Shown: in pieces, positions 1 to 64,000 of the stretch
How positions within the stretch are numbered: position 1 is the stretch's first letter
How the letters are laid out: every line of letters starts with the position of its first letter
NCBI RefSeq assembly: GCF_005938655.1
Contig: NZ_VCQT01000022.1
Span: forward strand, 124,001-188,000
DNA length: 64,000 nucleotides
Origin: Alloalcanivorax gelatiniphagus
Lineage (GTDB): Bacteria; Pseudomonadota; Gammaproteobacteria; Pseudomonadales; Alcanivoracaceae
Reading direction: 5' to 3'
Translations under genes and position numbers: made by a program
Notes under the pieces: generated by a model
Told to the model about the DNA's origin: nothing
The model's database searches: none
Seen by the model: the letters and a program-made list of their open reading frames with translations, nothing else

Positions 1-193
1 CATTGAGGAAGTCCTGTTCCTGGCACCATTCCAGCACCGGGTCCAGCGGCGCCTGGTCACCGAACTTGTGGCGCATCTTGCCGCGCAGTTCGGCGTGGCC
101 GTGGTCCCGCCGCGCCAGCAGCTTGACGGCGTACTGGCGCAGGGTAGCCTCATCCACGGGGCCGTCACCGGCCCCGTCACGGCGCTTACTCAT
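1..193 (-). CDS. recX: Regulatory protein RecX (5' part, cut by window edge)
   Basis: RecX binds RecA filaments and modulates recombinase activity. The visible N-terminus reads [20 protein letters not shown] and continues with a typical RecX pattern ([14 protein letters not shown]). The ATG at 193-191 overlaps the recA stop codon (ATGAGTAA), so translation is probably coupled to recA. The rest of the gene lies beyond base 1. The recA-recX order is the usual one in gammaproteobacteria. Confidence 0.9.
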
Positions 194-1223
194 CCGTGGC
201 TTCGGGTTCCTGCTCGGCCTGGGCGGGCTCGCTGGTGGGCACGCTCAACAGACGGGCACGGATTTCCTTCTCGATGGCCTGGGCCACGTCCGGGTGCTCG
301 GCCAGGTAATCACAGGCGTTCTGCTTGCCCTGGCCGATCTTGTCGCCCTGGTAGGCGTACCAGGCGCCGGATTTGTCCACCAGCCCCTGCTGCACGCCCA
401 GGTCCAGCACCTCGCCCAGCTGGTTGATGCCCTGGCCGTAGAGAATCTGGAACTCGGCCTGTTTGAACGGCGGCGCCACCTTGTTCTTGACCACCTTGAC
501 GCGGGTCTCGTTGCCGACCACCTCGTCGCCCTGCTTGACCGCGCCGATGCGGCGGATGTCCAGGCGCACGGAGGAGTAGAACTTGAGGGCGTTACCACCG
601 GTGGTGGTTTCCGGGTTGCCGAACATGACGCCGATCTTCATGCGGATCTGGTTGATGAACACCACCAGACAGTTGGCGTTCTTCACGTTACCGGTGATCT
701 TACGCAGCGCCTGGCTCATCAGGCGGGCCTGCAGGCCCACGTGGGCATCGCCCATCTCGCCTTCGATCTCGGCTTTCGGTACCAGGGCGGCCACGGAGTC
801 CACGATCACCACGTCCACGGCGCCGGAGCGCACCAGCATGTCGGTGATTTCCAGGGCCTGTTCACCGGTGTCCGGCTGCGACACGATCAGGTCGTCCACG
901 TTAACGCCCAGCTTCTCGGCGTAGTCCGGGTCCAGGGCGTGCTCGGCGTCGACGAAGGCGCAGGTGGCGCCTTTCTTCTGCGCCTGGGCAATCACGCTCA
1001 GGGTCAGGGTGGTCTTGCCGGAGGATTCCGGACCGTAGATTTCCACGATACGGCCCTTGGGCAGGCCGCCGATGCCGAGGGCGATGTCCAGCCCCAGGGA
1101 ACCGGTGGAAATGGCGGGAATGCGCTCGCGCTTCTGGTCGCCCATGCGCATCACCGACCCTTTGCCGAACTGGCGCTCGATCTGAGACAGCGCCGCGGAC
1201 AGTGCCTTGCTCTTGTCGCTCAT
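186..1223 (-). CDS. recA: Recombinase RecA
   Basis: RecA catalyses ATP-dependent strand exchange and triggers LexA self-cleavage in the SOS response. The protein has 345 aa, the usual length. It carries the Walker A motif GPESSGKTT, the stretch VDAEHALDP, and loop regions such as [20 protein letters not shown]. The chosen start gives [12 protein letters not shown], the family N-terminus; the upstream in-frame extension of 24 codons is not conserved RecA sequence. A GAGGGG ribosome site precedes the ATG. An SOS box lies about 72 bases upstream, and recX overlaps the 3' end. Confidence 0.98.
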
Positions 1224-1294
1224 TGGTGAAACCCCTCTTCGATTCCGTGTGCCGCCACCCTGGTTCAGCTTCCATCCTGACCCGATGACCAGCA

Positions 1295-1310
1295 CTGTCT
1301 ATTTGGACAG
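1295..1310. promoter_or_regulatory. LexA-binding SOS box of recA
   Basis: The 16-base site has the form CTGT-N8-ACAG (CTGTCTATTTGGACAG), matching the gammaproteobacterial LexA consensus. It lies about 72 bases upstream of the recA start in the recA-pncC gap, so it most likely controls recA and the overlapping recX. Confidence 0.85.
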
Positions 1311-1350
1311 CATTATGGGCAGTGTTTGGCCAGGCTGCAACCCCCGGCGC

Positions 1351-1839
1351 TCAAAGCCCGTCCAGATGCGCCCGCAGCCCTTGCAGAGCGGCGGCGATGG
1401 TGGCCCGGCGCACCGCCGAGCGGTTACCGGGAAAGTGAAACAGTTCAGCCCGGGACCAGCCCGGCGTCGCCGCCCAGCCGATCCACACCGTGCCCACCGG
1501 TTTGTCGGCGCTGCCGCCGCCGGGGCCGGCCACGCCGCTGACCGCCACACTGAGCTGCGCCGGCGACCGGGCCAGGGCGCCGCGCGCCATTTCCAGCACC
1601 GTGCCCTCGCTGACCGCGCCGTGGCGCTCCAGGGTGGCGGCGCTGACGCCCAGCATCTCCATCTTGGCGTCGTTGGAGTAGGTCACGAAGCCCCGGTCGA
1701 ACCAGTCCGAGGCGCCGGCCACTTCGGTGAGCGCCTGGGCGATGCCGCCGCCGGTGCAGGATTCCGCCGTGGCCAGCTTCAGGCCGCGCCCGCCCAGCTC
1801 GCGGGCCAGCTCCAGCACCAACTGCTCGATGTCCGTCAC
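1351..1839 (-). CDS. pncC: Nicotinamide-nucleotide amidase PncC (CinA C-terminal family)
   Basis: PncC deamidates nicotinamide mononucleotide to nicotinate mononucleotide in NAD salvage. The 162-aa protein is a stand-alone CinA C-terminal domain with the family motifs LATAESCTGG near the N-terminus, and AVSGVAGPGGGSADKPVGTVW. The GTG start at 1839 is preferred because AAGGAG stands 6 bases upstream; the longer reading frame begins with non-conserved residues. It lies upstream of recA on the same strand, the conserved cinA/pncC-recA-recX order. In Pseudomonas, mutS lies next on this side; here mutS is about 44.7 kb away. Confidence 0.93.
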   Translation of the reverse strand: MTDIEQLVLELARELGGRGLKLATAESCTGGGIAQALTEVAGASDWFDRGFVTYSNDAKMEMLGVSAATLERHGAVSEGTVLEMARGALARSPAQLSVAVSGVAGPGGGSADKPVGTVWIGWAATPGWSRAELFHFPGNRSAVRRATIAAALQGLRAHLDGL

Positions 1840-1969
1840 GGGGGGCTCCTTGCATCGCCGGCCAATAAAGCCGCCATCATAACGCCGCGCTTGACCCAGG
1901 TCATGGGGCGTCGGCGGCGAGCGGCTACCCTGTGCACCGCCTAACACTTTATCCGTCAGGAGTTATCCG

Positions 1970-2416
1970 ATGCGTCTTTCCCACTCCGCCCTGGCCGTTC
2001 TGGTTTCCGGGTTGCTGGCCGCCACCCCGGCGCTGGCCGCCGACCACGAAGTGCATATGAAGAACCAGGGCGCCGACGGCACCATGGTATTCGAGCCCGG
2101 CTACCTGAAAGTGGCCCCCGGCGACACCGTCACCTTCGTGCCCGAGGACGCCGCCCACAACAGCCACGCGGTGTTTACCCCGGCCGGCGCCGAGGCCTGG
2201 CAGGGTCAGCTCAATGAGAAGATCACCGTGACCCTGTCCAAGGAAGGGGTATACCTGTATCAGTGCGATCCGCACATGCCGCTGGGCATGGTGGGCGTGA
2301 TCCAGGTGGGCGCCGCCGGCAATCTGGACGCGGCCAAGAAGAAAGCCGACGCGCTCAGCGCCGGCATGGCCATGAACAAGGACCGCTTCGCCAAGTACCT
2401 GGCCGAGGTGAAGTAA
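1970..2416 (+). CDS. Pseudoazurin, periplasmic blue copper protein
   Basis: This is a small periplasmic electron carrier with a type 1 copper centre; relatives donate electrons to nitrite or nitrous oxide reductases. The 148-aa precursor has a Sec signal peptide (MRLSHSALAVLVSGLLAATP, cleavage after ALA near residue 23). Copper ligands are visible as His in HNSHAVF and Cys, His and Met in QCDPHMPLGM. The C-terminal helix region after VIQVG is typical of pseudoazurin. AGGAG precedes the ATG. No denitrification genes are in the window, so the partner is unknown. Confidence 0.92.
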   Translation: MRLSHSALAVLVSGLLAATPALAADHEVHMKNQGADGTMVFEPGYLKVAPGDTVTFVPEDAAHNSHAVFTPAGAEAWQGQLNEKITVTLSKEGVYLYQCDPHMPLGMVGVIQVGAAGNLDAAKKKADALSAGMAMNKDRFAKYLAEVK

Positions 2417-2428
2417 ACCGGCGCACGC

Positions 2429-3241
2429 CTAGCCGGCGTATACCGGCATCGCCAGGGTCGCCTGCAACACCCGGCCCACGGGACCATGCTCATCATGGAG
2501 CGTGGTCTCCACCAGGCCGTTACCGTTGGTGTGCATGCGCGCCCGGGCATCCACTCCCAGCCATTCGCCCTGGGGCTCCCGGTGCAGATAGAGGCTGATG
2601 TCCGCGTTGATGCTGCCGGTGTTTTCATTGATCTGCAGCTGGCCAACGCCATTGCCAAAATCCGACAGGGTGGCGGCCTGCACCGACGGCGAGCACCCCT
2701 GCCCTTCCACCACCGGCACCGGCAGGCGCATCCACACACGACCGCGCCCACGCCCCGCCACCCCATCCACCAGGGTCACCGCCACGGTGTGGTGCAGCCC
2801 GGGCAAGGGCAGCGCTTTGCGCCCGCCCCGTGCCGCCAGCTCCGCCAGGCTGGCCTCGGCGCCCGGCTCCCGGGGCGGCAACACGCCGGGTTCGAAGCGC
2901 GCCCATTCCGGCACCGCCAGGGGCACCTGTTCGAGATACAGCGCCGTGGCCCGGCTCACCAGCACCTCGCCGGCGAACAGGTCCCCCTGCAACAGGCGCA
3001 GGCGGCGGCCGTCACGGACCGCTTCCACGCGCACCGACAACGGCGCCGTGGGCACCGGCCGCAGCAGGTCAACACTGAAGCGCGCCAGCCGCAGGCCGCC
3101 CTCCGTGCCCGCCGGCTCCAGCACCGAGGCGAGCAGCCCCGCCGGCGAACCGCCGTGCAGATAATCCGGGCTCCACGGGCCTTGCGCATTCTCGGAGGGG
3201 TAATACAGGTCGCCTTCGCGGCGAAACAGGGCCGTACTCAT
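2429..3241 (-). CDS. Acyl-CoA thioesterase-like protein (TesB-type double hotdog)
   Basis: The 270-aa protein resembles thioesterase-like double-hotdog proteins of the TesB superfamily, which hydrolyse acyl-CoA. Visible features are PDYLHGGSPAGLLASVLE near residues 25-42 (substrate-entry helix of the first hotdog) and a C-terminal hotdog containing INENTGSINADISLYLHREP and GNGLVETTLHDEHG. It ends 12 bases from the convergent pseudoazurin gene and is divergent from the hotdog protein at 3346. The exact substrate cannot be read from sequence. Confidence 0.75.
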   Translation of the reverse strand: MSTALFRREGDLYYPSENAQGPWSPDYLHGGSPAGLLASVLEPAGTEGGLRLARFSVDLLRPVPTAPLSVRVEAVRDGRRLRLLQGDLFAGEVLVSRATALYLEQVPLAVPEWARFEPGVLPPREPGAEASLAELAARGGRKALPLPGLHHTVAVTLVDGVAGRGRGRVWMRLPVPVVEGQGCSPSVQAATLSDFGNGVGQLQINENTGSINADISLYLHREPQGEWLGVDARARMHTNGNGLVETTLHDEHGPVGRVLQATLAMPVYAG

Positions 3242-3345
3242 AATGCGCGATCCTCGTTATTATGCGGCGCTTGCAAAGAGCAACCGATCATAAGAACCGT
3301 TCCCGCCGTCGGCAAGGCGGGAACCCTGGCTACGGGAAATCGATC

Positions 3346-3840
3346 ATGACCGAACAAACCCTTGCGCTGCAGGACCGGGGCCACCCGGAAGGCATCTGCT
3401 ATGGCTGCGGCAGTGCGCACCCTTCCGGGTTGCATCTGAAAAGTCACTGGGATGAGGACGGCCGCCACGTGGTCGCCACCCATACCCCGGACCCGGAGTT
3501 CACCGGCTGGCCCGGCCTGGTCTATGGCGGCCTGCTGGCAATGCTGATTGACTGCCATTCCAACTGGACCGCCATGGCCTGGCAATACCAGGCCGAGGGC
3601 CGCGAAGCGGGCAGCCAGCCGCGCATCAGCTGCGTCACCGGCCGGCTGGATATTCGCTACCTGAAGCCCACGCCCATGGGCGTGCCGCTGCGGTTGAAAG
3701 CCTGGGTGGAGGGCGAGGTGAGCCGCAAGAGCCGGGTAATTTGCGAGGTGTGGGCCGGCGATGTGCTCACCGCTAGTGCTGATTCGGTGTTTGTGCGGGT
3801 GGACACCGAGCAGTTGGCCAAGGCCGCCGCCGAGGCCTGA
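3346..3840 (+). CDS. PaaI-family thioesterase (hotdog fold)
   Basis: The 164-aa protein is a single-hotdog thioesterase. It opens with the cysteine pattern CYGCGSAHPSGLHLK, then has the hotdog helix segment WPGLVYGGLLAMLIDCHSNW, where family members keep the active-site acidic residue. The start at 3346 is chosen because it gives MTEQTLALQ; upstream codons in frame look non-coding. The gene is divergent from the double-hotdog protein at 2429, and both may act in acyl-CoA metabolism. Confidence 0.82.
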   Translation: MTEQTLALQDRGHPEGICYGCGSAHPSGLHLKSHWDEDGRHVVATHTPDPEFTGWPGLVYGGLLAMLIDCHSNWTAMAWQYQAEGREAGSQPRISCVTGRLDIRYLKPTPMGVPLRLKAWVEGEVSRKSRVICEVWAGDVLTASADSVFVRVDTEQLAKAAAEA

Positions 3841-3953
3841 TCGCGGCTGACGCGGCTCCTACAGGGACCTGCTGGCTTTGGGGCATCGCGGCTGAAGCCG
3901 CTCCTACACAGTCGCTCTTGCGACGATTTTGTAGGAGCGGCTTTAGCCGCGAT
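3839..3953. repeat. REP-like cluster of three short palindromic elements
   Basis: Two copies read TCGCGGCTGA..GCTCCTAC (3839-3862, 3885-3907) and one lies inverted (3931-3953) with core TAGGAGCGGC. Each is an imperfect palindrome that could fold into a hairpin. Further copies of the same family occur at 16195-16263, 33716-33739, 46449-46472 and 49093-49114, always between genes or in leaders. This resembles the REP/BIME elements of pseudomonads. The cluster fills the gap between the convergent genes ending at 3840 and 3965. Confidence 0.8.
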
Positions 3954-3964
3954 TGGGCGGCGGG

Positions 3965-4912
3965 TCAGGCCGTCAGGCCGGTGGCCTCGTCCACGCCCAG
4001 GTGCACGTTCATGTTCTGCACGGCGGCGCCGGCGGCGCCTTTACCCAGGTTGTCGAGCCGGGCCACCACGCATTGGCGCTCGCCATTGCCGAACAGGAAC
4101 AGGTCCACCCGATTGGTGTCGTTGCTGCCCTGCACGTCGAAGAAGCCGCCGTCCAGGTTGGCCGGGTCGTCCGGCGCGTGCACCCGCACGAACGGCTCAT
4201 CGGCGTATCGCTCCCGCAACGCCTGATACAGATCGTCGGCGCCGGTGCCCGCTTTCAGGTGGGACAGATGCAGCGGCACGGTCACCGCCAGCCCCTTCAG
4301 GAACGGCCCCACCGTGGGCACGAACACCGGTGCCAGACCCAGCCCGACGTAGCGCTGCATCTCCGGCAGGTGCTTGTGCTCCAGACCCAGGGCGTAGGAA
4401 CGCGGCGCGCGCAGGACACCGTCCGCGTCGGCGTCGTAATCGGCGATCATGCTTTTGCCGCCACCGCTGTAGCCGGTAATGGAAGTGGCGGTGAGCGGGT
4501 AATCCGCCGGCAGCAGGCCGGCGTCCACCAGCGGCCGCACCGCCAGGATAAAGGCGCTGGCGTGGCAGCCCACGTTGGCGATGCGCTTGCTGGCGCGGAT
4601 TTTCTCGCGCTGGCCCGGGGCCAGCTCCGGCAGGCCGTAGACCCAGCCGTCGGCCACCCGGAAGGCGGTGCTGGCGTCGATCAGGCAGGTGTCCGGATTG
4701 TCGACCATGGCGGCGGCTTCCCGGGAGGCGGCGTCCGGCAGGCACAGAAAGGCCACGTCGGCGGCGTTCAGCAGCCGGGCACGCTCCGCCGGGTCCTTAC
4801 GCAGGGCGCTGTCGATGCGCAGCAGCTCGATGTCGTCGCGCCGCTCCAGATAATCGAACAGCCGCAGACCGGTGGTGCCTTCCTGTCCGTCCACATAAAC
4901 CTTGAATGCCAT
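3965..4912 (-). CDS. argC: N-acetyl-gamma-glutamyl-phosphate reductase, short (type 2) form
   Basis: ArgC reduces N-acetylglutamyl phosphate to the semialdehyde in arginine synthesis. The 315-aa length fits the short type 2 class. Visible features are the N-terminal dinucleotide-binding start [19 protein letters not shown], the catalytic cysteine in [10 protein letters not shown] near residue 153, and [12 protein letters not shown]. The gene stands alone, with no other arg gene beside it. A REP cluster lies directly downstream. Confidence 0.93.
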
Positions 4913-4986
4913 TGTCGCCGTCTCTCTCGGTGTACCGAACCGGAAAGCCTAGGCACAAGGCCCTCCGGATGCAACGGGCAAGCCGC

Positions 4987-6414
4987 TCAAAGGGCGCGAA
5001 AGGCGGCCGGCACGGTCAGTTCATAGGTGCGGCCCAGGGGCAGACCAAGCAGACCGGCGGGGCCGCGCTGGGAACTGAAATACAGGCGCGAACCGTCGGC
5101 GGTGAACGCCGGTCCGGTGAGTTCGCTGCCGCCGCCGGGCACCCGCAGCAGGATTTTCGCCGGCTGGTTAGGCACCATCACCATCAACCGCATGGCGTCG
5201 CCGTCCTCGGCCACCACCACGTCGCCCATGGGGCTCACCACCAGGTTGTCCACGTCGTCGAACCTGTCCTCGCCGGCGCTGATCAACTGCTCGTTGTCGA
5301 ACACCACCTCGATCAGGTCGTTGTCCACGTCCAGGGCATGGACCCGGTTGTCGCCCTTGCAGGCGAAGAACACCACCGCCCGCAGCGGATGCTCGAAGCC
5401 GGACACGGTGTCCTGCTCGCCCTCCGGCCAGTATTGCATCCAGATGCCCTCGCCGCCCTTGAAACGGGTGCCCGGCGCGCCCTGCCCGGTGCTGTCCTCG
5501 ATGCGCGAGCGCACCCGGCTTTGCGGCTGATCCGGAGACTGCACATCCACCCACTTCACCCGGCGAATCAGGCGGGCGCTTTCCAGGTCCTCCATATAAG
5601 CGCCGTTCTCGAAGCCTTCCACTTCCAGCACCTGCAACACGCCGTTGTCCAGATCCAGGCCCGGAGCGCCGTTGACGGCGCTGACCCGGCCGGCGGACCG
5701 GAACCGGTAGAGGCGACCGTCGCCCTGATCCTCGGTCATGAACACCGAAGACGTGGCCATATCCACGGCGGCGGCCTCGTGCTTGAAGCGGCCCAGAGCC
5801 GGGTGGGAGCGTGCCTGCCGGGGCGAACCCAGCGGGTCGCACTGATAGACCAGCCCGTCCTCCACTTCCTCACAGGACAGCCAGGTGCCCCAGGGCGTGG
5901 CGCCGCCGGCGCAGTTGACGCGGGTGTTGGAGAGGATCGGATAGGCGTCCAGCAGCTCGCCGTCGGCGCCGAATCGCAGCGCCCCTACCCCACCGGGCAC
6001 CGACTCGCTGTTGGATACGTACACCCAGCCACCGTCCGCCAGGGAAAACACCGCGCCGCCGTCCGGCAGCGGATGCCAGAGAAACAGGGGCAGCTTGGAC
6101 ACCGGCTGGCGGCCGGCGGTGGCCACCCGGCGCAGGGAGAAGCCCTCCGGGATCAGCACGCCGTCCACGCCGGAGTCCACCAGCGGCCCGATGTTGGACA
6201 ACGGGCCGGGCCGCAGCGGCAGCTCCCGGGCCGGCGCCGGCGGCTGCGGCGTCGGTTCGCCGCCGTCCACCGGGTCCCGGGGCGTCTGGCCACCACCGGA
6301 TGAACCGGGCGCCGAGGAACCGGACGAAGAAGAACCGCCTCCACAGGCGGCCAGGGCGGCGCCGCCGCCGGCCAGAAACATCAACTGCAGTACATCACGC
6401 CGGGAAATCGTCAT
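4987..6414 (-). CDS. PhoX/DUF839-family lipoprotein
   Basis: The 475-aa protein matches the PhoX (DUF839) family, whose characterised members are Tat-exported calcium/iron-dependent alkaline phosphatases. The N-terminus MTISRRDVLQLMFLAGGGAA has a twin-arginine-like SRRDVL and a lipobox LAAC followed by a Gly/Ser linker, so it is probably an exported lipoprotein. Motifs such as WGTWLSCEEVEDG, GRFKHEAAAVD and MTEDQGDGRLYRFRS fit the beta-propeller family. Whether it is a phosphatase is not shown. Confidence 0.8.
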   Translation of the reverse strand: MTISRRDVLQLMFLAGGGAALAACGGGSSSSGSSAPGSSGGGQTPRDPVDGGEPTPQPPAPARELPLRPGPLSNIGPLVDSGVDGVLIPEGFSLRRVATAGRQPVSKLPLFLWHPLPDGGAVFSLADGGWVYVSNSESVPGGVGALRFGADGELLDAYPILSNTRVNCAGGATPWGTWLSCEEVEDGLVYQCDPLGSPRQARSHPALGRFKHEAAAVDMATSSVFMTEDQGDGRLYRFRSAGRVSAVNGAPGLDLDNGVLQVLEVEGFENGAYMEDLESARLIRRVKWVDVQSPDQPQSRVRSRIEDSTGQGAPGTRFKGGEGIWMQYWPEGEQDTVSGFEHPLRAVVFFACKGDNRVHALDVDNDLIEVVFDNEQLISAGEDRFDDVDNLVVSPMGDVVVAEDGDAMRLMVMVPNQPAKILLRVPGGGSELTGPAFTADGSRLYFSSQRGPAGLLGLPLGRTYELTVPAAFRAL

Positions 6415-6615
6415 GGCTTACTCCCTTTTTCCAACCGGATCAGGCCTGGTAAATGAGCAAGCCTGGACCGGCAAAATGACGCTCCCGTGGCGGGCACGCC
6501 GGCCCCGGTAGGCTTCCTGTTGCGCCCTTGTAACCGGCCGGTAACGGGGCCGTCTTTGAAGACGGTCGGCAACCTGATTAAATAGCGCGTTTGAGCCAGC
6601 GCCGGTGCCCTTTCC

Positions 6616-8061
6616 ATGTTCTTCACGGACGAACGCGAGCAGTTTTTCAAACCGCTGACCGGCAAGTACCGCGAGCAGGTGGCGGAGTGCGTGCGTCTGC
6701 TCCATGAACGGCTGTACAGCAGCCAGGCGGACTACGGCGAATCGCTGAAGCGCGACCAGGTGCTGGAGGTGTTCAGCGAGGCACTGGAGCGGGCGCCTCT
6801 GCTGGAAGGCGACGACGAGGCCGGGCGCTTTCGCAACAACCGGGAACAGGCCGGCTGGATTCTCAACCTGCTGGTGGAGCACGGCTGGCTCAAGCGCGAC
6901 AAGGACGAGGCCTCGTTCCAGTCCACCTACCCGTTCAGCCGCACCGGCCGTCTGTTCACCCAGACCCTGGCCGAGGTGGATGGCCGCAGCGTGCGCACCC
7001 GCCACCGCAATACCCGCAACACCCTCAATGCCCTGGCGGCGTTCGCCGACCGTGGCGAGGTCTATGACCTGCTGGACGCCCACGAGCACTCCGAGCGGAT
7101 CATCGCCGATTTCACCGACATCATCGCCGAGCTGGAAGAACGCAAGCGGGAGCTGGTCAAGGAAGTGGAGTCCCGGCAGCTGGTGCAGCAGGCCAGCGAC
7201 CAGTTCTTCGAGTTCATGGAAAAGCGCTTTCAGCCGGACGTGGCGATCCGCATGTCCGCCGACAGCGTGGAAAAACACCGCGACCGTATCCGCGTCGTGA
7301 TCGAACAGATCAAGCGCAAGCCGAAAGCCTGGAAAGCCCGGGCGGAAAAGGAGCTGCGCCGGTTGGCCCCGGACCTGATCGTCAGTGCCGATGCCTCGGT
7401 GCTGTTCCAACTGCTCGACAGCATCGACACGCGCATGCGCAACGCCTCGGAGATCATGCTGCCGGCCCTGCGCCGCACCCTGCAGGGTTTCACCCGCCGG
7501 GCCGACATCATCATCCGCCAGCTCAGCTATCTGCACAGCCAGAAGCACGGCGACATCGTCGGCCTGTGCCAGCAGCTGTCGGAGCTGGACGACCACACCT
7601 ATGCCCAACGCCTGGTCCAGGCCGGCGAGGCCATGGCCAGCCTGCACCTGGGGCTGATCGACCCGGCCCAGGTACGCCTGCGCGAAGCGCGCGCGCCGCG
7701 CAAGGTGGAGCACCGCATGGCGGAACTGGACGAACCGGACGACGCCACCCTGCGGGCGCTGGCCACCGAGCGGCTGCTGGAGAGCGCCTTCCACATCAAT
7801 GGCGGCGCCCTGCGCGATTACCTGCGCGAGGCCCTGGGCGCCAGCCGCCGTATCGACAACCGCGACCTGCCCGTCAACAACGCCCGTGACCTGCTGGCCC
7901 TGAGCCACGTGATCGAGCTGGGCAGCGCCGACCATGCCGCCGCCGGTTTCCGGCTGCGTATCGAACCCACCGATGCCGTCCGCGACGAGCACTATTTCGT
8001 GCGCCGCGACGGCTTCCTGCTGGAACTGGAACAGGATGACCCCAAGGCAAGCCCTGAATGA
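6616..8061 (+). CDS. mksF: Condensin kleisin subunit MksF (JetA-like)
   Basis: MksF is the kleisin-like subunit of the MksBEF condensin, related to JetA of the Wadjet plasmid-defence complex. The 481-aa protein starts MFFTDEREQFFKPLTGKYRE and is mostly helical, with winged-helix-like N-terminal sequence and coiled-coil stretches such as DIIAELEERKRELVKEVES near 170-195. It is first in a translationally coupled operon; mksE starts inside its 3' end with a 26-base overlap. Role in chromosome compaction is inferred from family and operon. Confidence 0.85.
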   Translation: MFFTDEREQFFKPLTGKYREQVAECVRLLHERLYSSQADYGESLKRDQVLEVFSEALERAPLLEGDDEAGRFRNNREQAGWILNLLVEHGWLKRDKDEASFQSTYPFSRTGRLFTQTLAEVDGRSVRTRHRNTRNTLNALAAFADRGEVYDLLDAHEHSERIIADFTDIIAELEERKRELVKEVESRQLVQQASDQFFEFMEKRFQPDVAIRMSADSVEKHRDRIRVVIEQIKRKPKAWKARAEKELRRLAPDLIVSADASVLFQLLDSIDTRMRNASEIMLPALRRTLQGFTRRADIIIRQLSYLHSQKHGDIVGLCQQLSELDDHTYAQRLVQAGEAMASLHLGLIDPAQVRLREARAPRKVEHRMAELDEPDDATLRALATERLLESAFHINGGALRDYLREALGASRRIDNRDLPVNNARDLLALSHVIELGSADHAAAGFRLRIEPTDAVRDEHYFVRRDGFLLELEQDDPKASPE

Positions 8062-8683
8062 CGCCCTGGACGCCCACGGCGTCACCCCGGCGCAGTTCTC
8101 GGAACTGATGATCCGCCTGCTCGACCACGGCGTGCTGTGCCGTGACGAAAGCAAAAAGGAGGCGGAGCTGTATGACCGCTACCTGCAGATCCCGGAGCTG
8201 GTGGAGGACTATCTGAGCGTTCTGCAGGTGCGCCTGCACCATGAACGCCGGTTCTACTCCCTGCGGCTGTTTCCGCCCGGCGCCGAGATTCCCGGCCAGG
8301 CGGACCCGGACGAGGGCATCAACGCCGGCCTGCGCAACCGGCTCGGCCAGCAGGAAGTGGCCCTGGTGCTGGTGCTGCGCGCGGAATACGACAAAGCCCT
8401 GCGCGAGGGCCAGGTGGACGAACAGGGCCAGGTCACCCTGCCCATGGAAGCCCTCAACCTGGCCAGCAAGAACCTGCTGGGCCGCCCCCTGCCGGAGGGC
8501 CGCACGGAACGGGAAGCGCTGTTCCGGCGCATGCGCCAGCTGCGCCTGATCCGGGGCGCCGGCGAGGCCGGTCTGGACGACGGCGAAGCCTGGCTGACCA
8601 TTCGCCCGGACATTACCGGCCTGGTCACCGACGCGGTGCTGGCCACCCTGATCGGGCAGGAGGACGACAGCCCATGTACCTGA
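8036..8683 (+). CDS. mksE: Condensin subunit MksE (JetB-like, DUF4194-type)
   Basis: The 215-aa protein fits MksE, the winged-helix dimer that binds the kleisin and the SMC heads. The start MTPRQALNDALDAHG at 8036 lies inside mksF; the longer reading frame upstream is the out-of-frame 3' end of mksF. The middle segment VEDYLSVLQVRLHHERRFYSLRLFPPG is a recognisable DUF4194-like region. It overlaps mksB by 10 bases, so all three subunits are probably made from one mRNA in fixed ratio. Confidence 0.83.
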   Translation: MTPRQALNDALDAHGVTPAQFSELMIRLLDHGVLCRDESKKEAELYDRYLQIPELVEDYLSVLQVRLHHERRFYSLRLFPPGAEIPGQADPDEGINAGLRNRLGQQEVALVLVLRAEYDKALREGQVDEQGQVTLPMEALNLASKNLLGRPLPEGRTEREALFRRMRQLRLIRGAGEAGLDDGEAWLTIRPDITGLVTDAVLATLIGQEDDSPCT

Positions 8684-11600
8684 AGCGCTCGATCACCGTG
8701 AACTGGGGCAACCTGCCCGCCGGCGAACTGGAATACGGGCCGGTGAACCTGTTCTCCGGCGGCAACGGCTCCGGCAAGACCACCGCCGCCGACGCCCTGC
8801 AAACCCTGATGACCGCCGCCCACGACAACCTGTTCAACTACAACCCGGGCCAGGACGAAACCACCCAGCGCGGCCGTGGCGGCAAACAGGTGCGCACCCT
8901 GGCCTCCTATGTGCTGGGCTGCGACGACGGCGCCTTCGCCCGCCCCTACGACAGCGACGGCTACATCGCCGGCGTGTTCCACCCCACCCAGGGCGAAACC
9001 GCCGAACCGTTCACCGCCGTGATCGGCGTGCGCGCCCATCTGGACCGGGCCGGTGCCAGCGCCCAGGCCCGCCAGGACGAACTGCTACTGATGATCGTGG
9101 CCGGGGAAATGCTCAGCCTGTCGGACTTCGTGCACGAGCACGTGGACGGCAAGCACAGCGTGCCGATCACCGACATCGCCCACCAGCTGCGCCGCCGGTT
9201 CGGCAAGAAAGCGGTGGAAACCTACGACAAAAAAGGCGCCTACCTGGCGCGCCTGTATGGCGCCCTGCGCGGCAAACGCGACGCGGTATCGCGCAATGAA
9301 GCCCGCAACGCGGCGCGCACCTTCGCCCGCTTCATGGCCTACAAGCCGGTGGAATCCATCAACCAGTTCGTCGCCAGCGAAGTGCTCGAACCCCACGACA
9401 TGGGCGACACCCTGCGCCGCATCCGCGACCTGATGCGCACCGTCCACGGCATGGCCGAGGAAGCGGAACAGCTGCGCCGCAACGTGGACCTGCTGGCCCG
9501 CGCCCGGGGCCAGGCCGGCGACTACCTGGAAAACTGGCTGGAGCGCACCACCCAGGCCTACGGCGCCGCCGCCCAGCAGTTCCGCCGCAACCAGGCGGAC
9601 TATCTGGAACGCAAGGAAGAACAGAACCGGCTCCGCCAGCAACAGGACAGCAACCGGGAAGAAGCCGGCCAGGTGCAGCAGCGGCTGGAGCAGGCCCACC
9701 AGGAACTGGTGGACCTGCAGGCGCGCATCCTTGGCATCCCGGCCCTGCGCGACAAACAGGCCCTGGAAGCCCGCCAGGCGGCGCTCACCGAACAGCTCCG
9801 CGACGGCACCCGCCCGCTGCTGGAACAGGACCAGCAACGGGGCGCCAACCTGGAAGCCCTGCGCAATATGCAGGGCCTGTTGGCGCGGCACAGCCTGGAA
9901 CTGGAGCTGCCGGTGTTTGGCGGCAAGACCTGGCGCGCCACCAGCAAGGCCCTGCTGGCGGAACAGAGCAAGGCGCTGCCGGACCTGAACCAGATGCTGG
10001 CCCGGGACTGGATCGACGACCTGTCGCCGCTGGAGGCGGGCTTGGCCCGGGTGCGCGACGAACAGCAACTGCACAACCAAGTGGCCGAACTGCTGCACGG
10101 CGAACAACACACCGCCCCCGGCCAGGAAGCGGAATCCGTGGCGCAACGGCTGGACCGGCTGGTAAGCCGCCGGGGCCAGACCCTGGAACAGCTGGACCAG
10201 CAACAAAAACGCATCGAGCACCAGATCCGTAATCTGGAATCGAAACGGGTCAACTACCCCCAGGACGTGGAGCTTGCCGTCCAGGCGATCCGCCAACACT
10301 GCCCCCAGGCGGAACCCCGGGTGCTGTGCGACCATGTGGACGTGCAGGACGCCGATTGGCAAATGGCCATCGAGGGCTACATCGGCGGCGCCCGCTTCGG
10401 CATTCTGGTGGAACCGGACCACGAGGCCGAGGCGATCCGCATCGTCCGCCGCCTGGCCGGCAAACAGCGCAACCGGGCCCGGGTGATCCAGGGCGAGCAG
10501 GCCCGCCGCGACGCGGAAAAAATCCATCTGCCCGACGACTCCCTGTTCCATGCGCTGCGCTTCAGCCACCGCACCGCCGAGCACTACCTGAAAGCCTCCT
10601 ACGGCAATGTGGTGCGGGTGGACAACGCCGACACCCTGCGCACCACCCGCCGCGGCATCACCGTCGACGGCCTGGGCTCCGGCAACTATGCCCTGTTCCG
10701 CTGCGACCTGGATGACAGCCAGCTGGTGTTCGGCGAAGCCGCCCGCGAGCGCAACCTGCGCGCCCAGCGCGGCGCCCTGCTGGAACTGCAGGAAAACTAC
10801 CGGCGCGCCGCCGACGACTACCAGGCGGTCCGGCAACTGCACCATCAGGTGCGCGCCTTCAAGCCGCTGCACTGGGTCACCGCCGCCAGCCAACTGCTGG
10901 AGGCCCGCCATCAGTTGGATGAAACCGAAACCGCCCTGGCCAACCTGGACCTGAGCGACCACCAGGACCTGGAAGCCCGCCAGCAACAGGCCCGCGCCCA
11001 GCACCGGGACCTGGAAACCCGCCTGAAAACGCTCACCGAGGACAACGGCAAACTGGGCGCCCAGCTCAGCGCCTGCACCGCCACCATCGGCAAGCTGGCG
11101 GACCAGAGCGAACGCTTCCAGGACGCCCAGGAACAGGCGGAAGCCAACCTGCGGGCCTGCACCCGCTACTGGCCGGGCCTGGAAGTGGACCCGCGCATCG
11201 AGGCCATGGACCAGCGTCTGCTGCAGGCCCACGGCGACATCGACTTTGTCGCCGAGGAAGACGCCCTGACCCGGGCGCTAACCGAAACCGCCGTGGCCCT
11301 GCAGAAGACCTTGGACCAGTACAACCAGCAGGCCCAGCCCGCCGACCAGCTGCTGGCGGACAGCCAGGAAGCGCTGCACAGCGCACCCTTCTTCGGCCAT
11401 ATGCACGGCCTGCACCAGCAAATCGACAACCTGCACAACCGGCTGCGCAACAACGTTTTGTTGGAAAAACAGGAAAAGCTGCAAGGACTGCGGGAGACCT
11501 TCAATACCACCTTCGTCAGCGACCTGTGCAGCCAGATTCATCAGGCCATCAAGGACGGTGAGCGCATCCTGAAAAACCTCAACGGCGAACTGGAGCATCA

Positions 11601-12324
11601 CCAGTTCGGCGCCGACCGGGAACGCTTCTCCTTTGAATGGCAATGGATTCCCGAGTACAAGGAATACTGGAATTTCTTCAAGGAAGTGATCGAGATTCCC
11701 AACCTGGGCGACGGCGCCAGCCTGTTCGATACGCCGCTCTCCGCCAAGGCGGAAACGGTGCGCGACCGGCTTCTCAACCTGCTGCTGGACGGCGACGAAC
11801 AGCAGGCCCTGCGCGAACTGGAACGGATCAGCGACTACCGCCGCTACCGCCAGTACGACATTCTCAAACACCCGGAAAACAAGGCGCCCATCAGCCTCAG
11901 CCAATACGGCACCGGCTCCGGCGGGCAACTGGAAACCCCCGCCTATATCATCCGTGCCGCCGCCATCACCAGCGCCTTCCGCTTCAACGAGGGCGACAGC
12001 CACCTGCGCATGGTGATCGTCGACGAAGCCTTCATGCACATGGACGAAAGCCGCTCCAAGAGCGTGATCGACTACCTGACCCGCACCCTGGGCCTGCAAC
12101 TGATCTTCATCATGCCCACCAGCAAGGCCGGCCCCTTCCTGGACCAGGTCAGCAACCAGTTCGTGTTCAGCAAGGTGCCCAGCCCCACCCCGGTGGGCGA
12201 ACTCAACACCCGGGTACTGCTGGACCGCCAGCAACTCAACCAGGACCGCATCCGCGAACTCTGGGACCAGCACCGCCGCGTGATCCGCCAGCAGGGCGCG
12301 CTGGATTTCATGGAAGAGGTGTGA
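8674..12324 (+). CDS. mksB: Condensin SMC-like ATPase MksB (JetC-like)
   Basis: The 1216-aa SMC-like ATPase is the motor of the MksBEF complex. The N-terminal head has Walker A GGNGSGKTTAADAL near residues 30-43. Long Gln/Leu-rich coiled coils run from roughly 270 to 520 and 680 to 900, with a hinge-like region between (GYIGGARFGILVEP). The C-terminal head carries the ABC signature GTGSGGQLETP and Walker B LRMVIVDEAF. No mksG/jetD (Toprim nuclease) follows: the next gene, 4 bases past the stop, is a convergent MFS carrier. Confidence 0.88.
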   Translation: MYLKRSITVNWGNLPAGELEYGPVNLFSGGNGSGKTTAADALQTLMTAAHDNLFNYNPGQDETTQRGRGGKQVRTLASYVLGCDDGAFARPYDSDGYIAGVFHPTQGETAEPFTAVIGVRAHLDRAGASAQARQDELLLMIVAGEMLSLSDFVHEHVDGKHSVPITDIAHQLRRRFGKKAVETYDKKGAYLARLYGALRGKRDAVSRNEARNAARTFARFMAYKPVESINQFVASEVLEPHDMGDTLRRIRDLMRTVHGMAEEAEQLRRNVDLLARARGQAGDYLENWLERTTQAYGAAAQQFRRNQADYLERKEEQNRLRQQQDSNREEAGQVQQRLEQAHQELVDLQARILGIPALRDKQALEARQAALTEQLRDGTRPLLEQDQQRGANLEALRNMQGLLARHSLELELPVFGGKTWRATSKALLAEQSKALPDLNQMLARDWIDDLSPLEAGLARVRDEQQLHNQVAELLHGEQHTAPGQEAESVAQRLDRLVSRRGQTLEQLDQQQKRIEHQIRNLESKRVNYPQDVELAVQAIRQHCPQAEPRVLCDHVDVQDADWQMAIEGYIGGARFGILVEPDHEAEAIRIVRRLAGKQRNRARVIQGEQARRDAEKIHLPDDSLFHALRFSHRTAEHYLKASYGNVVRVDNADTLRTTRRGITVDGLGSGNYALFRCDLDDSQLVFGEAARERNLRAQRGALLELQENYRRAADDYQAVRQLHHQVRAFKPLHWVTAASQLLEARHQLDETETALANLDLSDHQDLEARQQQARAQHRDLETRLKTLTEDNGKLGAQLSACTATIGKLADQSERFQDAQEQAEANLRACTRYWPGLEVDPRIEAMDQRLLQAHGDIDFVAEEDALTRALTETAVALQKTLDQYNQQAQPADQLLADSQEALHSAPFFGHMHGLHQQIDNLHNRLRNNVLLEKQEKLQGLRETFNTTFVSDLCSQIHQAIKDGERILKNLNGELEHHQFGADRERFSFEWQWIPEYKEYWNFFKEVIEIPNLGDGASLFDTPLSAKAETVRDRLLNLLLDGDEQQALRELERISDYRRYRQYDILKHPENKAPISLSQYGTGSGGQLETPAYIIRAAAITSAFRFNEGDSHLRMVIVDEAFMHMDESRSKSVIDYLTRTLGLQLIFIMPTSKAGPFLDQVSNQFVFSKVPSPTPVGELNTRVLLDRQQLNQDRIRELWDQHRRVIRQQGALDFMEEV

Positions 12325-12327
12325 CCG

Positions 12328-13533
12328 TCAGGCCGCTGGCGTGGGCACCCGACGGCGCAACGCCAGCGTCAACGCCAGCGCCGCCAGCAGCAGCGGCAGG
12401 AACGATACCCACAGCACCCGGTCCCAGCCGTAGGCGCTGAGCAGGCCGCCGGAGGAGAACGAACCCACCGCCATCAGCCCGAAGACGATAAAGTCGTTGA
12501 GGGATTGCACGCGGGTTTTCTCTTCCGGCCGGTGGCATTCCAGCACCATGGCGGAGGCGCCCAGGAAACCGAAGTTCCAGCCCAGCCCGAGCAGCACCAG
12601 CATGCCCCAGAAGTAGCGCACCTCCAGACCCAGCAGGCCGACGGCGGCGGACACCCCGATAAGCACCAGGCCCACGGCGGCCACCCGGCCGGCGCCGAAG
12701 CGAGTGATCAGACCGCCGGTGAAAAAGCTCGGGCCGTACATGGCGATCACGTGCCACTGCAGCCCCAAATTGGCGGACGCCTGGGAGTGCCCGCAGAAAT
12801 GCATGGCCAGCGGTGCCGACGTCATCAGGAAATTCATCACCAGGTAGGACACGGCGCCGCAAATCACCGCCGCCACGAACAGGGGCTGGCGGGCGATCAC
12901 CGCCAACGGCCGCCCACCGGCCTGCTCCGCCGCCGTCGGCGGCGGCAGGCGCACGCCGAGCAACAGCAGCGCGGACAATGCCGCCACCGCCGCCTGCACC
13001 ACGAAAGTGGCGGCGAAGGTCACCGGCGGCCACAGATCCATGGTCCAGGTCACCAGCTGGGGCCCGATCACCCCGGCGGCCACACCACCGGCCATCACCA
13101 GGGACAAGGCCCGCGCCCGCCGCGCCGGTGCCACCCCGTCCGCCGCCGCGAACCGGTAGGACACCACCACCGCCGCGTAGGCGCCGCCAAAGAAGGTGGA
13201 CAGACAGAACAGCCAGAACGACGCCATCACCACCGCCGCCGTGGCCACCAGCCCCGCCAGAGTACCGGCCCCGGCGCCCAGCAAAAACGCCGTGCGCCGA
13301 CCGTGGCGCCGGGCAATCATGCCCACCGGCATGATCGACGCCGCCATGCCCACCACGAAGATGGAAATCGGCAAGGTGGCCAACACCGGCGACGGCGCCA
13401 GGGCGTCGCCGACAATGGCGCCGGTGGCGTACACCACCACCGCGTTGGCACCGGCCAGCGCCTGGGACACCGACAACCGCCAGATATTGCCTCGCTGCAC
13501 GTGTTCGGGAAGTTGGTAGGAAGCGGTGCTCAT
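12328..13533 (-). CDS. MFS transporter, about 12 membrane segments
   Basis: The 401-aa protein is an inner-membrane major facilitator carrier with about 12 hydrophobic helices. The loop 2-3 motif appears as GMIARRHGRRTAFLLG near residues 72-87, and a central hydrophilic loop separates the halves near residues 200-215. Its substrate cannot be inferred. It is convergent with mksB, with only a few bases between the two stops, and shows no operon partner. Confidence 0.85.
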   Translation of the reverse strand: MSTASYQLPEHVQRGNIWRLSVSQALAGANAVVVYATGAIVGDALAPSPVLATLPISIFVVGMAASIMPVGMIARRHGRRTAFLLGAGAGTLAGLVATAAVVMASFWLFCLSTFFGGAYAAVVVSYRFAAADGVAPARRARALSLVMAGGVAAGVIGPQLVTWTMDLWPPVTFAATFVVQAAVAALSALLLLGVRLPPPTAAEQAGGRPLAVIARQPLFVAAVICGAVSYLVMNFLMTSAPLAMHFCGHSQASANLGLQWHVIAMYGPSFFTGGLITRFGAGRVAAVGLVLIGVSAAVGLLGLEVRYFWGMLVLLGLGWNFGFLGASAMVLECHRPEEKTRVQSLNDFIVFGLMAVGSFSSGGLLSAYGWDRVLWVSFLPLLLAALALTLALRRRVPTPAA

Positions 13534-13610
13534 GGGCGGGGTCCGGGCCGGTGGGTGGGAAGCCGGCTATTGTGCCGCCGATTCACCGCCGAGGCGACCA
13601 GGGTCGTCTT

Positions 13611-16040
13611 TCACCAACTGTATTCCACGGCGGCCCTGATCGACCTTTCCTGTCCCAGAAAGCAGGTGCTGTCATTGGAGCAGGAGGCGATGTAGTACTC
13701 ATCCAGCAGATTGTTCACATGGATGTTGGCCTGCCAGCCCGGCAACGCCAGGGGGCTCTTCTCCAGGTCATACCGCAGGGCAAAATCAACCAGGGTATAA
13801 CTGGGCACAGAGAAGGTGTTGCCGTCATCGCCTTCGGTTGCCCCCTGATAACGCACACCGGCGCCCAGGCCCGCCCCCGAGAGGGCTCCGGAAAGCACCG
13901 AATAATCCAGCCAGAGGGACGCCCTGTCCTCCGGCAACTGAGCACGACGATTGCCTTCATCACCCTTGTTGCTTTCGGTGATTTCATCATCCAGGCGGGT
14001 ATAGGCCAGTGTCAGGTTGAGGTTTTCCAGGACCTGGGCCTTGGCCTCCAGCTCCACGCCTCGGGTACGCACCTCGCCGGTTTGGATACTGAAGCCGGGA
14101 TTGCCCGGGTCCGTGGTGGTCATGTTCTTCTGCGTCAGGTCAAAATACGACAGCGTAATCAAGTGCTGCGTATCCATGGGCTGATATTTAACGCCCACCT
14201 CGTATTGTTTGCCTTCCATGGGTTCGAACCGGGACCCGTCAAAAGCCGTTCCGGAAACCGGTTCGAAGGACTCGGAATAGCTGGCATAGGGCGCCACCCC
14301 GCTGGAGAAGTTGTAGATCACACCGGCACGGCCGGTGAAGGCGTGATCCGACGAATCGGTCTTCAACCTGGTGATGTTGTTGTCCGAGGACGTTTCCGCG
14401 TCGTCGTAGCGCCCGCCCAGGAGAATCGACAAGGCGCCGATATTGATCTGATCCTGCAGATAAACGCCGACCTGATCCAGGCTGTTGTCAATATCCTGAT
14501 AGATCGGCGGTGTGGCGATCGGCTGGTGATAAACCGGGTTAAAAAGATCGATATCGGGCACACCGGCGCTGGCGAAACCGCGCTGGGTGTCGTTCTCGAA
14601 GCGGTAGTAATCCACGCCGGCGAGAACCGTATGGCCGATGAGCCCGCCCTCGAATTTCAGCTCAAGCTGGTTGTCCAGGGTCAGGTCCCTGGCGTTCTCC
14701 TCGGCGGTGAAGGCGCTACGCTGAAGCGTTCTGCGGTCACTATCCAGTGAACGGCGATACAGCCAGGCGGAGTCCAGTTTATTGTCGGTGAAGCGCAGGT
14801 TCTGACGGAAGGTAACGGTATCGGTAAAGCGGTGGCTGAACAGATACCCCACCGACCAGGTTTCCCGGTCCCAGAATTCAAAGCCCGCATCGCCAGCCCG
14901 GAAGCTGAGAGGCACCCGGCCATGGGGATTGTGGAAAACGCCGTCACGGGGTACGGCGCTCAGAATCGTCGCATTGATGTCGTCCCGCTGATAAGACGCC
15001 AGCAGAGTGAGGTCCGTGGTGTCGTTGCGCCAACGCAACGAGGGCGCCAGCAGATGGCGCTTCCTGTCACTGTGGTCCTGCTGGGTTTCCCCGCTCAGCC
15101 CCCGACCCAGCAGCCGGAAAGACCAGCCATCGCCGAGCCCGCCACCCACATCCACGGCGGCGCTGGCGCGATCCAGATCGCCGCTGCCCAGGCGCACTTT
15201 ATTGACCATGCCTTCCTGGGGCCGCTTGCTCACCATATTGACGATGCCGCCGGGCTGGGTCTGTCCGAACAATACCGAGGCCGGCCCCTTGATCACTTCA
15301 ACGCGCTCAAAAAACCAGGGGTCCAGATTGGCGGTGACGAAGTTGGAGCCCTTCAGTTTGAGGCCATCCAGGTACTCGTTGGACGACGCGCCCGTGGTAC
15401 CGCTCCCACCAAAGCCCCGTATTTTGACGCTGTTGCCACCGAACATCGTGGTCTCGCCGGTGGTGCCGGTTGAGACACCGGCGGTATAGGAAACCGCCTC
15501 ACCGATGTCGCGCACATCCCGGTCGTCCATCTCCGCGCGGGAAACCACGCTGATCGACTGCGGCGTCTCCATGATCGCGGTATCGGTCTTTGTGGCCGTG
15601 GCGCTGCGTGTTGCCACGTAGCCGTCGACCGGGCCATGGGCCGATTCCAAAACGGTGGTGGTATTCACCGTGATCGGCTCCAAGGTGTTCGAGCTGAGCC
15701 GCTGCACCGAATAACTTCCATTCGGCAGCGCCCTGGCCACCAGCCCGGAGCCGCTCAGCAATCTGCCCAGGGCGTCCTGCGCGGTGAACGAGCCTTGCAG
15801 GGCCGGCGCCTGGATACCCTTCACCCGATCCGGCGTAAAAGAAACGGTAATGCCGGCGGTGGTGGAGAGCCGCACCAGCGACTGCTCAAGGGGCCCGGCG
15901 GGAATATTGAAAGGGTGGCGTTGTTGCTGCTGTACCGAGGGCTCCGCCGCCTGGACGGTGTGTAACGGCAGCCCGCCCAGGACCGCGCAAAAGGCCACGG
16001 CCAGGCCGTGGCGGCGGAAGGTGTTAAGCGTTGCTGGCAT
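13611..16040 (-). CDS. TonB-dependent siderophore receptor with STN signalling domain
   Basis: The 809-aa outer-membrane receptor imports ferric siderophore using TonB energy. A signal peptide ends near VQAAEP. It is followed by an STN domain (FNIPAGPLEQSLVRLSTTAG, about residues 50-110), which in FecA/FpvA relays ligand binding to a FecR anti-sigma factor. The plug domain (about 150-270) and a beta-barrel ending in aromatic SW follow. The start at 16040 is chosen for its AAGGA site and signal peptide. fecR and fecI lie directly upstream on the same strand, so it is probably their target. Confidence 0.92.
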   Translation of the reverse strand: MPATLNTFRRHGLAVAFCAVLGGLPLHTVQAAEPSVQQQQRHPFNIPAGPLEQSLVRLSTTAGITVSFTPDRVKGIQAPALQGSFTAQDALGRLLSGSGLVARALPNGSYSVQRLSSNTLEPITVNTTTVLESAHGPVDGYVATRSATATKTDTAIMETPQSISVVSRAEMDDRDVRDIGEAVSYTAGVSTGTTGETTMFGGNSVKIRGFGGSGTTGASSNEYLDGLKLKGSNFVTANLDPWFFERVEVIKGPASVLFGQTQPGGIVNMVSKRPQEGMVNKVRLGSGDLDRASAAVDVGGGLGDGWSFRLLGRGLSGETQQDHSDRKRHLLAPSLRWRNDTTDLTLLASYQRDDINATILSAVPRDGVFHNPHGRVPLSFRAGDAGFEFWDRETWSVGYLFSHRFTDTVTFRQNLRFTDNKLDSAWLYRRSLDSDRRTLQRSAFTAEENARDLTLDNQLELKFEGGLIGHTVLAGVDYYRFENDTQRGFASAGVPDIDLFNPVYHQPIATPPIYQDIDNSLDQVGVYLQDQINIGALSILLGGRYDDAETSSDNNITRLKTDSSDHAFTGRAGVIYNFSSGVAPYASYSESFEPVSGTAFDGSRFEPMEGKQYEVGVKYQPMDTQHLITLSYFDLTQKNMTTTDPGNPGFSIQTGEVRTRGVELEAKAQVLENLNLTLAYTRLDDEITESNKGDEGNRRAQLPEDRASLWLDYSVLSGALSGAGLGAGVRYQGATEGDDGNTFSVPSYTLVDFALRYDLEKSPLALPGWQANIHVNNLLDEYYIASCSNDSTCFLGQERSIRAAVEYSW

Positions 16041-16194
16041 GAATTCCTTCCCCTGTTTCAGGTAATAACGATGACTTCTACCTGACAAGTCGAACGAGAA
16101 TGGAAATCAGCAACCCCTGAGCACCATTTATTTAGTTCATCACCCTTTGCGCTCCAGCAGGCCCACGACTCTGCTCGAGGCCTTTGCGCGGTTG

Positions 16195-16263
16195 CCGTAG
16201 GAGCGACTTCAGTCGCGATCAAGATAGCACCGGGATTGATCGCGACTGAAGTCGCTCCTACGG
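16195..16263. repeat. Perfect 28-bp inverted repeat with 13-base loop (REP-like pair)
   Basis: Left arm 16195-16222 and right arm 16236-16263 are exact reverse complements over 28 bases, around a 13-base loop. The arms carry the variant core TAGGAGCGACTTCAGTCGCG of the REP family seen elsewhere. It lies between fecR and the receptor gene. As RNA it would form a very stable hairpin and could stabilise the upstream mRNA or reduce readthrough to the receptor gene. Confidence 0.8.
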
Positions 16264-16298
16264 GCACCCGGGCAGGTCCGCGCCGGATAGAGACCGCT

Positions 16299-17246
16299 CT
16301 ATTTCGCGCCCACCCGCACCCAGTAACGGGTGAAATAGGTGAGCCGGACTGGCAGGGTCTGGGTGAGATTCTCCAGCACCACATCGGTATCGGTGAGATT
16401 GAAAGCCCCGGACAGGCGCAGGTCCGCCACCTGTTGATCGCAGACCAGACGCCCGGGCCGATAGCGGGACAGCTCGGTGAGGAACGCCTCCAACCGCCAG
16501 TCGCTGGCGACCAGCAAGCCATTGCGCCAGGCCAGGGCGTCGGCGTTCAGTGGCCGCGCCTGCCCCACCCGCCGGTGAGAGAAGTCCGCCTGTTGGCCGA
16601 CCTCCAGGCGCAGCGGTGGTTGCCCGTTATCCGTGGGCCGAATCTCCACCGCCTTCTCCATCACACCCACCTGGGCGCGAACATCGTCACTGTAGACACT
16701 GAAACGGGTGCCCAGCGCCAGCACGCTGCCGTGGCGGGTATCAACCGTAAACGGGCGACCCTGGGGGTCCGGCGCCGTGGTCACCAGGATTTCGCCGTGG
16801 TGGAGAATCACCCGGCGGGCGCCGGCGCCGTAGTCCACGTCCACGCTGGAGTCCGTGTTGAGCACCAGCTCTCCGCCATCGGCGAGGTACAGAGAGCGTT
16901 GCTCCCCGGTGCCGGTGCGGTACCGCGCCGTCAACGCCTGGTACTGATCGCTACGTTGCCAACCCAGGCCGGCGCCGCCGGCCACCAGTAACACCGCCAG
17001 CCCCTTGATCATCCGCCGGCGCGATGTGCGTGCCTGGTTCAGAGTGGCGCGGGCCACGCCTGCCGGTGCCTGCTCCAGGCGCCCCTGCAGTTTCTCCAGG
17101 CGTGCCCAGGCACGACGATGTTCATCGCTTTGCGCCAGCCACCGCTGATGAGCGTCCCGCCTGGACGGGTCCGCTGGCTCATCGAGAAGATCCACGTGCC
17201 AGCTGGCGGCCTGTTCCGCCACCGCACGGCTCAGCGGCTCGCCCAT
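16299..17246 (-). CDS. FecR-family anti-sigma/sigma regulator
   Basis: FecR proteins span the inner membrane and relay the receptor signal to an ECF sigma factor. The 315-aa protein has a cytoplasmic N-terminus with DUF4880-like sequence (AASWHVDLLDEPADPSRRDA), one membrane segment (MIKGLAVLLVAGGAGLGW, about residues 85-102) and the periplasmic FecR domain (FTVDTRHGSVLALGTRFSVY). The ATG at 17246 shares one base with the fecI stop (TGATG), which decides the start and implies translational coupling. Confidence 0.9.
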   Translation of the reverse strand: MGEPLSRAVAEQAASWHVDLLDEPADPSRRDAHQRWLAQSDEHRRAWARLEKLQGRLEQAPAGVARATLNQARTSRRRMIKGLAVLLVAGGAGLGWQRSDQYQALTARYRTGTGEQRSLYLADGGELVLNTDSSVDVDYGAGARRVILHHGEILVTTAPDPQGRPFTVDTRHGSVLALGTRFSVYSDDVRAQVGVMEKAVEIRPTDNGQPPLRLEVGQQADFSHRRVGQARPLNADALAWRNGLLVASDWRLEAFLTELSRYRPGRLVCDQQVADLRLSGAFNLTDTDVVLENLTQTLPVRLTYFTRYWVRVGAK

Positions 17247-17752
17247 CAGTCTTCCATCAACATCAGGCACTGGCTGAGCGCGCGAATGTAGTGCTTGCGC
17301 ACGGTAGTGGTGGAAACTCCCAGCCGCTGGCCGATGGCCACGTAGCTCAAACCGTCCAGCTGCACCAACAGAAAGATTTCCCGGGTCCGTGCGCCGAAGG
17401 CATCGAGCATGGTGTCGATTTCCAGCAGGGTTTCCACGATTTGATGGTACTGCTCGGGGGAGATATGGGTGGCTTCTTCCTGATGGGACAGCGTCTGCAA
17501 ATACGCCTGCTCAATGCTGCGACGCCGGAACAGGTCCACCAGGATGTGACGGGCAATGCTGCTCAGGTAGGCGCGGGGCTGGCGAAGGGTGTCCTGGCGC
17601 CGTTGGCCCAGCACCCGAACAAAGGTGTCCTGCGCCAGATCGCCGGCCTGCTGGTCACAATCCAGACGTCGGCGGATCCAGCCTTTCAACCAGGAATAGT
17701 GTTCCCGATACAGGGTATCCAGATGTTGCTGTGTAGATTCCGCCGATGACAT
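17246..17752 (-). CDS. FecI-like ECF RNA polymerase sigma factor
   Basis: The 168-aa protein is an iron-starvation ECF sigma factor. Region 2 is visible as DLAQDTFVRVLGQR and AYLSSIARHILVDLFRRR; region 4 as YVAIGQRLGVSTTTVRKHYIRAL. The start MSSAESTQQ is preferred over the upstream codon because it gives the family N-terminus. It is the first gene of fecI-fecR-receptor and sits downstream of a Fur-like site at 17784-17802, so iron probably represses it. Confidence 0.92.
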   Translation of the reverse strand: MSSAESTQQHLDTLYREHYSWLKGWIRRRLDCDQQAGDLAQDTFVRVLGQRRQDTLRQPRAYLSSIARHILVDLFRRRSIEQAYLQTLSHQEEATHISPEQYHQIVETLLEIDTMLDAFGARTREIFLLVQLDGLSYVAIGQRLGVSTTTVRKHYIRALSQCLMLMED

Positions 17753-17783
17753 CAAAGCCCCACGAGCCGCAACCCCGCAATCA

Positions 17784-17802
17784 AGAATGATTCTCATTGT
17801 AT
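17784..17802. promoter_or_regulatory. Fur-box-like site upstream of fecI
   Basis: The site contains GAATGATTCTCATT, close to the 6-1-6 Fur consensus. It lies about 32-50 bases upstream of the fecI start, where Fur binding would block transcription under iron-rich conditions. Inferred from sequence match and context. Confidence 0.6.
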
Positions 17803-17834
17803 GGACGTAGGCATCCGGTGGCAACCCTCCAGTC

Positions 17835-17856
17835 ATTGTAATGATACTTATTATTA
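17835..17856. promoter_or_regulatory. Second Fur-box-like site in the fecI/receptor gap
   Basis: The AT-rich stretch ATTGTAATGATACTTATTAT stands out in GC-rich DNA and matches the Fur consensus partly (GTAATGATACTTATTATT). It lies in the divergent gap between fecI and the receptor at 18002 and could serve both genes. Confidence 0.6.
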
Positions 17857-18001
17857 TTTAAGATCACCCCTCATTTGCTTGCACTCGCACATTGGGGCGG
17901 CACCCTGTTCGGGCCGATATCTTCTTCCACGACGCTTGGCGCCTTGCGCCCCCTGGCTCCGCCCCCCGATTCATCGTTTTGCATCACGATAAGGAACGAC
18001 C

Positions 18002-20164
18002 ATGTCCGATACCTCCCTTCTCAAGGGTACCGGCAGCGCGCTGGGGGTTACGTTTTTGCTTGCCATGGGCGGCCTGGTGCTGCCCCAGGCGGCGCTGGGT
18101 GAGAACAGCACCGGGACGTCAACGGATGATGGCGCTCCCGGCCAGGCCGGCGGCGAGCACCAGCTGGACGCGGTTACCGTCGGTGCCGGTTCGCCGGCCC
18201 GGGCCGTGCCCACGGAGCGCACCGGGGCCTACACCCAGGAAGAGATCAGTTCCACCACCAAACTCCGGCTCAGCCCCCGTGAAACCCCTCAGATCGTCAA
18301 TGTGATCACCCACCAGATGGCCCAGGACTTCGGCGCCCGGGATATGGAGGACATTCTCAATATGGCGCCGGGCGTCAGCGTCGGCCACACCGACGACGAC
18401 CGCCGCAGTTACACCGCCCGTGGTTACCCCATGGCGGTTCAGTACGACGGTCTGCCTTCCAATTCCGGCATCGACGGCGGCGTGGTGGCCGGGCCGGACA
18501 GCGCCCTGATCGACAGCACCGAGGTTCTGCTCGGCGCGGCGGGTTTGATGAACGGCGCCGGCCAGCCCGGCGGCGTGATCAACATGAACTACAAAAGACC
18601 CACCCGCCAATACCAGGCCTCCGCGGAAGTGACCGCGGGCAGCTGGGATCTGCGCCGGATGGTGGCGGACGTTTCCGGCGGGCTTACCGATTCCAACCGG
18701 GTACGCGCCCGGGTGGTGGCCGTGGACCAGGGCGAGGAATCGTTCCGCGATGAGGAAAAGCAAAAGAAGAAGGTGTTCTACGCCATCGTCGAAGGGGATG
18801 TGACGGACACCACCATGCTGACCCTGAGCATCCAGAACCAGGACATCTACGACAACGTCACCGACCGCAGCGGGCTGCCCGCCGACAACAACGGCAATGA
18901 CCTGGACTGGAGCCGGTCCACCTTTCTGGCGCCGTCCTGGAACCGCTGGGACAAATACGCCACCACCTACCGGGCCCGGGTGGACCAGCAGTTGCCCGCC
19001 GGCTGGCAACTGATCGCCCAGGCCTCCACCATGAAGTCCGAAGCGGACTGGCTGTTCGGCACCCTCTCCAGTTTCGACTCCGATAGCGGCGACGCCACCT
19101 TCAGCCGCTGGGCTCAGCACAACAAGGAAACCAGCGACGACGCGGAGCTGTACCTGCGCGGCCCGCTGGAACTGTTTGGCCGCGAACACCAGCTGGTGTT
19201 CGGCGGTAACTGGACCGAACGCCTGTGGAACGGCAAAAAAGGGGACGGCACCGACTACGCCACCAACCTCTATAACTTCGACCCGGACACCAGCGTGCCC
19301 CGGCCGGAAATATCCCTGAACTCGCCGATCAGCGACCAGACCACCCGCCAGTATGGCGGCTACGCCGCCGGGCAATTCACCCTTACTGATCGGCTCAAAG
19401 CCATCCTCGGCAGCCGCCTGAGCTGGTACCACTATTCCTACGCCGGCACCGAACGGAATGAAGACGCGGAGATCACGCCCTACATGGGCCTGACCTACGA
19501 ACTCAACAACTGGGCCTCCGCCTACGCCAGCTACACCGACATCTTCAACCCGCAATCCGCCCGGGACGTCACCGGCAACACCCTGGAACCGGAAGTGGGC
19601 ACCAGCTATGAACTCGGCCTCAAAGGGGAATTCTACGACGGCCTGCTCAACGCCTCCCTGACCGCCTTCCGAATCCGCAAGGACAACGAAGCGCTACTGG
19701 ATAACAGTATCCCGTTCGACGCCAACAACGTCTGTGGCGGCTGGTGCTACCAGGCCAAGGGCAAAACCACCACCAACGGCTTCGACATGGCGCTGTCCGG
19801 CAGGGTCACGGAAACCATTCAGTTGATGGGCGGCTTTACCCAATACCGCAAGGACGACAACGACGAAACCGTGCGCATCACCAAACTGGCCGGCAGCTAC
19901 ACGCCGCCAAGCCAGAAATGGAGCGCCGGCGTCAGTATCGACAACAGCACCAAAAGCTACGGGCAATGGGGCATGACGCAGGAAGCCCGCACCCTGGTGG
20001 GCGCCTTCGGCCGCTACCAAATCAACCGGCAGCTGGAGATGGCGGTGAACCTGCACAACCTGCTGGATGAAAAGTACTACGCCAACGCCATCGACTCCGG
20101 CTACGGCCGGCAGTACTGGGGCGAACCGCGATCCTGGACGGTGTCCCTGCGAGGCAAGTGGTAA
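18002..20164 (+). CDS. TonB-dependent siderophore receptor (FhuE/FpvA-like, no STN domain)
   Basis: The 720-aa outer-membrane receptor has a signal peptide (ending near residue 33), a plug with SPRETPQIVNVITHQ and ARGYPMAVQYDGLPSN, then a 22-strand-type barrel ending WTVSLRGKW with a C-terminal aromatic. No STN domain is seen before the plug, unlike the receptor at 13611. AAGGAACGACC precedes the ATG. It is divergent from fecI and shares Fur-like sites, so the locus holds two receptors for iron uptake. The ligand is unknown. Confidence 0.92.
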   Translation: MSDTSLLKGTGSALGVTFLLAMGGLVLPQAALGENSTGTSTDDGAPGQAGGEHQLDAVTVGAGSPARAVPTERTGAYTQEEISSTTKLRLSPRETPQIVNVITHQMAQDFGARDMEDILNMAPGVSVGHTDDDRRSYTARGYPMAVQYDGLPSNSGIDGGVVAGPDSALIDSTEVLLGAAGLMNGAGQPGGVINMNYKRPTRQYQASAEVTAGSWDLRRMVADVSGGLTDSNRVRARVVAVDQGEESFRDEEKQKKKVFYAIVEGDVTDTTMLTLSIQNQDIYDNVTDRSGLPADNNGNDLDWSRSTFLAPSWNRWDKYATTYRARVDQQLPAGWQLIAQASTMKSEADWLFGTLSSFDSDSGDATFSRWAQHNKETSDDAELYLRGPLELFGREHQLVFGGNWTERLWNGKKGDGTDYATNLYNFDPDTSVPRPEISLNSPISDQTTRQYGGYAAGQFTLTDRLKAILGSRLSWYHYSYAGTERNEDAEITPYMGLTYELNNWASAYASYTDIFNPQSARDVTGNTLEPEVGTSYELGLKGEFYDGLLNASLTAFRIRKDNEALLDNSIPFDANNVCGGWCYQAKGKTTTNGFDMALSGRVTETIQLMGGFTQYRKDDNDETVRITKLAGSYTPPSQKWSAGVSIDNSTKSYGQWGMTQEARTLVGAFGRYQINRQLEMAVNLHNLLDEKYYANAIDSGYGRQYWGEPRSWTVSLRGKW

Positions 20165-20249
20165 CCGCATCGCGGCTTTGCCGGCACGGAGCGTGGCCCT
20201 GGCCATGCAGTGGCTGGCCGGGCGGGTGTGTATGTAGGCAGGCCCAAGC

Positions 20250-20648
20250 CTAAAGCCAGTTCTCCACGCGCAGCCCGTCCACCCGCTCGAACTCGCGCAG
20301 ATTATTGGTGACCAGAATCAGCCCTTCGCTGCGGGCATGGGCGGCCAGGTGCATATCGTTAACGCCAATGGCCGTGCCTTTGCGCTCCAGGTCCGCTCGG
20401 ATGTCACCGTAGTGAGCCGCCGCCTTGCGGCCGTAATCCAGCACCTCAAGGCGGGAGGTGAAATCCTCGACCTGACGCAGATTATGTTCGCGGTGCTGGC
20501 TTTTCTCGGCACCGTGAACCAGCTCCGCTTCGGTAATGGTACTGATGCCCATTTCCCCGGCGCGGCGGTTGAACACCTCCAGGACTTCCATCGGTCGCCG
20601 CTTGATCACGTAGATCACAATGTTGGTATCAAGCAGGTAGCGCAGCAT
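20250..20648 (-). CDS. vapC: VapC-type PIN-domain toxin
   Basis: The 132-aa PIN-domain ribonuclease has the expected acidic residues: D in LLDTNIVIY, E in ITEAELVHGAEK, and D in IGVNDMHLAAHA. Known members cleave initiator tRNA or rRNA. Its ATG shares one base with the stop of the antitoxin gene (TGATG), so it is translated by coupling to vapB. The best family match is the VapC/FitB group. Confidence 0.9.
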   Translation of the reverse strand: MLRYLLDTNIVIYVIKRRPMEVLEVFNRRAGEMGISTITEAELVHGAEKSQHREHNLRQVEDFTSRLEVLDYGRKAAAHYGDIRADLERKGTAIGVNDMHLAAHARSEGLILVTNNLREFERVDGLRVENWL

Positions 20649-20881
20649 CAGAAGGACTCCCGCTCCGGCTGCTCCTGGGGAGCCCGTTCGGGCAGGAAGT
20701 CCTCGCTGACGCTCTCCCCGGACAGGAAAAAACTGTCCCAGGTGTTTTCCACCGGCGACAGAATCCGATCCCTGCCGACCTTACGCACCGTCACCCGTTT
20801 CACCTCATCCGGGAAGCGGGAGTCCGCCGGCAAGCGGACCGCCTGGGTGCGATTGTTTTCAAAGACGGAACCGGTGCTCAT
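20648..20881 (-). CDS. vapB: VapB-type antitoxin
   Basis: The 77-aa protein has the AbrB/MazE-like DNA-binding N-terminus VFENNRTQAVRLPADSRFPD found in VapB antitoxins. The C-terminal part (WDSFF, acidic residues) would wrap the toxin. It precedes vapC and is probably autoregulated through the inverted repeat upstream. Confidence 0.88.
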   Translation of the reverse strand: MSTGSVFENNRTQAVRLPADSRFPDEVKRVTVRKVGRDRILSPVENTWDSFFLSGESVSEDFLPERAPQEQPERESF

Positions 20882-20911
20882 GATGTGTTCTCCTGGCGCT
20901 CTATACCTGAC

Positions 20912-20938
20912 CTATATACACCACGGAAAAGTATATAG
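20912..20938. promoter_or_regulatory. Inverted-repeat operator of vapBC
   Basis: CTATATAC (20912-20919) and GTATATAG (20931-20938) are perfect inverted arms, 11 bases apart, in AT-rich DNA just upstream of vapB. VapBC complexes usually bind such palindromes to repress their own promoter. Confidence 0.7.
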
Positions 20939-20950
20939 CAACGCCATATA

Positions 20951-22348
20951 TCAACCGCCGGCGCGCACTTCCCGCCAGCGGCGCGCGGCGCTGGCCACCG
21001 CGCCGCTGGCGGCGAAGGTGGCGCCCACCGCCAGGCACAGCGCCGGCCCGCGCTCGCCGCCCAGGCCGAACAGCAGCGTCACCAGCGCCGACCCCAGGGT
21101 CCAGCCAGCGAACCGGGCCACCGCGTTCATACCGGAGGCGGCGCCGCTGCGCGAGGCCGGGCCGGTGGTCATCATGGCGGTGTTATTGGGGGTCTGGAAC
21201 AACCCGAAGCCCACCCCGCACAGGGCCATCCGCCAGGCGATCTGCCAATAGGCTGCCTCCGCCGGCAGAAACACCATCAGCAGCAGCCCCGCCGCCAGGA
21301 TGCCCAGCCCCAGGCTGCTGAGCACCGCCGCCGGAAAACGCGTCACCAGACGGCCGGCCAACTGGGCGGCGATGGCGGTGGTCAATGGCCAGGGCGTGAT
21401 CAGCAGCCCGCTCTGCACCGGCGTCATCTGCAGCACCCGCTCGAACAGAAACGGCAGCGACACATAGGCCAGAATCTGCGCCGTGTAGGAACAGGACGAG
21501 GTCAGCACCGCCAGGGAAAACACCGGCAACCGCAGCAGATCGAACGGCAGCATCGGCGACGGATGACGTCGCTGCTGGCCGAACAGCAGCGCGAAACACA
21601 CCAGCCCCGCCAGAATTTCCGCCACCGCCAGCCGCGTGTGCCCACCGCCCAGGGTGCCCACGCCCACCACCAGCAGGCCGAACGCCAGCCCGTTCAGCAG
21701 CGTGCCCAGCGCATCGAACCGATGGGCGGTGCGCTCGCTGCCCGGCACGGTGCGCAGAAACAACCACAGCGCCACCCCGCCCAACGGCACATTGATCAGA
21801 AAAATCCACGGCCAGGACGCCACCGCCAGCACCATGGCCGCGAAGGTCGGCCCCAGCGCCGCCGGCACCGCCACCGCCATGGCCAACCAGGCCATGCCCT
21901 TCCCCACCAACCGCTGCGGATAGATCATCCGCACCAGCGCCACCCCGGCCACCGACAATAACGCCGCGCCCACGCCCTGCAGCAAACGGGCCGCCACCAA
22001 CGTGCCCAGGGTCGGCGCCACCGCGCACACCAGCGACGACAGGGTGAACACCGCCAACCCGGTGGCGAACAACCGCTTCAGCCCCAGCGCCTCCACCATC
22101 GCCGCCACCGGCAGCAGGCACACCACCGCCGCCAGTTGGTAACCGTTCACCACCCACACCGTGGCCGCATCGCTCACGCCCAGGGACCGGGCCATATCCG
22201 GCAGCGCGATGTTCACCACCGCCGTGCTCAGATTGCTCAAGGCAATGCCCAACAACACCGCCAAGGCCGCCCAACGACGCTCACGGGCCGGCAGACCGTC
22301 ATTCATGGCAGAGGAAGAAGACAAAGAAGAAGGCGTGGTGTCACTCAT
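20951..22348 (-). CDS. MFS transporter, DHA2 (EmrB/QacA-like) drug exporter
   Basis: The 465-aa inner-membrane protein has about 14 hydrophobic helices, typical of the DHA2 family of proton-driven drug exporters. Helix 1 contains TAVVNIALPDMARSLGVS, a DHA2 motif, and helix 5 has the RLLQGVGAAL motif. The ATG at 22348 is chosen over a GTG nine codons upstream. It is divergent from an AraC regulator 110 bases away, which probably controls it. The substrate is unknown. Confidence 0.88.
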   Translation of the reverse strand: MSDTTPSSLSSSSAMNDGLPARERRWAALAVLLGIALSNLSTAVVNIALPDMARSLGVSDAATVWVVNGYQLAAVVCLLPVAAMVEALGLKRLFATGLAVFTLSSLVCAVAPTLGTLVAARLLQGVGAALLSVAGVALVRMIYPQRLVGKGMAWLAMAVAVPAALGPTFAAMVLAVASWPWIFLINVPLGGVALWLFLRTVPGSERTAHRFDALGTLLNGLAFGLLVVGVGTLGGGHTRLAVAEILAGLVCFALLFGQQRRHPSPMLPFDLLRLPVFSLAVLTSSCSYTAQILAYVSLPFLFERVLQMTPVQSGLLITPWPLTTAIAAQLAGRLVTRFPAAVLSSLGLGILAAGLLLMVFLPAEAAYWQIAWRMALCGVGFGLFQTPNNTAMMTTGPASRSGAASGMNAVARFAGWTLGSALVTLLFGLGGERGPALCLAVGATFAASGAVASAARRWREVRAGG

Positions 22349-22458
22349 CTGGCTGGCAAGCTCCCGGGACAGCACCGCCGCTCGATAGCGCCCGGTCGAC
22401 CGTCACAATCGGGCCATGCTAGCATCGCCGGGCCCACACTTTACGCCAACGATTATCG

Positions 22459-23250
22459 ATGACACGCCAACCGGACACCGCCCCACTGTTTCGCACCCAG
22501 CCGCTCTTCCACATCCGGCCCCTTTTTCACATCCGGAAACGGGCCCGCCGCCCCGGCGAACGCATCGAACCCCACCACCACGAAGAAGCGCAACTGATCC
22601 TGGCGCTCTCCGGCACCACCCAGATTTACACCGACACCGGCCGCTGGCTGGTGCCCCCGCAGCTCGCCGTGTGGATCCCCGCCGGCATCACCCACCGCCT
22701 GGACGTGCTCTCCGGCGCCGAAATGCGCCTGCTCCACTGGCACCCGGACGCCCTCCGCCACTGGGCCCCGCACCTGCCCCTGGACCGGGAATTCGCCCTG
22801 CGCGTCTCGCCCCTGCTGCGCGAACTCACCCAAGCCGCCTTCGCCCCGGACACCGACGCCGACAAACAGCTGCTCATCGGCCAGCTCATGCTCCATGAAC
22901 TCAGCGCCGTGGTCGACGCCCCCACCTACCTGCCCCTGCCCACCAGCCCGGTGGGCCAACGCGTCGCCCAACTGGCCCTCTCCGACACCGGCCTCACCCT
23001 CACCACCCCGGACCTGGCCGCCGGCGCCGCCACCTCCGTGCGCACCCTCAGCCGCCTGTTCCCCGCCGAAACCGGCCTCACCTTCCGCGCCTGGCGGCAG
23101 CGGGCGCGCATCGTCCGGGCCATTGACCATCTCGCGCGCGGCAAGACCATAGCCCAGGCGGCGGGGCTGGCCGGGTTCAGTAGTACGGCGGCGTTTTCCT
23201 ATGCGTTCCGGCAGGTGACCGGGGGGACGCCTTCGGGGTTTATGGGGTGA
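22459..23250 (+). CDS. AraC-family transcriptional regulator with cupin N-terminus
   Basis: The 263-aa protein has an N-terminal cupin sensor (HHHEEAQLILALSG, then VWIPAGITHRLDVLS) and a C-terminal two-helix-turn-helix AraC domain (SVRTLSRLFPAETGLTFRAW, and IAQAAGLAGFSSTAAFSYAF). It is divergent from the DHA2 exporter, which is its likely target; the inducer may be an exported compound. The coding region is notably rich in CCC/GCC codons. Confidence 0.9.
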   Translation: MTRQPDTAPLFRTQPLFHIRPLFHIRKRARRPGERIEPHHHEEAQLILALSGTTQIYTDTGRWLVPPQLAVWIPAGITHRLDVLSGAEMRLLHWHPDALRHWAPHLPLDREFALRVSPLLRELTQAAFAPDTDADKQLLIGQLMLHELSAVVDAPTYLPLPTSPVGQRVAQLALSDTGLTLTTPDLAAGAATSVRTLSRLFPAETGLTFRAWRQRARIVRAIDHLARGKTIAQAAGLAGFSSTAAFSYAFRQVTGGTPSGFMG

Positions 23251-23284
23251 GGGCCGTTATCGATACCGAAAGGCCGAGCCGGGA

Positions 23285-24034
23285 CTACTCACTCAAATAC
23301 AACTCCGACAACTGATCCAAATCAGCCTTGACCCGTTCCCAGTCCGGCATCGCATGAGCCATCAGGCGGTAAAACGCCTGGCTATGGTTGTGCTCTTTCA
23401 GATGGCACAGCTCATGAAGAATCACATAGTCGATACACCGAGTGGGGGTCTTAATCAGATGCGGGTTAAGAAGGATGGCACCGGACGGTGAGCAGCTCCC
23501 CCATTGCGTTTTCATGTCCCGAATAGACCAGGATGGCGTTTCTTTTATCCACGACAGTTGCTCACCCACCATCGCTATCCGGCGGGCGAATACATCATTG
23601 GCTCGGTCCCGATACCATGCATACAGGCTGCGCTTGATCGATTTCTTCGAGGTATCGGGCGTGGTGACGCGCACCTGCCCCCGAAGCATCTTGACGTGCC
23701 GCTCGCCGGACGACTGAACAATTTTCAACCGGTATCTGCGGCCCAGATAAAACACTGTCTCACCGCTGACGTATTCCCTTTCCAGCACCTCCGCCCGGCG
23801 CGACTCGATATCGGTGAGATGCAAGGTTACCCAACGGGCGCGTTTGAGAAGGGCTTTCTTGGCATCAGCGAGGGTGGTGTGTTGGGGTGTCTCCACCTCC
23901 ACCAGGCCATCCGGATAAACATGAATCCGCGCTTTGCCACCGTCGACACTCAGTAAGCGCCACCGGAACGGCAGACGCCGATCTCCGTACTGTACCGCAT
24001 AGGTCTTTTCCTGGGACTGACGGATCTCAGTCAT
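23285..24034 (-). CDS. YgjP-like M48-family metallopeptidase linked to the restriction operon
   Basis: The 249-aa protein is a zinc metallopeptidase of the YgjP (DUF45/WLM-like) family. The zinc site HELCHLKEHNHSQAFY lies near residues 205-220, preceded by the family motif MKTQWGSCSPSGAILLNP. Its start lies 8 bases inside the hsdR 3' end, so it is the last gene of the hsd operon. Such peptidases are often found beside hsdR genes; their role there is not settled. No signal peptide, so cytoplasmic. Confidence 0.85.
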   Translation of the reverse strand: MTEIRQSQEKTYAVQYGDRRLPFRWRLLSVDGGKARIHVYPDGLVEVETPQHTTLADAKKALLKRARWVTLHLTDIESRRAEVLEREYVSGETVFYLGRRYRLKIVQSSGERHVKMLRGQVRVTTPDTSKKSIKRSLYAWYRDRANDVFARRIAMVGEQLSWIKETPSWSIRDMKTQWGSCSPSGAILLNPHLIKTPTRCIDYVILHELCHLKEHNHSQAFYRLMAHAMPDWERVKADLDQLSELYLSE

Positions 24035-27000
24035 GACTCAGGCCCACCCGGACGATGTGTATTACCTGGTCGAGAATCAGCTTGGCGTTATTCAATCCGA
24101 AACGCTCGAACAGCTGTGGCAAGAGGGCCTTACGGATGCCGGCATCAATACCACCGGGGTTCAGGGTATTCTCCGCGACCACGCTTCGCACGATACCGTC
24201 GATTTCACGGGCCAGATTGACCAGAGCATCCGCATCCTTCTCGATTGCGGAATCCACCTCCTCATCACCGAGGACAAGCCGGAAGACACCGAAGTACGCT
24301 TTGGCATGACGCTCCTTGGCCAACGCCTCGGGAATCCCCGGGGTACGGCGTTCGCTCAGCTGATCCTCGAACTCCCGGAGAAGAGCGTACTGTTTGCCCG
24401 GATAGTCGAACAGCGCATCCGCTTCTTCGATGGCTTTCTTCAACAACTCGGAGAACACTTTCTGGGCATAGGGATCATCGCCCAGCTCCTGCTCGATGGT
24501 TTTACGCGTCCGGGTCCGGATGGTATCCGCCTCGTTGCGGGTTTTTTGGGCGTCCCACTCCGCCGGCTCTTCACCGAGACGGTTCACCACATAGACATCA
24601 TCGCTGTTCTTCACTTCAACGCCGACCACATCCCGGTCCACCAGTTTTCGGATCTGCTTCTCGTAGGCGCTGTAGTCCACGGTTTCCTGGGCGTCCTGTC
24701 GGGCAACATGGCGTAGCTCGGTGAAGAACTTAAGATCCCGTTTATAGGTCCGGATCATCTCGTCGGTAAACGCCTTATCCTCGAAGAACGAACGCGATGA
24801 GCGGGCCACCTGCAGACACATGCCGAAATCCGTCAGCGCCTGGTAGAAGTCTTCGCGCAGCTTCTGGCGGCTGTCGTATTCCTTACCTTCCTCGTCGGAC
24901 TCATAGCGCGGCATCAGCACCTGGCGGAAGGCCTGCATATCCCGGGCGTTATCCACATACGCGAAGAAGGACCAAAGGAGCTTGTGCAGCCCGGGCAAGC
25001 GCTTGTACTCGGTATCCACGTTGCGGTAGAGGCCGTCAATGTCATCAATGTCATAGCCGCCCTGGGTATGCTCCTCCAGGTTCTGATACTTCTTGATGGC
25101 GGTATCCAGCTCCGCGAGGATGCCCCGATAGTCAATCAGCAGACCGTAGGCCTTTTCCTCGTGCAGCCGGTTCACCCGGGCAATCGCCTGGATCAGGTTG
25201 TGATCCTTGAGCGGCTTGTCGATATACAGGACGGCGTTGCGAGGCTCATCGAAGCCGGTGAGCAGCTTGTCCACCACGATCAGCAGGTCCGGCTCCCCTT
25301 CCGTGCCGAAATGCTCAATGGTCTGGCGTTCATACTCGTACGGATCACCGGTTACATTGTTCACCCACCACTTCTGTACCTCGGGGAGCTCCGCCTCATC
25401 CACCTCACTGTGGCCCTCGCGGGTATCCGGGGCTGAGATCACCACCCGGGAGCTGACCAGCCCGGTCTCGTCCAGGAACCGCTTGTAGCGAATGGCGGAG
25501 AGCTTGCTGTCACAGGCAATCTGGCCCTTGAGAGTCTTGCCCAGCTCCTTGAAGTTGGTATTGAAGTGCAAGGCAATATCCCAGGCGATCAGCCGGACAC
25601 GGTTTTCCGCGCCATAGATCGCCCCGCGCTTGGCGTACTTGCGCTTTAAATCGCCCTTCTGCTCGTCCGTCAGCCCGCGAGTAATGGTCTCGAACCAGTT
25701 ATCAATGGCTGCCTGATTCACATCCAGCGCCGGGCGCCGCTCTTCGTACAGCAGGGGCACCACGGTGCCGTCTTCCACCGCCCGGCGCATGGTGTAGGCG
25801 TGGACGATCGGCCCGAAGGTGTCCACCGTCTCTTGCCGGTCCTTTTTCAGCAGGGGCGTGCCGGTGAACGCGATATAACCGGCATGGGGCAGCGCCTTGC
25901 GCATGCGCTGGTGATTTTCCCCGCCGTGGCTGCGGTGGCCCTCGTCCACCAGCACCAGCAGATTCTCACTAGGGTTATAGCACTCCTTATGCTTGATGGC
26001 GGAAAGGAACTTCTGCACCAGCGTGAACAGCACCCGCTGGTTGCCCTGCCCGATCTCCCGGGCGAGTTCGCGTCCCGAGCCCATCCGCGCGCTGCCGGCC
26101 TTGCCGGTTTGCACCGAGGTCAGGCCCAGCGCGCCGGCGGCGGCAAAAGTGCGCGAAAGCTGCTTCTCCAGATCCACCCGGTCGGTGACCACCAGCACGC
26201 GGCACTGTTTCAGGGCCTCGTGCAGCACCAGCAGCTTGCTGAGAAACACCATGGTGAAGGATTTACCCGAGCCGGTGGTGTGCCAGATCACCCCGCCCTG
26301 GCGGGAGCCACTGGCATCCACCTGGCTGATCTTGTCCAGCAAGGCTTCAATGCCGAAGAACTGCTGGTAGCGGGCAATGATCTTGTCGTTCTTGTAAAAG
26401 AGGATGTAGTAACGCAGAAACGCCAGCAGCCGCGCCGGGCTGAGCACACCAATCAGCAGCTCGTCCTGTTCCGTGGGCAACACCGGCCCGGACCAGAGCG
26501 CCTCGAAATACCGACGGACGCGCGGCGGCCGGTTGGCGAACAACGTCTCCACCTGCTCGTCGCTGAGCGGCCGGTTCTTTACCGCCTTGCGCTCTTCCTC
26601 GTTGATTCGCTCCTCCTCCCAGAGCGACCAGAACTTCCTCGGCGTGCGGGTGGTGCCATAACGCCCGTCGGTCTGGCTCACCGCCATCAGCACCTGGGCG
26701 AAGGCGAACAGATGGGGAATTTCCTGCACGCCTTGGTTACGCAGCATCTGGCTGATGCTCTCATCAATCATGGACTTGTTCGGGTTGCCGGAAGCGGCCC
26801 GCTTGGCTTCGATCACCACCACCGGAATGCCATTAACAAAGCCCACCAGATCCGGGCGCCGGTGACCGGTCGCCGAGGCGTTCTGAACCTCCATCTCCTC
26901 GGTGACCAGAAAGCTGTTGTGTTCAAGACCATTCCAGTCCACCAACGGCACCGTGGTGGCGTGGCGCTTGCCGTCCGGCATGAACTCATTGACGGTGATG

Positions 27001-27314
27001 CCCAGGGTGAGCATGTCATGGACGGCTTCGTTGGCCGACATCAGGCCCTCGGCCAGGCCCGGCGCCGACAGGGTGGCCACCACCTGCTGGATGCCGTCGC
27101 TGGAGAGCGGGTAGCTCTCGCTCTTGTACTCGAAGCGATGCTGGCGGAGAAAATCCATCAGCACCGGGCGCAGCAACACCTCACGGGTGGAGCCACCGCG
27201 CCATGCCATCACCCGCGCCGGCGAGCGGTAGGCCCAGCCCAGCTTCATCAGCGTCACCAGGGCCGGAATGTGCGAGGCGTAGAGCTCGCTGGTGTTGGGG
27301 GTATCGCTTTTCAC
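24027..27314 (-). CDS. hsdR: Type I restriction enzyme subunit R
   Basis: The 1095-aa protein is the motor and nuclease subunit of a type I restriction system. The N-terminal nuclease core reads RRPDLVGFVNGIPVVVIEAK (about residues 150-170). The translocase follows, with Walker A HTTGSGKSFTM near 340, DEGHRSH as the DEAD-like box, and helicase motifs down to IQAIARVNR. It begins with a GTG at 27314 after AAGGGGAATAATAA. It is separated from hsdS by an inserted AbiF-family cassette. Confidence 0.95.
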   Translation of the reverse strand: MKSDTPNTSELYASHIPALVTLMKLGWAYRSPARVMAWRGGSTREVLLRPVLMDFLRQHRFEYKSESYPLSSDGIQQVVATLSAPGLAEGLMSANEAVHDMLTLGITVNEFMPDGKRHATTVPLVDWNGLEHNSFLVTEEMEVQNASATGHRRPDLVGFVNGIPVVVIEAKRAASGNPNKSMIDESISQMLRNQGVQEIPHLFAFAQVLMAVSQTDGRYGTTRTPRKFWSLWEEERINEEERKAVKNRPLSDEQVETLFANRPPRVRRYFEALWSGPVLPTEQDELLIGVLSPARLLAFLRYYILFYKNDKIIARYQQFFGIEALLDKISQVDASGSRQGGVIWHTTGSGKSFTMVFLSKLLVLHEALKQCRVLVVTDRVDLEKQLSRTFAAAGALGLTSVQTGKAGSARMGSGRELAREIGQGNQRVLFTLVQKFLSAIKHKECYNPSENLLVLVDEGHRSHGGENHQRMRKALPHAGYIAFTGTPLLKKDRQETVDTFGPIVHAYTMRRAVEDGTVVPLLYEERRPALDVNQAAIDNWFETITRGLTDEQKGDLKRKYAKRGAIYGAENRVRLIAWDIALHFNTNFKELGKTLKGQIACDSKLSAIRYKRFLDETGLVSSRVVISAPDTREGHSEVDEAELPEVQKWWVNNVTGDPYEYERQTIEHFGTEGEPDLLIVVDKLLTGFDEPRNAVLYIDKPLKDHNLIQAIARVNRLHEEKAYGLLIDYRGILAELDTAIKKYQNLEEHTQGGYDIDDIDGLYRNVDTEYKRLPGLHKLLWSFFAYVDNARDMQAFRQVLMPRYESDEEGKEYDSRQKLREDFYQALTDFGMCLQVARSSRSFFEDKAFTDEMIRTYKRDLKFFTELRHVARQDAQETVDYSAYEKQIRKLVDRDVVGVEVKNSDDVYVVNRLGEEPAEWDAQKTRNEADTIRTRTRKTIEQELGDDPYAQKVFSELLKKAIEEADALFDYPGKQYALLREFEDQLSERRTPGIPEALAKERHAKAYFGVFRLVLGDEEVDSAIEKDADALVNLAREIDGIVRSVVAENTLNPGGIDAGIRKALLPQLFERFGLNNAKLILDQVIHIVRVGLSHD

Positions 27315-27348
27315 TTATTATTCCCCTTCCCCGAATTTTCGATCCATG

Positions 27349-28254
27349 TCATGCCCATAACGGATGAGCCTTCCAGTCGGCAGGGAGGCCCATTGCAACC
27401 CGGTATCTTTGTTCGCTTGCCAGAGTCTCCAGCAGCTCGTTACAAGACCCCGCCCAAGTGTCGCCATTGTGATTACTTCGCAGCAACACCCGGAGAATCA
27501 GCAGAGCGTAAAAGAGTCTGTCGTGACGGGGCGTTACCGGTGGATTCCACTCTGGTTCACGCACTCTCTCCGGTTTGATGGCCAACTCCCGGTTCCACAG
27601 GCGGCCGTGATGGGCGCACAGGTTGCGGATGTAAGTCAGGGTATGAAGCCAGTCTTTCAGCCTTTTGTGATGAATGTCGAGCTGGTCCGCGATCTGTCGC
27701 TTATCCGGGTTTTTCAGGCCGGTGTAACAGAACGACAATGACCCCAGCGACATGACCTCGGTGGACATCCAGATCGGCAAGGTTGGAAACCCGGTATAGT
27801 TACGTTTGAAGTGCTCGACGAACACGTCTTTGGATTGGTGGGCTTCGGATTCCAGCTTCGCAAGCCAGATAGCGTGATTGAATTCAGGGTGGAAATTGGC
27901 GGGGTCCGTATGTCCGAACGCTCCATACCGATGGCCGAGATGATAGGTCACCAAGGTACGGATATGCACCTCAATCCGCTCGATGGCATCCATCACCAAA
28001 AGCCGCAGGTGACGGTCAAACTCGTACAGCCGCACCACCTGGTCGAAGTCCGTACCCGGCTCGAACACGCCGGTCACCTGCCCTTTCGTGTCCCGCTGCA
28101 AAAACGGGTACCAGTAAGCACTCAGGCGGTAATAGCTGATCGAACTCAGATGACCGAGCGCCAGCGTCTGGTCGGGGATGTTAAGCCCCCTGGATCCCAG
28201 AAGTTGCAACTGCTCAGCGAACGAAAGAGGGAGCTTGGTATAGGGCTTCAGCAT
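27349..28254 (-). CDS. Abi_2/AbiF-family abortive infection protein
   Basis: The 301-aa protein belongs to the Abi_2 (AbiD/AbiF) family, HEPN-related RNases from which Cas13 is thought to descend. The N-terminus (LPLSFAEQLQLLGSRGLNI) and ISYYRLSAYWYPFL are family-typical. A HEPN-type motif is visible as RNLCAHHGRLWNREL near residues 225-240. The ATG at 28254 is chosen because upstream residues are encoded within the predicted RNA terminator. It sits between hsdS and hsdR, preceded by its own small-RNA candidate. Confidence 0.85.
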   Translation of the reverse strand: MLKPYTKLPLSFAEQLQLLGSRGLNIPDQTLALGHLSSISYYRLSAYWYPFLQRDTKGQVTGVFEPGTDFDQVVRLYEFDRHLRLLVMDAIERIEVHIRTLVTYHLGHRYGAFGHTDPANFHPEFNHAIWLAKLESEAHQSKDVFVEHFKRNYTGFPTLPIWMSTEVMSLGSLSFCYTGLKNPDKRQIADQLDIHHKRLKDWLHTLTYIRNLCAHHGRLWNRELAIKPERVREPEWNPPVTPRHDRLFYALLILRVLLRSNHNGDTWAGSCNELLETLASEQRYRVAMGLPADWKAHPLWA

Positions 28255-28293
28255 CGGGCAGCCCCTGGACCGCCGACCGGTAAACGGCGGACA

Positions 28294-28356
28294 TAAAAAA
28301 GCCACCAAGGTTGCGCGACACCCCCAAGGAGGGCACTAAGCGTGGTGGCTGTGTTA
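28294..28356 (-). ncRNA. Small RNA upstream of the AbiF gene (AbiF-RNA candidate)
   Basis: On the minus strand a hairpin with stem AGCCACCA/TGGTGGCT (28343-28350 with 28300-28307) is followed by six T, the pattern of an intrinsic terminator. A smaller CCC/GGG hairpin lies in its loop. A sigma-70-like promoter stands just upstream. Conserved structured RNAs upstream of AbiF genes have been described and act as RNA antitoxins; I infer that this is one. Ends are approximate, and I could not compare it with the Rfam model. Confidence 0.55.
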
Positions 28357-28362
28357 CCGACA

Positions 28363-28391
28363 ATATAACGAATCCCGGCCAGCAAACGCAA
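28363..28391 (-). promoter_or_regulatory. Promoter of the AbiF-linked small RNA
   Basis: Minus strand reads TTGCGT (28391-28386), a 17-base spacer, then TTATAT (28368-28363). Spacing is optimal for sigma-70. The start site would fall near 28356, just before the hairpin, which fits a short independently transcribed RNA. Confidence 0.55.
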
Positions 28392-28602
28392 GTGGCCGCC
28401 GCCCCGCGAGGGAATGGGCTGAGACCCGATTTCCCAACCCGGGGGCCAACCGGCACCAACGCCACAACTAACGTCCGCCGACGGCAAGAGAAGCGCCAGG
28501 TTTAGCGGGGCCCCGGCCGGAACAGGGGCGGCACAACGCTCGCTGGTGTTGGGGGCTAGCTTCCGTAACAAAATACCCTCCCATCCCTGGTCATAATACG
28601 CC

Positions 28603-29814
28603 TCAGGCGGTGGCTCGTTCGGCCTCGTCGACCTTGACGCGGCGTTTTCCGGTGAGGAGTTGTTGCATTAGGGCTTTTTTCTGCTTTTGGAGCAGGGAGA
28701 GATCTTTCTCCAGTTCTTGGACCTCTTTCTCCGCTGAGGCGATGACCTTGGCGATGGCCTTTTGTTCATCCAGATTCGGAAGAGAAACGCTCAAGGAGAA
28801 GAAATCAGCAGGCTTTACATTGAGGAGCCCGTGAGCTCGACCTCCCTCGTTGGCGACTTTACTCAGACCATGATTAAGAAAACCTGCCTCAAAATAATGC
28901 TCCAAATAGTCACCGCTTGCCATTTTCTCATCTGCAATTTCGAAACAAATATAAAGAGTCGTCACGACAGCTTCGGGATAACGATTAAGGCGCTTAACCG
29001 CCCCCATAGGATACCCTTTTGAATAACTTTTATTATAAGCAAACTGCCCTTTCTTAATCAAAAAATATCCATCTAGAAATTCTGAAGCGATTGACTTCTT
29101 GAAAAATTCCTGCTGCCGTATAAGCCCTTGCTTGCCGGAAATAGTTACAACATTAGCGCTCTGTCCATCATTTTTCGTGGTAACACGCCTGAAAACATCG
29201 CCCATCTTCGCGGAAAACCATTCACCCTCAAAACCCGGCAACCGCTTCTTCCCCGTCAGCAACTGCTGCATCAGGGCTTTTTTCTGCTGCTCGCTATTGG
29301 CCAGAAGCTGTTCCGTGGTCGCAATGGCTTCGTCCCAGGTGGAAAGTATTCTAGCAATTCTATTTTGTTCTAAAAGTGGAGGGACGGGGATGACTTGTTC
29401 CGCAATGTCTGATTTCTGGACATGTAGAAGAGTAGCTTTAAATCCGTGAGCTTTATTTTCAACGCACTCTGTAACTCTAATCAAAGCAAAATAAAGCCAA
29501 TCTGGATTAACTTTCATCTTGGGCTCTACACGGAAAATATGCTGATTCAAGACCCCTCTGGGCCCGGACCAACGCTTGGCACCGAATGAAACGCCTTTTG
29601 TACCAGCCCAAGCGAACAGAATATCTCCAGGCTCGACAACCCACCTATCTTTAACCTCACCATTAAAGTAATTAAAATCACTTGAGCCATTCAAATTTTG
29701 GATACGAATGATCGGCCAGCCCTGGGTGGACCATTCGGAAGCTTTAAATCCATTTCCATTAAAAAACTCACAAAATTCTCCGACACTTTGTGCGCTCCAC
29801 CCATCAGGAACCAT
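28603..29814 (-). CDS. hsdS: Type I restriction enzyme specificity subunit S
   Basis: The 403-aa protein chooses the DNA target through two recognition domains separated by conserved helices. An internal duplication is clear: QKKALMQQLLTGKKRLPGFE near 180-200 and QKKALMQQLLTGKRRVKVDE near the C-terminus mark the two conserved regions. The recognition domains are AT-rich compared with neighbours, as expected for swapped specificity domains. It overlaps the hsdM 3' end by 11 bases. Confidence 0.93.
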   Translation of the reverse strand: MVPDGWSAQSVGEFCEFFNGNGFKASEWSTQGWPIIRIQNLNGSSDFNYFNGEVKDRWVVEPGDILFAWAGTKGVSFGAKRWSGPRGVLNQHIFRVEPKMKVNPDWLYFALIRVTECVENKAHGFKATLLHVQKSDIAEQVIPVPPLLEQNRIARILSTWDEAIATTEQLLANSEQQKKALMQQLLTGKKRLPGFEGEWFSAKMGDVFRRVTTKNDGQSANVVTISGKQGLIRQQEFFKKSIASEFLDGYFLIKKGQFAYNKSYSKGYPMGAVKRLNRYPEAVVTTLYICFEIADEKMASGDYLEHYFEAGFLNHGLSKVANEGGRAHGLLNVKPADFFSLSVSLPNLDEQKAIAKVIASAEKEVQELEKDLSLLQKQKKALMQQLLTGKRRVKVDEAERATA

Positions 29815-31336
29815 AACCCAGCTCCTTCAGATAACCGTCCATCTGCTGCTCGAGCGACGCCAGCTTCTCCTTGAGCTGTTTGCGCTCGGCCCGCACCGCC
29901 ATCAGGTCGATTTCCTCCTCTTCCTCGAAGGTATCCACATAGCGGGGGATATTCAGGTTGAAGTCGTTCTCGGCGATTTCTTCCGGCGTGGCCAGGTGGG
30001 CGTATTTGTCCACATCGGCGCGGTTGGTGTAGGTCTTGACGATCTTGCGGATATTGTCCTCGGAGAGGGCATTCTGGTTCTTGCCCGCCCGGAACTCGCG
30101 GCTGGCGTCGATAAAGAGCACGTTTTCGTCGGTCTTGTCCTGACGGAACACCAGGATCGCCGCCGGAATGCCGGTGCCGAAAAAGAGCTTTTCCGGCAGG
30201 CCGATCACGGCATCCAGCAGGTTTTCCTGGATCAGCTGCTTGCGGATCCTGCCCTCGCTGGAGCCTCGGAACAGTACGCCATGGGGCACCACCACGCCCA
30301 TGCGGCCACCTTTCTTTGCCGAAGAGCCGGGCTTCAGCGTCTCGATCATGTGCAGGATAAAGGCGTAATCGCCCTTGGTCTTGGGCGGAATACCTCGGCG
30401 ATAACGGCCATGGGGGTCGTCGCCGGCGCCTTCATGGCCCCACTTGTCCAGCGAGAACGGCGGATTGGCCACCACCACGTCAAACAGCCGGAGCCGGCCT
30501 TTGTCGTCCAGCAGCTTGGGGTTGCGCAGGGTGTCGCCCCACTCGATCCTGTGGTTATCCACCCCGTGCAGAAACATGTTCATCTTCGCCAGCGCCCAGG
30601 TACTGCCGATGGCCTCCTGGCCATACAGGGCGAAGCGCTTGGAGCCGTTGTGGGCGTTCTTGATCTGGTTGGCGCATTTCAGCAGCAGTGATCCGGACCC
30701 ACAGGCCGGATCACAGATCTCGTCGCCTTCCGCCGGTGCCATCAGCTCGGCGATCAATTCCGACACCTCCGCCGGTGTGTAGAACTCGCCGGCCTTCTTG
30801 CCGGACGTGGCGGCGAACTGCGCGATCAGATATTCGTAGGCATTGCCGATGATATCCAGCCGCCCGATGCGGCTGGGCCGCAGGTTCAGCTCCGGCTTGT
30901 GGAAATCCTCCAGCAGCGCCTTGAGGATTTCATTCTTCTGCTTCTCGTCACCCAGCTTGTTGGAGTTGAAGCTGATGTCCTGGAACACATCACTCAGCTT
31001 CTGGATATTCTCTTCCTCAATGGCGTGCAGCGCCTTGTCGATGCGCTCGCCATTGCCCGGCTCATGGCGGTGCTCATACAGCGAGTAGAAATTCGCCGCC
31101 GGCGGCAGCACAAAGCGCTCGTTCTTCATCAGTTCCCGAATCAGATCGGGGTGATCGCCATGCTCTTTCTGGTAGGCGTCCCAGTGATCCTGCCAGACGT
31201 CCGACAGGTACTTCACGAACAGCATGGTGAGCACATAATCCTTGTAAATGCTCGGATCCACCGTGCCCCTGAAGGTGTCACAGGCCCGCCACACGGCCTT
31301 GTTGATCTGGCCCTGGTTAATGTTCGTTTCGCTCAT
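29804..31336 (-). CDS. hsdM: Type I restriction enzyme methyltransferase subunit M
   Basis: The 510-aa N6-adenine methyltransferase has the SAM-binding motif DPACGSGSLLLKCANQI near residues 205-220 and the catalytic motif NPPFSLDKWG near 295. The N-terminal HsdM domain (VWRACDTFRGTVDPSIYKD) and a C-terminal coiled coil (EEIDLMAVRAERKQLKEKLA) are present. It is followed by hsdS with overlap and preceded, 30 bases away, by mrr. Confidence 0.95.
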   Translation of the reverse strand: MSETNINQGQINKAVWRACDTFRGTVDPSIYKDYVLTMLFVKYLSDVWQDHWDAYQKEHGDHPDLIRELMKNERFVLPPAANFYSLYEHRHEPGNGERIDKALHAIEEENIQKLSDVFQDISFNSNKLGDEKQKNEILKALLEDFHKPELNLRPSRIGRLDIIGNAYEYLIAQFAATSGKKAGEFYTPAEVSELIAELMAPAEGDEICDPACGSGSLLLKCANQIKNAHNGSKRFALYGQEAIGSTWALAKMNMFLHGVDNHRIEWGDTLRNPKLLDDKGRLRLFDVVVANPPFSLDKWGHEGAGDDPHGRYRRGIPPKTKGDYAFILHMIETLKPGSSAKKGGRMGVVVPHGVLFRGSSEGRIRKQLIQENLLDAVIGLPEKLFFGTGIPAAILVFRQDKTDENVLFIDASREFRAGKNQNALSEDNIRKIVKTYTNRADVDKYAHLATPEEIAENDFNLNIPRYVDTFEEEEEIDLMAVRAERKQLKEKLASLEQQMDGYLKELGYGS

Positions 31337-31366
31337 TTCGCTCTCTTGGGTTCTTGATGAGTAACG

Positions 31367-32281
31367 CTACTCTTCACTAAAATAGTCGCTGTCAATCTGC
31401 TTCACTTCATAAACCTGCTTGATACTCACCCCCAGGTTGTTTTCCACCATCAGTTGCGCCAGTTCCCTGCCGTCGAGCAGGACCACCTTCATGCTCAGAC
31501 CATCGGCGGCCTCGCGGGCGCCCGGTGAGAACTCGGAAGTGGTGATGAACACGCCCTTGCGGGCACCCCGTCGGGTGAGCGCGCCGATGAACTTGTCGAT
31601 TTCCGGGCGATGGACGGTGTTGGCCCAGCGCTTGGCCTGGAGATAGATCACGTCCAGCCCCAGCTTGTCTTCCTTGATGGTGCCGTCGATACCGTCGTCG
31701 TTGGTGAGCTGGGTGGCTTGCCCGGCTTCCTGGCGGGAGCCGCCGTAGCCCATGGCCAGCATCAGGTCGACCACCAACTGCTCGAAGAACTGGGGTGAGG
31801 CCTGGCGCACCTGGGTGAGTATCTCGTCGGTCAGAGCCTCCATGAGGGACTGATGGGCTTCGGCCAGGCGTTCGTCCGGGGTGGTCTGGTCCAGATCGTC
31901 GGCCATATCCTGGCTGTCGTCGGCCTTGTCCTTGGGCGTATGGGTATGGAAGCGCTCGAATTCGGGGAACTGCTTGAGCCAGCGGACGGTGATCCGGTCA
32001 GGGCCCTGGGCCAATGCATCCAGGCCGCGATCGGTAATCTGAACCATGCCGCGCTCCGGGATGTGCAGCAGGCCGGCTTTGTTCAGATAGGTTCGGGCCC
32101 AGCCGACCCGGTTGTTGATCACGGTCTGACGGCCGGATGGAAGTCTTTGCTTGCGCTCTTCGTCGCTCAGCAGGAACGTCTCCGCCACGTGCTGACGCAC
32201 GTCGCCGAGAGTCCGGGGCTGGCCATCGCTGACGGCGGCCAGCACCGGCCGCATCACGGTTTGGAAGTCGGGTATGGCCAT
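31367..32281 (-). CDS. Mrr-type restriction endonuclease
   Basis: The 304-aa protein has an N-terminal winged-helix Mrr_N domain (about residues 1-95, RPVLAAVSDGQPRTLGDVRQ) and a C-terminal Mrr catalytic domain. The nuclease core shows NDDGIDGTIKEDKLGLDVIY followed by LQAKRW, the expected D-(D/E)-QxK arrangement. Mrr enzymes cut modified DNA. Its place at the head of the hsd operon suggests a combined defence of unmodified and modified DNA. Confidence 0.9.
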   Translation of the reverse strand: MAIPDFQTVMRPVLAAVSDGQPRTLGDVRQHVAETFLLSDEERKQRLPSGRQTVINNRVGWARTYLNKAGLLHIPERGMVQITDRGLDALAQGPDRITVRWLKQFPEFERFHTHTPKDKADDSQDMADDLDQTTPDERLAEAHQSLMEALTDEILTQVRQASPQFFEQLVVDLMLAMGYGGSRQEAGQATQLTNDDGIDGTIKEDKLGLDVIYLQAKRWANTVHRPEIDKFIGALTRRGARKGVFITTSEFSPGAREAADGLSMKVVLLDGRELAQLMVENNLGVSIKQVYEVKQIDSDYFSEE

Positions 32282-32321
32282 AACGTCCCCTTTTTAATTC
32301 TTTAGCAGCACCAGCGGAGAT

Positions 32322-32618
32322 CTAATAACCCGCTTCCTTGTGATGGCGCACCGCCAACACATACACCGCATCTTCGCCGGGCAGGTAGCGGTAAAGCGCC
32401 ACATAACCGGCTTTGCCGAAAGCAATCATCAACTCCCGCAGTTCCGGCATCTCGTCATCGGGTCGGCCCATGTCCGGGGCTGTCTCCAACATCCGCAGAT
32501 GCCGCGCGAGGGTCCGACCGGCACGGACGGCCGATTCTCCAGCTTCCACGGCCTCCAGGAAAGCCCGGCACCGTGCCAGCCCGCGCACGGCGCCTTCGGT
32601 GATAATTACTCGTGGCAC
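32322..32618 (-). CDS. RelE/ParE-superfamily toxin
   Basis: The 98-aa protein has the ParE/RelE fold pattern: MPRVIITEGAVRGLARCRAF at the N-terminus, PDMGRPDDEMPELRELMIAF in the middle and AVYVLAVRHHKEAGY at the end. It overlaps the upstream antitoxin gene by 13 bases. Family members either block gyrase or cut mRNA; which applies here is unclear. Confidence 0.85.
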   Translation of the reverse strand: MPRVIITEGAVRGLARCRAFLEAVEAGESAVRAGRTLARHLRMLETAPDMGRPDDEMPELRELMIAFGKAGYVALYRYLPGEDAVYVLAVRHHKEAGY

Positions 32619-32875
32619 TCGGGCGGCGCCTTATCGTCCCGTCCCCAGGATTCCAGCCACTCGTTGGTTTCCTGGACCGTGAGGTGGCGCCCGGTCTCGC
32701 GGTAGGACCGCCAGGACTCCAGGGCTTCCTGTTTGAAGCTCTCCTGGGCCTCTTCGCGGGCCACATATTGCCTGATCGCTTCGAGCATGATCCAGTGGGG
32801 AGTTCGGCGGCGCTGGCTGGCCAGTGCCCGGACACGGCCTTTCAGTTCGTCGTCAATCTTGATGGAGGTTGCCAT
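32606..32875 (-). CDS. Ribbon-helix-helix antitoxin
   Basis: The 89-aa protein starts MATSIKIDDELKGRVRALAS, a ribbon-helix-helix DNA-binding N-terminus, followed by a charged toxin-binding tail. It precedes and overlaps the ParE-like toxin gene. It probably neutralises the toxin and represses its own promoter. Confidence 0.85.
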   Translation of the reverse strand: MATSIKIDDELKGRVRALASQRRRTPHWIMLEAIRQYVAREEAQESFKQEALESWRSYRETGRHLTVQETNEWLESWGRDDKAPPECHE

Positions 32876-33032
32876 GGCGGCCTCGTATCGAAAGGTAATA
32901 CCTGGTGATACCCTAGGTGGTTGATAGGGCTCTGTCCATAACGGACGGGGCAGGCGGGGTTCGGTAAGGTGGGGGGACGCGTTCAGAGTTTATGGGGGCT
33001 CTTGAAGCGCGGTGGACACCTCCCTGGTCGAT

Positions 33033-33057
33033 GATTAAGATCGATTTATCCTTAATC
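33033..33057. promoter_or_regulatory. Inverted-repeat operator before the second toxin-antitoxin pair
   Basis: GATTAAG (33033-33039) and CTTAATC (33051-33057) are perfect inverted arms in AT-rich DNA, 36 bases upstream of the antitoxin start. Their position fits autoregulation by the ribbon-helix-helix antitoxin. Confidence 0.65.
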
Positions 33058-33092
33058 ACACCGACACATTCCCACCCAAAGAGGTGTTGACC

Positions 33093-33365
33093 ATGTCAGC
33101 GTCCAATCCGACCCGTTCAGTAACCGCCCATGTTCCCCTGGAACTGGCGGATCGCATCGATGAAGCCGCCATCCGGCTGGAACGATCCAAAAACTGGATC
33201 GTCCGCCAGGCCCTGGCCGACTGGCTCGACCTGGAAGAGGAACGTGACAGGCTCACCCGCGAAGCGCTGGCTGACGTGGACGCCGGACGCGTGATCGACC
33301 ATCAGGCTATTAGTGATTGGGCCGACAGTCTGGGCTCCGACTCGCCCCTGCCCGCTCCGCGCTGA
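33093..33365 (+). CDS. Ribbon-helix-helix (CopG-type) antitoxin
   Basis: The 90-aa protein has a CopG-type N-terminus (TAHVPLELADRIDEAAIRLE, then RSKNWIVRQALADWLDLEEE). The ATG at 33093 is preferred because GAGGTG stands 6 bases upstream. Its stop shares one base with the toxin start. The tail DHQAISDWADSLGSD likely binds the toxin. Confidence 0.87.
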   Translation: MSASNPTRSVTAHVPLELADRIDEAAIRLERSKNWIVRQALADWLDLEEERDRLTREALADVDAGRVIDHQAISDWADSLGSDSPLPAPR

Positions 33366-33640
33366 TGAAGCTCAAATGGACCAGCAAGGCGCTGTCCGAT
33401 CTGGTCAGGCTTTATGAATTTCTGGCGCCGATCAATCAACCCGCCGCGGCGCGCACCGTACGGCAACTCACCGACGCGCCCACCGCCCTGCTGACGAACC
33501 CACGGCTCGGCGAGCGTCTGGATACCTTCCAACCCAGGGCGGTGCGTCGCCTTCTGGTTGGCCATTACGAGATGCGTTACGAAGTGACCGATGACACCGT
33601 TTATATCCTGCGGCTATGGCATACGCGGGAGGATCGGTAG
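33365..33640 (+). CDS. ParE/RelE-superfamily toxin
   Basis: The 91-aa protein reads MKLKWTSKALSDLVRLYEFL and ends YEVTDDTVYILRLWHTREDR, a clear ParE/RelE pattern. The start is fixed by the TGATG overlap with the antitoxin stop. It is divergent from the other ParE-like pair at 32322-32875; the two toxins share only family-level similarity. Confidence 0.87.
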   Translation: MKLKWTSKALSDLVRLYEFLAPINQPAAARTVRQLTDAPTALLTNPRLGERLDTFQPRAVRRLLVGHYEMRYEVTDDTVYILRLWHTREDR

Positions 33641-33651
33641 CAGGAAGGCTC

Positions 33652-33797
33652 CGCCCCCAATAGAGCCATGCGCAAGGGTTTGCTATTCTTTCGCGCTTGG
33701 CTCCGTTTGGGTGGGGATCGCGGCTGAAGCCGCTCCTACCGCCCTGCCCTGCAAGCCACCCACACTCTCCAGAAAACAGGCGATACCGCGCTTATGG
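33652..33797 (+). repeat. Left copy of a 145-bp direct repeat (mutS leader duplicate)
   Basis: These 146 bases match 46385-46529 base for base except one extra A (CTGCAAGCC against CTGCAGCC). The copy contains a REP element and runs into an ATGG equal to the start of mutS, then diverges. The TAA stop of the large helicase gene (33794-33792, minus strand) lies inside its right end. Identity this high shows a recent duplication or active sequence exchange. Confidence 0.95.
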
Positions 33798-36700
33798 AAA
33801 ATCCTTGGGTTCATTGGCAAAAACATTTACCAACCTAGACTTCATCTGTTGCGTAAGCCTGGCGATACCGAGCGCCTGGCAGAACTCCGTAAACTGTCCC
33901 GCATCATCACAAGCCGACCGTATCTCGTGAATTTCTTCAGCACAGATATAGTCCAGCTTTTTCGTTTCGTCGTCCCGTCCATCCGTGCGGGCAAATCGTT
34001 TAACTGCCGTGCCACTCGTCTCCGGCCAATAAAAGCTGCCTACCTCTTCCCGAGTCGCCTCGCGATGCTGTTCCGCGATCTGCGCGACCCGCTCCTTGAT
34101 CTGCCGGCCCGCTCGCTGGAAGCCGTGCTCGCGAGCGATTCTGCGAACCAGCACTTCTTCGTGGATGGGACCTTCCAAGTCTACGACGTGCAGCACCATC
34201 TCCTTGAGCAGGTCGTCATACGCTGGCTGGTAGAATAACTCCGGGTCGATGGGGAAGCCGGCTAAATTGGCCCGGGCGTATCGAGTCACGATACCGTCGG
34301 GACCCGGCTCGCTGGCGCCGTTCGGCGAAGTTTGTTGAGAAGCTCGATCTTCCTCCTGCTTCGCCTGACCAGCCGCCTCGGCCTTTTGTGCCCGCTCCGC
34401 TCGTGTGGCCTCAAGATGTCCGGTCAAAGCCTGATCCAGCTCGTCTAGCGCTTTGTTTCGATTTGTCCACCAGTCCGTTGACCAAACTCGGAACAGGGTC
34501 CACCCCAGCCCTTCAAGGACACCTTGACGGATCTTGTCCCGTTCTCTGGCGTAGGCCGAACTGTGATACATAGCGCCATCGCACTCGATACCGGCTAAAT
34601 AGAGGCCGGGCAGATCCGGGTGGACGATACCCATGTCGATACGGTAGGCGGAGACACCGATCTGTGGGTGTACGGTCCAGCCCTTCTGCTGCAGACCGCG
34701 CGCCACCGCCACTTCAAATGGCGATTCGAAATCGCCCATGGACCCGCGAACAACCGCGCCCAGGGCGGACGCCCCGCGCTCAGCGTACTCAAGAAAGTGC
34801 TTCAGATCAGCCACGGCGCGAGCCTGGGTGCGGGCAAGGTCGATACGCTCGGGAGGCATGGTGGCGAATACCATCATCTCGGAGCGTGCACGGGTCATGG
34901 CGACGTTAAGGCGACGCTCCCCTCCGGTGCGGTTGAGTGGGCCGAAGTTCATGGTTACGTGGCCGGCCTCATCCGGACCGTAGGTAATACTGAACAGGAT
35001 CACATCCCGCTCATCCCCCTGCACGGTCTCCAGATTCTTCACGAACACCGGCTCCAAGGTATCCTCTTCAGAGAATGCCCACTCGATAGATGGATCCTCG
35101 GAACGCGCCGTGTCGAGCAGGTTTTCAATCAGGCTTTGCTGTTCGGTGTTAAAAGTCACGACACCAATAGACTGATGACGCACCGCGGGGTCGTTGGAGG
35201 TCAAGCGCCGTAAGATTTCCGCCACAATGGCCTTGGCTTCGCCCTGGTTATGCCGTGCCTTGCCACGGGCATAGAAGCCTTCCGTACGCACCAGCGAGAC
35301 CCCTTTATCCGGATGGACCGGGGCGGGGAAGGTGACCAGCGAGCTTTCATAGTAGCGGCTATTGGAGAACGCGATCAGGCTCTCGCGACGAGAACGGTAA
35401 TGAAGATTCAATACTCGCTGGGGAATGCTGGCGCCGATAAGCTCATCGAGGATACTTTCAAGATCTCCTTCCCCATCAACATCGCCATCCGGATCGTCAT
35501 CGGAACGGGCGAAGAAATTGGTGGGGGGCATCTGCTTGGGGTCCCCGGCCACAATGACCTGTTTACCGCGAGCAAGAGAACCCACCGCATCCCAAACTGT
35601 GATCTGGGAGGCTTCGTCAAAGATCACCACATCGAACAGCGCCTGTCCGGCGGATAGAAATTGCGCAATTGAGAGCGGGGACATCATCAGGCATGGCGCC
35701 AGGGTCGTCACCACGTCCGGGATGGCTTCCATCATTTCCCGCACTGGCTTATGCCGCGCCTTCTTCTGCAACTCGCGACGCAACACTCCCCAGGAAGAAT
35801 TTTTCCTGGTGCCTTCCTGATCCGGGATTTCCCCAGCCAGATTGGCAGCAATGTACTTGGCCGTCAGGTCATTGAACCGGGTATCCAACTCTCTGAAATT
35901 CCGGATCGACGCTTCATGCTCCGGCGATGAGAACTCACGCAGCACCTCGTCTTCGCCGATGACCGCCGAGGACCACCAACTACAGTAAGCGGCTTCAAAT
36001 ACATCTTCGATCTGATCCGCTGTCACCGTGCCGCTTTCGATGGCAGCCACCAGAGGCCCTAGTTGCAGATCCAAGGCCTCCGAGCGACGGCGCACCCAGG
36101 CGCACCAGTCCTTCAGCGAAACATGGTGATCGACAATTTCCTGGCATTGCGCGCGCACCACCTCCAAGGCGGCCACATCAGTCGGCAACCGACCGTCCAG
36201 CGACGCGCCGACCAGCTCCTCAAACCTAGCCTTGCGCGCATTGAACGTTTCGAGTGCCGCCTTGAAGCCATTGATAGCCCGGCCGACCGGGGCTTCGGGG
36301 GCCAGCAGGTCGTTCCCGTCGTACATCAGGGTGCGAATCTTGCCGCGCATGGCGGCCAGTGACTCCACATCATCCGCCAGCTTGCCGACCGCGACCCGGG
36401 CGCGGGTGCCCAGTAGCTTCAAGGCGGCCATGGCTTCAGGGTCGGAATTGTAGGAATCCCACTCCCGCAGGCCCTTCAGCAACCCGTCCAAGCGGTCGAT
36501 GTTGCCGCCGGTTTCCCGCAGCCGATCGAGCACGGGAATGTCATTATCCGGGTCAGGGTCACCCTGTGCCCCGCCCTCTCGCATCGCCTTGATGACCTTC
36601 CGCTTGGCAAACCAGCTTTTGGGCCACCAGGTGTCATTTGCCTCGCTCCACGCCTTCCCCAACTCCATCGCATCCAGCTTCTGCCAGGCCAACGCCTCAT

Positions 36701-39611
36701 AGTTGCAACTGAGCTCAGCCTGGGTGGCGATATAGGTCTTCAGCTGAGATACCGCTTCTTCAAGGGCGTCCAGGCGGTCCGGCGCGTCCGGTTCCAGGGC
36801 GAAGGATGCCTGCTGACGGTAGGTATCGAGCAATACCTGGCCACACTCATCCATGGCAGCCAGCTTGGCCAGATTCACAGTACCCAGAGTGATACCAAGC
36901 GCCTTTTGCAACTCGGTCAGCTCCAGCGAAACCTGATCGCTACTGGCCTGCAGCTTTCTGGCGGCACTCACCAGCTCGTCCTGCCACTGAGGCCGCCAAT
37001 CGTAATTACTGATCATGCTCAGGGGATGATCCACCAGATTCCCCACGGCGCCGGCCTGTACACTCAACAGCGAAGCCATCTCACGAAGCTGTTGCAGCTG
37101 CTTATCGTCGTGGTAATCCGCGTTAGGCCAGCTCAATCTTACTTTCTCGGCCAGATCATCATCACGGACTTTCACGCCAATCGCATAGTGGGCGGTGAGC
37201 CCATTGCGACGATGCCGGTGTAAGGCATTGACGACGTGATTTAGACGATCACGCAGTATCTCCAAGCGCTCACCCTCTGCCTTCCAATCACTGACCGACG
37301 ACTGGGACGCGCTGTTCCAGGAAGTGCGCAGCTGGTCCAGCACGTCCGCTTTCTTCGCCTTATTGGAGTGCAGTTCCAGGCAAAAATGGCCGAGGCCAAT
37401 ATCACGCAAACGCCGATGCACTACTTCCAGCGCTGCTGTCTTCTCGGATACGAACAGGACTTTCTTACCCTTGCCCAGCATGTGGGCAATCAGGTTGCCG
37501 ATGGTCTGACTCTTGCCAGTACCCGGCGGGCCGATGATCACGAAGTCCTTGCCCCGGTCCGCCGTGGCAATGGCCGCCATCTGGGATGAATCCGCCGGTA
37601 GCGGCGTCAGCAAGTCCGCCGGTGTGTAATCCCGGTCGATGTCCTTGGGGTCCACAAAGCGTATATCGCTTTCGTAGGCTTCACGGGGTGTATCCAGAAG
37701 ATGCTTCACCACGGGGCTTTCTTTAAGCGCCTCGGAGCGGTCCACCAGGTCTTTCCACATCAGGTACTTGGCAAAAGAGAAGTGGCCCAACACCACGTCT
37801 TCCACCACCTCGAACCCGGGTACGTCCTTGATAGCATGGCGCACCCGATTCCAGACACCCGCCACATCCACGCCGCTGTCGTCTTCAGGTAGAGAACCAC
37901 TCAAGCCGTGGATCTCGATTCCGAAATCCTTCTTCAACATCTCCAATAGAGTGGTATTAAACCGGGGCTCATCGTCATTGGCGACGATCTTTACGCCGCT
38001 ACGTACGGATTTCCGCTCCATAGAGACCGGCAGCAGAATCAAGGGCGCCCGATAGCGACGATTGTCTTTGTCTTTCTGCTTCCATAGCAGAAAACCCACC
38101 GCCAAGAAAAGGGTATTGGAGCCCCCTTCCTTGAGGGAGGTTTGTGCCTTCCGGAAAATCTCCACTCCCCGCTTTTCCAGCTCTTCCTGGGTCAGCTCAA
38201 CCAGCACCTGCTTCTTCGACAAGGCATCACGAGCATAGGCTTCTTTCAGCTCCTCGCCGGTACGCTGACGATGGATGTCCTCATCCTGCTCGTGACTCTG
38301 CAGCCGGGGGAAGGGCGCGATCGAGAGACGAGCCCCCGTTGCCAGTATATCTTCCAGCGCACCCGGGTCATCACAGACCAGCGTCAGACTGCCTTTACTG
38401 GGTCTCTGGTTTAGCAGCGGGTTGCGGGCAGAAAGGTCCAGCAGCTTTCGCTGCCAGCGCTCAAGCCGGCCACCAGGAGTGTCTTCCGGCACCTCGTCCT
38501 GTACATGAACGGTGGTGGAAGGGAGATTCGGTGCGTCCTCCAACCCTGGCTCAATGACGTCGACAACACCGCCTGTCTTGATAGTATCGGCTACCTGTGA
38601 CTTGAGGCTGATTGGATTAATGCGATGCGCCCGTGCCCGACGAATATCAATGGCGGCGACAAACTCGTTATCTTTATCCAGTCCCACCTGCTTGATGCCC
38701 TCCTGCACCGCCCTGGAAAAGGGCGGCGCCGGGTGGCTGGTCATTAAAGTGGTTTCGATCAGGATCAGTTCTTTCAGAGGAATACGCTGGCGTAGAGTTT
38801 CCGCTTCGTCTACCACCACGCTGGACAAGTCCTCTTTCTCCAGCCATAGGCCCACCAGAGCATGTCCCTCGGTAATGATTACCAAAGGGTTCAATTGGGC
38901 CTGCTCCAGCGCCGCCGCGAACAGCAAAGTCGTATCCAGACACGTACCCACTTTGGCACTTTCTATCTTACTGGGCAGGCGAATTTTCTGGCCATTGCTC
39001 TCGAAGCTGGCGGGTGGAAGTGCATAAGCAATTTGCATTTTGACGATGGCGGAATAAATGGCCGAAGCCATTAACCATACCTGCTCACGGCTACCCGAAT
39101 CATAGCCATTGATCTTATCCGGCTTGCCCGCGTTACGCAGAATCTGGCTGGCCTGCCCCAACAGCCTATCCACTGCCGGGTCATTGGGGGTACAGAACGC
39201 TGCTAATAACTCCGGAATATACGTCGCGCCCCCCCACTCATTACAGGCCAGCAACTCCACCTTGATCGATGATTCGGTCAGTAACTGCCCCCTCTGCAAG
39301 ACGCGAATCGTCACAGTGCCCCGCATGGACTCCGTCAAGTCAAATAAAAAGCCCCCATCCAACTCAAGGTCACGATCCTTCATCGCGAGCATGCCACCCG
39401 CCGAAAGACGATCCACCGTCCAGGTCTTTGACTTCACGAATCCTGGTGACGCATCCAACACAATGGAGAGATCCGACAGATCCTGCTCTTCATCAAGGTT
39501 CTCTATCCGCAATTCCCGCAGCACGGCGAAGGCGCTCTGATGACAAGCAAAGTTGATTTTTTCCACCAAGGTGGCTTGGATCTTGATTCTTGACGTTTCC
39601 TGGTCAGCCAT
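33792..39611 (-). CDS. Hhe-like giant defence protein: DUF4011, SF1 helicase, Vsr-like nuclease, DUF3320
   Basis: The 1939-aa protein fits the DUF4011-helicase-Vsr-DUF3320 proteins reported as the antiphage system Hhe. An N-terminal region near 220-255 (GTCLDTTLLFAAALE, then EGHALVGLW) resembles a transglutaminase-like fold with Cys224 and His250. DUF4011 begins near 380 (RLERWQRKLLDLSARNPLLN). Walker A is IIGPPGTGKSQT near 692-703; Walker B is FDVVIFDEASQ. A Vsr/PD-(D/E)XK-like nuclease lies before the C-terminus (YRIDMGIVHPDLPGLYLAGI). DUF3320 (PIHEEVLVRRIAREHG) follows. It is downstream of the YhaN-like ATPase. Confidence 0.88.
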   Translation of the reverse strand: MADQETSRIKIQATLVEKINFACHQSAFAVLRELRIENLDEEQDLSDLSIVLDASPGFVKSKTWTVDRLSAGGMLAMKDRDLELDGGFLFDLTESMRGTVTIRVLQRGQLLTESSIKVELLACNEWGGATYIPELLAAFCTPNDPAVDRLLGQASQILRNAGKPDKINGYDSGSREQVWLMASAIYSAIVKMQIAYALPPASFESNGQKIRLPSKIESAKVGTCLDTTLLFAAALEQAQLNPLVIITEGHALVGLWLEKEDLSSVVVDEAETLRQRIPLKELILIETTLMTSHPAPPFSRAVQEGIKQVGLDKDNEFVAAIDIRRARAHRINPISLKSQVADTIKTGGVVDVIEPGLEDAPNLPSTTVHVQDEVPEDTPGGRLERWQRKLLDLSARNPLLNQRPSKGSLTLVCDDPGALEDILATGARLSIAPFPRLQSHEQDEDIHRQRTGEELKEAYARDALSKKQVLVELTQEELEKRGVEIFRKAQTSLKEGGSNTLFLAVGFLLWKQKDKDNRRYRAPLILLPVSMERKSVRSGVKIVANDDEPRFNTTLLEMLKKDFGIEIHGLSGSLPEDDSGVDVAGVWNRVRHAIKDVPGFEVVEDVVLGHFSFAKYLMWKDLVDRSEALKESPVVKHLLDTPREAYESDIRFVDPKDIDRDYTPADLLTPLPADSSQMAAIATADRGKDFVIIGPPGTGKSQTIGNLIAHMLGKGKKVLFVSEKTAALEVVHRRLRDIGLGHFCLELHSNKAKKADVLDQLRTSWNSASQSSVSDWKAEGERLEILRDRLNHVVNALHRHRRNGLTAHYAIGVKVRDDDLAEKVRLSWPNADYHDDKQLQQLREMASLLSVQAGAVGNLVDHPLSMISNYDWRPQWQDELVSAARKLQASSDQVSLELTELQKALGITLGTVNLAKLAAMDECGQVLLDTYRQQASFALEPDAPDRLDALEEAVSQLKTYIATQAELSCNYEALAWQKLDAMELGKAWSEANDTWWPKSWFAKRKVIKAMREGGAQGDPDPDNDIPVLDRLRETGGNIDRLDGLLKGLREWDSYNSDPEAMAALKLLGTRARVAVGKLADDVESLAAMRGKIRTLMYDGNDLLAPEAPVGRAINGFKAALETFNARKARFEELVGASLDGRLPTDVAALEVVRAQCQEIVDHHVSLKDWCAWVRRRSEALDLQLGPLVAAIESGTVTADQIEDVFEAAYCSWWSSAVIGEDEVLREFSSPEHEASIRNFRELDTRFNDLTAKYIAANLAGEIPDQEGTRKNSSWGVLRRELQKKARHKPVREMMEAIPDVVTTLAPCLMMSPLSIAQFLSAGQALFDVVIFDEASQITVWDAVGSLARGKQVIVAGDPKQMPPTNFFARSDDDPDGDVDGEGDLESILDELIGASIPQRVLNLHYRSRRESLIAFSNSRYYESSLVTFPAPVHPDKGVSLVRTEGFYARGKARHNQGEAKAIVAEILRRLTSNDPAVRHQSIGVVTFNTEQQSLIENLLDTARSEDPSIEWAFSEEDTLEPVFVKNLETVQGDERDVILFSITYGPDEAGHVTMNFGPLNRTGGERRLNVAMTRARSEMMVFATMPPERIDLARTQARAVADLKHFLEYAERGASALGAVVRGSMGDFESPFEVAVARGLQQKGWTVHPQIGVSAYRIDMGIVHPDLPGLYLAGIECDGAMYHSSAYARERDKIRQGVLEGLGWTLFRVWSTDWWTNRNKALDELDQALTGHLEATRAERAQKAEAAGQAKQEEDRASQQTSPNGASEPGPDGIVTRYARANLAGFPIDPELFYQPAYDDLLKEMVLHVVDLEGPIHEEVLVRRIAREHGFQRAGRQIKERVAQIAEQHREATREEVGSFYWPETSGTAVKRFARTDGRDDETKKLDYICAEEIHEIRSACDDAGQFTEFCQALGIARLTQQMKSRLVNVFANEPKDFP

Positions 39612-39664
39612 AACCGTTCCCTCACAACCGAATATTATTAAGCATCAACCAACAATTACAAAAA

Positions 39665-42301
39665 TCATCCCTGTAAAACCTCCACATCCCGAGCGGTCAC
39701 CCCCAGGTCCCGCCAGTTATCCGGATGGCAGGTAAACAGCAATATCTGATGTCTCTGCGCGGCATCGTAGAGCACCCGTTTCATGGCCCCGAGCCGCGCG
39801 GCATCACTGTGGACCAGGGCGTCATCCAGAATGATCAGGGTCGGCCTGCCCGCTTCGAGCAGCAGGTCCGCGTAGGCCAGCCGGCTGATCAAGGCCATCT
39901 GCTCCCGAGCGCCGAAGCTCAGCTCCTCGAACTTACCCCGCTCTTCAACCCCATGGCCCTGGCGGATCAGTACTTCTGGGATGAGATTTTCATCCACCTC
40001 CAGGCTGGCTTCCGGGAACAGTAGTTGCAGATAGTGGTTGAGGTGCCGTTGTAAGGGTTCCTGGAGTTGGCGAGTCAGTTCCAGGCGATGCTCTCTCAGT
40101 CGGGTGTTCAGCAGATCCAATGCTTTCGCCCGGCGTTCCAACTCACGTCTACGGCGAATAGCATGCTCCAACTCGCTTCCCAGTTCGGCACTTTGCTCTT
40201 CCAGACCTTCTGCCCCTGCCGCTTCCAGGCGGGCTTGGATTTGGATCAGCTCTCGACTTCGCTTCTTTTCCTGCTGCTCCGCCGCATCCGCGCTCCTGTT
40301 TAAGCGCTCCACATCCTGCTCAAGGACAGCCGGTTTCGCCTGTTCAATCTGCTTGTTACGCTCCAAAAGCTTCTCGTTGAGGCTGCGCTGTTTCACGCGC
40401 AAATCAATCAGCCGATTCTCAGCCTGCTTCTGCCGCTGCTTGCGGTCCGGCGCTTGCAGTTCGTTATTAAGGCGCTCCCACTCCTTTTTGGCGCGATTTA
40501 GTGACTGCTCCGCCAGCGAAAAGTCGCCCGTGAGCTTCTGTTTCGCCGCTTCAGCTGCCTCAAGGGCCTGTTGCGCGGATTCGAGTCGAGTCTCAGCACG
40601 GGACAAGGACAGACTATTGTCATCTTGCTCCGGAAGCGCCTGCATTTGAGAGGCCAGTTCATCCTTGCGCGCCTGCCTTAGCCGCAGGCGATCCGACAGG
40701 GCCTCCAGGCCCTCAGGCGCTGACTCATTGAGCAACGATTCATCGCGCTGAATAGCCTGCTGTAACTCTCGCAGCTGACTAAGCCGACCTTCTGCCTCGG
40801 CCAGGGAAGTCACACGGAGCCTGGACAGCAAGCTCTCTTGCTCGTCGGTCAGGTTCTGCCGGGCCCGTGCTATCTCCGCAACATCTTCACCACCCGGCAG
40901 CACCCGCAAGGTCCCCACGCCTTTGATGGCCACCTCACCCGGCTCAATCAGCAGATGCTCGCTACGCCCAACCACCTTCTTGCCATCCAGGGTGACGCTC
41001 TGATCATCGGTCAAATCGAATTGCAGTCGGGTTGATACCGCATCCTGCTGGATGGCCAGGCGGTCCAACTCTGACGTCACGTCTTTCAGGCGCTCAACCA
41101 CTTGCGGATCGATATCCAGAGATTGCCGCTTCTGACGGTTTTCCAGAAGGACGGAATGTAACTCCCTTGCTCGTGCCAGTTTGGCCGTATCGCTTTCCAG
41201 GTCGGCCTCGATCCCTTCCCGTTCGCGAGCCCACTCCCTGCGTTGTTGATGCTGTTGCGCGAGCTTTAACGTCTTGCGAGCGGCCTCATGCGCCTGCACC
41301 GCCTCTGCAAGTGCCTTCTCGCGAGCAGGCTTTCGGGCTTCGAGGTCCGCTTGCGCCAGCTCCTCCTTAACCTTCTCGTCCTGACGCCGCGCCAGTTCCG
41401 CCTGTTGACCCTGAAAACCATTCAGCAGATCCAACGTCGTCTGGATGCTGGTCTGACACTCTTCAAGGGCCTGCTGGTCACGATCCTGGTCTTTTTGCCA
41501 GGCCATGACTTCCGCCAATCGGCCTTCCGCCTCTTTGGCCTGCTGGCGATAGGTTTCCCAAAGGCGATCCGCTTCGGCCCGAGCTTGCTCGTCTCTAAGC
41601 TGGCCAAGACGGTCTACATGTTCGCGGTATTCCCTTACACGGCCTTGAATATCACTGAGTTGCCCTTGGAGCCCCTGCTCGTCCGCCAAGGCTTGAGCAT
41701 AACTGCCGGTGGGTCTCCCGGTGCCAGTCAGCAGACTGGAACGTTCCTTCGCGACCTGATTGATCAATTCATCGCCGGTGCTGCTGGTCATCTCTCCGAG
41801 ATTGCCTCCAAGCGCGGCTTTCAAGTGCTGGCCGGCGTACCCCACCGGGGCCTGTATTTCCTGGCCCGTGCCTTGCTCAACCCAGAGCAGGCCAGGAATG
41901 CCCCAATGCCTCTGCTGGCTGGCGCCCTTTGCGGCATATTCATAGCCGAGCAGGCTCGATAGCTTTTCCTCGCCTTCATCCCCACTGTAGACCGTGCCGT
42001 CTACCGTCAGGTCACAGCGCTTCTTCTTGAGGAAGCTCTTAACCAGCCTCCAGGATTGACCCTGCCATTCAAAATCCAGCTCCACGGTGGGCGCCGACGC
42101 CGAATCCCCCCAGGGTTGCAGGTCGTCAACACTGGAGGATTTGTGACGTTCAAAGAAGGCGGCGCGAATCGCTCGCACCAGGGTGCTCTTGCCGGATTCA
42201 TTGGGCCCGGTGAACAGGTTGATGCCAGCGTCAAGGTCTTCTATTTCGACGGGTTCGCGGAACTGGCGTAACTGTTCCGCCTTCAGACGCAGCAGCCTCA
42301 T
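39665..42301 (-). CDS. YhaN/Rad50-like AAA ATPase without zinc hook
   Basis: The 878-aa protein is an SMC/Rad50-type ATPase. Walker A is TGPNESGKST at 31-40; the signature is LSFGAREQM and Walker B is PTLIILDDAL near the C-terminus. Long Gln/Glu-rich coiled coils flank a small beta-rich segment (SVTLDGKKVVGRSEHLLIEP). No CxxC zinc hook is seen at the apex, unlike SbcC/Rad50, which fits the YhaN family. Its ATG overlaps the nuclease stop by four bases (ATGA), so the two are made as a pair. Confidence 0.85.
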   Translation of the reverse strand: MRLLRLKAEQLRQFREPVEIEDLDAGINLFTGPNESGKSTLVRAIRAAFFERHKSSSVDDLQPWGDSASAPTVELDFEWQGQSWRLVKSFLKKKRCDLTVDGTVYSGDEGEEKLSSLLGYEYAAKGASQQRHWGIPGLLWVEQGTGQEIQAPVGYAGQHLKAALGGNLGEMTSSTGDELINQVAKERSSLLTGTGRPTGSYAQALADEQGLQGQLSDIQGRVREYREHVDRLGQLRDEQARAEADRLWETYRQQAKEAEGRLAEVMAWQKDQDRDQQALEECQTSIQTTLDLLNGFQGQQAELARRQDEKVKEELAQADLEARKPAREKALAEAVQAHEAARKTLKLAQQHQQRREWAREREGIEADLESDTAKLARARELHSVLLENRQKRQSLDIDPQVVERLKDVTSELDRLAIQQDAVSTRLQFDLTDDQSVTLDGKKVVGRSEHLLIEPGEVAIKGVGTLRVLPGGEDVAEIARARQNLTDEQESLLSRLRVTSLAEAEGRLSQLRELQQAIQRDESLLNESAPEGLEALSDRLRLRQARKDELASQMQALPEQDDNSLSLSRAETRLESAQQALEAAEAAKQKLTGDFSLAEQSLNRAKKEWERLNNELQAPDRKQRQKQAENRLIDLRVKQRSLNEKLLERNKQIEQAKPAVLEQDVERLNRSADAAEQQEKKRSRELIQIQARLEAAGAEGLEEQSAELGSELEHAIRRRRELERRAKALDLLNTRLREHRLELTRQLQEPLQRHLNHYLQLLFPEASLEVDENLIPEVLIRQGHGVEERGKFEELSFGAREQMALISRLAYADLLLEAGRPTLIILDDALVHSDAARLGAMKRVLYDAAQRHQILLFTCHPDNWRDLGVTARDVEVLQG

Positions 42302-43422
42302 TCACCACCTCCCCGCGCCTGTTTCTCGAGCAACATCGAGGCCAGAATAGCCATCGCGTCTCTGGCGGCTTCGCCGTCATCACCTTCCTGCTCATCACGC
42401 AGCTCGTTAATCAGCTGGCCCACGTAGCCGTCGGCATGAAGGGCGGCGATGTCCTCTTCGGTGGCCAACAAGCGGAGATCGGACAGGTCATAACCAAGGC
42501 TGCGAAAGCGGGCTTCAGCCACCGAAAGCGTGTCTTCTAGCTGCTGTTTGCCCAGCAAGCTGATTTCTCCTTCCAGGCGCAGGGCCACTACCGCCTTTTC
42601 AGGTTGCTGCTTGAGCTTTGTAACCAGCTGATCCAGGTCCGACGAGACAGTCAGACGCTCCGTCATCTGAATCCAGGGATGCTGGCCGATCGCGCGGACG
42701 TCTACCCGAGGCTCGGCGCCCGCTTCTGGAATGTCCACCAACAGCACATTGCCAGGGTCGTTCCCCTTGAACCGGTCTTGTTCCGGGGTACCGCTGTACC
42801 AGGTGCGAGCGTTAATTCGCTTAGTGCCATGCCAGTCGCCCAGGGCCAGATAATCCAATTGAGCCGTGGCGGCTCTGTCCGCGGCAATAGGGTTCGGGGA
42901 GTCGACATCTTCAGCAAGCACGCCCTGAATACTGCCGTGGGCCAGACCAATGCAGACCAGACCGGCTGGAGTTTCTGCCCGATCAAACCAATTGGTCAGG
43001 TCCGGCTGGGTATGCCGCTGGGTAAGCGGCGCGGGCAGAACAACAAAGCCTGCTTCAATGAACTCCAACACATCAGGCGCAAGGGCCAAGTGGGCATTGT
43101 CCGGCACGGCCCCCAGGCGCTGTGCCCGGGTCCATACGCTCTCGGCAAGCGCCGCATCGTGGTTACCGGAAATCAGAAGCCAGGGGCCGGTGTAAGCGGC
43201 CATGGCATTAAATAAGCGCCGGATGGTTCGGTCTGAAACCGTTTGGGCATCAAAAACATCACCCGCGACCAGCACGGCGTCAACTGCCTCTTGGTCTGCC
43301 AGTTCAGCAATCCGCTCAACGGCGGTGAGCCGAGCCTCCGCCAGTGCCACCGCGTCATCCGGGGCGAACTTTGAATACTGCCGGCCAATCTGCCAATCGG
43401 CGGTGTGAAGAAATCGAGGCAT
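42298..43422 (-). CDS. YhaO/SbcD-like metallophosphoesterase nuclease
   Basis: The 374-aa protein is a DNA-processing metallophosphoesterase, partner of the YhaN-like ATPase. The metal-binding motifs are in order: HTADWQIGR, VLVAGDVFD, LISGNHD and LAHGS, then LGDWHG (usual form LGHIH). The start MPRFLHTADWQIGR at 43422 is preferred, since upstream residues are not family-like. It is the first intact gene of the minus-strand operon below the WYL regulator. Confidence 0.88.
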   Translation of the reverse strand: MPRFLHTADWQIGRQYSKFAPDDAVALAEARLTAVERIAELADQEAVDAVLVAGDVFDAQTVSDRTIRRLFNAMAAYTGPWLLISGNHDAALAESVWTRAQRLGAVPDNAHLALAPDVLEFIEAGFVVLPAPLTQRHTQPDLTNWFDRAETPAGLVCIGLAHGSIQGVLAEDVDSPNPIAADRAATAQLDYLALGDWHGTKRINARTWYSGTPEQDRFKGNDPGNVLLVDIPEAGAEPRVDVRAIGQHPWIQMTERLTVSSDLDQLVTKLKQQPEKAVVALRLEGEISLLGKQQLEDTLSVAEARFRSLGYDLSDLRLLATEEDIAALHADGYVGQLINELRDEQEGDDGEAARDAMAILASMLLEKQARGGGE

Positions 43423-43424
43423 CC

Positions 43425-43805
43425 CTATTTCCTTCTCCTCACTGAGCGCTCGCTGCAAGCGAATGCACTTCCATATCGGTTCTTATCAAACCACCGGATA
43501 ACTCGCCGCCCCCTAATCGTGCGGGGATTATCCATCATTACGTTAATTACCACCGGCACCAGGTCGACCAGAATCGCCACGCAGTCACGAAATTGCTCGC
43601 GGTTGACGCTGCCTTCCCAGGTCGCGCCACCGTGCATAATCTGATTTTTCAGGGTATAGATACGGCTGAAGACGATGGAGAGTACCCAAGGCGGGTTGTG
43701 TTGGACCAGGTCGCTGTTTGCAGCTTTCTTGACGCCGTCAAAGCTGTGTTCCCACTCCGCGGCGGTCAAGTTACCTTTCTGATGCTCCCAAAAGCAGGAG
43801 AACAT
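43425..43805 (-). pseudogene. Remnant of a HEPN-domain protein
   Basis: The 126-codon frame holds the C-terminal half of a common roughly 230-aa HEPN protein: FWEHQKGNLTAAEWEHSFDG, then SRIYTLKNQIMHGGATWEGS with the R-x4-6-H motif. The N-terminal half is missing: the open frame extends upstream only to a stop about 32 codons away, without recognisable family sequence. The tail after MMDNP is also unlike the family. A GGGAGG site precedes the ATG, so a short product could still be made. It ends 3 bases from the nuclease start. Confidence 0.55.
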
Positions 43806-43995
43806 GTACCCCTCCCGATATCCGCCTTCGCGGTCCGGCGTTTTAACAGATCCTATCGCCGGTTCCCTGAGCCGGTGTTCCTGCCTTTTTTGAGAACCAT
43901 ATCACATCCGACCTAAATGGTCGTTGAGATGGCGTCCATGTACCAAGTGCTCATTCGTGACAAGTGCCACCATATGACTTCACTGACTACACATC

Positions 43996-44021
43996 TATAC
44001 TGGCTACATGAACATGTCCAG
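43996..44021 (+). promoter_or_regulatory. Promoter -10 and candidate operator of the WYL regulator
   Basis: TATACT (43996-44001) is a good -10 for the plus-strand WYL gene; the -35 is poor. It overlaps an interrupted palindrome, ACATG-AA-CATGT (44006-44017), with outer CTGG/CCAG (44000-44003, 44018-44021). CapW/BrxR proteins bind such palindromes to repress their own and divergent genes. This function is inferred. Confidence 0.45.
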
Positions 44022-44064
44022 TTTTCAGGCAGGTCGTCAGGCCAACAGATGAGGAGAAAGTGTC

Positions 44065-44955
44065 GTGGCTCGCGTTACCCGTAAAAGTGCCGGCGCCTGG
44101 CCGGTGCGTTGGGATCTGTTACTGCGCTACCGGTTGATTGAGGTGGTGGCCCTTTGGGAGGGCCGGCTGACCACCAATCATTTAATGCGCGCTTTCGGCA
44201 TAGGCCGTCAGCAGGCCAGCAAGGACATCAATACCTATCTGGCGGAGTATGGGCCGGAGAATCTGATATATGACCGTTTCCTAAAAGGCTATCGGCCCAC
44301 GGAGCCATTCGGGCCGGTATTTACTCAGGGCACCGCTGACGAATACCTGCAGATGATGCACGCTCGGGAGGACCTGGCCTGCTCGTTTGAGTCGCTGACG
44401 GTGCGCGAGCTCAACACCGAGGTGCTGCTGCCTCCGGCGCGGGACTTGCGCCCGGCGGTGCTGCGGCCGGTGTTGCAGGCCTGCCGGGAGGGCAAGCGGG
44501 TGGAGATCGAATACGCATCGCTGGCGAACCCGGAGCCCGAGTTCCGGGTGATCCAACCACACACAGTGGTGCACACTGGCTACCGCTGGCATGTTCGGGC
44601 TTGGTGCGAGAAGAATGGGGATTTTCGGGATTTCGTACTCAGTCGCATTAGTGATCGGCCGGAGCTGGTGCTACCCGGGGACCGGGGCGCCGAAGACGAT
44701 GAGGCTTGGCGAACCCGAGTGGTCGTGCGCCTGGGGCCCGATCCCCGTTTATCGCCGGCCCAGCAAGCCCTGATCGCGCGGGATTACGGTATGGAGCACG
44801 GTGAACTGCGGCTAGAGACCCGCGGTGCCCTGGTAAGTTATCTGCTCCAGCAATTGCGGGTGGATACACCGGCGGATCAGCGATCGCCGGAGGCGCAACA
44901 GGTGGTGGTTCTGAATCGCGATGAGGTGGAACGCTGGGCGAGTATGCCGGGGTGA
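44065..44955 (+). CDS. WYL-domain transcriptional regulator (CapW/BrxR-like)
   Basis: The 296-aa protein has an N-terminal winged helix (LIEVVALWEGRLTTNHLMRA, then FGIGRQQASKDINTYL), a WYL domain (RVIQPHTVVHTGYRWHVRAW, then FVLSRISD) and a C-terminal extension. This order matches CapW and BrxR, repressors of CBASS and BREX defence loci. It starts with GTG at 44065 after GGAG. It is divergent from the minus-strand nuclease/ATPase/helicase genes, which it likely represses until infection or DNA damage. Confidence 0.85.
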   Translation: MARVTRKSAGAWPVRWDLLLRYRLIEVVALWEGRLTTNHLMRAFGIGRQQASKDINTYLAEYGPENLIYDRFLKGYRPTEPFGPVFTQGTADEYLQMMHAREDLACSFESLTVRELNTEVLLPPARDLRPAVLRPVLQACREGKRVEIEYASLANPEPEFRVIQPHTVVHTGYRWHVRAWCEKNGDFRDFVLSRISDRPELVLPGDRGAEDDEAWRTRVVVRLGPDPRLSPAQQALIARDYGMEHGELRLETRGALVSYLLQQLRVDTPADQRSPEAQQVVVLNRDEVERWASMPG

Positions 44956-44965
44956 TGCTCTGACG

Positions 44966-45565
44966 TTATTGGATAGGCTGACCAATACATCGATCGAAAA
45001 TGCTTTCCAGGCGCCCATAGTTACAGGCTACGGCATCGATATTCCCGAGCCGCCAGTCTTCCGGTTCAACCTCCCACCAACTGATTTGGTAGCCGGCATT
45101 GATGATCAGATGCTCGAACATCAGCCGCTGGGCGCGACCGTTTCCTTCCCGAAAAGGGTGCAACATATTGATGTCACCGTAATATTCGGCCACGGCGGGG
45201 ATCAGGTCAGCGCGTTCGCAGTGCTCAAGCCAACCATCCTGCGCGAGCCGAGAGAATACTTTTTCCGCTTCCGCTTCAATGCGGGTGACGTTGCAAAACC
45301 GTGTGTCGTCTTTGGCGATGTCCACGGTGCGGATCTCGCCAGCCCAATCATAGATATCCTGGAATAAATGACGGTGGAGACTTTGCAGATAAGCGAGGGA
45401 ATATGGAGGAGGAGTAAACTCGATTTCGTTGGCGGCTATCACGGTGAGTTCGCGTTCCGCTTCTTCGAGCTCATCATCGACCACGAGCCCCAGGCGGTTG
45501 ATAAGCGTCGAGGTGCCCGGGTAACAGTGCGGATCCTGGGCAACTCCGTATTTGTCCCTGCTCAG
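44966..45565 (-). CDS. Fic-family AMP transferase toxin, probable CTG start
   Basis: The Fic motif HPFREGNGRAQRL is intact near residue 138, so AMP transfer to a target protein is likely (family knowledge). The ATG/GTG starts available cut the conserved N-terminus. Reading back to CTG at 45565 gives LSRDKYGVAQDPHCYPGTST, which aligns with the start of E. coli Fic (MSDKFGEGRDPYLYPG). AAGGTG lies 6 bases upstream of CTG, and the CTGA overlap with the antitoxin stop mimics ATGA coupling. This gives 199 aa. It converges on the WYL gene. Confidence 0.8.
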   Translation of the reverse strand: MSRDKYGVAQDPHCYPGTSTLINRLGLVVDDELEEAERELTVIAANEIEFTPPPYSLAYLQSLHRHLFQDIYDWAGEIRTVDIAKDDTRFCNVTRIEAEAEKVFSRLAQDGWLEHCERADLIPAVAEYYGDINMLHPFREGNGRAQRLMFEHLIINAGYQISWWEVEPEDWRLGNIDAVACNYGRLESIFDRCIGQPIQ

Positions 45566-45741
45566 ATTTTCACCTTCGAGCGGTATTTATCGATCACGGT
45601 TTGGCGAGAAGGCAATGGCTTTAGGGATTCGGAATCGCTCACCTGAAAGCCTTCCAAGCGCAAACTTGCCCGATAATTGGAGCCCCGGACCTTAGCGTAG
45701 TAGCTCTTTTTTTCTTTTATTGTCAATGATTTACCGGCCAT
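45562..45741 (-). CDS. yhfG: YhfG-like antitoxin of Fic
   Basis: This 59-aa protein (MAGKSLTIKEKKSYYAKVRG...) resembles YhfG, the small partner of Fic in E. coli. It contains SLRLEG, which fits the class I Fic-inhibitory motif (S/T)xxxE(G/N). GGAGG precedes the ATG. It overlaps the fic start by four bases. A -10-like TATACT stands at 45771-45766. Confidence 0.75.
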   Translation of the reverse strand: MAGKSLTIKEKKSYYAKVRGSNYRASLRLEGFQVSDSESLKPLPSRQTVIDKYRSKVKI

Positions 45742-45765
45742 AACGCACCTCCACAGAACGCCCGA

Positions 45766-45771
45766 AGTATA
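45766..45771 (-). promoter_or_regulatory. -10 element for yhfG-fic
   Basis: TATACT on the minus strand, 25 bases before the antitoxin ATG, in AT-rich sequence. No convincing -35 is seen at normal spacing, so the promoter may need an activator. Confidence 0.35.
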
Positions 45772-45829
45772 CCATAAATTAATCGGTTCCGCTTCGATAA
45801 CCAGTCCCTCCAGATGACCGAAAACCCCA

Positions 45830-46282
45830 TCAGTACCCCCTATCCCGCTCTTGGGCCTGATCCGCCAGCGCCCGCAGCGCGGCTTCGCTTTCGGTGGCGC
45901 GGGCCGCCCGGTACGCCATCACATCCTGAAAGCGGATACGTCGGTGCGTCCCAACCCGGGTAAAAGGAATGACGCCCTCCTCCAGCAGCTTGACCAGGTG
46001 GGGCCGGGAGACGTTCAGCAGGTTGGCGGCTTCCTGGGTGGTCACTTCGGCGTGCATCGGCATCAGGGTGACGGCGTTGCCCTGGGCCATTTCCGTGAGG
46101 ATGTTACGCAGCAGTTCCAGGGCGTGCCGGGGCAGCACCAGGTCCGTGTCGTCCATGCGCACCCGGGCAGGTTCCTGCCGGGGGTGGTCCTTCAGCAGCC
46201 TTGCCAGGGCGACGGCGCTTTCCCGGGCCAGGTCCGCAGCCCGGGAGTCCGGGATAGTGTCGTGATCCGGCGCGGTGTTCAT
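45830..46282 (-). CDS. Excisionase-type helix-turn-helix protein, orphan antitoxin
   Basis: The 150-aa protein has a C-terminal excisionase-like helix-turn-helix (VTTQEAANLLNVSRPHLVKL, then LEEGVIPFTRVGTHRRI). Proteins of this form are usually antitoxins paired with a PIN-domain toxin gene downstream. Here only 88 bases lie before the Fic pair and no PIN gene is seen, so the toxin seems lost. The start at 46282 is supported by GGAGAGG. It is divergent from mutS. Confidence 0.8.
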   Translation of the reverse strand: MNTAPDHDTIPDSRAADLARESAVALARLLKDHPRQEPARVRMDDTDLVLPRHALELLRNILTEMAQGNAVTLMPMHAEVTTQEAANLLNVSRPHLVKLLEEGVIPFTRVGTHRRIRFQDVMAYRAARATESEAALRALADQAQERDRGY

Positions 46283-46384
46283 GGTGACCTCTCCAGGCGA
46301 TATAGCTCGATATCCGCACGCTATTCGAAACAAACGAAAATCGCAATAAACGAAATGGCAGGTAGCGCACCTCAATGCAGGTGG

Positions 46385-46529
46385 CGCCCCCAATAGAGCC
46401 ATGCGCAAGGGTTTGCTATTCTTTCGCGCTTGGCTCCGTTTGGGTGGGGATCGCGGCTGAAGCCGCTCCTACCGCCCTGCCCTGCAGCCACCCACACTCT
46501 CCAGAAAACAGGCGATACCGCGCTTATGG
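46385..46529 (+). repeat. Right copy of the 145-bp direct repeat (native mutS leader)
   Basis: This copy carries the mutS leader, including a REP element (46449-46472) and the ATG of mutS. It matches 33652-33797 except for one base. Together they bracket 33.8-46.4 kb. Since this copy joins intact mutS, it is probably the original and the left one the duplicate. Confidence 0.95.
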
Positions 46530-49087
46530 CAAAGGACGACCTTTCCGGCCACACCCCGATGATGAAGCAGTATCTGGGCCTCAAGGCCGAGCATCCGGAT
46601 CAGTTGCTGTTCTACCGGATGGGGGATTTCTACGAGCTGTTTTTCGGTGACGCGCAGAAGGCGGCGCGGCTGCTGGATATCACGCTGACCCAGCGCGGGC
46701 AGAGCAATGGCAAGCCGATTCCCATGGCCGGGATTCCCTATCATGCGGCGGAGGGGTATCTGGCGCGGTTGGTGAAGCTGGGCGAGTCGGTGGCGATTTG
46801 CGAACAGATCGGCGATCCGGCGCTGGCGAAGGGGCCGGTGGAGCGCAAGGTGGTGCGGATCGTGACGCCGGGGACGGTGAGCGATGAGGCGTTGCTGGAG
46901 GAGCGGCGGGATACGCTGTTGTGCGCGTTGTTCGAGGACGGGCCGGCGGTGGGTGCGGCGAGTCTGGATCTGGCCGCCGGGCGGTTCGTGGTAACCCGGG
47001 TGGAGGGGCACGAGCAGTTGCAGGCGTTGCTGGAGCGTTGGCAGCCGGCGGAGTTGCTGGTGTGCGAGGAGCACGGTTTGCCGGCGGCGCTGGTGGAGCG
47101 GGCCGGGTGCCGCAAGCGGCCGCCGTGGGAGTTCGACAGCGAGGCGGCGTTGCGGCAGTTGTGCAAGCAGTTCGGGGTGCAGGATCTGTCCGGGTTCGGG
47201 CAGCCGCCGGCGGTGGCGGTGGCCGCCGCCGGGGCGTTGCTGCAGTACGCCCGGGATACCCAGCGCAACAGCCTGCCCCATGTGACCGGGCTGGCCATGG
47301 AGGCGTTCGATGACGGGGTGGCCATGGACGCGGCGACGCGGCGCAATCTGGAGCTGACCGAGACCCTCAATGGCGACGAGGTGCCGACTCTGGCGTGGGT
47401 GCTGGACAGCACCGAGACGGCCATGGGGGCGCGGTTGTTGAAGCGCTGGATTCACCGGCCGCTGCGCGACCGGGCGGTGCTCGGTGATCGCCAGCGTCGG
47501 GTGTCGGCGCTGCGCGACGGCTGGCGGTTCGAGGCGGTGCGCGAGGTGCTGGACCGGATCGGCGATATGGAGCGGATTCTGGGTCGGGTGGCGTTGCGCT
47601 CGGCGCGGCCCCGGGATCTGACCCGGTTGCGGGTCAGTCTTGAGGCGCTGCCGGCGCTGCATGGGGCGCTGCCGGAGGACCAGGCGTTCGCGGCGCTGCA
47701 GGAACGGTTGGGTGAGTTTCCCGAGCAGGCGGCGTTGCTGCAAAAGGCGGTGATCGAGAATCCGCCGATGCTGATCCGCGACGGCGGCGTGATCGCCGAG
47801 GGGTACAGCGCGGAGCTGGACGAGCTGCGTTCGATCAGCGAGAACGCCGGCCAGGTGCTGGTGGACATCGAGACCCGGGAGCGCGAGCGCACCGGTTTCT
47901 CCACCCTGCGGGTCAAGTACAACCGGGTGCACGGCTATTACATCGAGCTGTCCCGCCGGGAGGCGGACAACGCGCCGATGGATTACCAGCGCCGCCAGAC
48001 CCTGAAGAACGCGGAGCGTTTTATCACTCCGGAGCTCAAGGAGTTCGAGGACAAGGCGCTGTCCGCGTCGAGCAAGGCGCTGACCCTGGAGAAGCGTCTG
48101 TATGAGCAGTTGATCGAGACCCTGGCGGCGGACCTGGGTTCGTTGCAGGCCAGCGCCGCGGCGGTGGCCGAGCTGGACGTGCTGGCCGCCTTCGCGGAGC
48201 GGGCCGAGGCGCTGGGCTGGGTGCAGCCGCAGTTGGTGACCGAGCCGGTGGTGGAGATCGTCGATGGCCGCCATCCGGTGGTGGAGCAGGTGCTGGACGA
48301 TGCGTTCGTGCCCAACAGCCTGCATCTGGACGATCAGCGCCGCATGGTGATCATCACCGGCCCGAACATGGGTGGTAAGTCCACTTATATGCGCCAGACC
48401 GCCCTGGTCGCCCTGCTCGCCCATATCGGCAGCGCGGTGCCGGCGGCCAGCGCACGGGTGGGCATGCTGGACCGCATCTTTACCCGCATCGGTTCCTCCG
48501 ACGATCTGGCCGGCGGCCGTTCCACCTTTATGGTGGAGATGTCGGAGACCGCCAATATTCTCAATAACGCCACGCCGGAGAGCCTGGTGCTGATGGACGA
48601 GATCGGCCGGGGCACCAGCACCTTCGACGGGCTCAGCCTGGCGTGGGCGGCGGCGGAGCATCTGGCCCGCAATCTCAAGGCGTTCACCCTGTTCGCCACC
48701 CATTATTTCGAGCTGACGCAACTGCCGGAGCAGTTGCCGGGCGTCTATAATGCGCACCTGACCGCCAGCGAACACGATAACCGCATCGTCTTTCTGCATC
48801 GGGTGCAGGAGGGGCCGGCCAGCCGCAGCTATGGTCTGCAGGTGGCGCAGCTGGCGGGGGTGCCGGCGGGGGTGATCCGCCGCGCCACCGACAAGCTGGC
48901 CGAGCTGGAACAGGGCGAGCGGCCCAAGTCGGCGGCGCCCGCCCCGGCCACCGCGCCGGCCCAGGCGGATCTGTTCGGCGCGCCCAGCGCCGTGGAGAAG
49001 GCGCTGGCGGACATCGATCCGGACGAGTTGACGCCCCGGCAGGCGCTGGAGCGGTTGTATACCTTGAAGGCATTGGGCGAGGGTTAA
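46526..49087 (+). CDS. mutS: DNA mismatch repair protein MutS
   Basis: MutS recognises mispaired bases and starts mismatch repair with MutL. The 853-aa length is normal. The mismatch-binding N-terminus shows [17 protein letters not shown] (Phe of the FxE motif region) and the ATPase has Walker [14 protein letters not shown] near residue 612, Walker [17 protein letters not shown], and [11 protein letters not shown]. The start [16 protein letters not shown] fits the family. It is followed by fdxA, as in Pseudomonas. Confidence 0.98.
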
Positions 49088-49092
49088 GCGTT

Positions 49093-49114
49093 TCGCGGCT
49101 GAAGCCGCTCCTAC
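49093..49114. repeat. REP-like palindrome after mutS
   Basis: One unit of the TCGCGGCTGAAGCCGCTCC family directly after the mutS stop. It can form a hairpin and may protect the mRNA end. Confidence 0.75.
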
Positions 49115-49273
49115 GGAGAGGCGGGCGCGTTATATCCATATGCGTTCGCGGACCGGTTGCGGCGCTTGCCTGAGGCTGGCAGTCCGGTAGACTAGCGCCG
49201 CCCCCAAGTCGCATGGCGTCCGCGCGATGCCGGCGCGGAACAAGACGAGAACACCCCTGGCGAGGACAGGCTA

Positions 49274-49603
49274 ATGACGTTCGTAGTAGGTGAAAACTGC
49301 ATCAAGTGCAAACACACGGACTGCGTGGAAGTATGCCCCGTGGATTGCTTCTATGAAGGCCCCAATTTCCTGGTCATTCACCCGGACGAGTGCATTGACT
49401 GCGCCCTGTGCGAGCCGGAGTGCCCGGTGAACGCGATTTTCTCCGAGGACGAATTGCCGGAGGATCAGCAGGACTTCCTGGAGATCAATGCGGAACTGGC
49501 CGAGAAATGGCCGAACATCACCGAGATGAAGGATTCGCCGGAAGACGCGGAAGAGTGGGATGGGGTGGCCAACAAGCGCGACAAGCTGATCCGCGAGTGG
49601 TGA
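49274..49603 (+). CDS. fdxA: Seven-iron ferredoxin FdxA
   Basis: The 109-aa protein carries one [3Fe-4S] and one [4Fe-4S] cluster and transfers electrons. Cysteines are at [17 protein letters not shown] and [14 protein letters not shown]. The acidic C-terminal extension is usual in proteobacterial FdxA. It lies after mutS and before rsmZ, the same order as in Pseudomonas. A strong terminator follows at 49674. Confidence 0.96.
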
Positions 49604-49673
49604 CCCTGCCGTGAATCGGCGGTGAGATAAGCCGGGCCTGGTCCTTCGTGCGTTGGGCGGGCCCGCAAATGAG

Positions 49674-49701
49674 AAAGGGCGGCATCCTGCCGCCCTTTTT
49701 T
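49674..49701. terminator. Bidirectional intrinsic terminator of fdxA and rsmZ
   Basis: AAAGGGCGGCA-TCC-TGCCGCCCTTTTTT forms an 11-bp stem with a 3-base loop. The T run on the plus strand ends fdxA; on the minus strand the same hairpin, with GGA in its loop, closes rsmZ. Confidence 0.88.
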
Positions 49702-49793
49702 GCGTCGAGTTGTCCTTACCCGATTGCGCTCACCTAGGACTTCCGTGTCCGCCTTCCTTAGCCAATCCCTGTGTTCTGTTTCCCTGAACACGG
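49676..49793 (-). ncRNA. rsmZ: RsmZ-type small RNA, sponge for RsmA/CsrA
   Basis: Minus-strand RNA of about 118 nt between fdxA and the GacA box. At least seven GGA motifs are present (complementary positions about 49685, 49713, 49742, 49748, 49755, 49766, 49781), several in predicted hairpin loops, the pattern by which RsmZ titrates RsmA. A -10 TATAGT lies at 49804-49799. The GacA site lies about 170 bases upstream, and the terminator hairpin ends it. Position beside fdxA matches Pseudomonas rsmZ. Ends are estimates. Confidence 0.82.
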
Positions 49794-49962
49794 GAAACAC
49801 TATATCAACCCGTTTCGGCGCCGCGAGTTAAAGAACGATAAAATTTCGGCGCAAAAAACAGCCGCAAGAGTGATATCTCTTTGAAATCAGTGAGTTGGCA
49901 GGAAGGGTCGAGAGAGGAAAGGACAAAAGCGCACGCGAAATTGGTACAAATGCTTACAAGCT

Positions 49963-49980
49963 TGTAAGATATCTCTTACA
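49963..49980. promoter_or_regulatory. GacA-binding upstream activating site
   Basis: TGTAAG-ATATCT-CTTACA is a perfect 18-base palindrome-type match to the GacA box of rsmY/rsmZ genes. It lies about 170-187 bases upstream of the inferred rsmZ start, the usual distance. A nearby CTTACAAGCTTGTAAG (49954-49968) overlaps it and may be a second site. Confidence 0.85.
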
Positions 49981-50019
49981 AATTTGGTTCAGCGGGCGAG
50001 TCACTTGGCGACAGGCCCA

Positions 50020-50048
50020 TTGACGCGCCACTGGACCCGCTACATATT
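50020..50048 (+). promoter_or_regulatory. Sigma-70-like promoter for a plus-strand small RNA
   Basis: TTGACG (50020-50025), 17-base spacer, CATATT (50043-50048). No coding frame follows before the terminator at 50187, so it would drive a short RNA. Confidence 0.45.
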
Positions 50049-50054
50049 CCCGGT

Positions 50055-50212
50055 ACACTATCGCCAACTTTTACAATCGCTCACCGGTTTTTACAGCACC
50101 CTCGGGTCATGGCCGGTAGCATTTAAGCATCTTGAAGGTATCCCCCCAAGGCGCTAGAGATAGCGCTCACAACCCCCCCTCTTCCACCCCCTTTGGTTGA
50201 GGGGTTTTTTTT
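50055..50212 (+). ncRNA. Candidate plus-strand small RNA of about 158 nt
   Basis: Between the promoter-like element at 50020 and a terminator at 50187 there is no coding frame with family sequence. The region has a hairpin GCGCTA-GAGA-TAGCGC (50151-50166) and ends in the terminator. It lacks the repeated GGA motifs of Rsm RNAs. It matches no RNA family I recognise. Confidence 0.4.
50187..50212 (+). terminator. Intrinsic terminator, plus strand
   Basis: CCCCT and AGGGG pair around a TTGGTTG loop and are followed by eight T. It points along the plus strand, although the next gene (50226) is on the minus strand, so it must close a transcript coming from the left. Confidence 0.7.
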
Positions 50213-50225
50213 GCCTGTTTTCTCA

Positions 50226-50591
50226 CTAGGGGGTGGCGGTTTGCGCGCCGACGGCTTGTCCGTCGAGAGCCTGGCAGGACTCCTCGAAGGCCTGCTCCAG
50301 CGCCGCCAGACGATCGCCGGCGGTTTCCAATTGCTGGTCCCGGGCCAGTTGCTCCATTTCCAGACAGAGGGCGGACACCCGCAATGCGCCCAAATTGCCA
50401 CTACTGCCTTTGAAACTGTGCGCCTGCTGGCGGATGCCATCCATATAGCCTTCGCGCACCGCCTCATGCAGGGCGGCCAGCCGCTGGCTGCCATCCTGTC
50501 GGTAGGATTCGACCAGGGTGTCGAAATCGCTGCCCATGATATCGCGCAATTCGGCGATCAAGCCGTCATTGAGCACCGGTGGCTGTTGCAT
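50226..50591 (-). CDS. Hpt-domain phosphotransfer protein
   Basis: The 121-aa protein is a stand-alone histidine phosphotransfer domain. The phosphorylated His is in AHSFKGSSGNLGA near residue 57. Such proteins pass phosphate between hybrid kinases and response regulators. Its place next to the Gac/Rsm RNA gene is suggestive, since HptB-type proteins feed the Gac pathway in Pseudomonas, but no kinase is nearby. Confidence 0.85.
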   Translation of the reverse strand: MQQPPVLNDGLIAELRDIMGSDFDTLVESYRQDGSQRLAALHEAVREGYMDGIRQQAHSFKGSSGNLGALRVSALCLEMEQLARDQQLETAGDRLAALEQAFEESCQALDGQAVGAQTATP

Positions 50592-50692
50592 CTTTCACTC
50601 CCTTGAGATCATGGCGTGCGCCGCCATGGACCTCCAGTATACGGCCAAAAAATCACCACCTCACGGGCGCCGTCCCAGATAGTAGGACGATT

Positions 50693-51322
50693 TTAGGGAA
50701 GTACACCCAACTGCCGGGCCAGCGCCACATCCTCCGGGCGGTCCACATCCCACAGCGGTGGCAGCACTTCGACCCCATCCACGTGGTTCAGTGCCACCAG
50801 GGTGTCGGCCAGGGCGTAGCCGCCGCCCAGGCGCACCGCGTCGAAAAGGTCCGGTCGCCACACCCGGGCGGCGCTGCCGCCGATCAGCACGAAGCCACCG
50901 TCCTCGCTGGCTCCGAGCACCACCCGCCCGCGCCGCAGGTGGTCGTCGGCCAGGGCCAGGTAGGTCTGGTCCAGCACCGGGCAATCGCAGCCCACCAGCA
51001 AGGCGTGGGCGTGCCCGTCCAGGGCGTCGGCCAGGGCCCGGGCCATGCGTTCGCCCAGGCCGTCGCCCTGCTGCGGCGCCACGGTCATGCCCAGGGCTTC
51101 GGCGCGGCGGGCCAGGGCCGGATCGTGCCCGTCCAGCATCAGCCGGGCCGGGCCGGGAAAGCCGGCGGCCACCGCCAGGGTGCGGTCCAGCAGGCGCTGA
51201 TACACGGCCAGCGCGCCCTGCTCGCCCAGGCTCGGCACCAGCCGGGTTTTCACCTCACCCAGGCGCGGGGCCCGGGCGAAAACCATCAGCAGGGTGTCGG
51301 GGCGGGCGGCGGTCTCCGGCAT
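50693..51322 (-). CDS. Arsenosugar-type glycosyltransferase (TIGR04282-like)
   Basis: The 209-aa protein has the N-terminus LLMVFARAPRLGEVKTRLVP and the segment LVGCDCPVLD (DxD-like), followed by GASEDGGFVLIG, typical of TIGR04282 transferases. The start MPETAARPD at 51322 lies 2 bases after the stop of the next gene upstream, so the genes form an operon with arsS. It probably transfers a sugar or nucleotide in arsenosugar synthesis (inferred from context). Confidence 0.8.
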   Translation of the reverse strand: MPETAARPDTLLMVFARAPRLGEVKTRLVPSLGEQGALAVYQRLLDRTLAVAAGFPGPARLMLDGHDPALARRAEALGMTVAPQQGDGLGERMARALADALDGHAHALLVGCDCPVLDQTYLALADDHLRRGRVVLGASEDGGFVLIGGSAARVWRPDLFDAVRLGGGYALADTLVALNHVDGVEVLPPLWDVDRPEDVALARQLGVLP

Positions 51323-51324
51323 GG

Positions 51325-52032
51325 TCAGCGTGACGAGGAAGGCGAGTGGGAATAGTGGTGGCGGTAGTAGTCCCGGTGCAGCCGGGCCGGGTCCTCGCCG
51401 CGCCAGTAGCGCCAGCGCAGTTGCCACATCAGCATGGTGGTGCGCAGCACGCCCTTCTCTTCCCAGCGGCGGCTGTCGGCGATCAGGCGCGGGCGCAGGC
51501 ACACCGGTCGGGCGCGGGCGCGCAGGTGGGTGCTCAGCGCCACGTCTTCCATCAGCGGTTGCATGGGGAAGCCGCCCAGTTCCAGGAACAGCTCCCGGCG
51601 CACGAAGATGCCCTGGTCGCCGGTGGCGATGCCGGTCCAGCGCGAGCGCAGGTTCATGGCATGGCCGATCATCGGGAACAGGCGGTGGTCACCGGACAGG
51701 CGCACGTCGAACCGGCCCCACTGGGCATCCTCCGGCAGCGCCCGCAGGGCCGCCAGGTGGCCCCTTTTGACCTTGCCGCAATCGGCGTGCAGAAACCACA
51801 GCCAGTCGCCGCTGGCGCGCTCGGCGCCCAGGTTCATCTGCCGGGCGCGGCCACGGTCGCAGTGCAGCACCAGGTCCGCGTGCTGGCGGGCGATCAGCGG
51901 GCTCTCGTCCCGGCTGCCGCCGTCCACCACGATGATTTCATCCTGCTCGCCCAGGCGCTCGCGTAAGCCGGCCAGAAACCCGTCCAGGCAGCCGGCCTCG
52001 TCGAGTACCGGGATGATCACGCTGATACTCAT
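51325..52032 (-). CDS. Arsenosugar-type glycosyltransferase (TIGR04283-like, GT2 fold)
   Basis: The 235-aa protein begins MSISVIIPVLDEAGCLDGFL, a GT2-type nucleotide-sugar binding start, and has IIVVDGGSRDESPLIARQH and WLWFLHADC (the DxD region reads HADC). The C-terminus QLRWRYWRGEDPARLHRDY is typical of TIGR04283. It overlaps arsS by four bases. Substrate is inferred from neighbours. Confidence 0.8.
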   Translation of the reverse strand: MSISVIIPVLDEAGCLDGFLAGLRERLGEQDEIIVVDGGSRDESPLIARQHADLVLHCDRGRARQMNLGAERASGDWLWFLHADCGKVKRGHLAALRALPEDAQWGRFDVRLSGDHRLFPMIGHAMNLRSRWTGIATGDQGIFVRRELFLELGGFPMQPLMEDVALSTHLRARARPVCLRPRLIADSRRWEEKGVLRTTMLMWQLRWRYWRGEDPARLHRDYYRHHYSHSPSSSR

Positions 52033-52991
52033 TCCAGGGCTCCTCCGCAACTGCTGCCGGCGCCGGCGGTACAGCCGAAACAATGGTCGGCCACGAACAC
52101 CGCCTCGCCGTCCTTATCCGCCGCCAGCAGTTCGCTCAGGTGGGGGTGGCGTTGGCCTCCGCCCTGGGGCAGATCCAGCATCTGGTTGAAATCGCAATCG
52201 TAGAGATAGCCGCGATAATCCACGCTCAGGGTGTCGCGGCACATCACCGCGCCCAGGTTAGCGACATTATGGTTGTCGCGCAGCAGTTGCATGTAATCGT
52301 TGAAGGCGCCCTGGGCCAGCAGCACCGCGCCGAAGCGGCTGATCGGCATGTTGGTGATGGTCAGCAGCTGGTTGAAGCGGATGCCGAAGCGCTGATCCAG
52401 CTCGCGCTTGTAGTCCGCCTCCAGGGCCGCCTGGGGCGGCGGCAGGTGAGCCCCCACCGGGTTGTACACCAGGTCCAGGGGCAGGCGTTCATCGGCGCCG
52501 TAGCCCACCGCGTTGAGCCGGCGGATCGCCTCGATGCTGTCGGCGTAAACGCCCTTGCCGCGCTGCTGATTGACGTTGTCTTCCAGATAGCACGGCAGCG
52601 AGGCCACCACCTGGACGCCCTGCTCCGCCAGGAACTCGGGCAGATCCTGATAGCCGTCTTCCAGCACGATGGTCAGGTTGCAGCGGTCGATCACGGTGAC
52701 GCCACGGGCGCGGGCGGCCCGCACCAGATCGCGGAAGTGGGGGTTCATCTCCGGGGCGCCGCCGGTCAGATCCAGCACCTTTACCTGGCCCTGGTCGAGC
52801 ACCGCGATTACCTGCTCCACCACCTCGCGGCTCATCTGCTCGGTGCGGGTGGGGCCGGCATTGACGTGGCAATGGACGCAGCTGAGGTTGCAGAGATAGC
52901 CGAGATTGACTTGCAGAATACGGGTGCGCCGCCGCCGCAACGGCGGGAAATCGGTACCGCTGCGCAGCAGCAGGGGCCGGGTGTCTTTCAT
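52029..52991 (-). CDS. arsS: Arsenosugar biosynthesis radical SAM protein ArsS
   Basis: The 320-aa radical SAM enzyme carries the cluster motif CNLSCVHC near residues 34-41 and the SAM-binding GGAPEMN. The C-terminus has additional cysteines (DHCFGC, SSCGG). ArsS transfers a 5'-deoxyadenosyl group to dimethylarsenic to start arsenosugars. Two glycosyltransferases follow. No arsM, arsR or arsenite efflux gene lies in the window, so methylated arsenic must come from elsewhere. Confidence 0.85.
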   Translation of the reverse strand: MKDTRPLLLRSGTDFPPLRRRRTRILQVNLGYLCNLSCVHCHVNAGPTRTEQMSREVVEQVIAVLDQGQVKVLDLTGGAPEMNPHFRDLVRAARARGVTVIDRCNLTIVLEDGYQDLPEFLAEQGVQVVASLPCYLEDNVNQQRGKGVYADSIEAIRRLNAVGYGADERLPLDLVYNPVGAHLPPPQAALEADYKRELDQRFGIRFNQLLTITNMPISRFGAVLLAQGAFNDYMQLLRDNHNVANLGAVMCRDTLSVDYRGYLYDCDFNQMLDLPQGGGQRHPHLSELLAADKDGEAVFVADHCFGCTAGAGSSCGGALE

Positions 52992-53088
52992 GGCGCCTTC
53001 CTCCGAATGGATGCTGCATCCTGTTATCCCATGGATGCACGATCGGAGGGAACGTTACGTCAAAACCGGCGGCGGCGCGAACCCGGGG

Positions 53089-53310
53089 TCAGATGGTCAC
53101 GCCGTCGTGGTGGGCCGGCAGCGCCAGTTCGCTGGCAATCAGCTGGTGCACCTGCTCCTGGGTGAGCTTGTCGATCTCGCCGTGGGCACGGGCCTCGTCG
53201 ATAAACGCTCGCACGTCGTCGCCAAAAACGCCGTAGCGGTCGGCGATGGCATCGACATGGTCCGGATTGCTGCTGTCGAACCGCTTGCTGAGAAAGGTGA
53301 AGCCGATCAT
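53089..53310 (-). CDS. Small protein, paralogue of 53407 product
   Basis: The 73-aa protein has no function I recognise. Its middle and end (VRAFIDEARAHGEIDKLT, VHQLIASELALP) closely match the protein at 53407, so the two arose by duplication. An excellent AGGAGG precedes the ATG. It has no membrane segment or signal peptide and is probably a soluble helical protein. Confidence 0.75.
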   Translation of the reverse strand: MIGFTFLSKRFDSSNPDHVDAIADRYGVFGDDVRAFIDEARAHGEIDKLTQEQVHQLIASELALPAHHDGVTI

Positions 53311-53406
53311 AACGACCTCCTGGGTGGTGCCAGGAGGATGGGGCCAACGACGTCATTTTCACGTGAAAGCTGTTGACCTTATTCAACAAAATTTCCATTC
53401 CCGGGG

Positions 53407-53637
53407 TTAGCGGGGGAAATCGCTCCCCGGCAACGGCAACGCCAGCTCGCTGGCCACCAGCTGGTGCACCGCCTGGTAGGTCAGGTGGTCGATCTCATCC
53501 ACCGCGCGCAGCTCATCAATAAAGGCCCGCACCTTGTCCTGGTGGGCACCGTACTGGCCCGCCACCCGTTCCACATCCCGCTGGTCGGTACTGTTGAAGA
53601 AACGGCCCTGCCGAGGACCCGAGAGGCTCACTTGCAC
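53407..53637 (-). CDS. Small protein, paralogue of 53089 product
   Basis: The 76-aa protein shares KVRAFIDELRAVDEIDHLT and VHQLVASELALPLPG with its neighbour. It starts at a GTG (53637) with a weak AAGGG site. Function unknown. A 97-base gap separates the pair. They are the last chromosomal genes before the phage-derived element. Confidence 0.7.
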   Translation of the reverse strand: MQVSLSGPRQGRFFNSTDQRDVERVAGQYGAHQDKVRAFIDELRAVDEIDHLTYQAVHQLVASELALPLPGSDFPR

Positions 53638-54239
53638 GATCCCTTACCACTGCTGTTTGAGTGGCGCAAAGCATGCCCCGGCCGGGCGGCGCTGTCTGTA
53701 AAGGTGGGTAAATTCGGGAGTCTGGAAAGGTGGCGCCCCGAGCAGGAGCCACAAAAACACCGTAATTCATTGAATTTATTGTAATTATTCAATTCCAATC
53801 AGAGCTGACACCCCAATAAATACCCCCACAGGAAGCGACTTTAAACATCGCGAAGCCGGGCCAATAGCTACCCCCAACCATAGCTTCTCAAAGGTCACGC
53901 ATTCATTTGGTTCCGGGTCCACCGACATGATGACCGGTCGGTCCTTATGAGACATGGATCACATCTTTATTACCAAGTAAATTCATGGGTCAAAAAACGC
54001 TTACCAGGGAAGGCATCTCCTCAGCCGGCAGATTGGCTCTCTTTGGTGAATCCTGCGTCCGTGTACTCACGCCCCTACCAGCGGCATCCGGGCACCATTG
54101 CAGGTCAACAATTCAATACCAACAGCGATGCCTCACTGCACCACTGATAATGACGGCGGCACCCCCAGTACCGAATCAGGCCTGCAAGCTGGGCCCGCAT
54201 GCTGAGGCAAGCCCTTGATGTTTGAGACTAGGAGGGGAA
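53638..54239. other. Gene-free 600 bases at the left edge of the phage-derived element
   Basis: No convincing gene. Composition shifts from GC-rich to AT-rich at about 53745-53800, marking the likely junction. The short inverted pair GTGGC/GCCAC (53731-53753) lies near it. A strong AGGAGG site at the right end serves the gene at 54240. I found no tRNA or second attachment copy here, because the other end lies outside the window. Confidence 0.5.
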
Positions 54240-54797
54240 ATGGAAACTGCAGGGAAATCTAAGGGAAGGTTCGCTTTAACTCTTGCCGTGATCTCTTTAC
54301 TAGGCGTTATATACCTTCTGCTTTACCAGTTCACAGAAGGAAAGCGTCGGGCCAGCCAGATTGGCATGCTTACAATGACAGTGAAGGGGCTCCAAGCAAC
54401 CAATATGGAATTGGCCAGCGAACTCAAAGCACTACAGACCACCACACAAGACCTGAATCTTGACTACTTGCTTAGAAAGTTCAGGTACAACGTGGACTTC
54501 GCTACGCCGGACGTTCAAGAGATTAACAAAGGCTTCATGGTTGTACGTGCATCCCAGGAAGAGCATCTTACCGGGATCAAATTTGAAGGGCGGATAATCA
54601 ATACTCAATCTGTCACGCATGAAAATCTCACATTCCGTATCACGGCAAACGAAAAATCCAAAGAGTTCAATGTAAATAAAATATCGCCCGGGAACAGCAC
54701 TGCATTCTCTGTGTATATGCCTGACCTGAATGCAGAAGATTCCCGCTATGCTACGCTCGAATATATGAGCTCCAGTGTGAAATTCTATATCAGATGA
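54240..54797 (+). CDS. Membrane-anchored protein of unknown function, element cargo
   Basis: The 185-aa protein has one N-terminal membrane segment (FALTLAVISLLGVIYLLLYQ, residues 11-30), a short helical stretch, and a probably extracytoplasmic beta-rich domain (VVRASQEEHLTGIKFEGRII). AGGAGGGGAA precedes the ATG, which fixes the start. It overlaps the next gene by four bases (ATGA). I recognise no family. It is on the opposite strand to the phage genes and AT-richer than the chromosome, so it looks like cargo. Confidence 0.75.
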   Translation: METAGKSKGRFALTLAVISLLGVIYLLLYQFTEGKRRASQIGMLTMTVKGLQATNMELASELKALQTTTQDLNLDYLLRKFRYNVDFATPDVQEINKGFMVVRASQEEHLTGIKFEGRIINTQSVTHENLTFRITANEKSKEFNVNKISPGNSTAFSVYMPDLNAEDSRYATLEYMSSSVKFYIR

Positions 54798-55066
54798 TGG
54801 ATACGGAAACCGTGCTTGTATTTGTCGGGCTTGCCGCTCTTTTGGCAATCCTGACTATGACTGCCTTCGTTGCGCTGGTCGTCGGTCGCGCGGTCGAGCG
54901 GCGACCGGAAGTCGCCGCTATCGACCCGAAGATGTTAGACATCGTCATCAAGGTAAGCAGCTTCACCTTTGCGGTAAGTGGCACCCTGATGCTTATCATG
55001 TATATGTTCGGCGGTCTGTTTCTGATCTTCGGCTTACCTATCATCCTCATCGACACGTTCTTCTAG
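54794..55066 (+). CDS. Small two-helix membrane protein, partner of 54240 product
   Basis: The 90-aa protein has two hydrophobic helices (LVFVGLAALLAILTMTAFVA and the segment near residues 55-85) around a charged loop (VERRPEVAAIDPKMLD). The coupling to the gene before it suggests the two products act together. Function unknown; exclusion of other phages is one guess, unsupported by sequence. Confidence 0.7.
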   Translation: MMDTETVLVFVGLAALLAILTMTAFVALVVGRAVERRPEVAAIDPKMLDIVIKVSSFTFAVSGTLMLIMYMFGGLFLIFGLPIILIDTFF

Positions 55067-57231
55067 TCAGAAGTCTGCTGTCTCAGCACTGCGGCGCCTT
55101 GCTGTGCTGTTTGAGGATCAATGAGCCTTTGGTTCAGAACTCGCTCCGTGGCCATACCGGGCTGTACAGCATCATTCATAGCCCTGGTTGCTCCCATTCC
55201 CTTTCTGAGAGTAAACAATCTCCTGGCCGCTCTTCCCAAAGGCAATTCGTCGATAATCTCCGAAACGGCCTGAGCGGACGGCCCCTTGCCTTGCTGCGTC
55301 ATGGATACAGGAATGCGCAACTCCCCGATCTTGCGTAGTGCCGCGATGTCCATGAATTCATCCTGTCCGAATAGAGTACGCAGGCGTTCGCCGCCAATCC
55401 GGTCCATTGCCTTGCGGAACTGATTGCCATTGAATACCGCTTCACCACCCTCGGTTTTAGCCGCCGTGCCAGTGGCCTTCTCAATCATGTAGCGGAGAGT
55501 TTCCGCCCTCAGACTATTCCAGGCGCCGTTGCCTTGGGTCACTTGATCCTCGGTGCCGGATAACAAGTAGTCTTTCATCGCCTTAAGGTCGCTGGCCCGA
55601 GTTCCCTTCTGAACAACCAACTTCTCAAACAGGCGATCCGGCGCCACACGGTTTTCCAGTACATCCTGCACCAGGGATCGCGTGTTTTTGTCGAACTTCG
55701 ACAAGGCCTTGGTTTCCAATTCTCTGTGAAAGGCGCTCTTGGCCGCTCTCGCCTCTCTGAAAATATCCTCCCCGGTAGCCCCAAACACATCATCGTCCAG
55801 GGCATTTTTGACCTGGTTGATGATCCGCCGGCCCTGGTCATTGGCACCTGAGTACAGGTTGTTCAAGTCCTGGCGCAACTTCTCAGCTAAGCGAACACTG
55901 ATCTGGGTGGGCTTGAACTCGCGCTGGCCTGTGCCGAGAGTGCCAATTCGTCGCGGCACCATTTCGCCGCCCATCCTCATACCCTGGCCAAGCACGCCAG
56001 CATCGCGCAACGCGCTTTGGATGGCGGTTACGGTGCCATCGGAGCGCTGATTCATGCCCGCATTCCGACGAAGAGCGTCAACAGTACGGCCCATGACGAT
56101 AACCGGGTCGTCGCTGACCCGGTTATATGCTTCCCGGTAGAGCTGAGAGATTTGGTCGTCGAGATCGGTGGCCTTTCGAGTGACCGCACTGAAAACCTGT
56201 TCGCCGGTGTCGAGAGGCCCCGCCGTCTGCCCCCCGGTGCGCTCAATAAGCTGTTCGCCTCTGGCTGCCAGGGCGCGGTCCTGGGCGTCAACGGCGCCTC
56301 GCATCGGGCCGCTGCGCTTGATGGCTTCCTGCTGAAGCTGCCAATCATCAGCGGACTGGGTCAGGTTTGCGCGGGTCGCATTGACTCCCTGAGACCGGAA
56401 CAGATTGAAAGTCTGGGCCTGCTCGGGGGTCAAAACGTTCTGCTGGCGGAGTCGGTTAGCGACTGTGCGGCTGAGCTGTTCAGGGCCCGCCTGGGCAGCC
56501 TGGAGTGTCTGCATCGCCTCATCGGTAAAGCCTCCTTGCTCATTCAGAACCCGGATACCTTTACCGGCGATTCTCCTGACGGCACCTTCGACGGCCCGCG
56601 CGACATATGGGGCAGCTGCTCCCATGGCGCCAGCTGCGGTGATATTCCACCCGTCAAGATTGGCCATTGAGAATTCCTCAGTACCGCCAGCAGCCTGAGA
56701 TGCAAGATCGCGCACAACCTCAGTTCCCGCTGACACAGTACCTCCCAGCGCCGCCTGGCCAAGAAGGGTGGTTCCTTTCGCCGCTGCGGCGCCTGCAGGG
56801 GAAAACTGGACGGCGGCCATGGCGGCTTGGTTCATGTCTCTCATATCAAGACCAGGCACATTCAGATAACCTCGGCCACCACCAATGTCAGTGAAGTCCG
56901 CGACGGTATAACCCTCCGGGTCCTGCTCGAACGTCACGCCCGGGTACTCCTCTTGGAGAACATTCATCAGACGCTGCTCATCAAAGCTGGTGGCTTCCTG
57001 CAGGGCCAGTTTTATGGAGGAGCCGATTCTAGGCAGAATGTCGCCCAAACCAGAGATAGGAGGCTGGGCCTCGGCGTAACTGGAAAGGCGCCCGGTCAGA
57101 TCTGTGTCCACTGGTCGAAATTCATCAGACCGCAGGCGTCTGATTTCACTAGCCAAACGCCGCGCATGTTCAGCTTTCCCTGCTCTATGCGCCCCTCTCA
57201 GTGCTTTCTCAAGCTGCTCCATCGTTGCCAC
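55063..57231 (-). CDS. Phage DNA-ejection protein (P22 gp16-like, large)
   Basis: The 722-aa protein is long, helical and rich in Ala/Gln/Arg, with phage ejection features: QFSPAGAAAAKGTTLLGQAA near 140-160 and many short amphipathic helices. It starts with GTG sharing a base with the stop of the previous gene. Order and sizes (203, 385, 722 aa) match the P22 gp7-gp20-gp16 set, whose products leave the particle with DNA and form a channel. Assignment is by order, not sequence identity. Confidence 0.6.
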   Translation of the reverse strand: MATMEQLEKALRGAHRAGKAEHARRLASEIRRLRSDEFRPVDTDLTGRLSSYAEAQPPISGLGDILPRIGSSIKLALQEATSFDEQRLMNVLQEEYPGVTFEQDPEGYTVADFTDIGGGRGYLNVPGLDMRDMNQAAMAAVQFSPAGAAAAKGTTLLGQAALGGTVSAGTEVVRDLASQAAGGTEEFSMANLDGWNITAAGAMGAAAPYVARAVEGAVRRIAGKGIRVLNEQGGFTDEAMQTLQAAQAGPEQLSRTVANRLRQQNVLTPEQAQTFNLFRSQGVNATRANLTQSADDWQLQQEAIKRSGPMRGAVDAQDRALAARGEQLIERTGGQTAGPLDTGEQVFSAVTRKATDLDDQISQLYREAYNRVSDDPVIVMGRTVDALRRNAGMNQRSDGTVTAIQSALRDAGVLGQGMRMGGEMVPRRIGTLGTGQREFKPTQISVRLAEKLRQDLNNLYSGANDQGRRIINQVKNALDDDVFGATGEDIFREARAAKSAFHRELETKALSKFDKNTRSLVQDVLENRVAPDRLFEKLVVQKGTRASDLKAMKDYLLSGTEDQVTQGNGAWNSLRAETLRYMIEKATGTAAKTEGGEAVFNGNQFRKAMDRIGGERLRTLFGQDEFMDIAALRKIGELRIPVSMTQQGKGPSAQAVSEIIDELPLGRAARRLFTLRKGMGATRAMNDAVQPGMATERVLNQRLIDPQTAQQGAAVLRQQTSD

Positions 57232-58388
57232 TACTCTTCTCCCGAATACATGTTCACCAAGTCGTCCACCGACAAGTCACCCTCACTCGTCTCAAAGAGA
57301 GGGTTTGCCTTGGTATACCGGTCCCAGGACTCCTGAAAGCCATCCAGGGACCCGTTATCACGCACCCACCGCTCAGCCTGCATTGCATATTGCTCCTTGC
57401 GCTCCTCGGCCCTGATAACAGCATGCGCGGCCAATCTGTTGGCCTCCACGCTATTTCCGACGCCGGCAGCAGCCTGCTGCATGAACCTGAGGTCGGCATC
57501 AGACATCGGACCTTCACCAGGCTCGCGCAAAGCCTTAACCATAGGTGCGGTAATCTGCTGGAACCGGTTGTACTTGTCGTAATCGGTCGATCCTGGAGAA
57601 ATAACCTCTCCAGCCCACTGGAACGGCTTCATAACCGTAGCTCGCGGACCAGTTTCGAAGCCGCCATCCAGTATCTCAATGAGCTCCCTGGCCTGCGCTA
57701 TTCGGCCATCGGCCCCCTGAGCGTCAGCGATGATCTGGTCGTAACGTTTGGCCTGCTGAGCCCCTAACGCCTCCGAGAATTTCTTCTCGCTCGCACCACC
57801 TGGTTGACTGGTGTTGACGTTCACGGTGGTACCTTTCTTTGAGTACCTTCCCCGTATCAGCTGCCGGCCCTCTTGGGAACGGGGATCAATGCCTGCGGCC
57901 TCAAGTTCCCGGAGAAACCCGGTCGTCTCTGGTCCCTTCGCACCCACCAAGCCCGCCATGCCCCGAATCAGCCGGTAGGCGCTGCGCTCCGGCATCTCGG
58001 GGATGTCCTCGTTGCTTGGGTCGATGCCGATGACTCGCTGGCGAGCGGCGGACCATTGTCGTCGCTGAGATTCCGGGTCGAGTTGCTCGAAATCGCTGCC
58101 CAGGGCACCAATGAACAGCCGCGCGTTTTCCAGGTCGGAATCGAGTTCGCCGCTACGCAGCTTTTGCTCGTTTAGGGAAACGCCCTGCTCGGCCTTCTGG
58201 ATACCCAGGTCCGCCAATCGGTTGTCCCGCTGGATTTGCTCTGGTGCGTTCTCCAGCTTGAGATCAAGTAGCCGGTTTCGAGTGCGCTGCTGGTCCGCAT
58301 CTTGCCGCTGCTGCATGCCGCGAGCATAGGGCTCGGCACCAAACAGAGAGGTGACACCAAATCGGGCCAAGTCAGAAAGCTTCGTCAT
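57231..58388 (-). CDS. Phage DNA-ejection protein (P22 gp20-like, middle)
   Basis: The 385-aa protein starts MTKLSDLARFGVTSLFG after a GGAGG site; the longer frame upstream is rejected. It has a Gln/Arg-rich helical first half (MQQRQDADQQRTRNRLLDL) and a second half with EGPMSDADLRFMQQAAAGVG, seen in podovirus ejection proteins. It is coupled to its neighbours by overlap. Function inferred from order. Confidence 0.6.
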   Translation of the reverse strand: MTKLSDLARFGVTSLFGAEPYARGMQQRQDADQQRTRNRLLDLKLENAPEQIQRDNRLADLGIQKAEQGVSLNEQKLRSGELDSDLENARLFIGALGSDFEQLDPESQRRQWSAARQRVIGIDPSNEDIPEMPERSAYRLIRGMAGLVGAKGPETTGFLRELEAAGIDPRSQEGRQLIRGRYSKKGTTVNVNTSQPGGASEKKFSEALGAQQAKRYDQIIADAQGADGRIAQARELIEILDGGFETGPRATVMKPFQWAGEVISPGSTDYDKYNRFQQITAPMVKALREPGEGPMSDADLRFMQQAAAGVGNSVEANRLAAHAVIRAEERKEQYAMQAERWVRDNGSLDGFQESWDRYTKANPLFETSEGDLSVDDLVNMYSGEE

Positions 58389-58389
58389 G

Positions 58390-59001
58390 TCAACCTCCGA
58401 ATGATCCGCCAATGGCTTGGCCGATGTTGTTGCCCAGGTCCACCAAAGCATTAGCCCGGGAGTTCCACAGGTTCATGGTATTTTTGCCGCCCATCAGCGC
58501 CAGGTTGGCCAGATTATTAGTGCCCCTCTGTCCGGACCCTACAATTTGGGCATTGGCATCAAAGCCGAGGCTCAAGAGGTTGCCCAACTGGTTTTGGGTA
58601 TTGTTGAAGGCATCAAAGTCCCTGGCGTAAGCGCTAGCGGCCTCTTGGGAGGCCAACCCTTGCGAGTAGTCCTGGAGGTCTTTCAGCGTAGCCCCTGAAA
58701 GCAGGTTGCCCCGGGCGGCCGCGCTGTTCTCCAGCGTCTCTTGGCCCTGCTGCAGGCGGAACTGATAACCCGGGTCGTTGACCAGGTTCGCCAGGGTGTT
58801 TTCGTAGGTCGGCTGGTTGCCGATGTTGGCTTGGTACTGACCAAGCGCGTCAGTCCCAGCGTCGGCGTAAGGGGTGAACCGCTCTTTCGCTAGGCGCATC
58901 TGCTCGCGCTGAAGTTCGACGGCTTGTTCGATGGCGTCGGCCATGGCCTTTGCGCCTTTGTTGGCCCCGTACAGGCTGGCGCCGGCAGAAAAAATGGACA
59001 T
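58390..59001 (-). CDS. Phage DNA transfer protein (P22 gp7-like)
   Basis: The 203-aa protein reads MSIFSAGASLYGANKGAKAM, then AGTDALGQYQANIGNQ and LVNDPGYQFRLQQGQETLEN, close to the DNA transfer protein family of P22-like podoviruses. It is the first of three ejection genes, spaced by 1 base or overlapping. In helper-phage particles it would be ejected before the DNA. Confidence 0.75.
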   Translation of the reverse strand: MSIFSAGASLYGANKGAKAMADAIEQAVELQREQMRLAKERFTPYADAGTDALGQYQANIGNQPTYENTLANLVNDPGYQFRLQQGQETLENSAAARGNLLSGATLKDLQDYSQGLASQEAASAYARDFDAFNNTQNQLGNLLSLGFDANAQIVGSGQRGTNNLANLALMGGKNTMNLWNSRANALVDLGNNIGQAIGGSFGG

Positions 59002-59040
59002 TTTCGTTACCTCTTTAAACGCTTGGGTAGGGGCGATGCC

Positions 59041-59295
59041 TCACAGCTGGGAAGCTAGAAGCACCACACCACGTGTACGAGCTGCGGCTTCGAGCTCGCT
59101 CTCCACCAACTCCTTGCTCCCCCCCTCGTAAACTTCCCGAGGACCACCAGCGCCGGTGACCAAGTACCCCTGGAAGCTAGCCTCAGCGGCATCTACGCCA
59201 CCTGGCTCTAGAAAAATGACCAAAGGGGCTCCCCTCTGACTGGAAACAGAACCAGCCTCTAGCCTGGTCACTCTGCTCTTCAATCCAGTGCTCAT
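59041..59295 (-). CDS. Small phage-type protein of unknown function
   Basis: The 84-aa protein starts MSTGLKSRVTRLEAGSVSSQ, a head also seen in small phage proteins encoded beside terminase genes. No known domain is visible. Its ATG overlaps the stop of the DUF5681 gene by four bases, so the two are co-expressed. Confidence 0.6.
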   Translation of the reverse strand: MSTGLKSRVTRLEAGSVSSQRGAPLVIFLEPGGVDAAEASFQGYLVTGAGGPREVYEGGSKELVESELEAAARTRGVVLLASQL

Positions 59296-59693
59296 TGCTG
59301 TTCCTCCAATGCCGCTATCCTGGCCTCAAGGTCGTCAAGTTCCTTCAGCTTGGCGAGCCGCCCCAAGGCATCCACAAGGGAGGCGCCCACGTCTGGGGGC
59401 ATGTCCCCCCGAGCAATCGCCGCCAAGATTAGAGCTGCTTTGTCGGTGAGCGTGGCGGCCTGCTCCAGGCCTTCGATTACCAGCGGGGCGGCTGTGGCTT
59501 TGAGGGGAGGTAGCGTTCGCTCCAGAAGCAGACGCATTGCGGTCATATCTCCAGCGAGCGCCGCCTGCTTGGTGGATTCCAGCAAGTCCGGCAGGTCTGT
59601 TTTCAGCTCTTCCCGCATCTTGGTGAAACGGCTCTGGGCACCTTTGGGTTTGCCTTTCGGATTTCCAGATTTACCGGGTTTGAACTGAGCCAT
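59292..59693 (-). CDS. DUF5681-domain phage protein
   Basis: The 133-aa protein has the DUF5681 signature FKPGKSGNPKGKPKGA near its start and a helical tail with a coiled coil (LAKLKELDDLEARIAALEEQ). DUF5681 proteins occur near small-terminase positions in prophages, so a packaging role for helper hijack is possible but unproven. The start MAQFKPGKS is chosen over the MDTE four codons upstream. Confidence 0.7.
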   Translation of the reverse strand: MAQFKPGKSGNPKGKPKGAQSRFTKMREELKTDLPDLLESTKQAALAGDMTAMRLLLERTLPPLKATAAPLVIEGLEQAATLTDKAALILAAIARGDMPPDVGASLVDALGRLAKLKELDDLEARIAALEEQQ

Positions 59694-59746
59694 CTCTGTA
59701 TCCATCCTGTTTCTTTCAGACTGTCAGGTACTGCCGGACCAGCCTG

Positions 59747-60022
59747 CTACGGAGCGCTGATTCGCGGGTTGATCTTGTGAAGCCGGGAAAGCGCCGCCTG
59801 CTCGGAAAGCCCCTCGGACTTGAGCCGGTCCAGTTCCTCCCGGAGGCTGAACTTGGCTCGGGCCTCATATATCTGGGCGTGGGCGTGCGCCAACTGATTG
59901 AGGGTGCGTTTTTCTACCCGGCTAAGATTGCTCACGGCTGCTCCTGGTTGCTCGCTTAGCGCGCCGGTAAGGCCTTTCGGATTCTGCCCAGGCCCCGCGC
60001 GCGTAATGGTCTCTAAATCCAT
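59747..60022 (-). CDS. Small helical protein of the phage element
   Basis: The 91-aa protein starts MDLETITRAGPGQNPKGLTG and carries charged helices (EARAKFSLREELDRLKSEG). No family recognised. It lies in the minus-strand series between the regulatory and ejection genes. Confidence 0.5.
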   Translation of the reverse strand: MDLETITRAGPGQNPKGLTGALSEQPGAAVSNLSRVEKRTLNQLAHAHAQIYEARAKFSLREELDRLKSEGLSEQAALSRLHKINPRISAP

Positions 60023-60083
60023 GTCACAACTATCTCGCGCACGCCAAGCAGGCGTCACCGGAGAAATCCGCCGAACACCTGCG

Positions 60084-60317
60084 CTAACCTGCGGTTTCCG
60101 TCACGAACCGTACGATGTCCTTGAGTTTGTAGAAGCGCCGGTTACCGCGAGGGACATAGGGCAAAACGGCCTGGCCGGCCGCGGCACGCTGCCGGAACCA
60201 GGACTGGCTGTATCCAAGGAGGTCCGCAGTGGCACACTCCGGCACCAGGCCTCCCAGCAAAGGCGTTACACCCATATCGGATAGCCGTTTCAGAGCGTCT
60301 TCGTAGACTTCACCCAT
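60084..60317 (-). CDS. MerR/excisionase-like helix-turn-helix protein
   Basis: The 77-aa protein (MGEVYEDALKRLSDMGVTPL) ends with SQSWFRQRAAAGQAVLPYVP and GNRRFYKLKDIVRFV, a short helix-turn-helix of excisionase type. The start at 60317 gives the compact family size. It may control the ejection genes or assist integrase. Confidence 0.6.
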   Translation of the reverse strand: MGEVYEDALKRLSDMGVTPLLGGLVPECATADLLGYSQSWFRQRAAAGQAVLPYVPRGNRRFYKLKDIVRFVTETAG

Positions 60318-60456
60318 GACGCCCCCTGGCGGAACTCGCTCGGGAACGAAGTGGCTCGCAAGGGGCTTCAAAATTTGGCCCGCGCGCTATTAAAAGCCTT
60401 TTTCTTGAAGAGAATAGACGGTTACCAGGGTGACCCCCTGGTATATCTAAGAAGGA

Positions 60457-60582
60457 GTACAGTTTGTGTACCAAGCGGAGTGGTTCAATGAGTACATTTT
60501 CTGTACCGATGGCTATGTATTGCATCGCCTAATGCCCCCCCTTCGGTACGCTTTCTGTACGCTCTGGGTACGGTTTCTGGAC
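60457..60582. promoter_or_regulatory. Array of GTAC boxes at 11-base spacing (iteron or operator candidate)
   Basis: GTAC half-sites 11 bases apart occur as three exact 15-base units with GTAC ends: GTACAGTTTGTGTAC (60457-60471), GTACATTTTCTGTAC (60492-60506), GTACGCTTTCTGTAC (60546-60560). The last extends to 60568 and a degenerate GGAC at 60579, giving four half-sites in helical phase. The right part lies in the 3' end of the gene at 60529, the left part in the gap to the MerR-like gene. Confidence 0.7.
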
Positions 60583-60999
60583 CGGGTTTTTTGCTTGCCC
60601 CAGGGTGAATTTACGGGGCGGCACGTTCGTGCCCCCGACATCCAGTTTGCCGTCACAATCATCGATGGCCTGCCAGGTCAGCGCGTATAGTGCGCACCGA
60701 CCGCCAGGGTTGAGGAAGCGGCCCTCTCGGGTTTGCTGGATCAGATTGCGCTCCTGGAGCTCTTCCAGGGCCCTGGTGAGGGTACTCTTGCTGCCTATCC
60801 CCCAGGCCTTAACCTGCGTGTATGAGGCGCTCAAGTCGCCGTTGTTCTTGCCCGTATACTGACGTAGCAAGCACATGAGGACTTTCATAGCGCTCCCGGA
60901 AAGGCACCGGAAGTCTCCGCTCTCCATCACGATATGAGGCAGAGCAGCGAAGCTCCCGGCGGCACGGCGGCTCTTGGCTTTAACACGAGAAAGCGCCAT
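60529..60999 (-). CDS. Winged-helix protein of small integrative elements, replication-type
   Basis: The 156-aa protein resembles a widespread family of element proteins: AALPHIVMESGDFRCLSGSA, YTGKNNGDLSASYTQVKAWG, and GRFLNPGGRCALYALTWQAI. It has a winged-helix domain and a short proline/lysine-rich tail (KPYPERTESVPK) whose codons form part of the GTAC array. It may be the element's replication initiator or regulator; the family has no proven function that I know. Confidence 0.7.
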   Translation of the reverse strand: MALSRVKAKSRRAAGSFAALPHIVMESGDFRCLSGSAMKVLMCLLRQYTGKNNGDLSASYTQVKAWGIGSKSTLTRALEELQERNLIQQTREGRFLNPGGRCALYALTWQAIDDCDGKLDVGGTNVPPRKFTLGQAKNPVQKPYPERTESVPKGGH

Positions 61000-61143
61000 A
61001 GAGTGTCACGCTCTCGGGATCGGCGTGCCGAAGGCCCAGGATAGACTCATTGCCAGTCCTCCCAGCCCACCGCATTTAATGCGGAATCGCCTAGCTTCGG
61101 GGCCTCGCCGAAAGCCGCCACAGGGCTTGTTAAATGAAAAGCG

Positions 61144-61488
61144 CTATTCATGGGGAGCGCCCTCCAAGAGCCGACGCGCCGAGGGAATCGACTCCCTGGC
61201 AAGGGAATAGACGCCCGGGCGTATCCAGTTGCCGTCTGAATCTCGCCTCTTCCGGCGCTGGCATTGGATTACCAAGCCACGGTGTCGTAGCTCCATGATC
61301 CAGTGAGGCGAGTTCGAGGCCCTGGCGATGCTGTCAGCCTGCTCTCTGGTTATAGGGCCGGAAAGCAGTGCTTCCAGGAGGCGACGATGTCGGGGGCCGA
61401 TGGTAGGATGCTTAGGAGGAAGCTTGTAAAGACCTTGGCCCTCGCTACCGGCGGCATCCGGAGCGGGGGCTTTCTGTTTCAGCGTCAT
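61144..61488 (-). CDS. Helix-turn-helix protein of the element
   Basis: The 114-aa protein has a winged-helix core (RRLLEALLSGPITREQADSI, then SNSPHWIMELRHRGLVIQCQ) and the end IRPGVYSLARESI, typical of a protein found after alpA in integrative elements. It overlaps alpA by four bases (ATGA). A DNA-binding regulator by inference. Confidence 0.7.
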   Translation of the reverse strand: MTLKQKAPAPDAAGSEGQGLYKLPPKHPTIGPRHRRLLEALLSGPITREQADSIARASNSPHWIMELRHRGLVIQCQRRKRRDSDGNWIRPGVYSLARESIPSARRLLEGAPHE

Positions 61489-61772
61489 GCCGCATCTCCC
61501 TGGCCAGCCTCCAAGAAGGCACGGATGTCAGAGGCTCGCCAGACCGTGACGTTGCCACCCGGCAGCTTTATCCCTTTCGGGAAGCGCCCTGACTTGACGC
61601 CGGCCCACCAAGTGGAGCGACTCACGGGAATGATGGCTGGGAGGGCTGGCCGGGGGCGCCTTGGCCCTTGGCCAAGTTCTCGATTACGTTTTGCCTGGTC
61701 GGCGGAGACTCCCTGCTGGCCCAAGATTTGGGGTAGACGGAGATAACCTGCCTCGGGGATGCTCGGTGTCAT
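61485..61772 (-). CDS. AlpA-family regulator
   Basis: The 95-aa protein ends with the AlpA helix-turn-helix: IPVSRSTWWAGVKSGRFPKG, then TVWRASDIRAFLEAG. AlpA proteins activate integrase or excision in P4-type elements. The Arg/Pro-rich linker before the domain is common in this branch. It is followed by the element's regulatory genes. Confidence 0.8.
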   Translation of the reverse strand: MTPSIPEAGYLRLPQILGQQGVSADQAKRNRELGQGPRRPRPALPAIIPVSRSTWWAGVKSGRFPKGIKLPGGNVTVWRASDIRAFLEAGQGDAA

Positions 61773-61868
61773 TGGTTGCGTCTCACATTGGCTTAGACGC
61801 TTCCCATTATTAGCAGGGGATTGGGGGTGTCATTGCATCTGCAAAAACGAGATTTGCAACTGCAATTA

Positions 61869-62747
61869 CTACTTCAGAGCTTCTTCACCTGCTGCGTTTG
61901 CATCGCGGAACAGCTTCTGCAGCGCACTTTTACTGGTGCCTCTTGCTCCTCCAAAAGCATCCCCTATATATTCTTGAATGCTGTCCTGGGTGTGGTTTGT
62001 GGATTCACGTAATAGCCTCACCATCCCAGCGATGGCGAGATGGGGCGAAACTGATTGTCCAATATTCAGCCTTTGCGACTGCCCGGCACCTATCGGTTCA
62101 TTTGACTCGAGTTCCTCCCTCGCTGTAGCTGGCAAGGCGCGAACTGAGCAAATCTCGATATACTTATCCCTAAGGATTTGAGACCGCCCATGGACCAAAG
62201 CCCTTGATATACAGCCCTCTTCATGGTCTGGCCAGCATGATTCATCGTTCGTGATTTCAGCCAACGAGTGAACATCTTTCGGAGATACAACGATTTCCAA
62301 AAAGTCGACATCATATGGGCCGAAGGACCATAACTCGTTGGCTCCCTGCTTCCACAAAAACCAATGTATCTGGTCCCCATCCTCCGTTGGCGTGGTGCAC
62401 GTGATTCCGTCAAGGACAGGCTGAAAGAGCGGAAAAGGAAGCTCACTTTCGATAAATTCTGGAACGAAAATGCGCCCGCCTAATGGTATGAGGCACCGCA
62501 ATGAGCTATCTGTTATGGGCGTGGTTTTACCCACTTCAGCCTGATACTGCTCCTCGGTCATGCCCACGAAACTGGCAATTCCGCTGGCTTGCCGAGGCTC
62601 CATGTAGAAAGGGATTCGCCCATAAGCTAGCCTCTCAAAGGCATCAATGTCCGTAGGGAATCCCACCAAATCAGAAAAGTACTCAGCCGCCACATCAAGC
62701 CCAATACGGCGTTCAAACTTAACCAGCTTCTTGCCTTGGTACACCAT
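61869..62747 (-). CDS. Unknown 292-aa protein, AT-rich cargo between alpA and integrase
   Basis: I recognise no family. The sequence is globular and acidic (DIDAFERLAYGRIPFYMEP, EDGDQIHWFLWKQGANELWS), with no membrane segment or clear catalytic motif. The C-terminus (AGMVRLLRESTNHTQDSIQE) is helical. Base use is AT-richer than neighbouring genes. The place between alpA and the integrase is where phage satellites often carry antiphage cargo, so a defence role is possible. Confidence 0.7.
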   Translation of the reverse strand: MVYQGKKLVKFERRIGLDVAAEYFSDLVGFPTDIDAFERLAYGRIPFYMEPRQASGIASFVGMTEEQYQAEVGKTTPITDSSLRCLIPLGGRIFVPEFIESELPFPLFQPVLDGITCTTPTEDGDQIHWFLWKQGANELWSFGPYDVDFLEIVVSPKDVHSLAEITNDESCWPDHEEGCISRALVHGRSQILRDKYIEICSVRALPATAREELESNEPIGAGQSQRLNIGQSVSPHLAIAGMVRLLRESTNHTQDSIQEYIGDAFGGARGTSKSALQKLFRDANAAGEEALK

Positions 62748-62838
62748 GTCATACCCCTATGACATCCCCAGTTGATTCACCAGTCAGGCCGGCGGGTATC
62801 CGGCCGTTCGGGGGCGACCCTAGGCTGGCGAGACCTTG

Positions 62839-63156
62839 CTAATCAACGTAGATAACAGCGTTTTTCTTGCCGTACTTGGCCTGCATCATAGCGAGGCCTT
62901 TCCTGGCATTGCTTTCATCGTACAACCAGGCACTTTGGCGCTCCTTGCCTTCAACAAGGTAGAATATTCGATACCGTGGAGCAGAGATCGGAGCCAAAGG
63001 CATAGGTTTAGGCTCTATCGCTTTCCTCACCTTCGCTTTCTGCTCTTCACAGATAGCCGGATTGCTCAGAAAGCACTCAATAGCTATCTCTTGATTTCCC
63101 CATTGAATGAACTTTGCTCCATCATCCATTCTGGTAATGATCCCATTAGCTTCCAT
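62839..63156 (-). CDS. Hypothetical protein of the element
   Basis: The 105-aa protein (MEANGIITRMDDGAKFIQWG) has no family I recognise. It shows two short charged regions with MPLAPISAPRYRIFYLVEGK between them. AT-rich relative to the chromosome, like the cargo gene beside it. Confidence 0.55.
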   Translation of the reverse strand: MEANGIITRMDDGAKFIQWGNQEIAIECFLSNPAICEEQKAKVRKAIEPKPMPLAPISAPRYRIFYLVEGKERQSAWLYDESNARKGLAMMQAKYGKKNAVIYVD

Positions 63157-63207
63157 GTCAAACCTCTCTTCACTCTGCGTTTAAGCATGATCCATTCCGG
63201 GTCTTCT

Positions 63208-63417
63208 TCAGAGGCAAGCGGCCCGGCAGACGCCCCGCTCGTTGCCATCATCAGGAATTTTATCCAATGCTTCTTCAGCTTCCTCCCGGGTGGAAAATTC
63301 ATCACAGAGAAACCGGGTGACCAGGTACGTTGACCCATCCTCACTTTGATGGTGGCTTTTGATCCAGGCCGCGTAATAGGGCCTACCGAGAGGCGATTTT
63401 GACAAATCGATTTTCAT
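63208..63417 (-). CDS. Small hypothetical protein before the integrase
   Basis: The 69-aa protein (MKIDLSKSPLGRPYYAAWIK) has an acidic C-terminal half (STREEAEEALDKIPDDGNER). No known domain. AGGAG-like bases (AAGGAGCAC) precede the ATG, which supports translation. It lies 24 bases from the integrase stop. Confidence 0.55.
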   Translation of the reverse strand: MKIDLSKSPLGRPYYAAWIKSHHQSEDGSTYLVTRFLCDEFSTREEAEEALDKIPDDGNERGVCRAACL

Positions 63418-63441
63418 TTTGTGCTCCTTTTCTGGTCACAT

Positions 63442-64000
63442 TCATGGGGCTTGCTGCCTTTTTTGATGGATGGGAACAACCTCCGCGCCCTCCCGCAAGG
63501 CATCGAGGTAATCCGCCCAGGCCTGCATCATCTTGCGCCGCTCTGCTAGGTACTCAGCCCGGTTATAGGCCGCTCGCACCTTGTTTCGCTCCGCATGAGC
63601 GAGCTGACGCTCGATAAGATCCGGGTTCCAGCCCATTTCATTGAGGCGAGTGGAAGCCATAGAGCGAAATCCGTGCCCAGTCATATCATCTTTGGTGTAT
63701 CCCATCCGGCGGAGAGCGGCGTTGACCGTGTTTTCCGACATTGGGCGGGACGAGGTCCGAACCCCGGGGAATACATATCGCCCGTTACCGGTAAACGGTT
63801 GGAGCTCTTCCAGAATTGACTTAGCTTGACGAGACAAAGGCACGATGTGCTCAGCTCGCATCTTCATGCGTCCCGCCGGTATACGCCATTCAGCCGCACC
63901 CAGATCAATCTCATCCCACTCGGCAGCACGGAGCTCACCTGGGCGGGTGAAAACCAGCGGCGCCAACCTAAGAGCGCAGAGCGTTGTGAACTGGCCCGTG
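63442..64000 (-). CDS. Tyrosine recombinase/integrase (C-terminal part, cut by window edge)
   Basis: The visible part is the catalytic domain of a P4-type tyrosine integrase: R in RPGELRAAEWDEID, HGFRSMASTRLNEMG (H-x-x-R), and the tyrosine in VRAAYNRAEYLAERR. Reading frame continues past base 64000. It lies at the right end of the phage-derived element and probably drives integration; the attachment site should be further right. Confidence 0.9.
   Translation of the reverse strand, partial: TGQFTTLCALRLAPLVFTRPGELRAAEWDEIDLGAAEWRIPAGRMKMRAEHIVPLSRQAKSILEELQPFTGNGRYVFPGVRTSSRPMSENTVNAALRRMGYTKDDMTGHGFRSMASTRLNEMGWNPDLIERQLAHAERNKVRAAYNRAEYLAERRKMMQAWADYLDALREGAEVVPIHQKRQQAP

Follow-up and report, generated by a model that had tools for sequence, protein, structure and literature searches.

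A probable site of defence cargo behind a BrxR-type regulator, with separable modules, 5' of mutS in Alloalcanivorax gelatiniphagus

Do a WYL-domain regulator and the nuclease, ATPase and helicase genes that face it on the opposite strand form one conserved defence system, or are they separable parts behind a regulator that also heads other genes? The question is raised by a locus within a 64,000-nucleotide stretch of the genome of Alloalcanivorax gelatiniphagus (hereafter the window), for which a sequence-only reading had proposed a composite four-gene system set in a defence island. ORF calls place the four reading frames (WYL, nuclease, ATPase and 1939-aa helicase) where that reading had put them, and the defence-island setting is borne out as well. 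The earlier description missed one further ORF, what is left of a HEPN gene between WYL and the metallophosphoesterase (Table 1). The comparison does not support a single conserved composite, for HEL and MPE mostly occur apart and the same type of WYL faces other cargo. In our judgement the locus is probably a site where a BrxR-type regulator heads defence cargo made of separable and exchanged modules, inserted 5' of mutS; the biochemical activities discussed below are predictions.

Table 1. Features of the locus and its borders, in window coordinates
Feature	Position	Strand
HEL: ProA-type helicase-nuclease (DUF4011, SF1 helicase, MTES_1575 nuclease, DUF3320), 1939 aa	33792-39611	-
ATP: Rad50/SbcC/YhaN-like ATPase, 878 aa, 4-base overlap with the MPE stop	39665-42301	-
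MPE: SbcD/YhaO-like metallophosphoesterase, 374 aa from ATG 43422	42298-43422	-
HEPN gene remnant, 126-aa ORF; N-terminal half gone, K in place of the motif R, C-terminus in another frame	43425-43805	-
Stretch between cargo homology (to 43804, against L052) and front-end homology (from 43872, against the second WYL locus of the genome)	43805-43871	unstranded
TATACT hexamer (43996-44001), then palindromic box GGCTACATGAACATGTCC (44002-44019), putative WYL operator	43996-44019	+
WYL: BrxR/CapW-family regulator, 296 aa	44065-44955	+
Left direct repeat, 150 bp, 98.7% identity to right copy	33652-33801	+
Right direct repeat, spans the mutS start (ATG 46526)	46385-46533	+
Neighbouring gene mutS, with the variable site at its 5' end	46526-49087	+

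The assignment of the regulator to the CapW/BrxR type holds. The protein carries a WYL domain and resembles solved BrxR (7t8k, E 9.4e-65 over residues 16-293) and CapW (7tb5, E 4.9e-48) over its full length, that is, helix-turn-helix (HTH), WYL and C-terminal domain. An 18-bp imperfect palindrome lies directly 3' of the TATACT hexamer. CapW sites overlap the -10 element (PMC9122588), and BrxR binds inverted repeats near its own promoter (PMC9122601). Of 16 other WYL loci aligned, 15 retain the palindromic box upstream of WYL, whatever their cargo (19 loci were given to the alignment; G148 and L057 had no anchor, and G690 is the sole aligned locus without the box). The exact box is unique in the window, and up to three mismatches yield two matches against 0.47 expected.

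WYL would probably bind this box and repress itself together with the divergent cargo, until a ligand linked to phage or DNA damage displaces it and lifts repression. A promoter scan of 43400-44100 gave no promoter-like site directed towards the cargo, and the one site found points to WYL. Since the window holds a single exact box and that scan gave no site towards the cargo, repression of this cargo by WYL is something that we infer. Box-bearing WYL genes also occur with no evident defence cargo (G659 C75:78630, L207, L208). Same-family WYL genes before defence genes, with a palindromic site overlapping or adjoining the -10 element, are likewise seen in BrxR/CapW-regulated defence islands (PMC9122601, PMC9122588; see also PMC9122589), and diverse systems are described near BrxR homologues (PMC9122601). 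The present locus differs from those islands by its other cargo, by a junction at which a HEPN gene has decayed and by the presence, within one genome, of two near-identical front ends that head different cargo. A further difference lies in two of its relatives (L199 and L243), in which about 91 bases separate a second exact box (9478-9498 in L199) from the first cargo gene, and other genes stand between WYL and that cargo.

All domains of HEL (DUF4011, AAA_11, AAA_12, the MTES_1575 nuclease and DUF3320) score above their Pfam cut-offs. The sequence-only reading had called this protein Hhe-like, which is correct as to the general class of helicase-nucleases and incorrect as to Hhe itself: HEL shares the domain order of Hhe (DUF4011-helicase-Vsr-DUF3320), but reaches only 846.9 bits against a curated Hhe cut-off of 2000. 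It scores 2197 bits against NCBIfam NF058533, 'anti-phage protein ProA' (curated equivalog cut-off 1500), with an alignment spanning positions 1-1878 of the 1903 in the model, and in PADLOC the score for PDC-S37 (1250 bits) exceeds that for Hhe (586 bits). HEL matches nearly the full ProA/PDC-S37 model; what sets it apart is its neighbourhood, an SbcCD-like pair transcribed in the same direction. The predicted anti-phage role is taken from the NCBIfam name, and a ProA-type HEL would be expected to restrict phage alone; the open-licence literature searched yielded no study of ProA in an anti-phage role. A DUF4011 gene serves as a flank of a Pseudomonas aeruginosa defence hotspot (PMC10250203). 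Five relatives of HEL with 84-86% identity (G282, G662, G667, G668, G688) end near the position of residue 1740 in the window protein and are devoid of the DUF3320 end, those of G668 and G688 being cut at contig ends.

The proposed nuclease-ATPase pair with its 4-base overlap is confirmed. Metallophos in MPE and AAA_23 in the ATPase exceed their Pfam cut-offs, AAA_27 barely so (22.8 bits, cut-off 22). The listed TTG start of MPE at 43458 would give 386 aa, and similarity starts only at the ATG adopted in Table 1; in this reading, too, the gene overlaps the ATPase gene by 4 bases. As in SbcCD, YhaON and Mre11-Rad50, a metallophosphoesterase is joined to a P-loop coiled-coil ATPase in overlapping genes. 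MPE differs from its SbcCD and Mre11-Rad50 counterparts by scores below the SbcD cut-offs (TIGR00619, 58.7 vs 77.65 bits; NF008206, 40.4 vs 450 bits) and by its motifs. Mre11-type enzymes use DxH and GHxH as metal-ligand motifs. MPE keeps GDVFD, GNHD and the following H, and departs from the full Mre11 set (DxH, GDxxD, GNHD, H, GHxH) by DxQ and GDxH in place of DxH and GHxH; both replacements occur in 66/66 aligned members of its clade and may reflect a changed activity. The pair could act as a mobile module that processes or trims DNA ends. No paper combining three of the terms YhaO, YhaN, phage defence, SbcCD-like and WYL was found in the open-licence literature searched.

How regularly these parts occur together was surveyed in three ways. 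Among 46 genomes of the family, HEL is found in 7, full-length MPE in 4, and both in 2 (G000 and G674, the locus of the latter having the same coordinates as L052 of Alloalcanivorax balearicus). The five genomes with the above HEL relatives have no MPE, two genomes (G663, G690) carry the MPE-ATPase pair (MPE of 81% and 70% identity) adjoining SNF2-type helicases and no HEL, and G675 and G680 have short SbcD-like matches only. HEL is present at 2 of 95 distinct MPE loci (L052 and L048). These derive from 98 loci, namely 18 regions from a search in which 110 of 293 genomes matched, mostly by short SbcD-like hits, and the best 80 of 135, less 3 duplicates; 12 of the 95 have less than 5 kb downstream or less than 1 kb upstream. 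Conversely, the MPE-ATPase pair stands beside HEL in 2 of 40 HEL regions (L154 and L166), which were picked by score from 38 of the 135 genomes matching among 398 and extend about 7 kb to each side, several being cut by contig ends. Outside the family all four gene families occur together once, in L154, with an MPE 25% and an ATPase 20% identical to those of the window. Two candidates from these surveys were not taken up: an ATPase match at L171 is an OLD/GajA-type protein adjoining GajB and no pair member, and in L048 the gap that separates MPE from HEL holds a 342-aa protein with only a sub-threshold PDDEXK_4 match.

By the family and locus counts the parts are separable, and the genomes with one part and not the other (5/46 and 2/46) support a modular reading. 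Rare co-occurrence of the four genes, named beforehand as the outcome that would speak against a composite system, is largely what was found, and as far as gene content tells, a fixed four-gene system conserved in this order is not supported.

The composite idea can nevertheless be put in a looser form, in which MPE and ATP would trim or resect the ends of phage DNA and HEL would take over the product, with WYL in control of all three. HEL, ATP and MPE are co-directional with short gaps, and A. balearicus keeps them side by side at 80-85% identity; HEL also occurs with an SbcCD-like pair in L154 (with WYL), L166, L048 and, about 9 kb apart, G574, and since these pairs are of different clades they do not represent one inherited operon. 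Among 49 other HEL genomes, SbcD-like matches lie near HEL in G603, in G574 (8.8 kb) and in two members of one genus, G403 and G544, 'near' meaning within 10 kb as read from coordinates by eye, and BrxR-like WYL lies near HEL in 1 of the 49 (G603 only). As a control, 0 of 88 HsdR-type rows fall within 10 kb of an SbcD-like match, these rows including 3 from the present genome (the closest of them 16 kb away from MPE) and one gene that is split over two entries. The resulting 3/49 vs 0/88 (Fisher p 0.044) treats G403 and G544 as a single case and takes G574 as near, and it comes from a control and a test picked after seeing the data, with the clustering of genes in defence islands still contained in the comparison. 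On these counts HEL and the MPE pair are separable, yet meet more often than in this simple HsdR control.

Those meetings, the lack of a cargo-ward promoter-like site in the scan and the WYL genes with no evident defence cargo all argue against a modular, jointly controlled locus. Against the composite, the gene run of L166 goes on into ABC-3C genes, and the close kin of HEL and MPE are found apart in the family as described. A TM0106-type nuclease-helicase stands directly before an MPE relative in 8 sphingomonad plasmid records, the eight proteins being at least 95% alike and thus one lineage. The looser composite keeps some weight because helicase-nucleases have met SbcCD-like pairs repeatedly (L154, L166, L048), to which the TM0106-MPE plasmid records add; overall we regard it as rather unlikely. 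On one of the eight plasmids, a conjugative Sphingobium plasmid (L172, 17618-26828), WYL, TM0106 nuclease-helicase, MPE, AAA ATPase and WYL stand in a row; WYL genes flanking TM0106-MPE were examined in this record alone.

It may also be asked whether the pair belongs to housekeeping DNA repair, having reached the island by drift and playing no role in defence. The majority of the 95 distinct MPE loci indeed consist of two genes with no conserved third neighbour, and the company of MPE-type pairs varies among 9 annotated plasmid loci. Against this, close kin of MPE adjoin SNF2 helicases, a methylase-like protein or an integrase (L057, L056, L239), and the relative in L184 adjoins genes annotated as anti-phage-associated DUF4297 and HerA. 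Full-length MPE in only 4/46 family genomes makes the pair accessory here, and we hold a housekeeping role to be quite improbable.

The HEPN ORF was compared with 11 full-length relatives. It is devoid of the N-terminal half that is present in 11/11, has K at the motif position where R is kept in 11/11, and diverges at its C-terminus, so that no full HEPN domain with R-x4-H motif is left, and the HEPN copy at the second WYL locus of the genome is damaged as well, by an internal deletion. That the truncated ORF works as a fifth component is hence very unlikely, although a purine-rich stretch precedes its ATG and its stop lies 2 bases ahead of MPE. WYL genes of at least 60% identity number 15 in 293 genomes of the order; 6 of them lie within 3 kb of a HEPN match, and remnants lie near the two of the present genome. 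We suggest that a HEPN gene, first in several related loci, has decayed at this one. WYL, BrxR and HEPN appear together in PMC12839542, which concerns a topic other than this arrangement.

The reading that we prefer, a site with a constant regulator and exchanged modules, draws on the second WYL locus. Its WYL is 85% identical to that of the window, and the DNA match (74% over window 43872-44937, comprising WYL and most of the intergenic stretch) ends before the cargo. Behind this shared front end stand a 410-aa protein, a 938-aa SNF2 helicase, the deleted HEPN copy and type I restriction genes, the last named from an HsdR match and resemblance. In A. balearicus (L052) both cargoes are found in tandem: HEPN, a 460-aa protein, SNF2 and a HEPN fragment, followed by MPE, ATP and HEL. 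The SNF2 helicase of L052 is 65% identical to that of the second locus, and L052 is colinear with window 33803-43682 at 80%. The HEPN-460-SNF2 block recurs in G182 and G675 with 91-98% identity to L052, near WYL genes 89% and 85% identical to that of the window. On another A. balearicus contig a WYL (71%) faces a full HEPN gene and a third gene set, and in a related genus (G282 and G667) WYL genes of 71% and 70% identity lie upstream of HEL, with other genes in between and MPE absent. The second front end with other cargo and the tandem cargoes of L052 support the view that cargo blocks have been swapped behind near-identical WYL front ends. The retention of the box across WYL loci and its second copy in L199 and L243 count in favour of the preferred reading too, the second copy bearing on repression of the cargo only indirectly.

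As to its position, the segment 33802-46384 is bounded by the direct repeats, of which the right copy reaches into the start of mutS. G676 represents an empty site, with a single repeat 8 bases from a flank matching window 32247-32939, and G182 is also continuous at mutS. A tyrosine integrase gene (Pfam) adjoins mutS in G690 and a similar-looking gene, by resemblance only, does so in G675, where mutS lies about 30 kb away from repeat and flank, with a WYL-HEPN-SNF2 locus in the intervening DNA. Repeats and empty site argue for insertion of the present segment at the 5' end of mutS; together with the integrase-bearing island they indicate, by genome comparison, that this site varies within the Alcanivoracaceae. 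The repeat is in part a short dispersed element found many times (a 92-bp part lies elsewhere in G182), and a near-whole repeat is matched in only two places of this genome.

A tRNA-Arg at 32503-32586 (ARAGORN) was considered as integration site and rejected; it is taken as a false positive because Rfam gives no match at the gathering threshold and because it lies inside a 98-aa ORF (32322-32618, ParE-like by eye) beside an RHH antitoxin ORF. The surroundings hold two pairs of ParE/RHH-like toxin-antitoxin ORFs (32322-32875 and 33084-33640; RHH by Pfam for 32606-32875, the rest by eye), the second of which has a DNA match adjoining WYL in G182. On the same side of mutS lies a second defence set with HsdR, HsdS and HsdM (type I restriction), Abi_2 and Mrr genes (24027-32281). 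Between WYL and mutS, a Fic/Doc gene (44966-45484) and a 192-aa ORF of helix-turn-helix-like appearance (45830-46408) are located within the direct repeats. An int-alpA RNA match (62766-62830, minus strand) lies beside a 292-aa ORF (61869-62747) that has no Pfam match at E 0.001.

BrxR-led islands, ProA and SbcCD-like pairs are already known. In the limited open-licence literature searched we found no description of cargo exchange behind near-identical WYL/operator copies in one genome, nor of the recurring HEPN gene, the duplicated box or the mutS site. A more far-reaching, and in our estimation rather doubtful, proposal would be twofold: that the SbcCD-like pair is a portable processor of DNA ends and was recruited to helicase-based immunity several times, joining ProA-type, TM0106-type and SNF2-type helicases in WYL-led islands and widening their range of attack, and that repressor and box form a portable control cassette which allows cargo to be swapped without rewiring.

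The locus cautions against naming composite systems from a single operon. If the preferred reading of exchanged modules is true, this would be a defence site that is re-stocked, with repressor and operator held constant and changing cargo, so that a newcomer would be controlled at once; the two WYL loci with different cargo in one genome make this idea directly testable.
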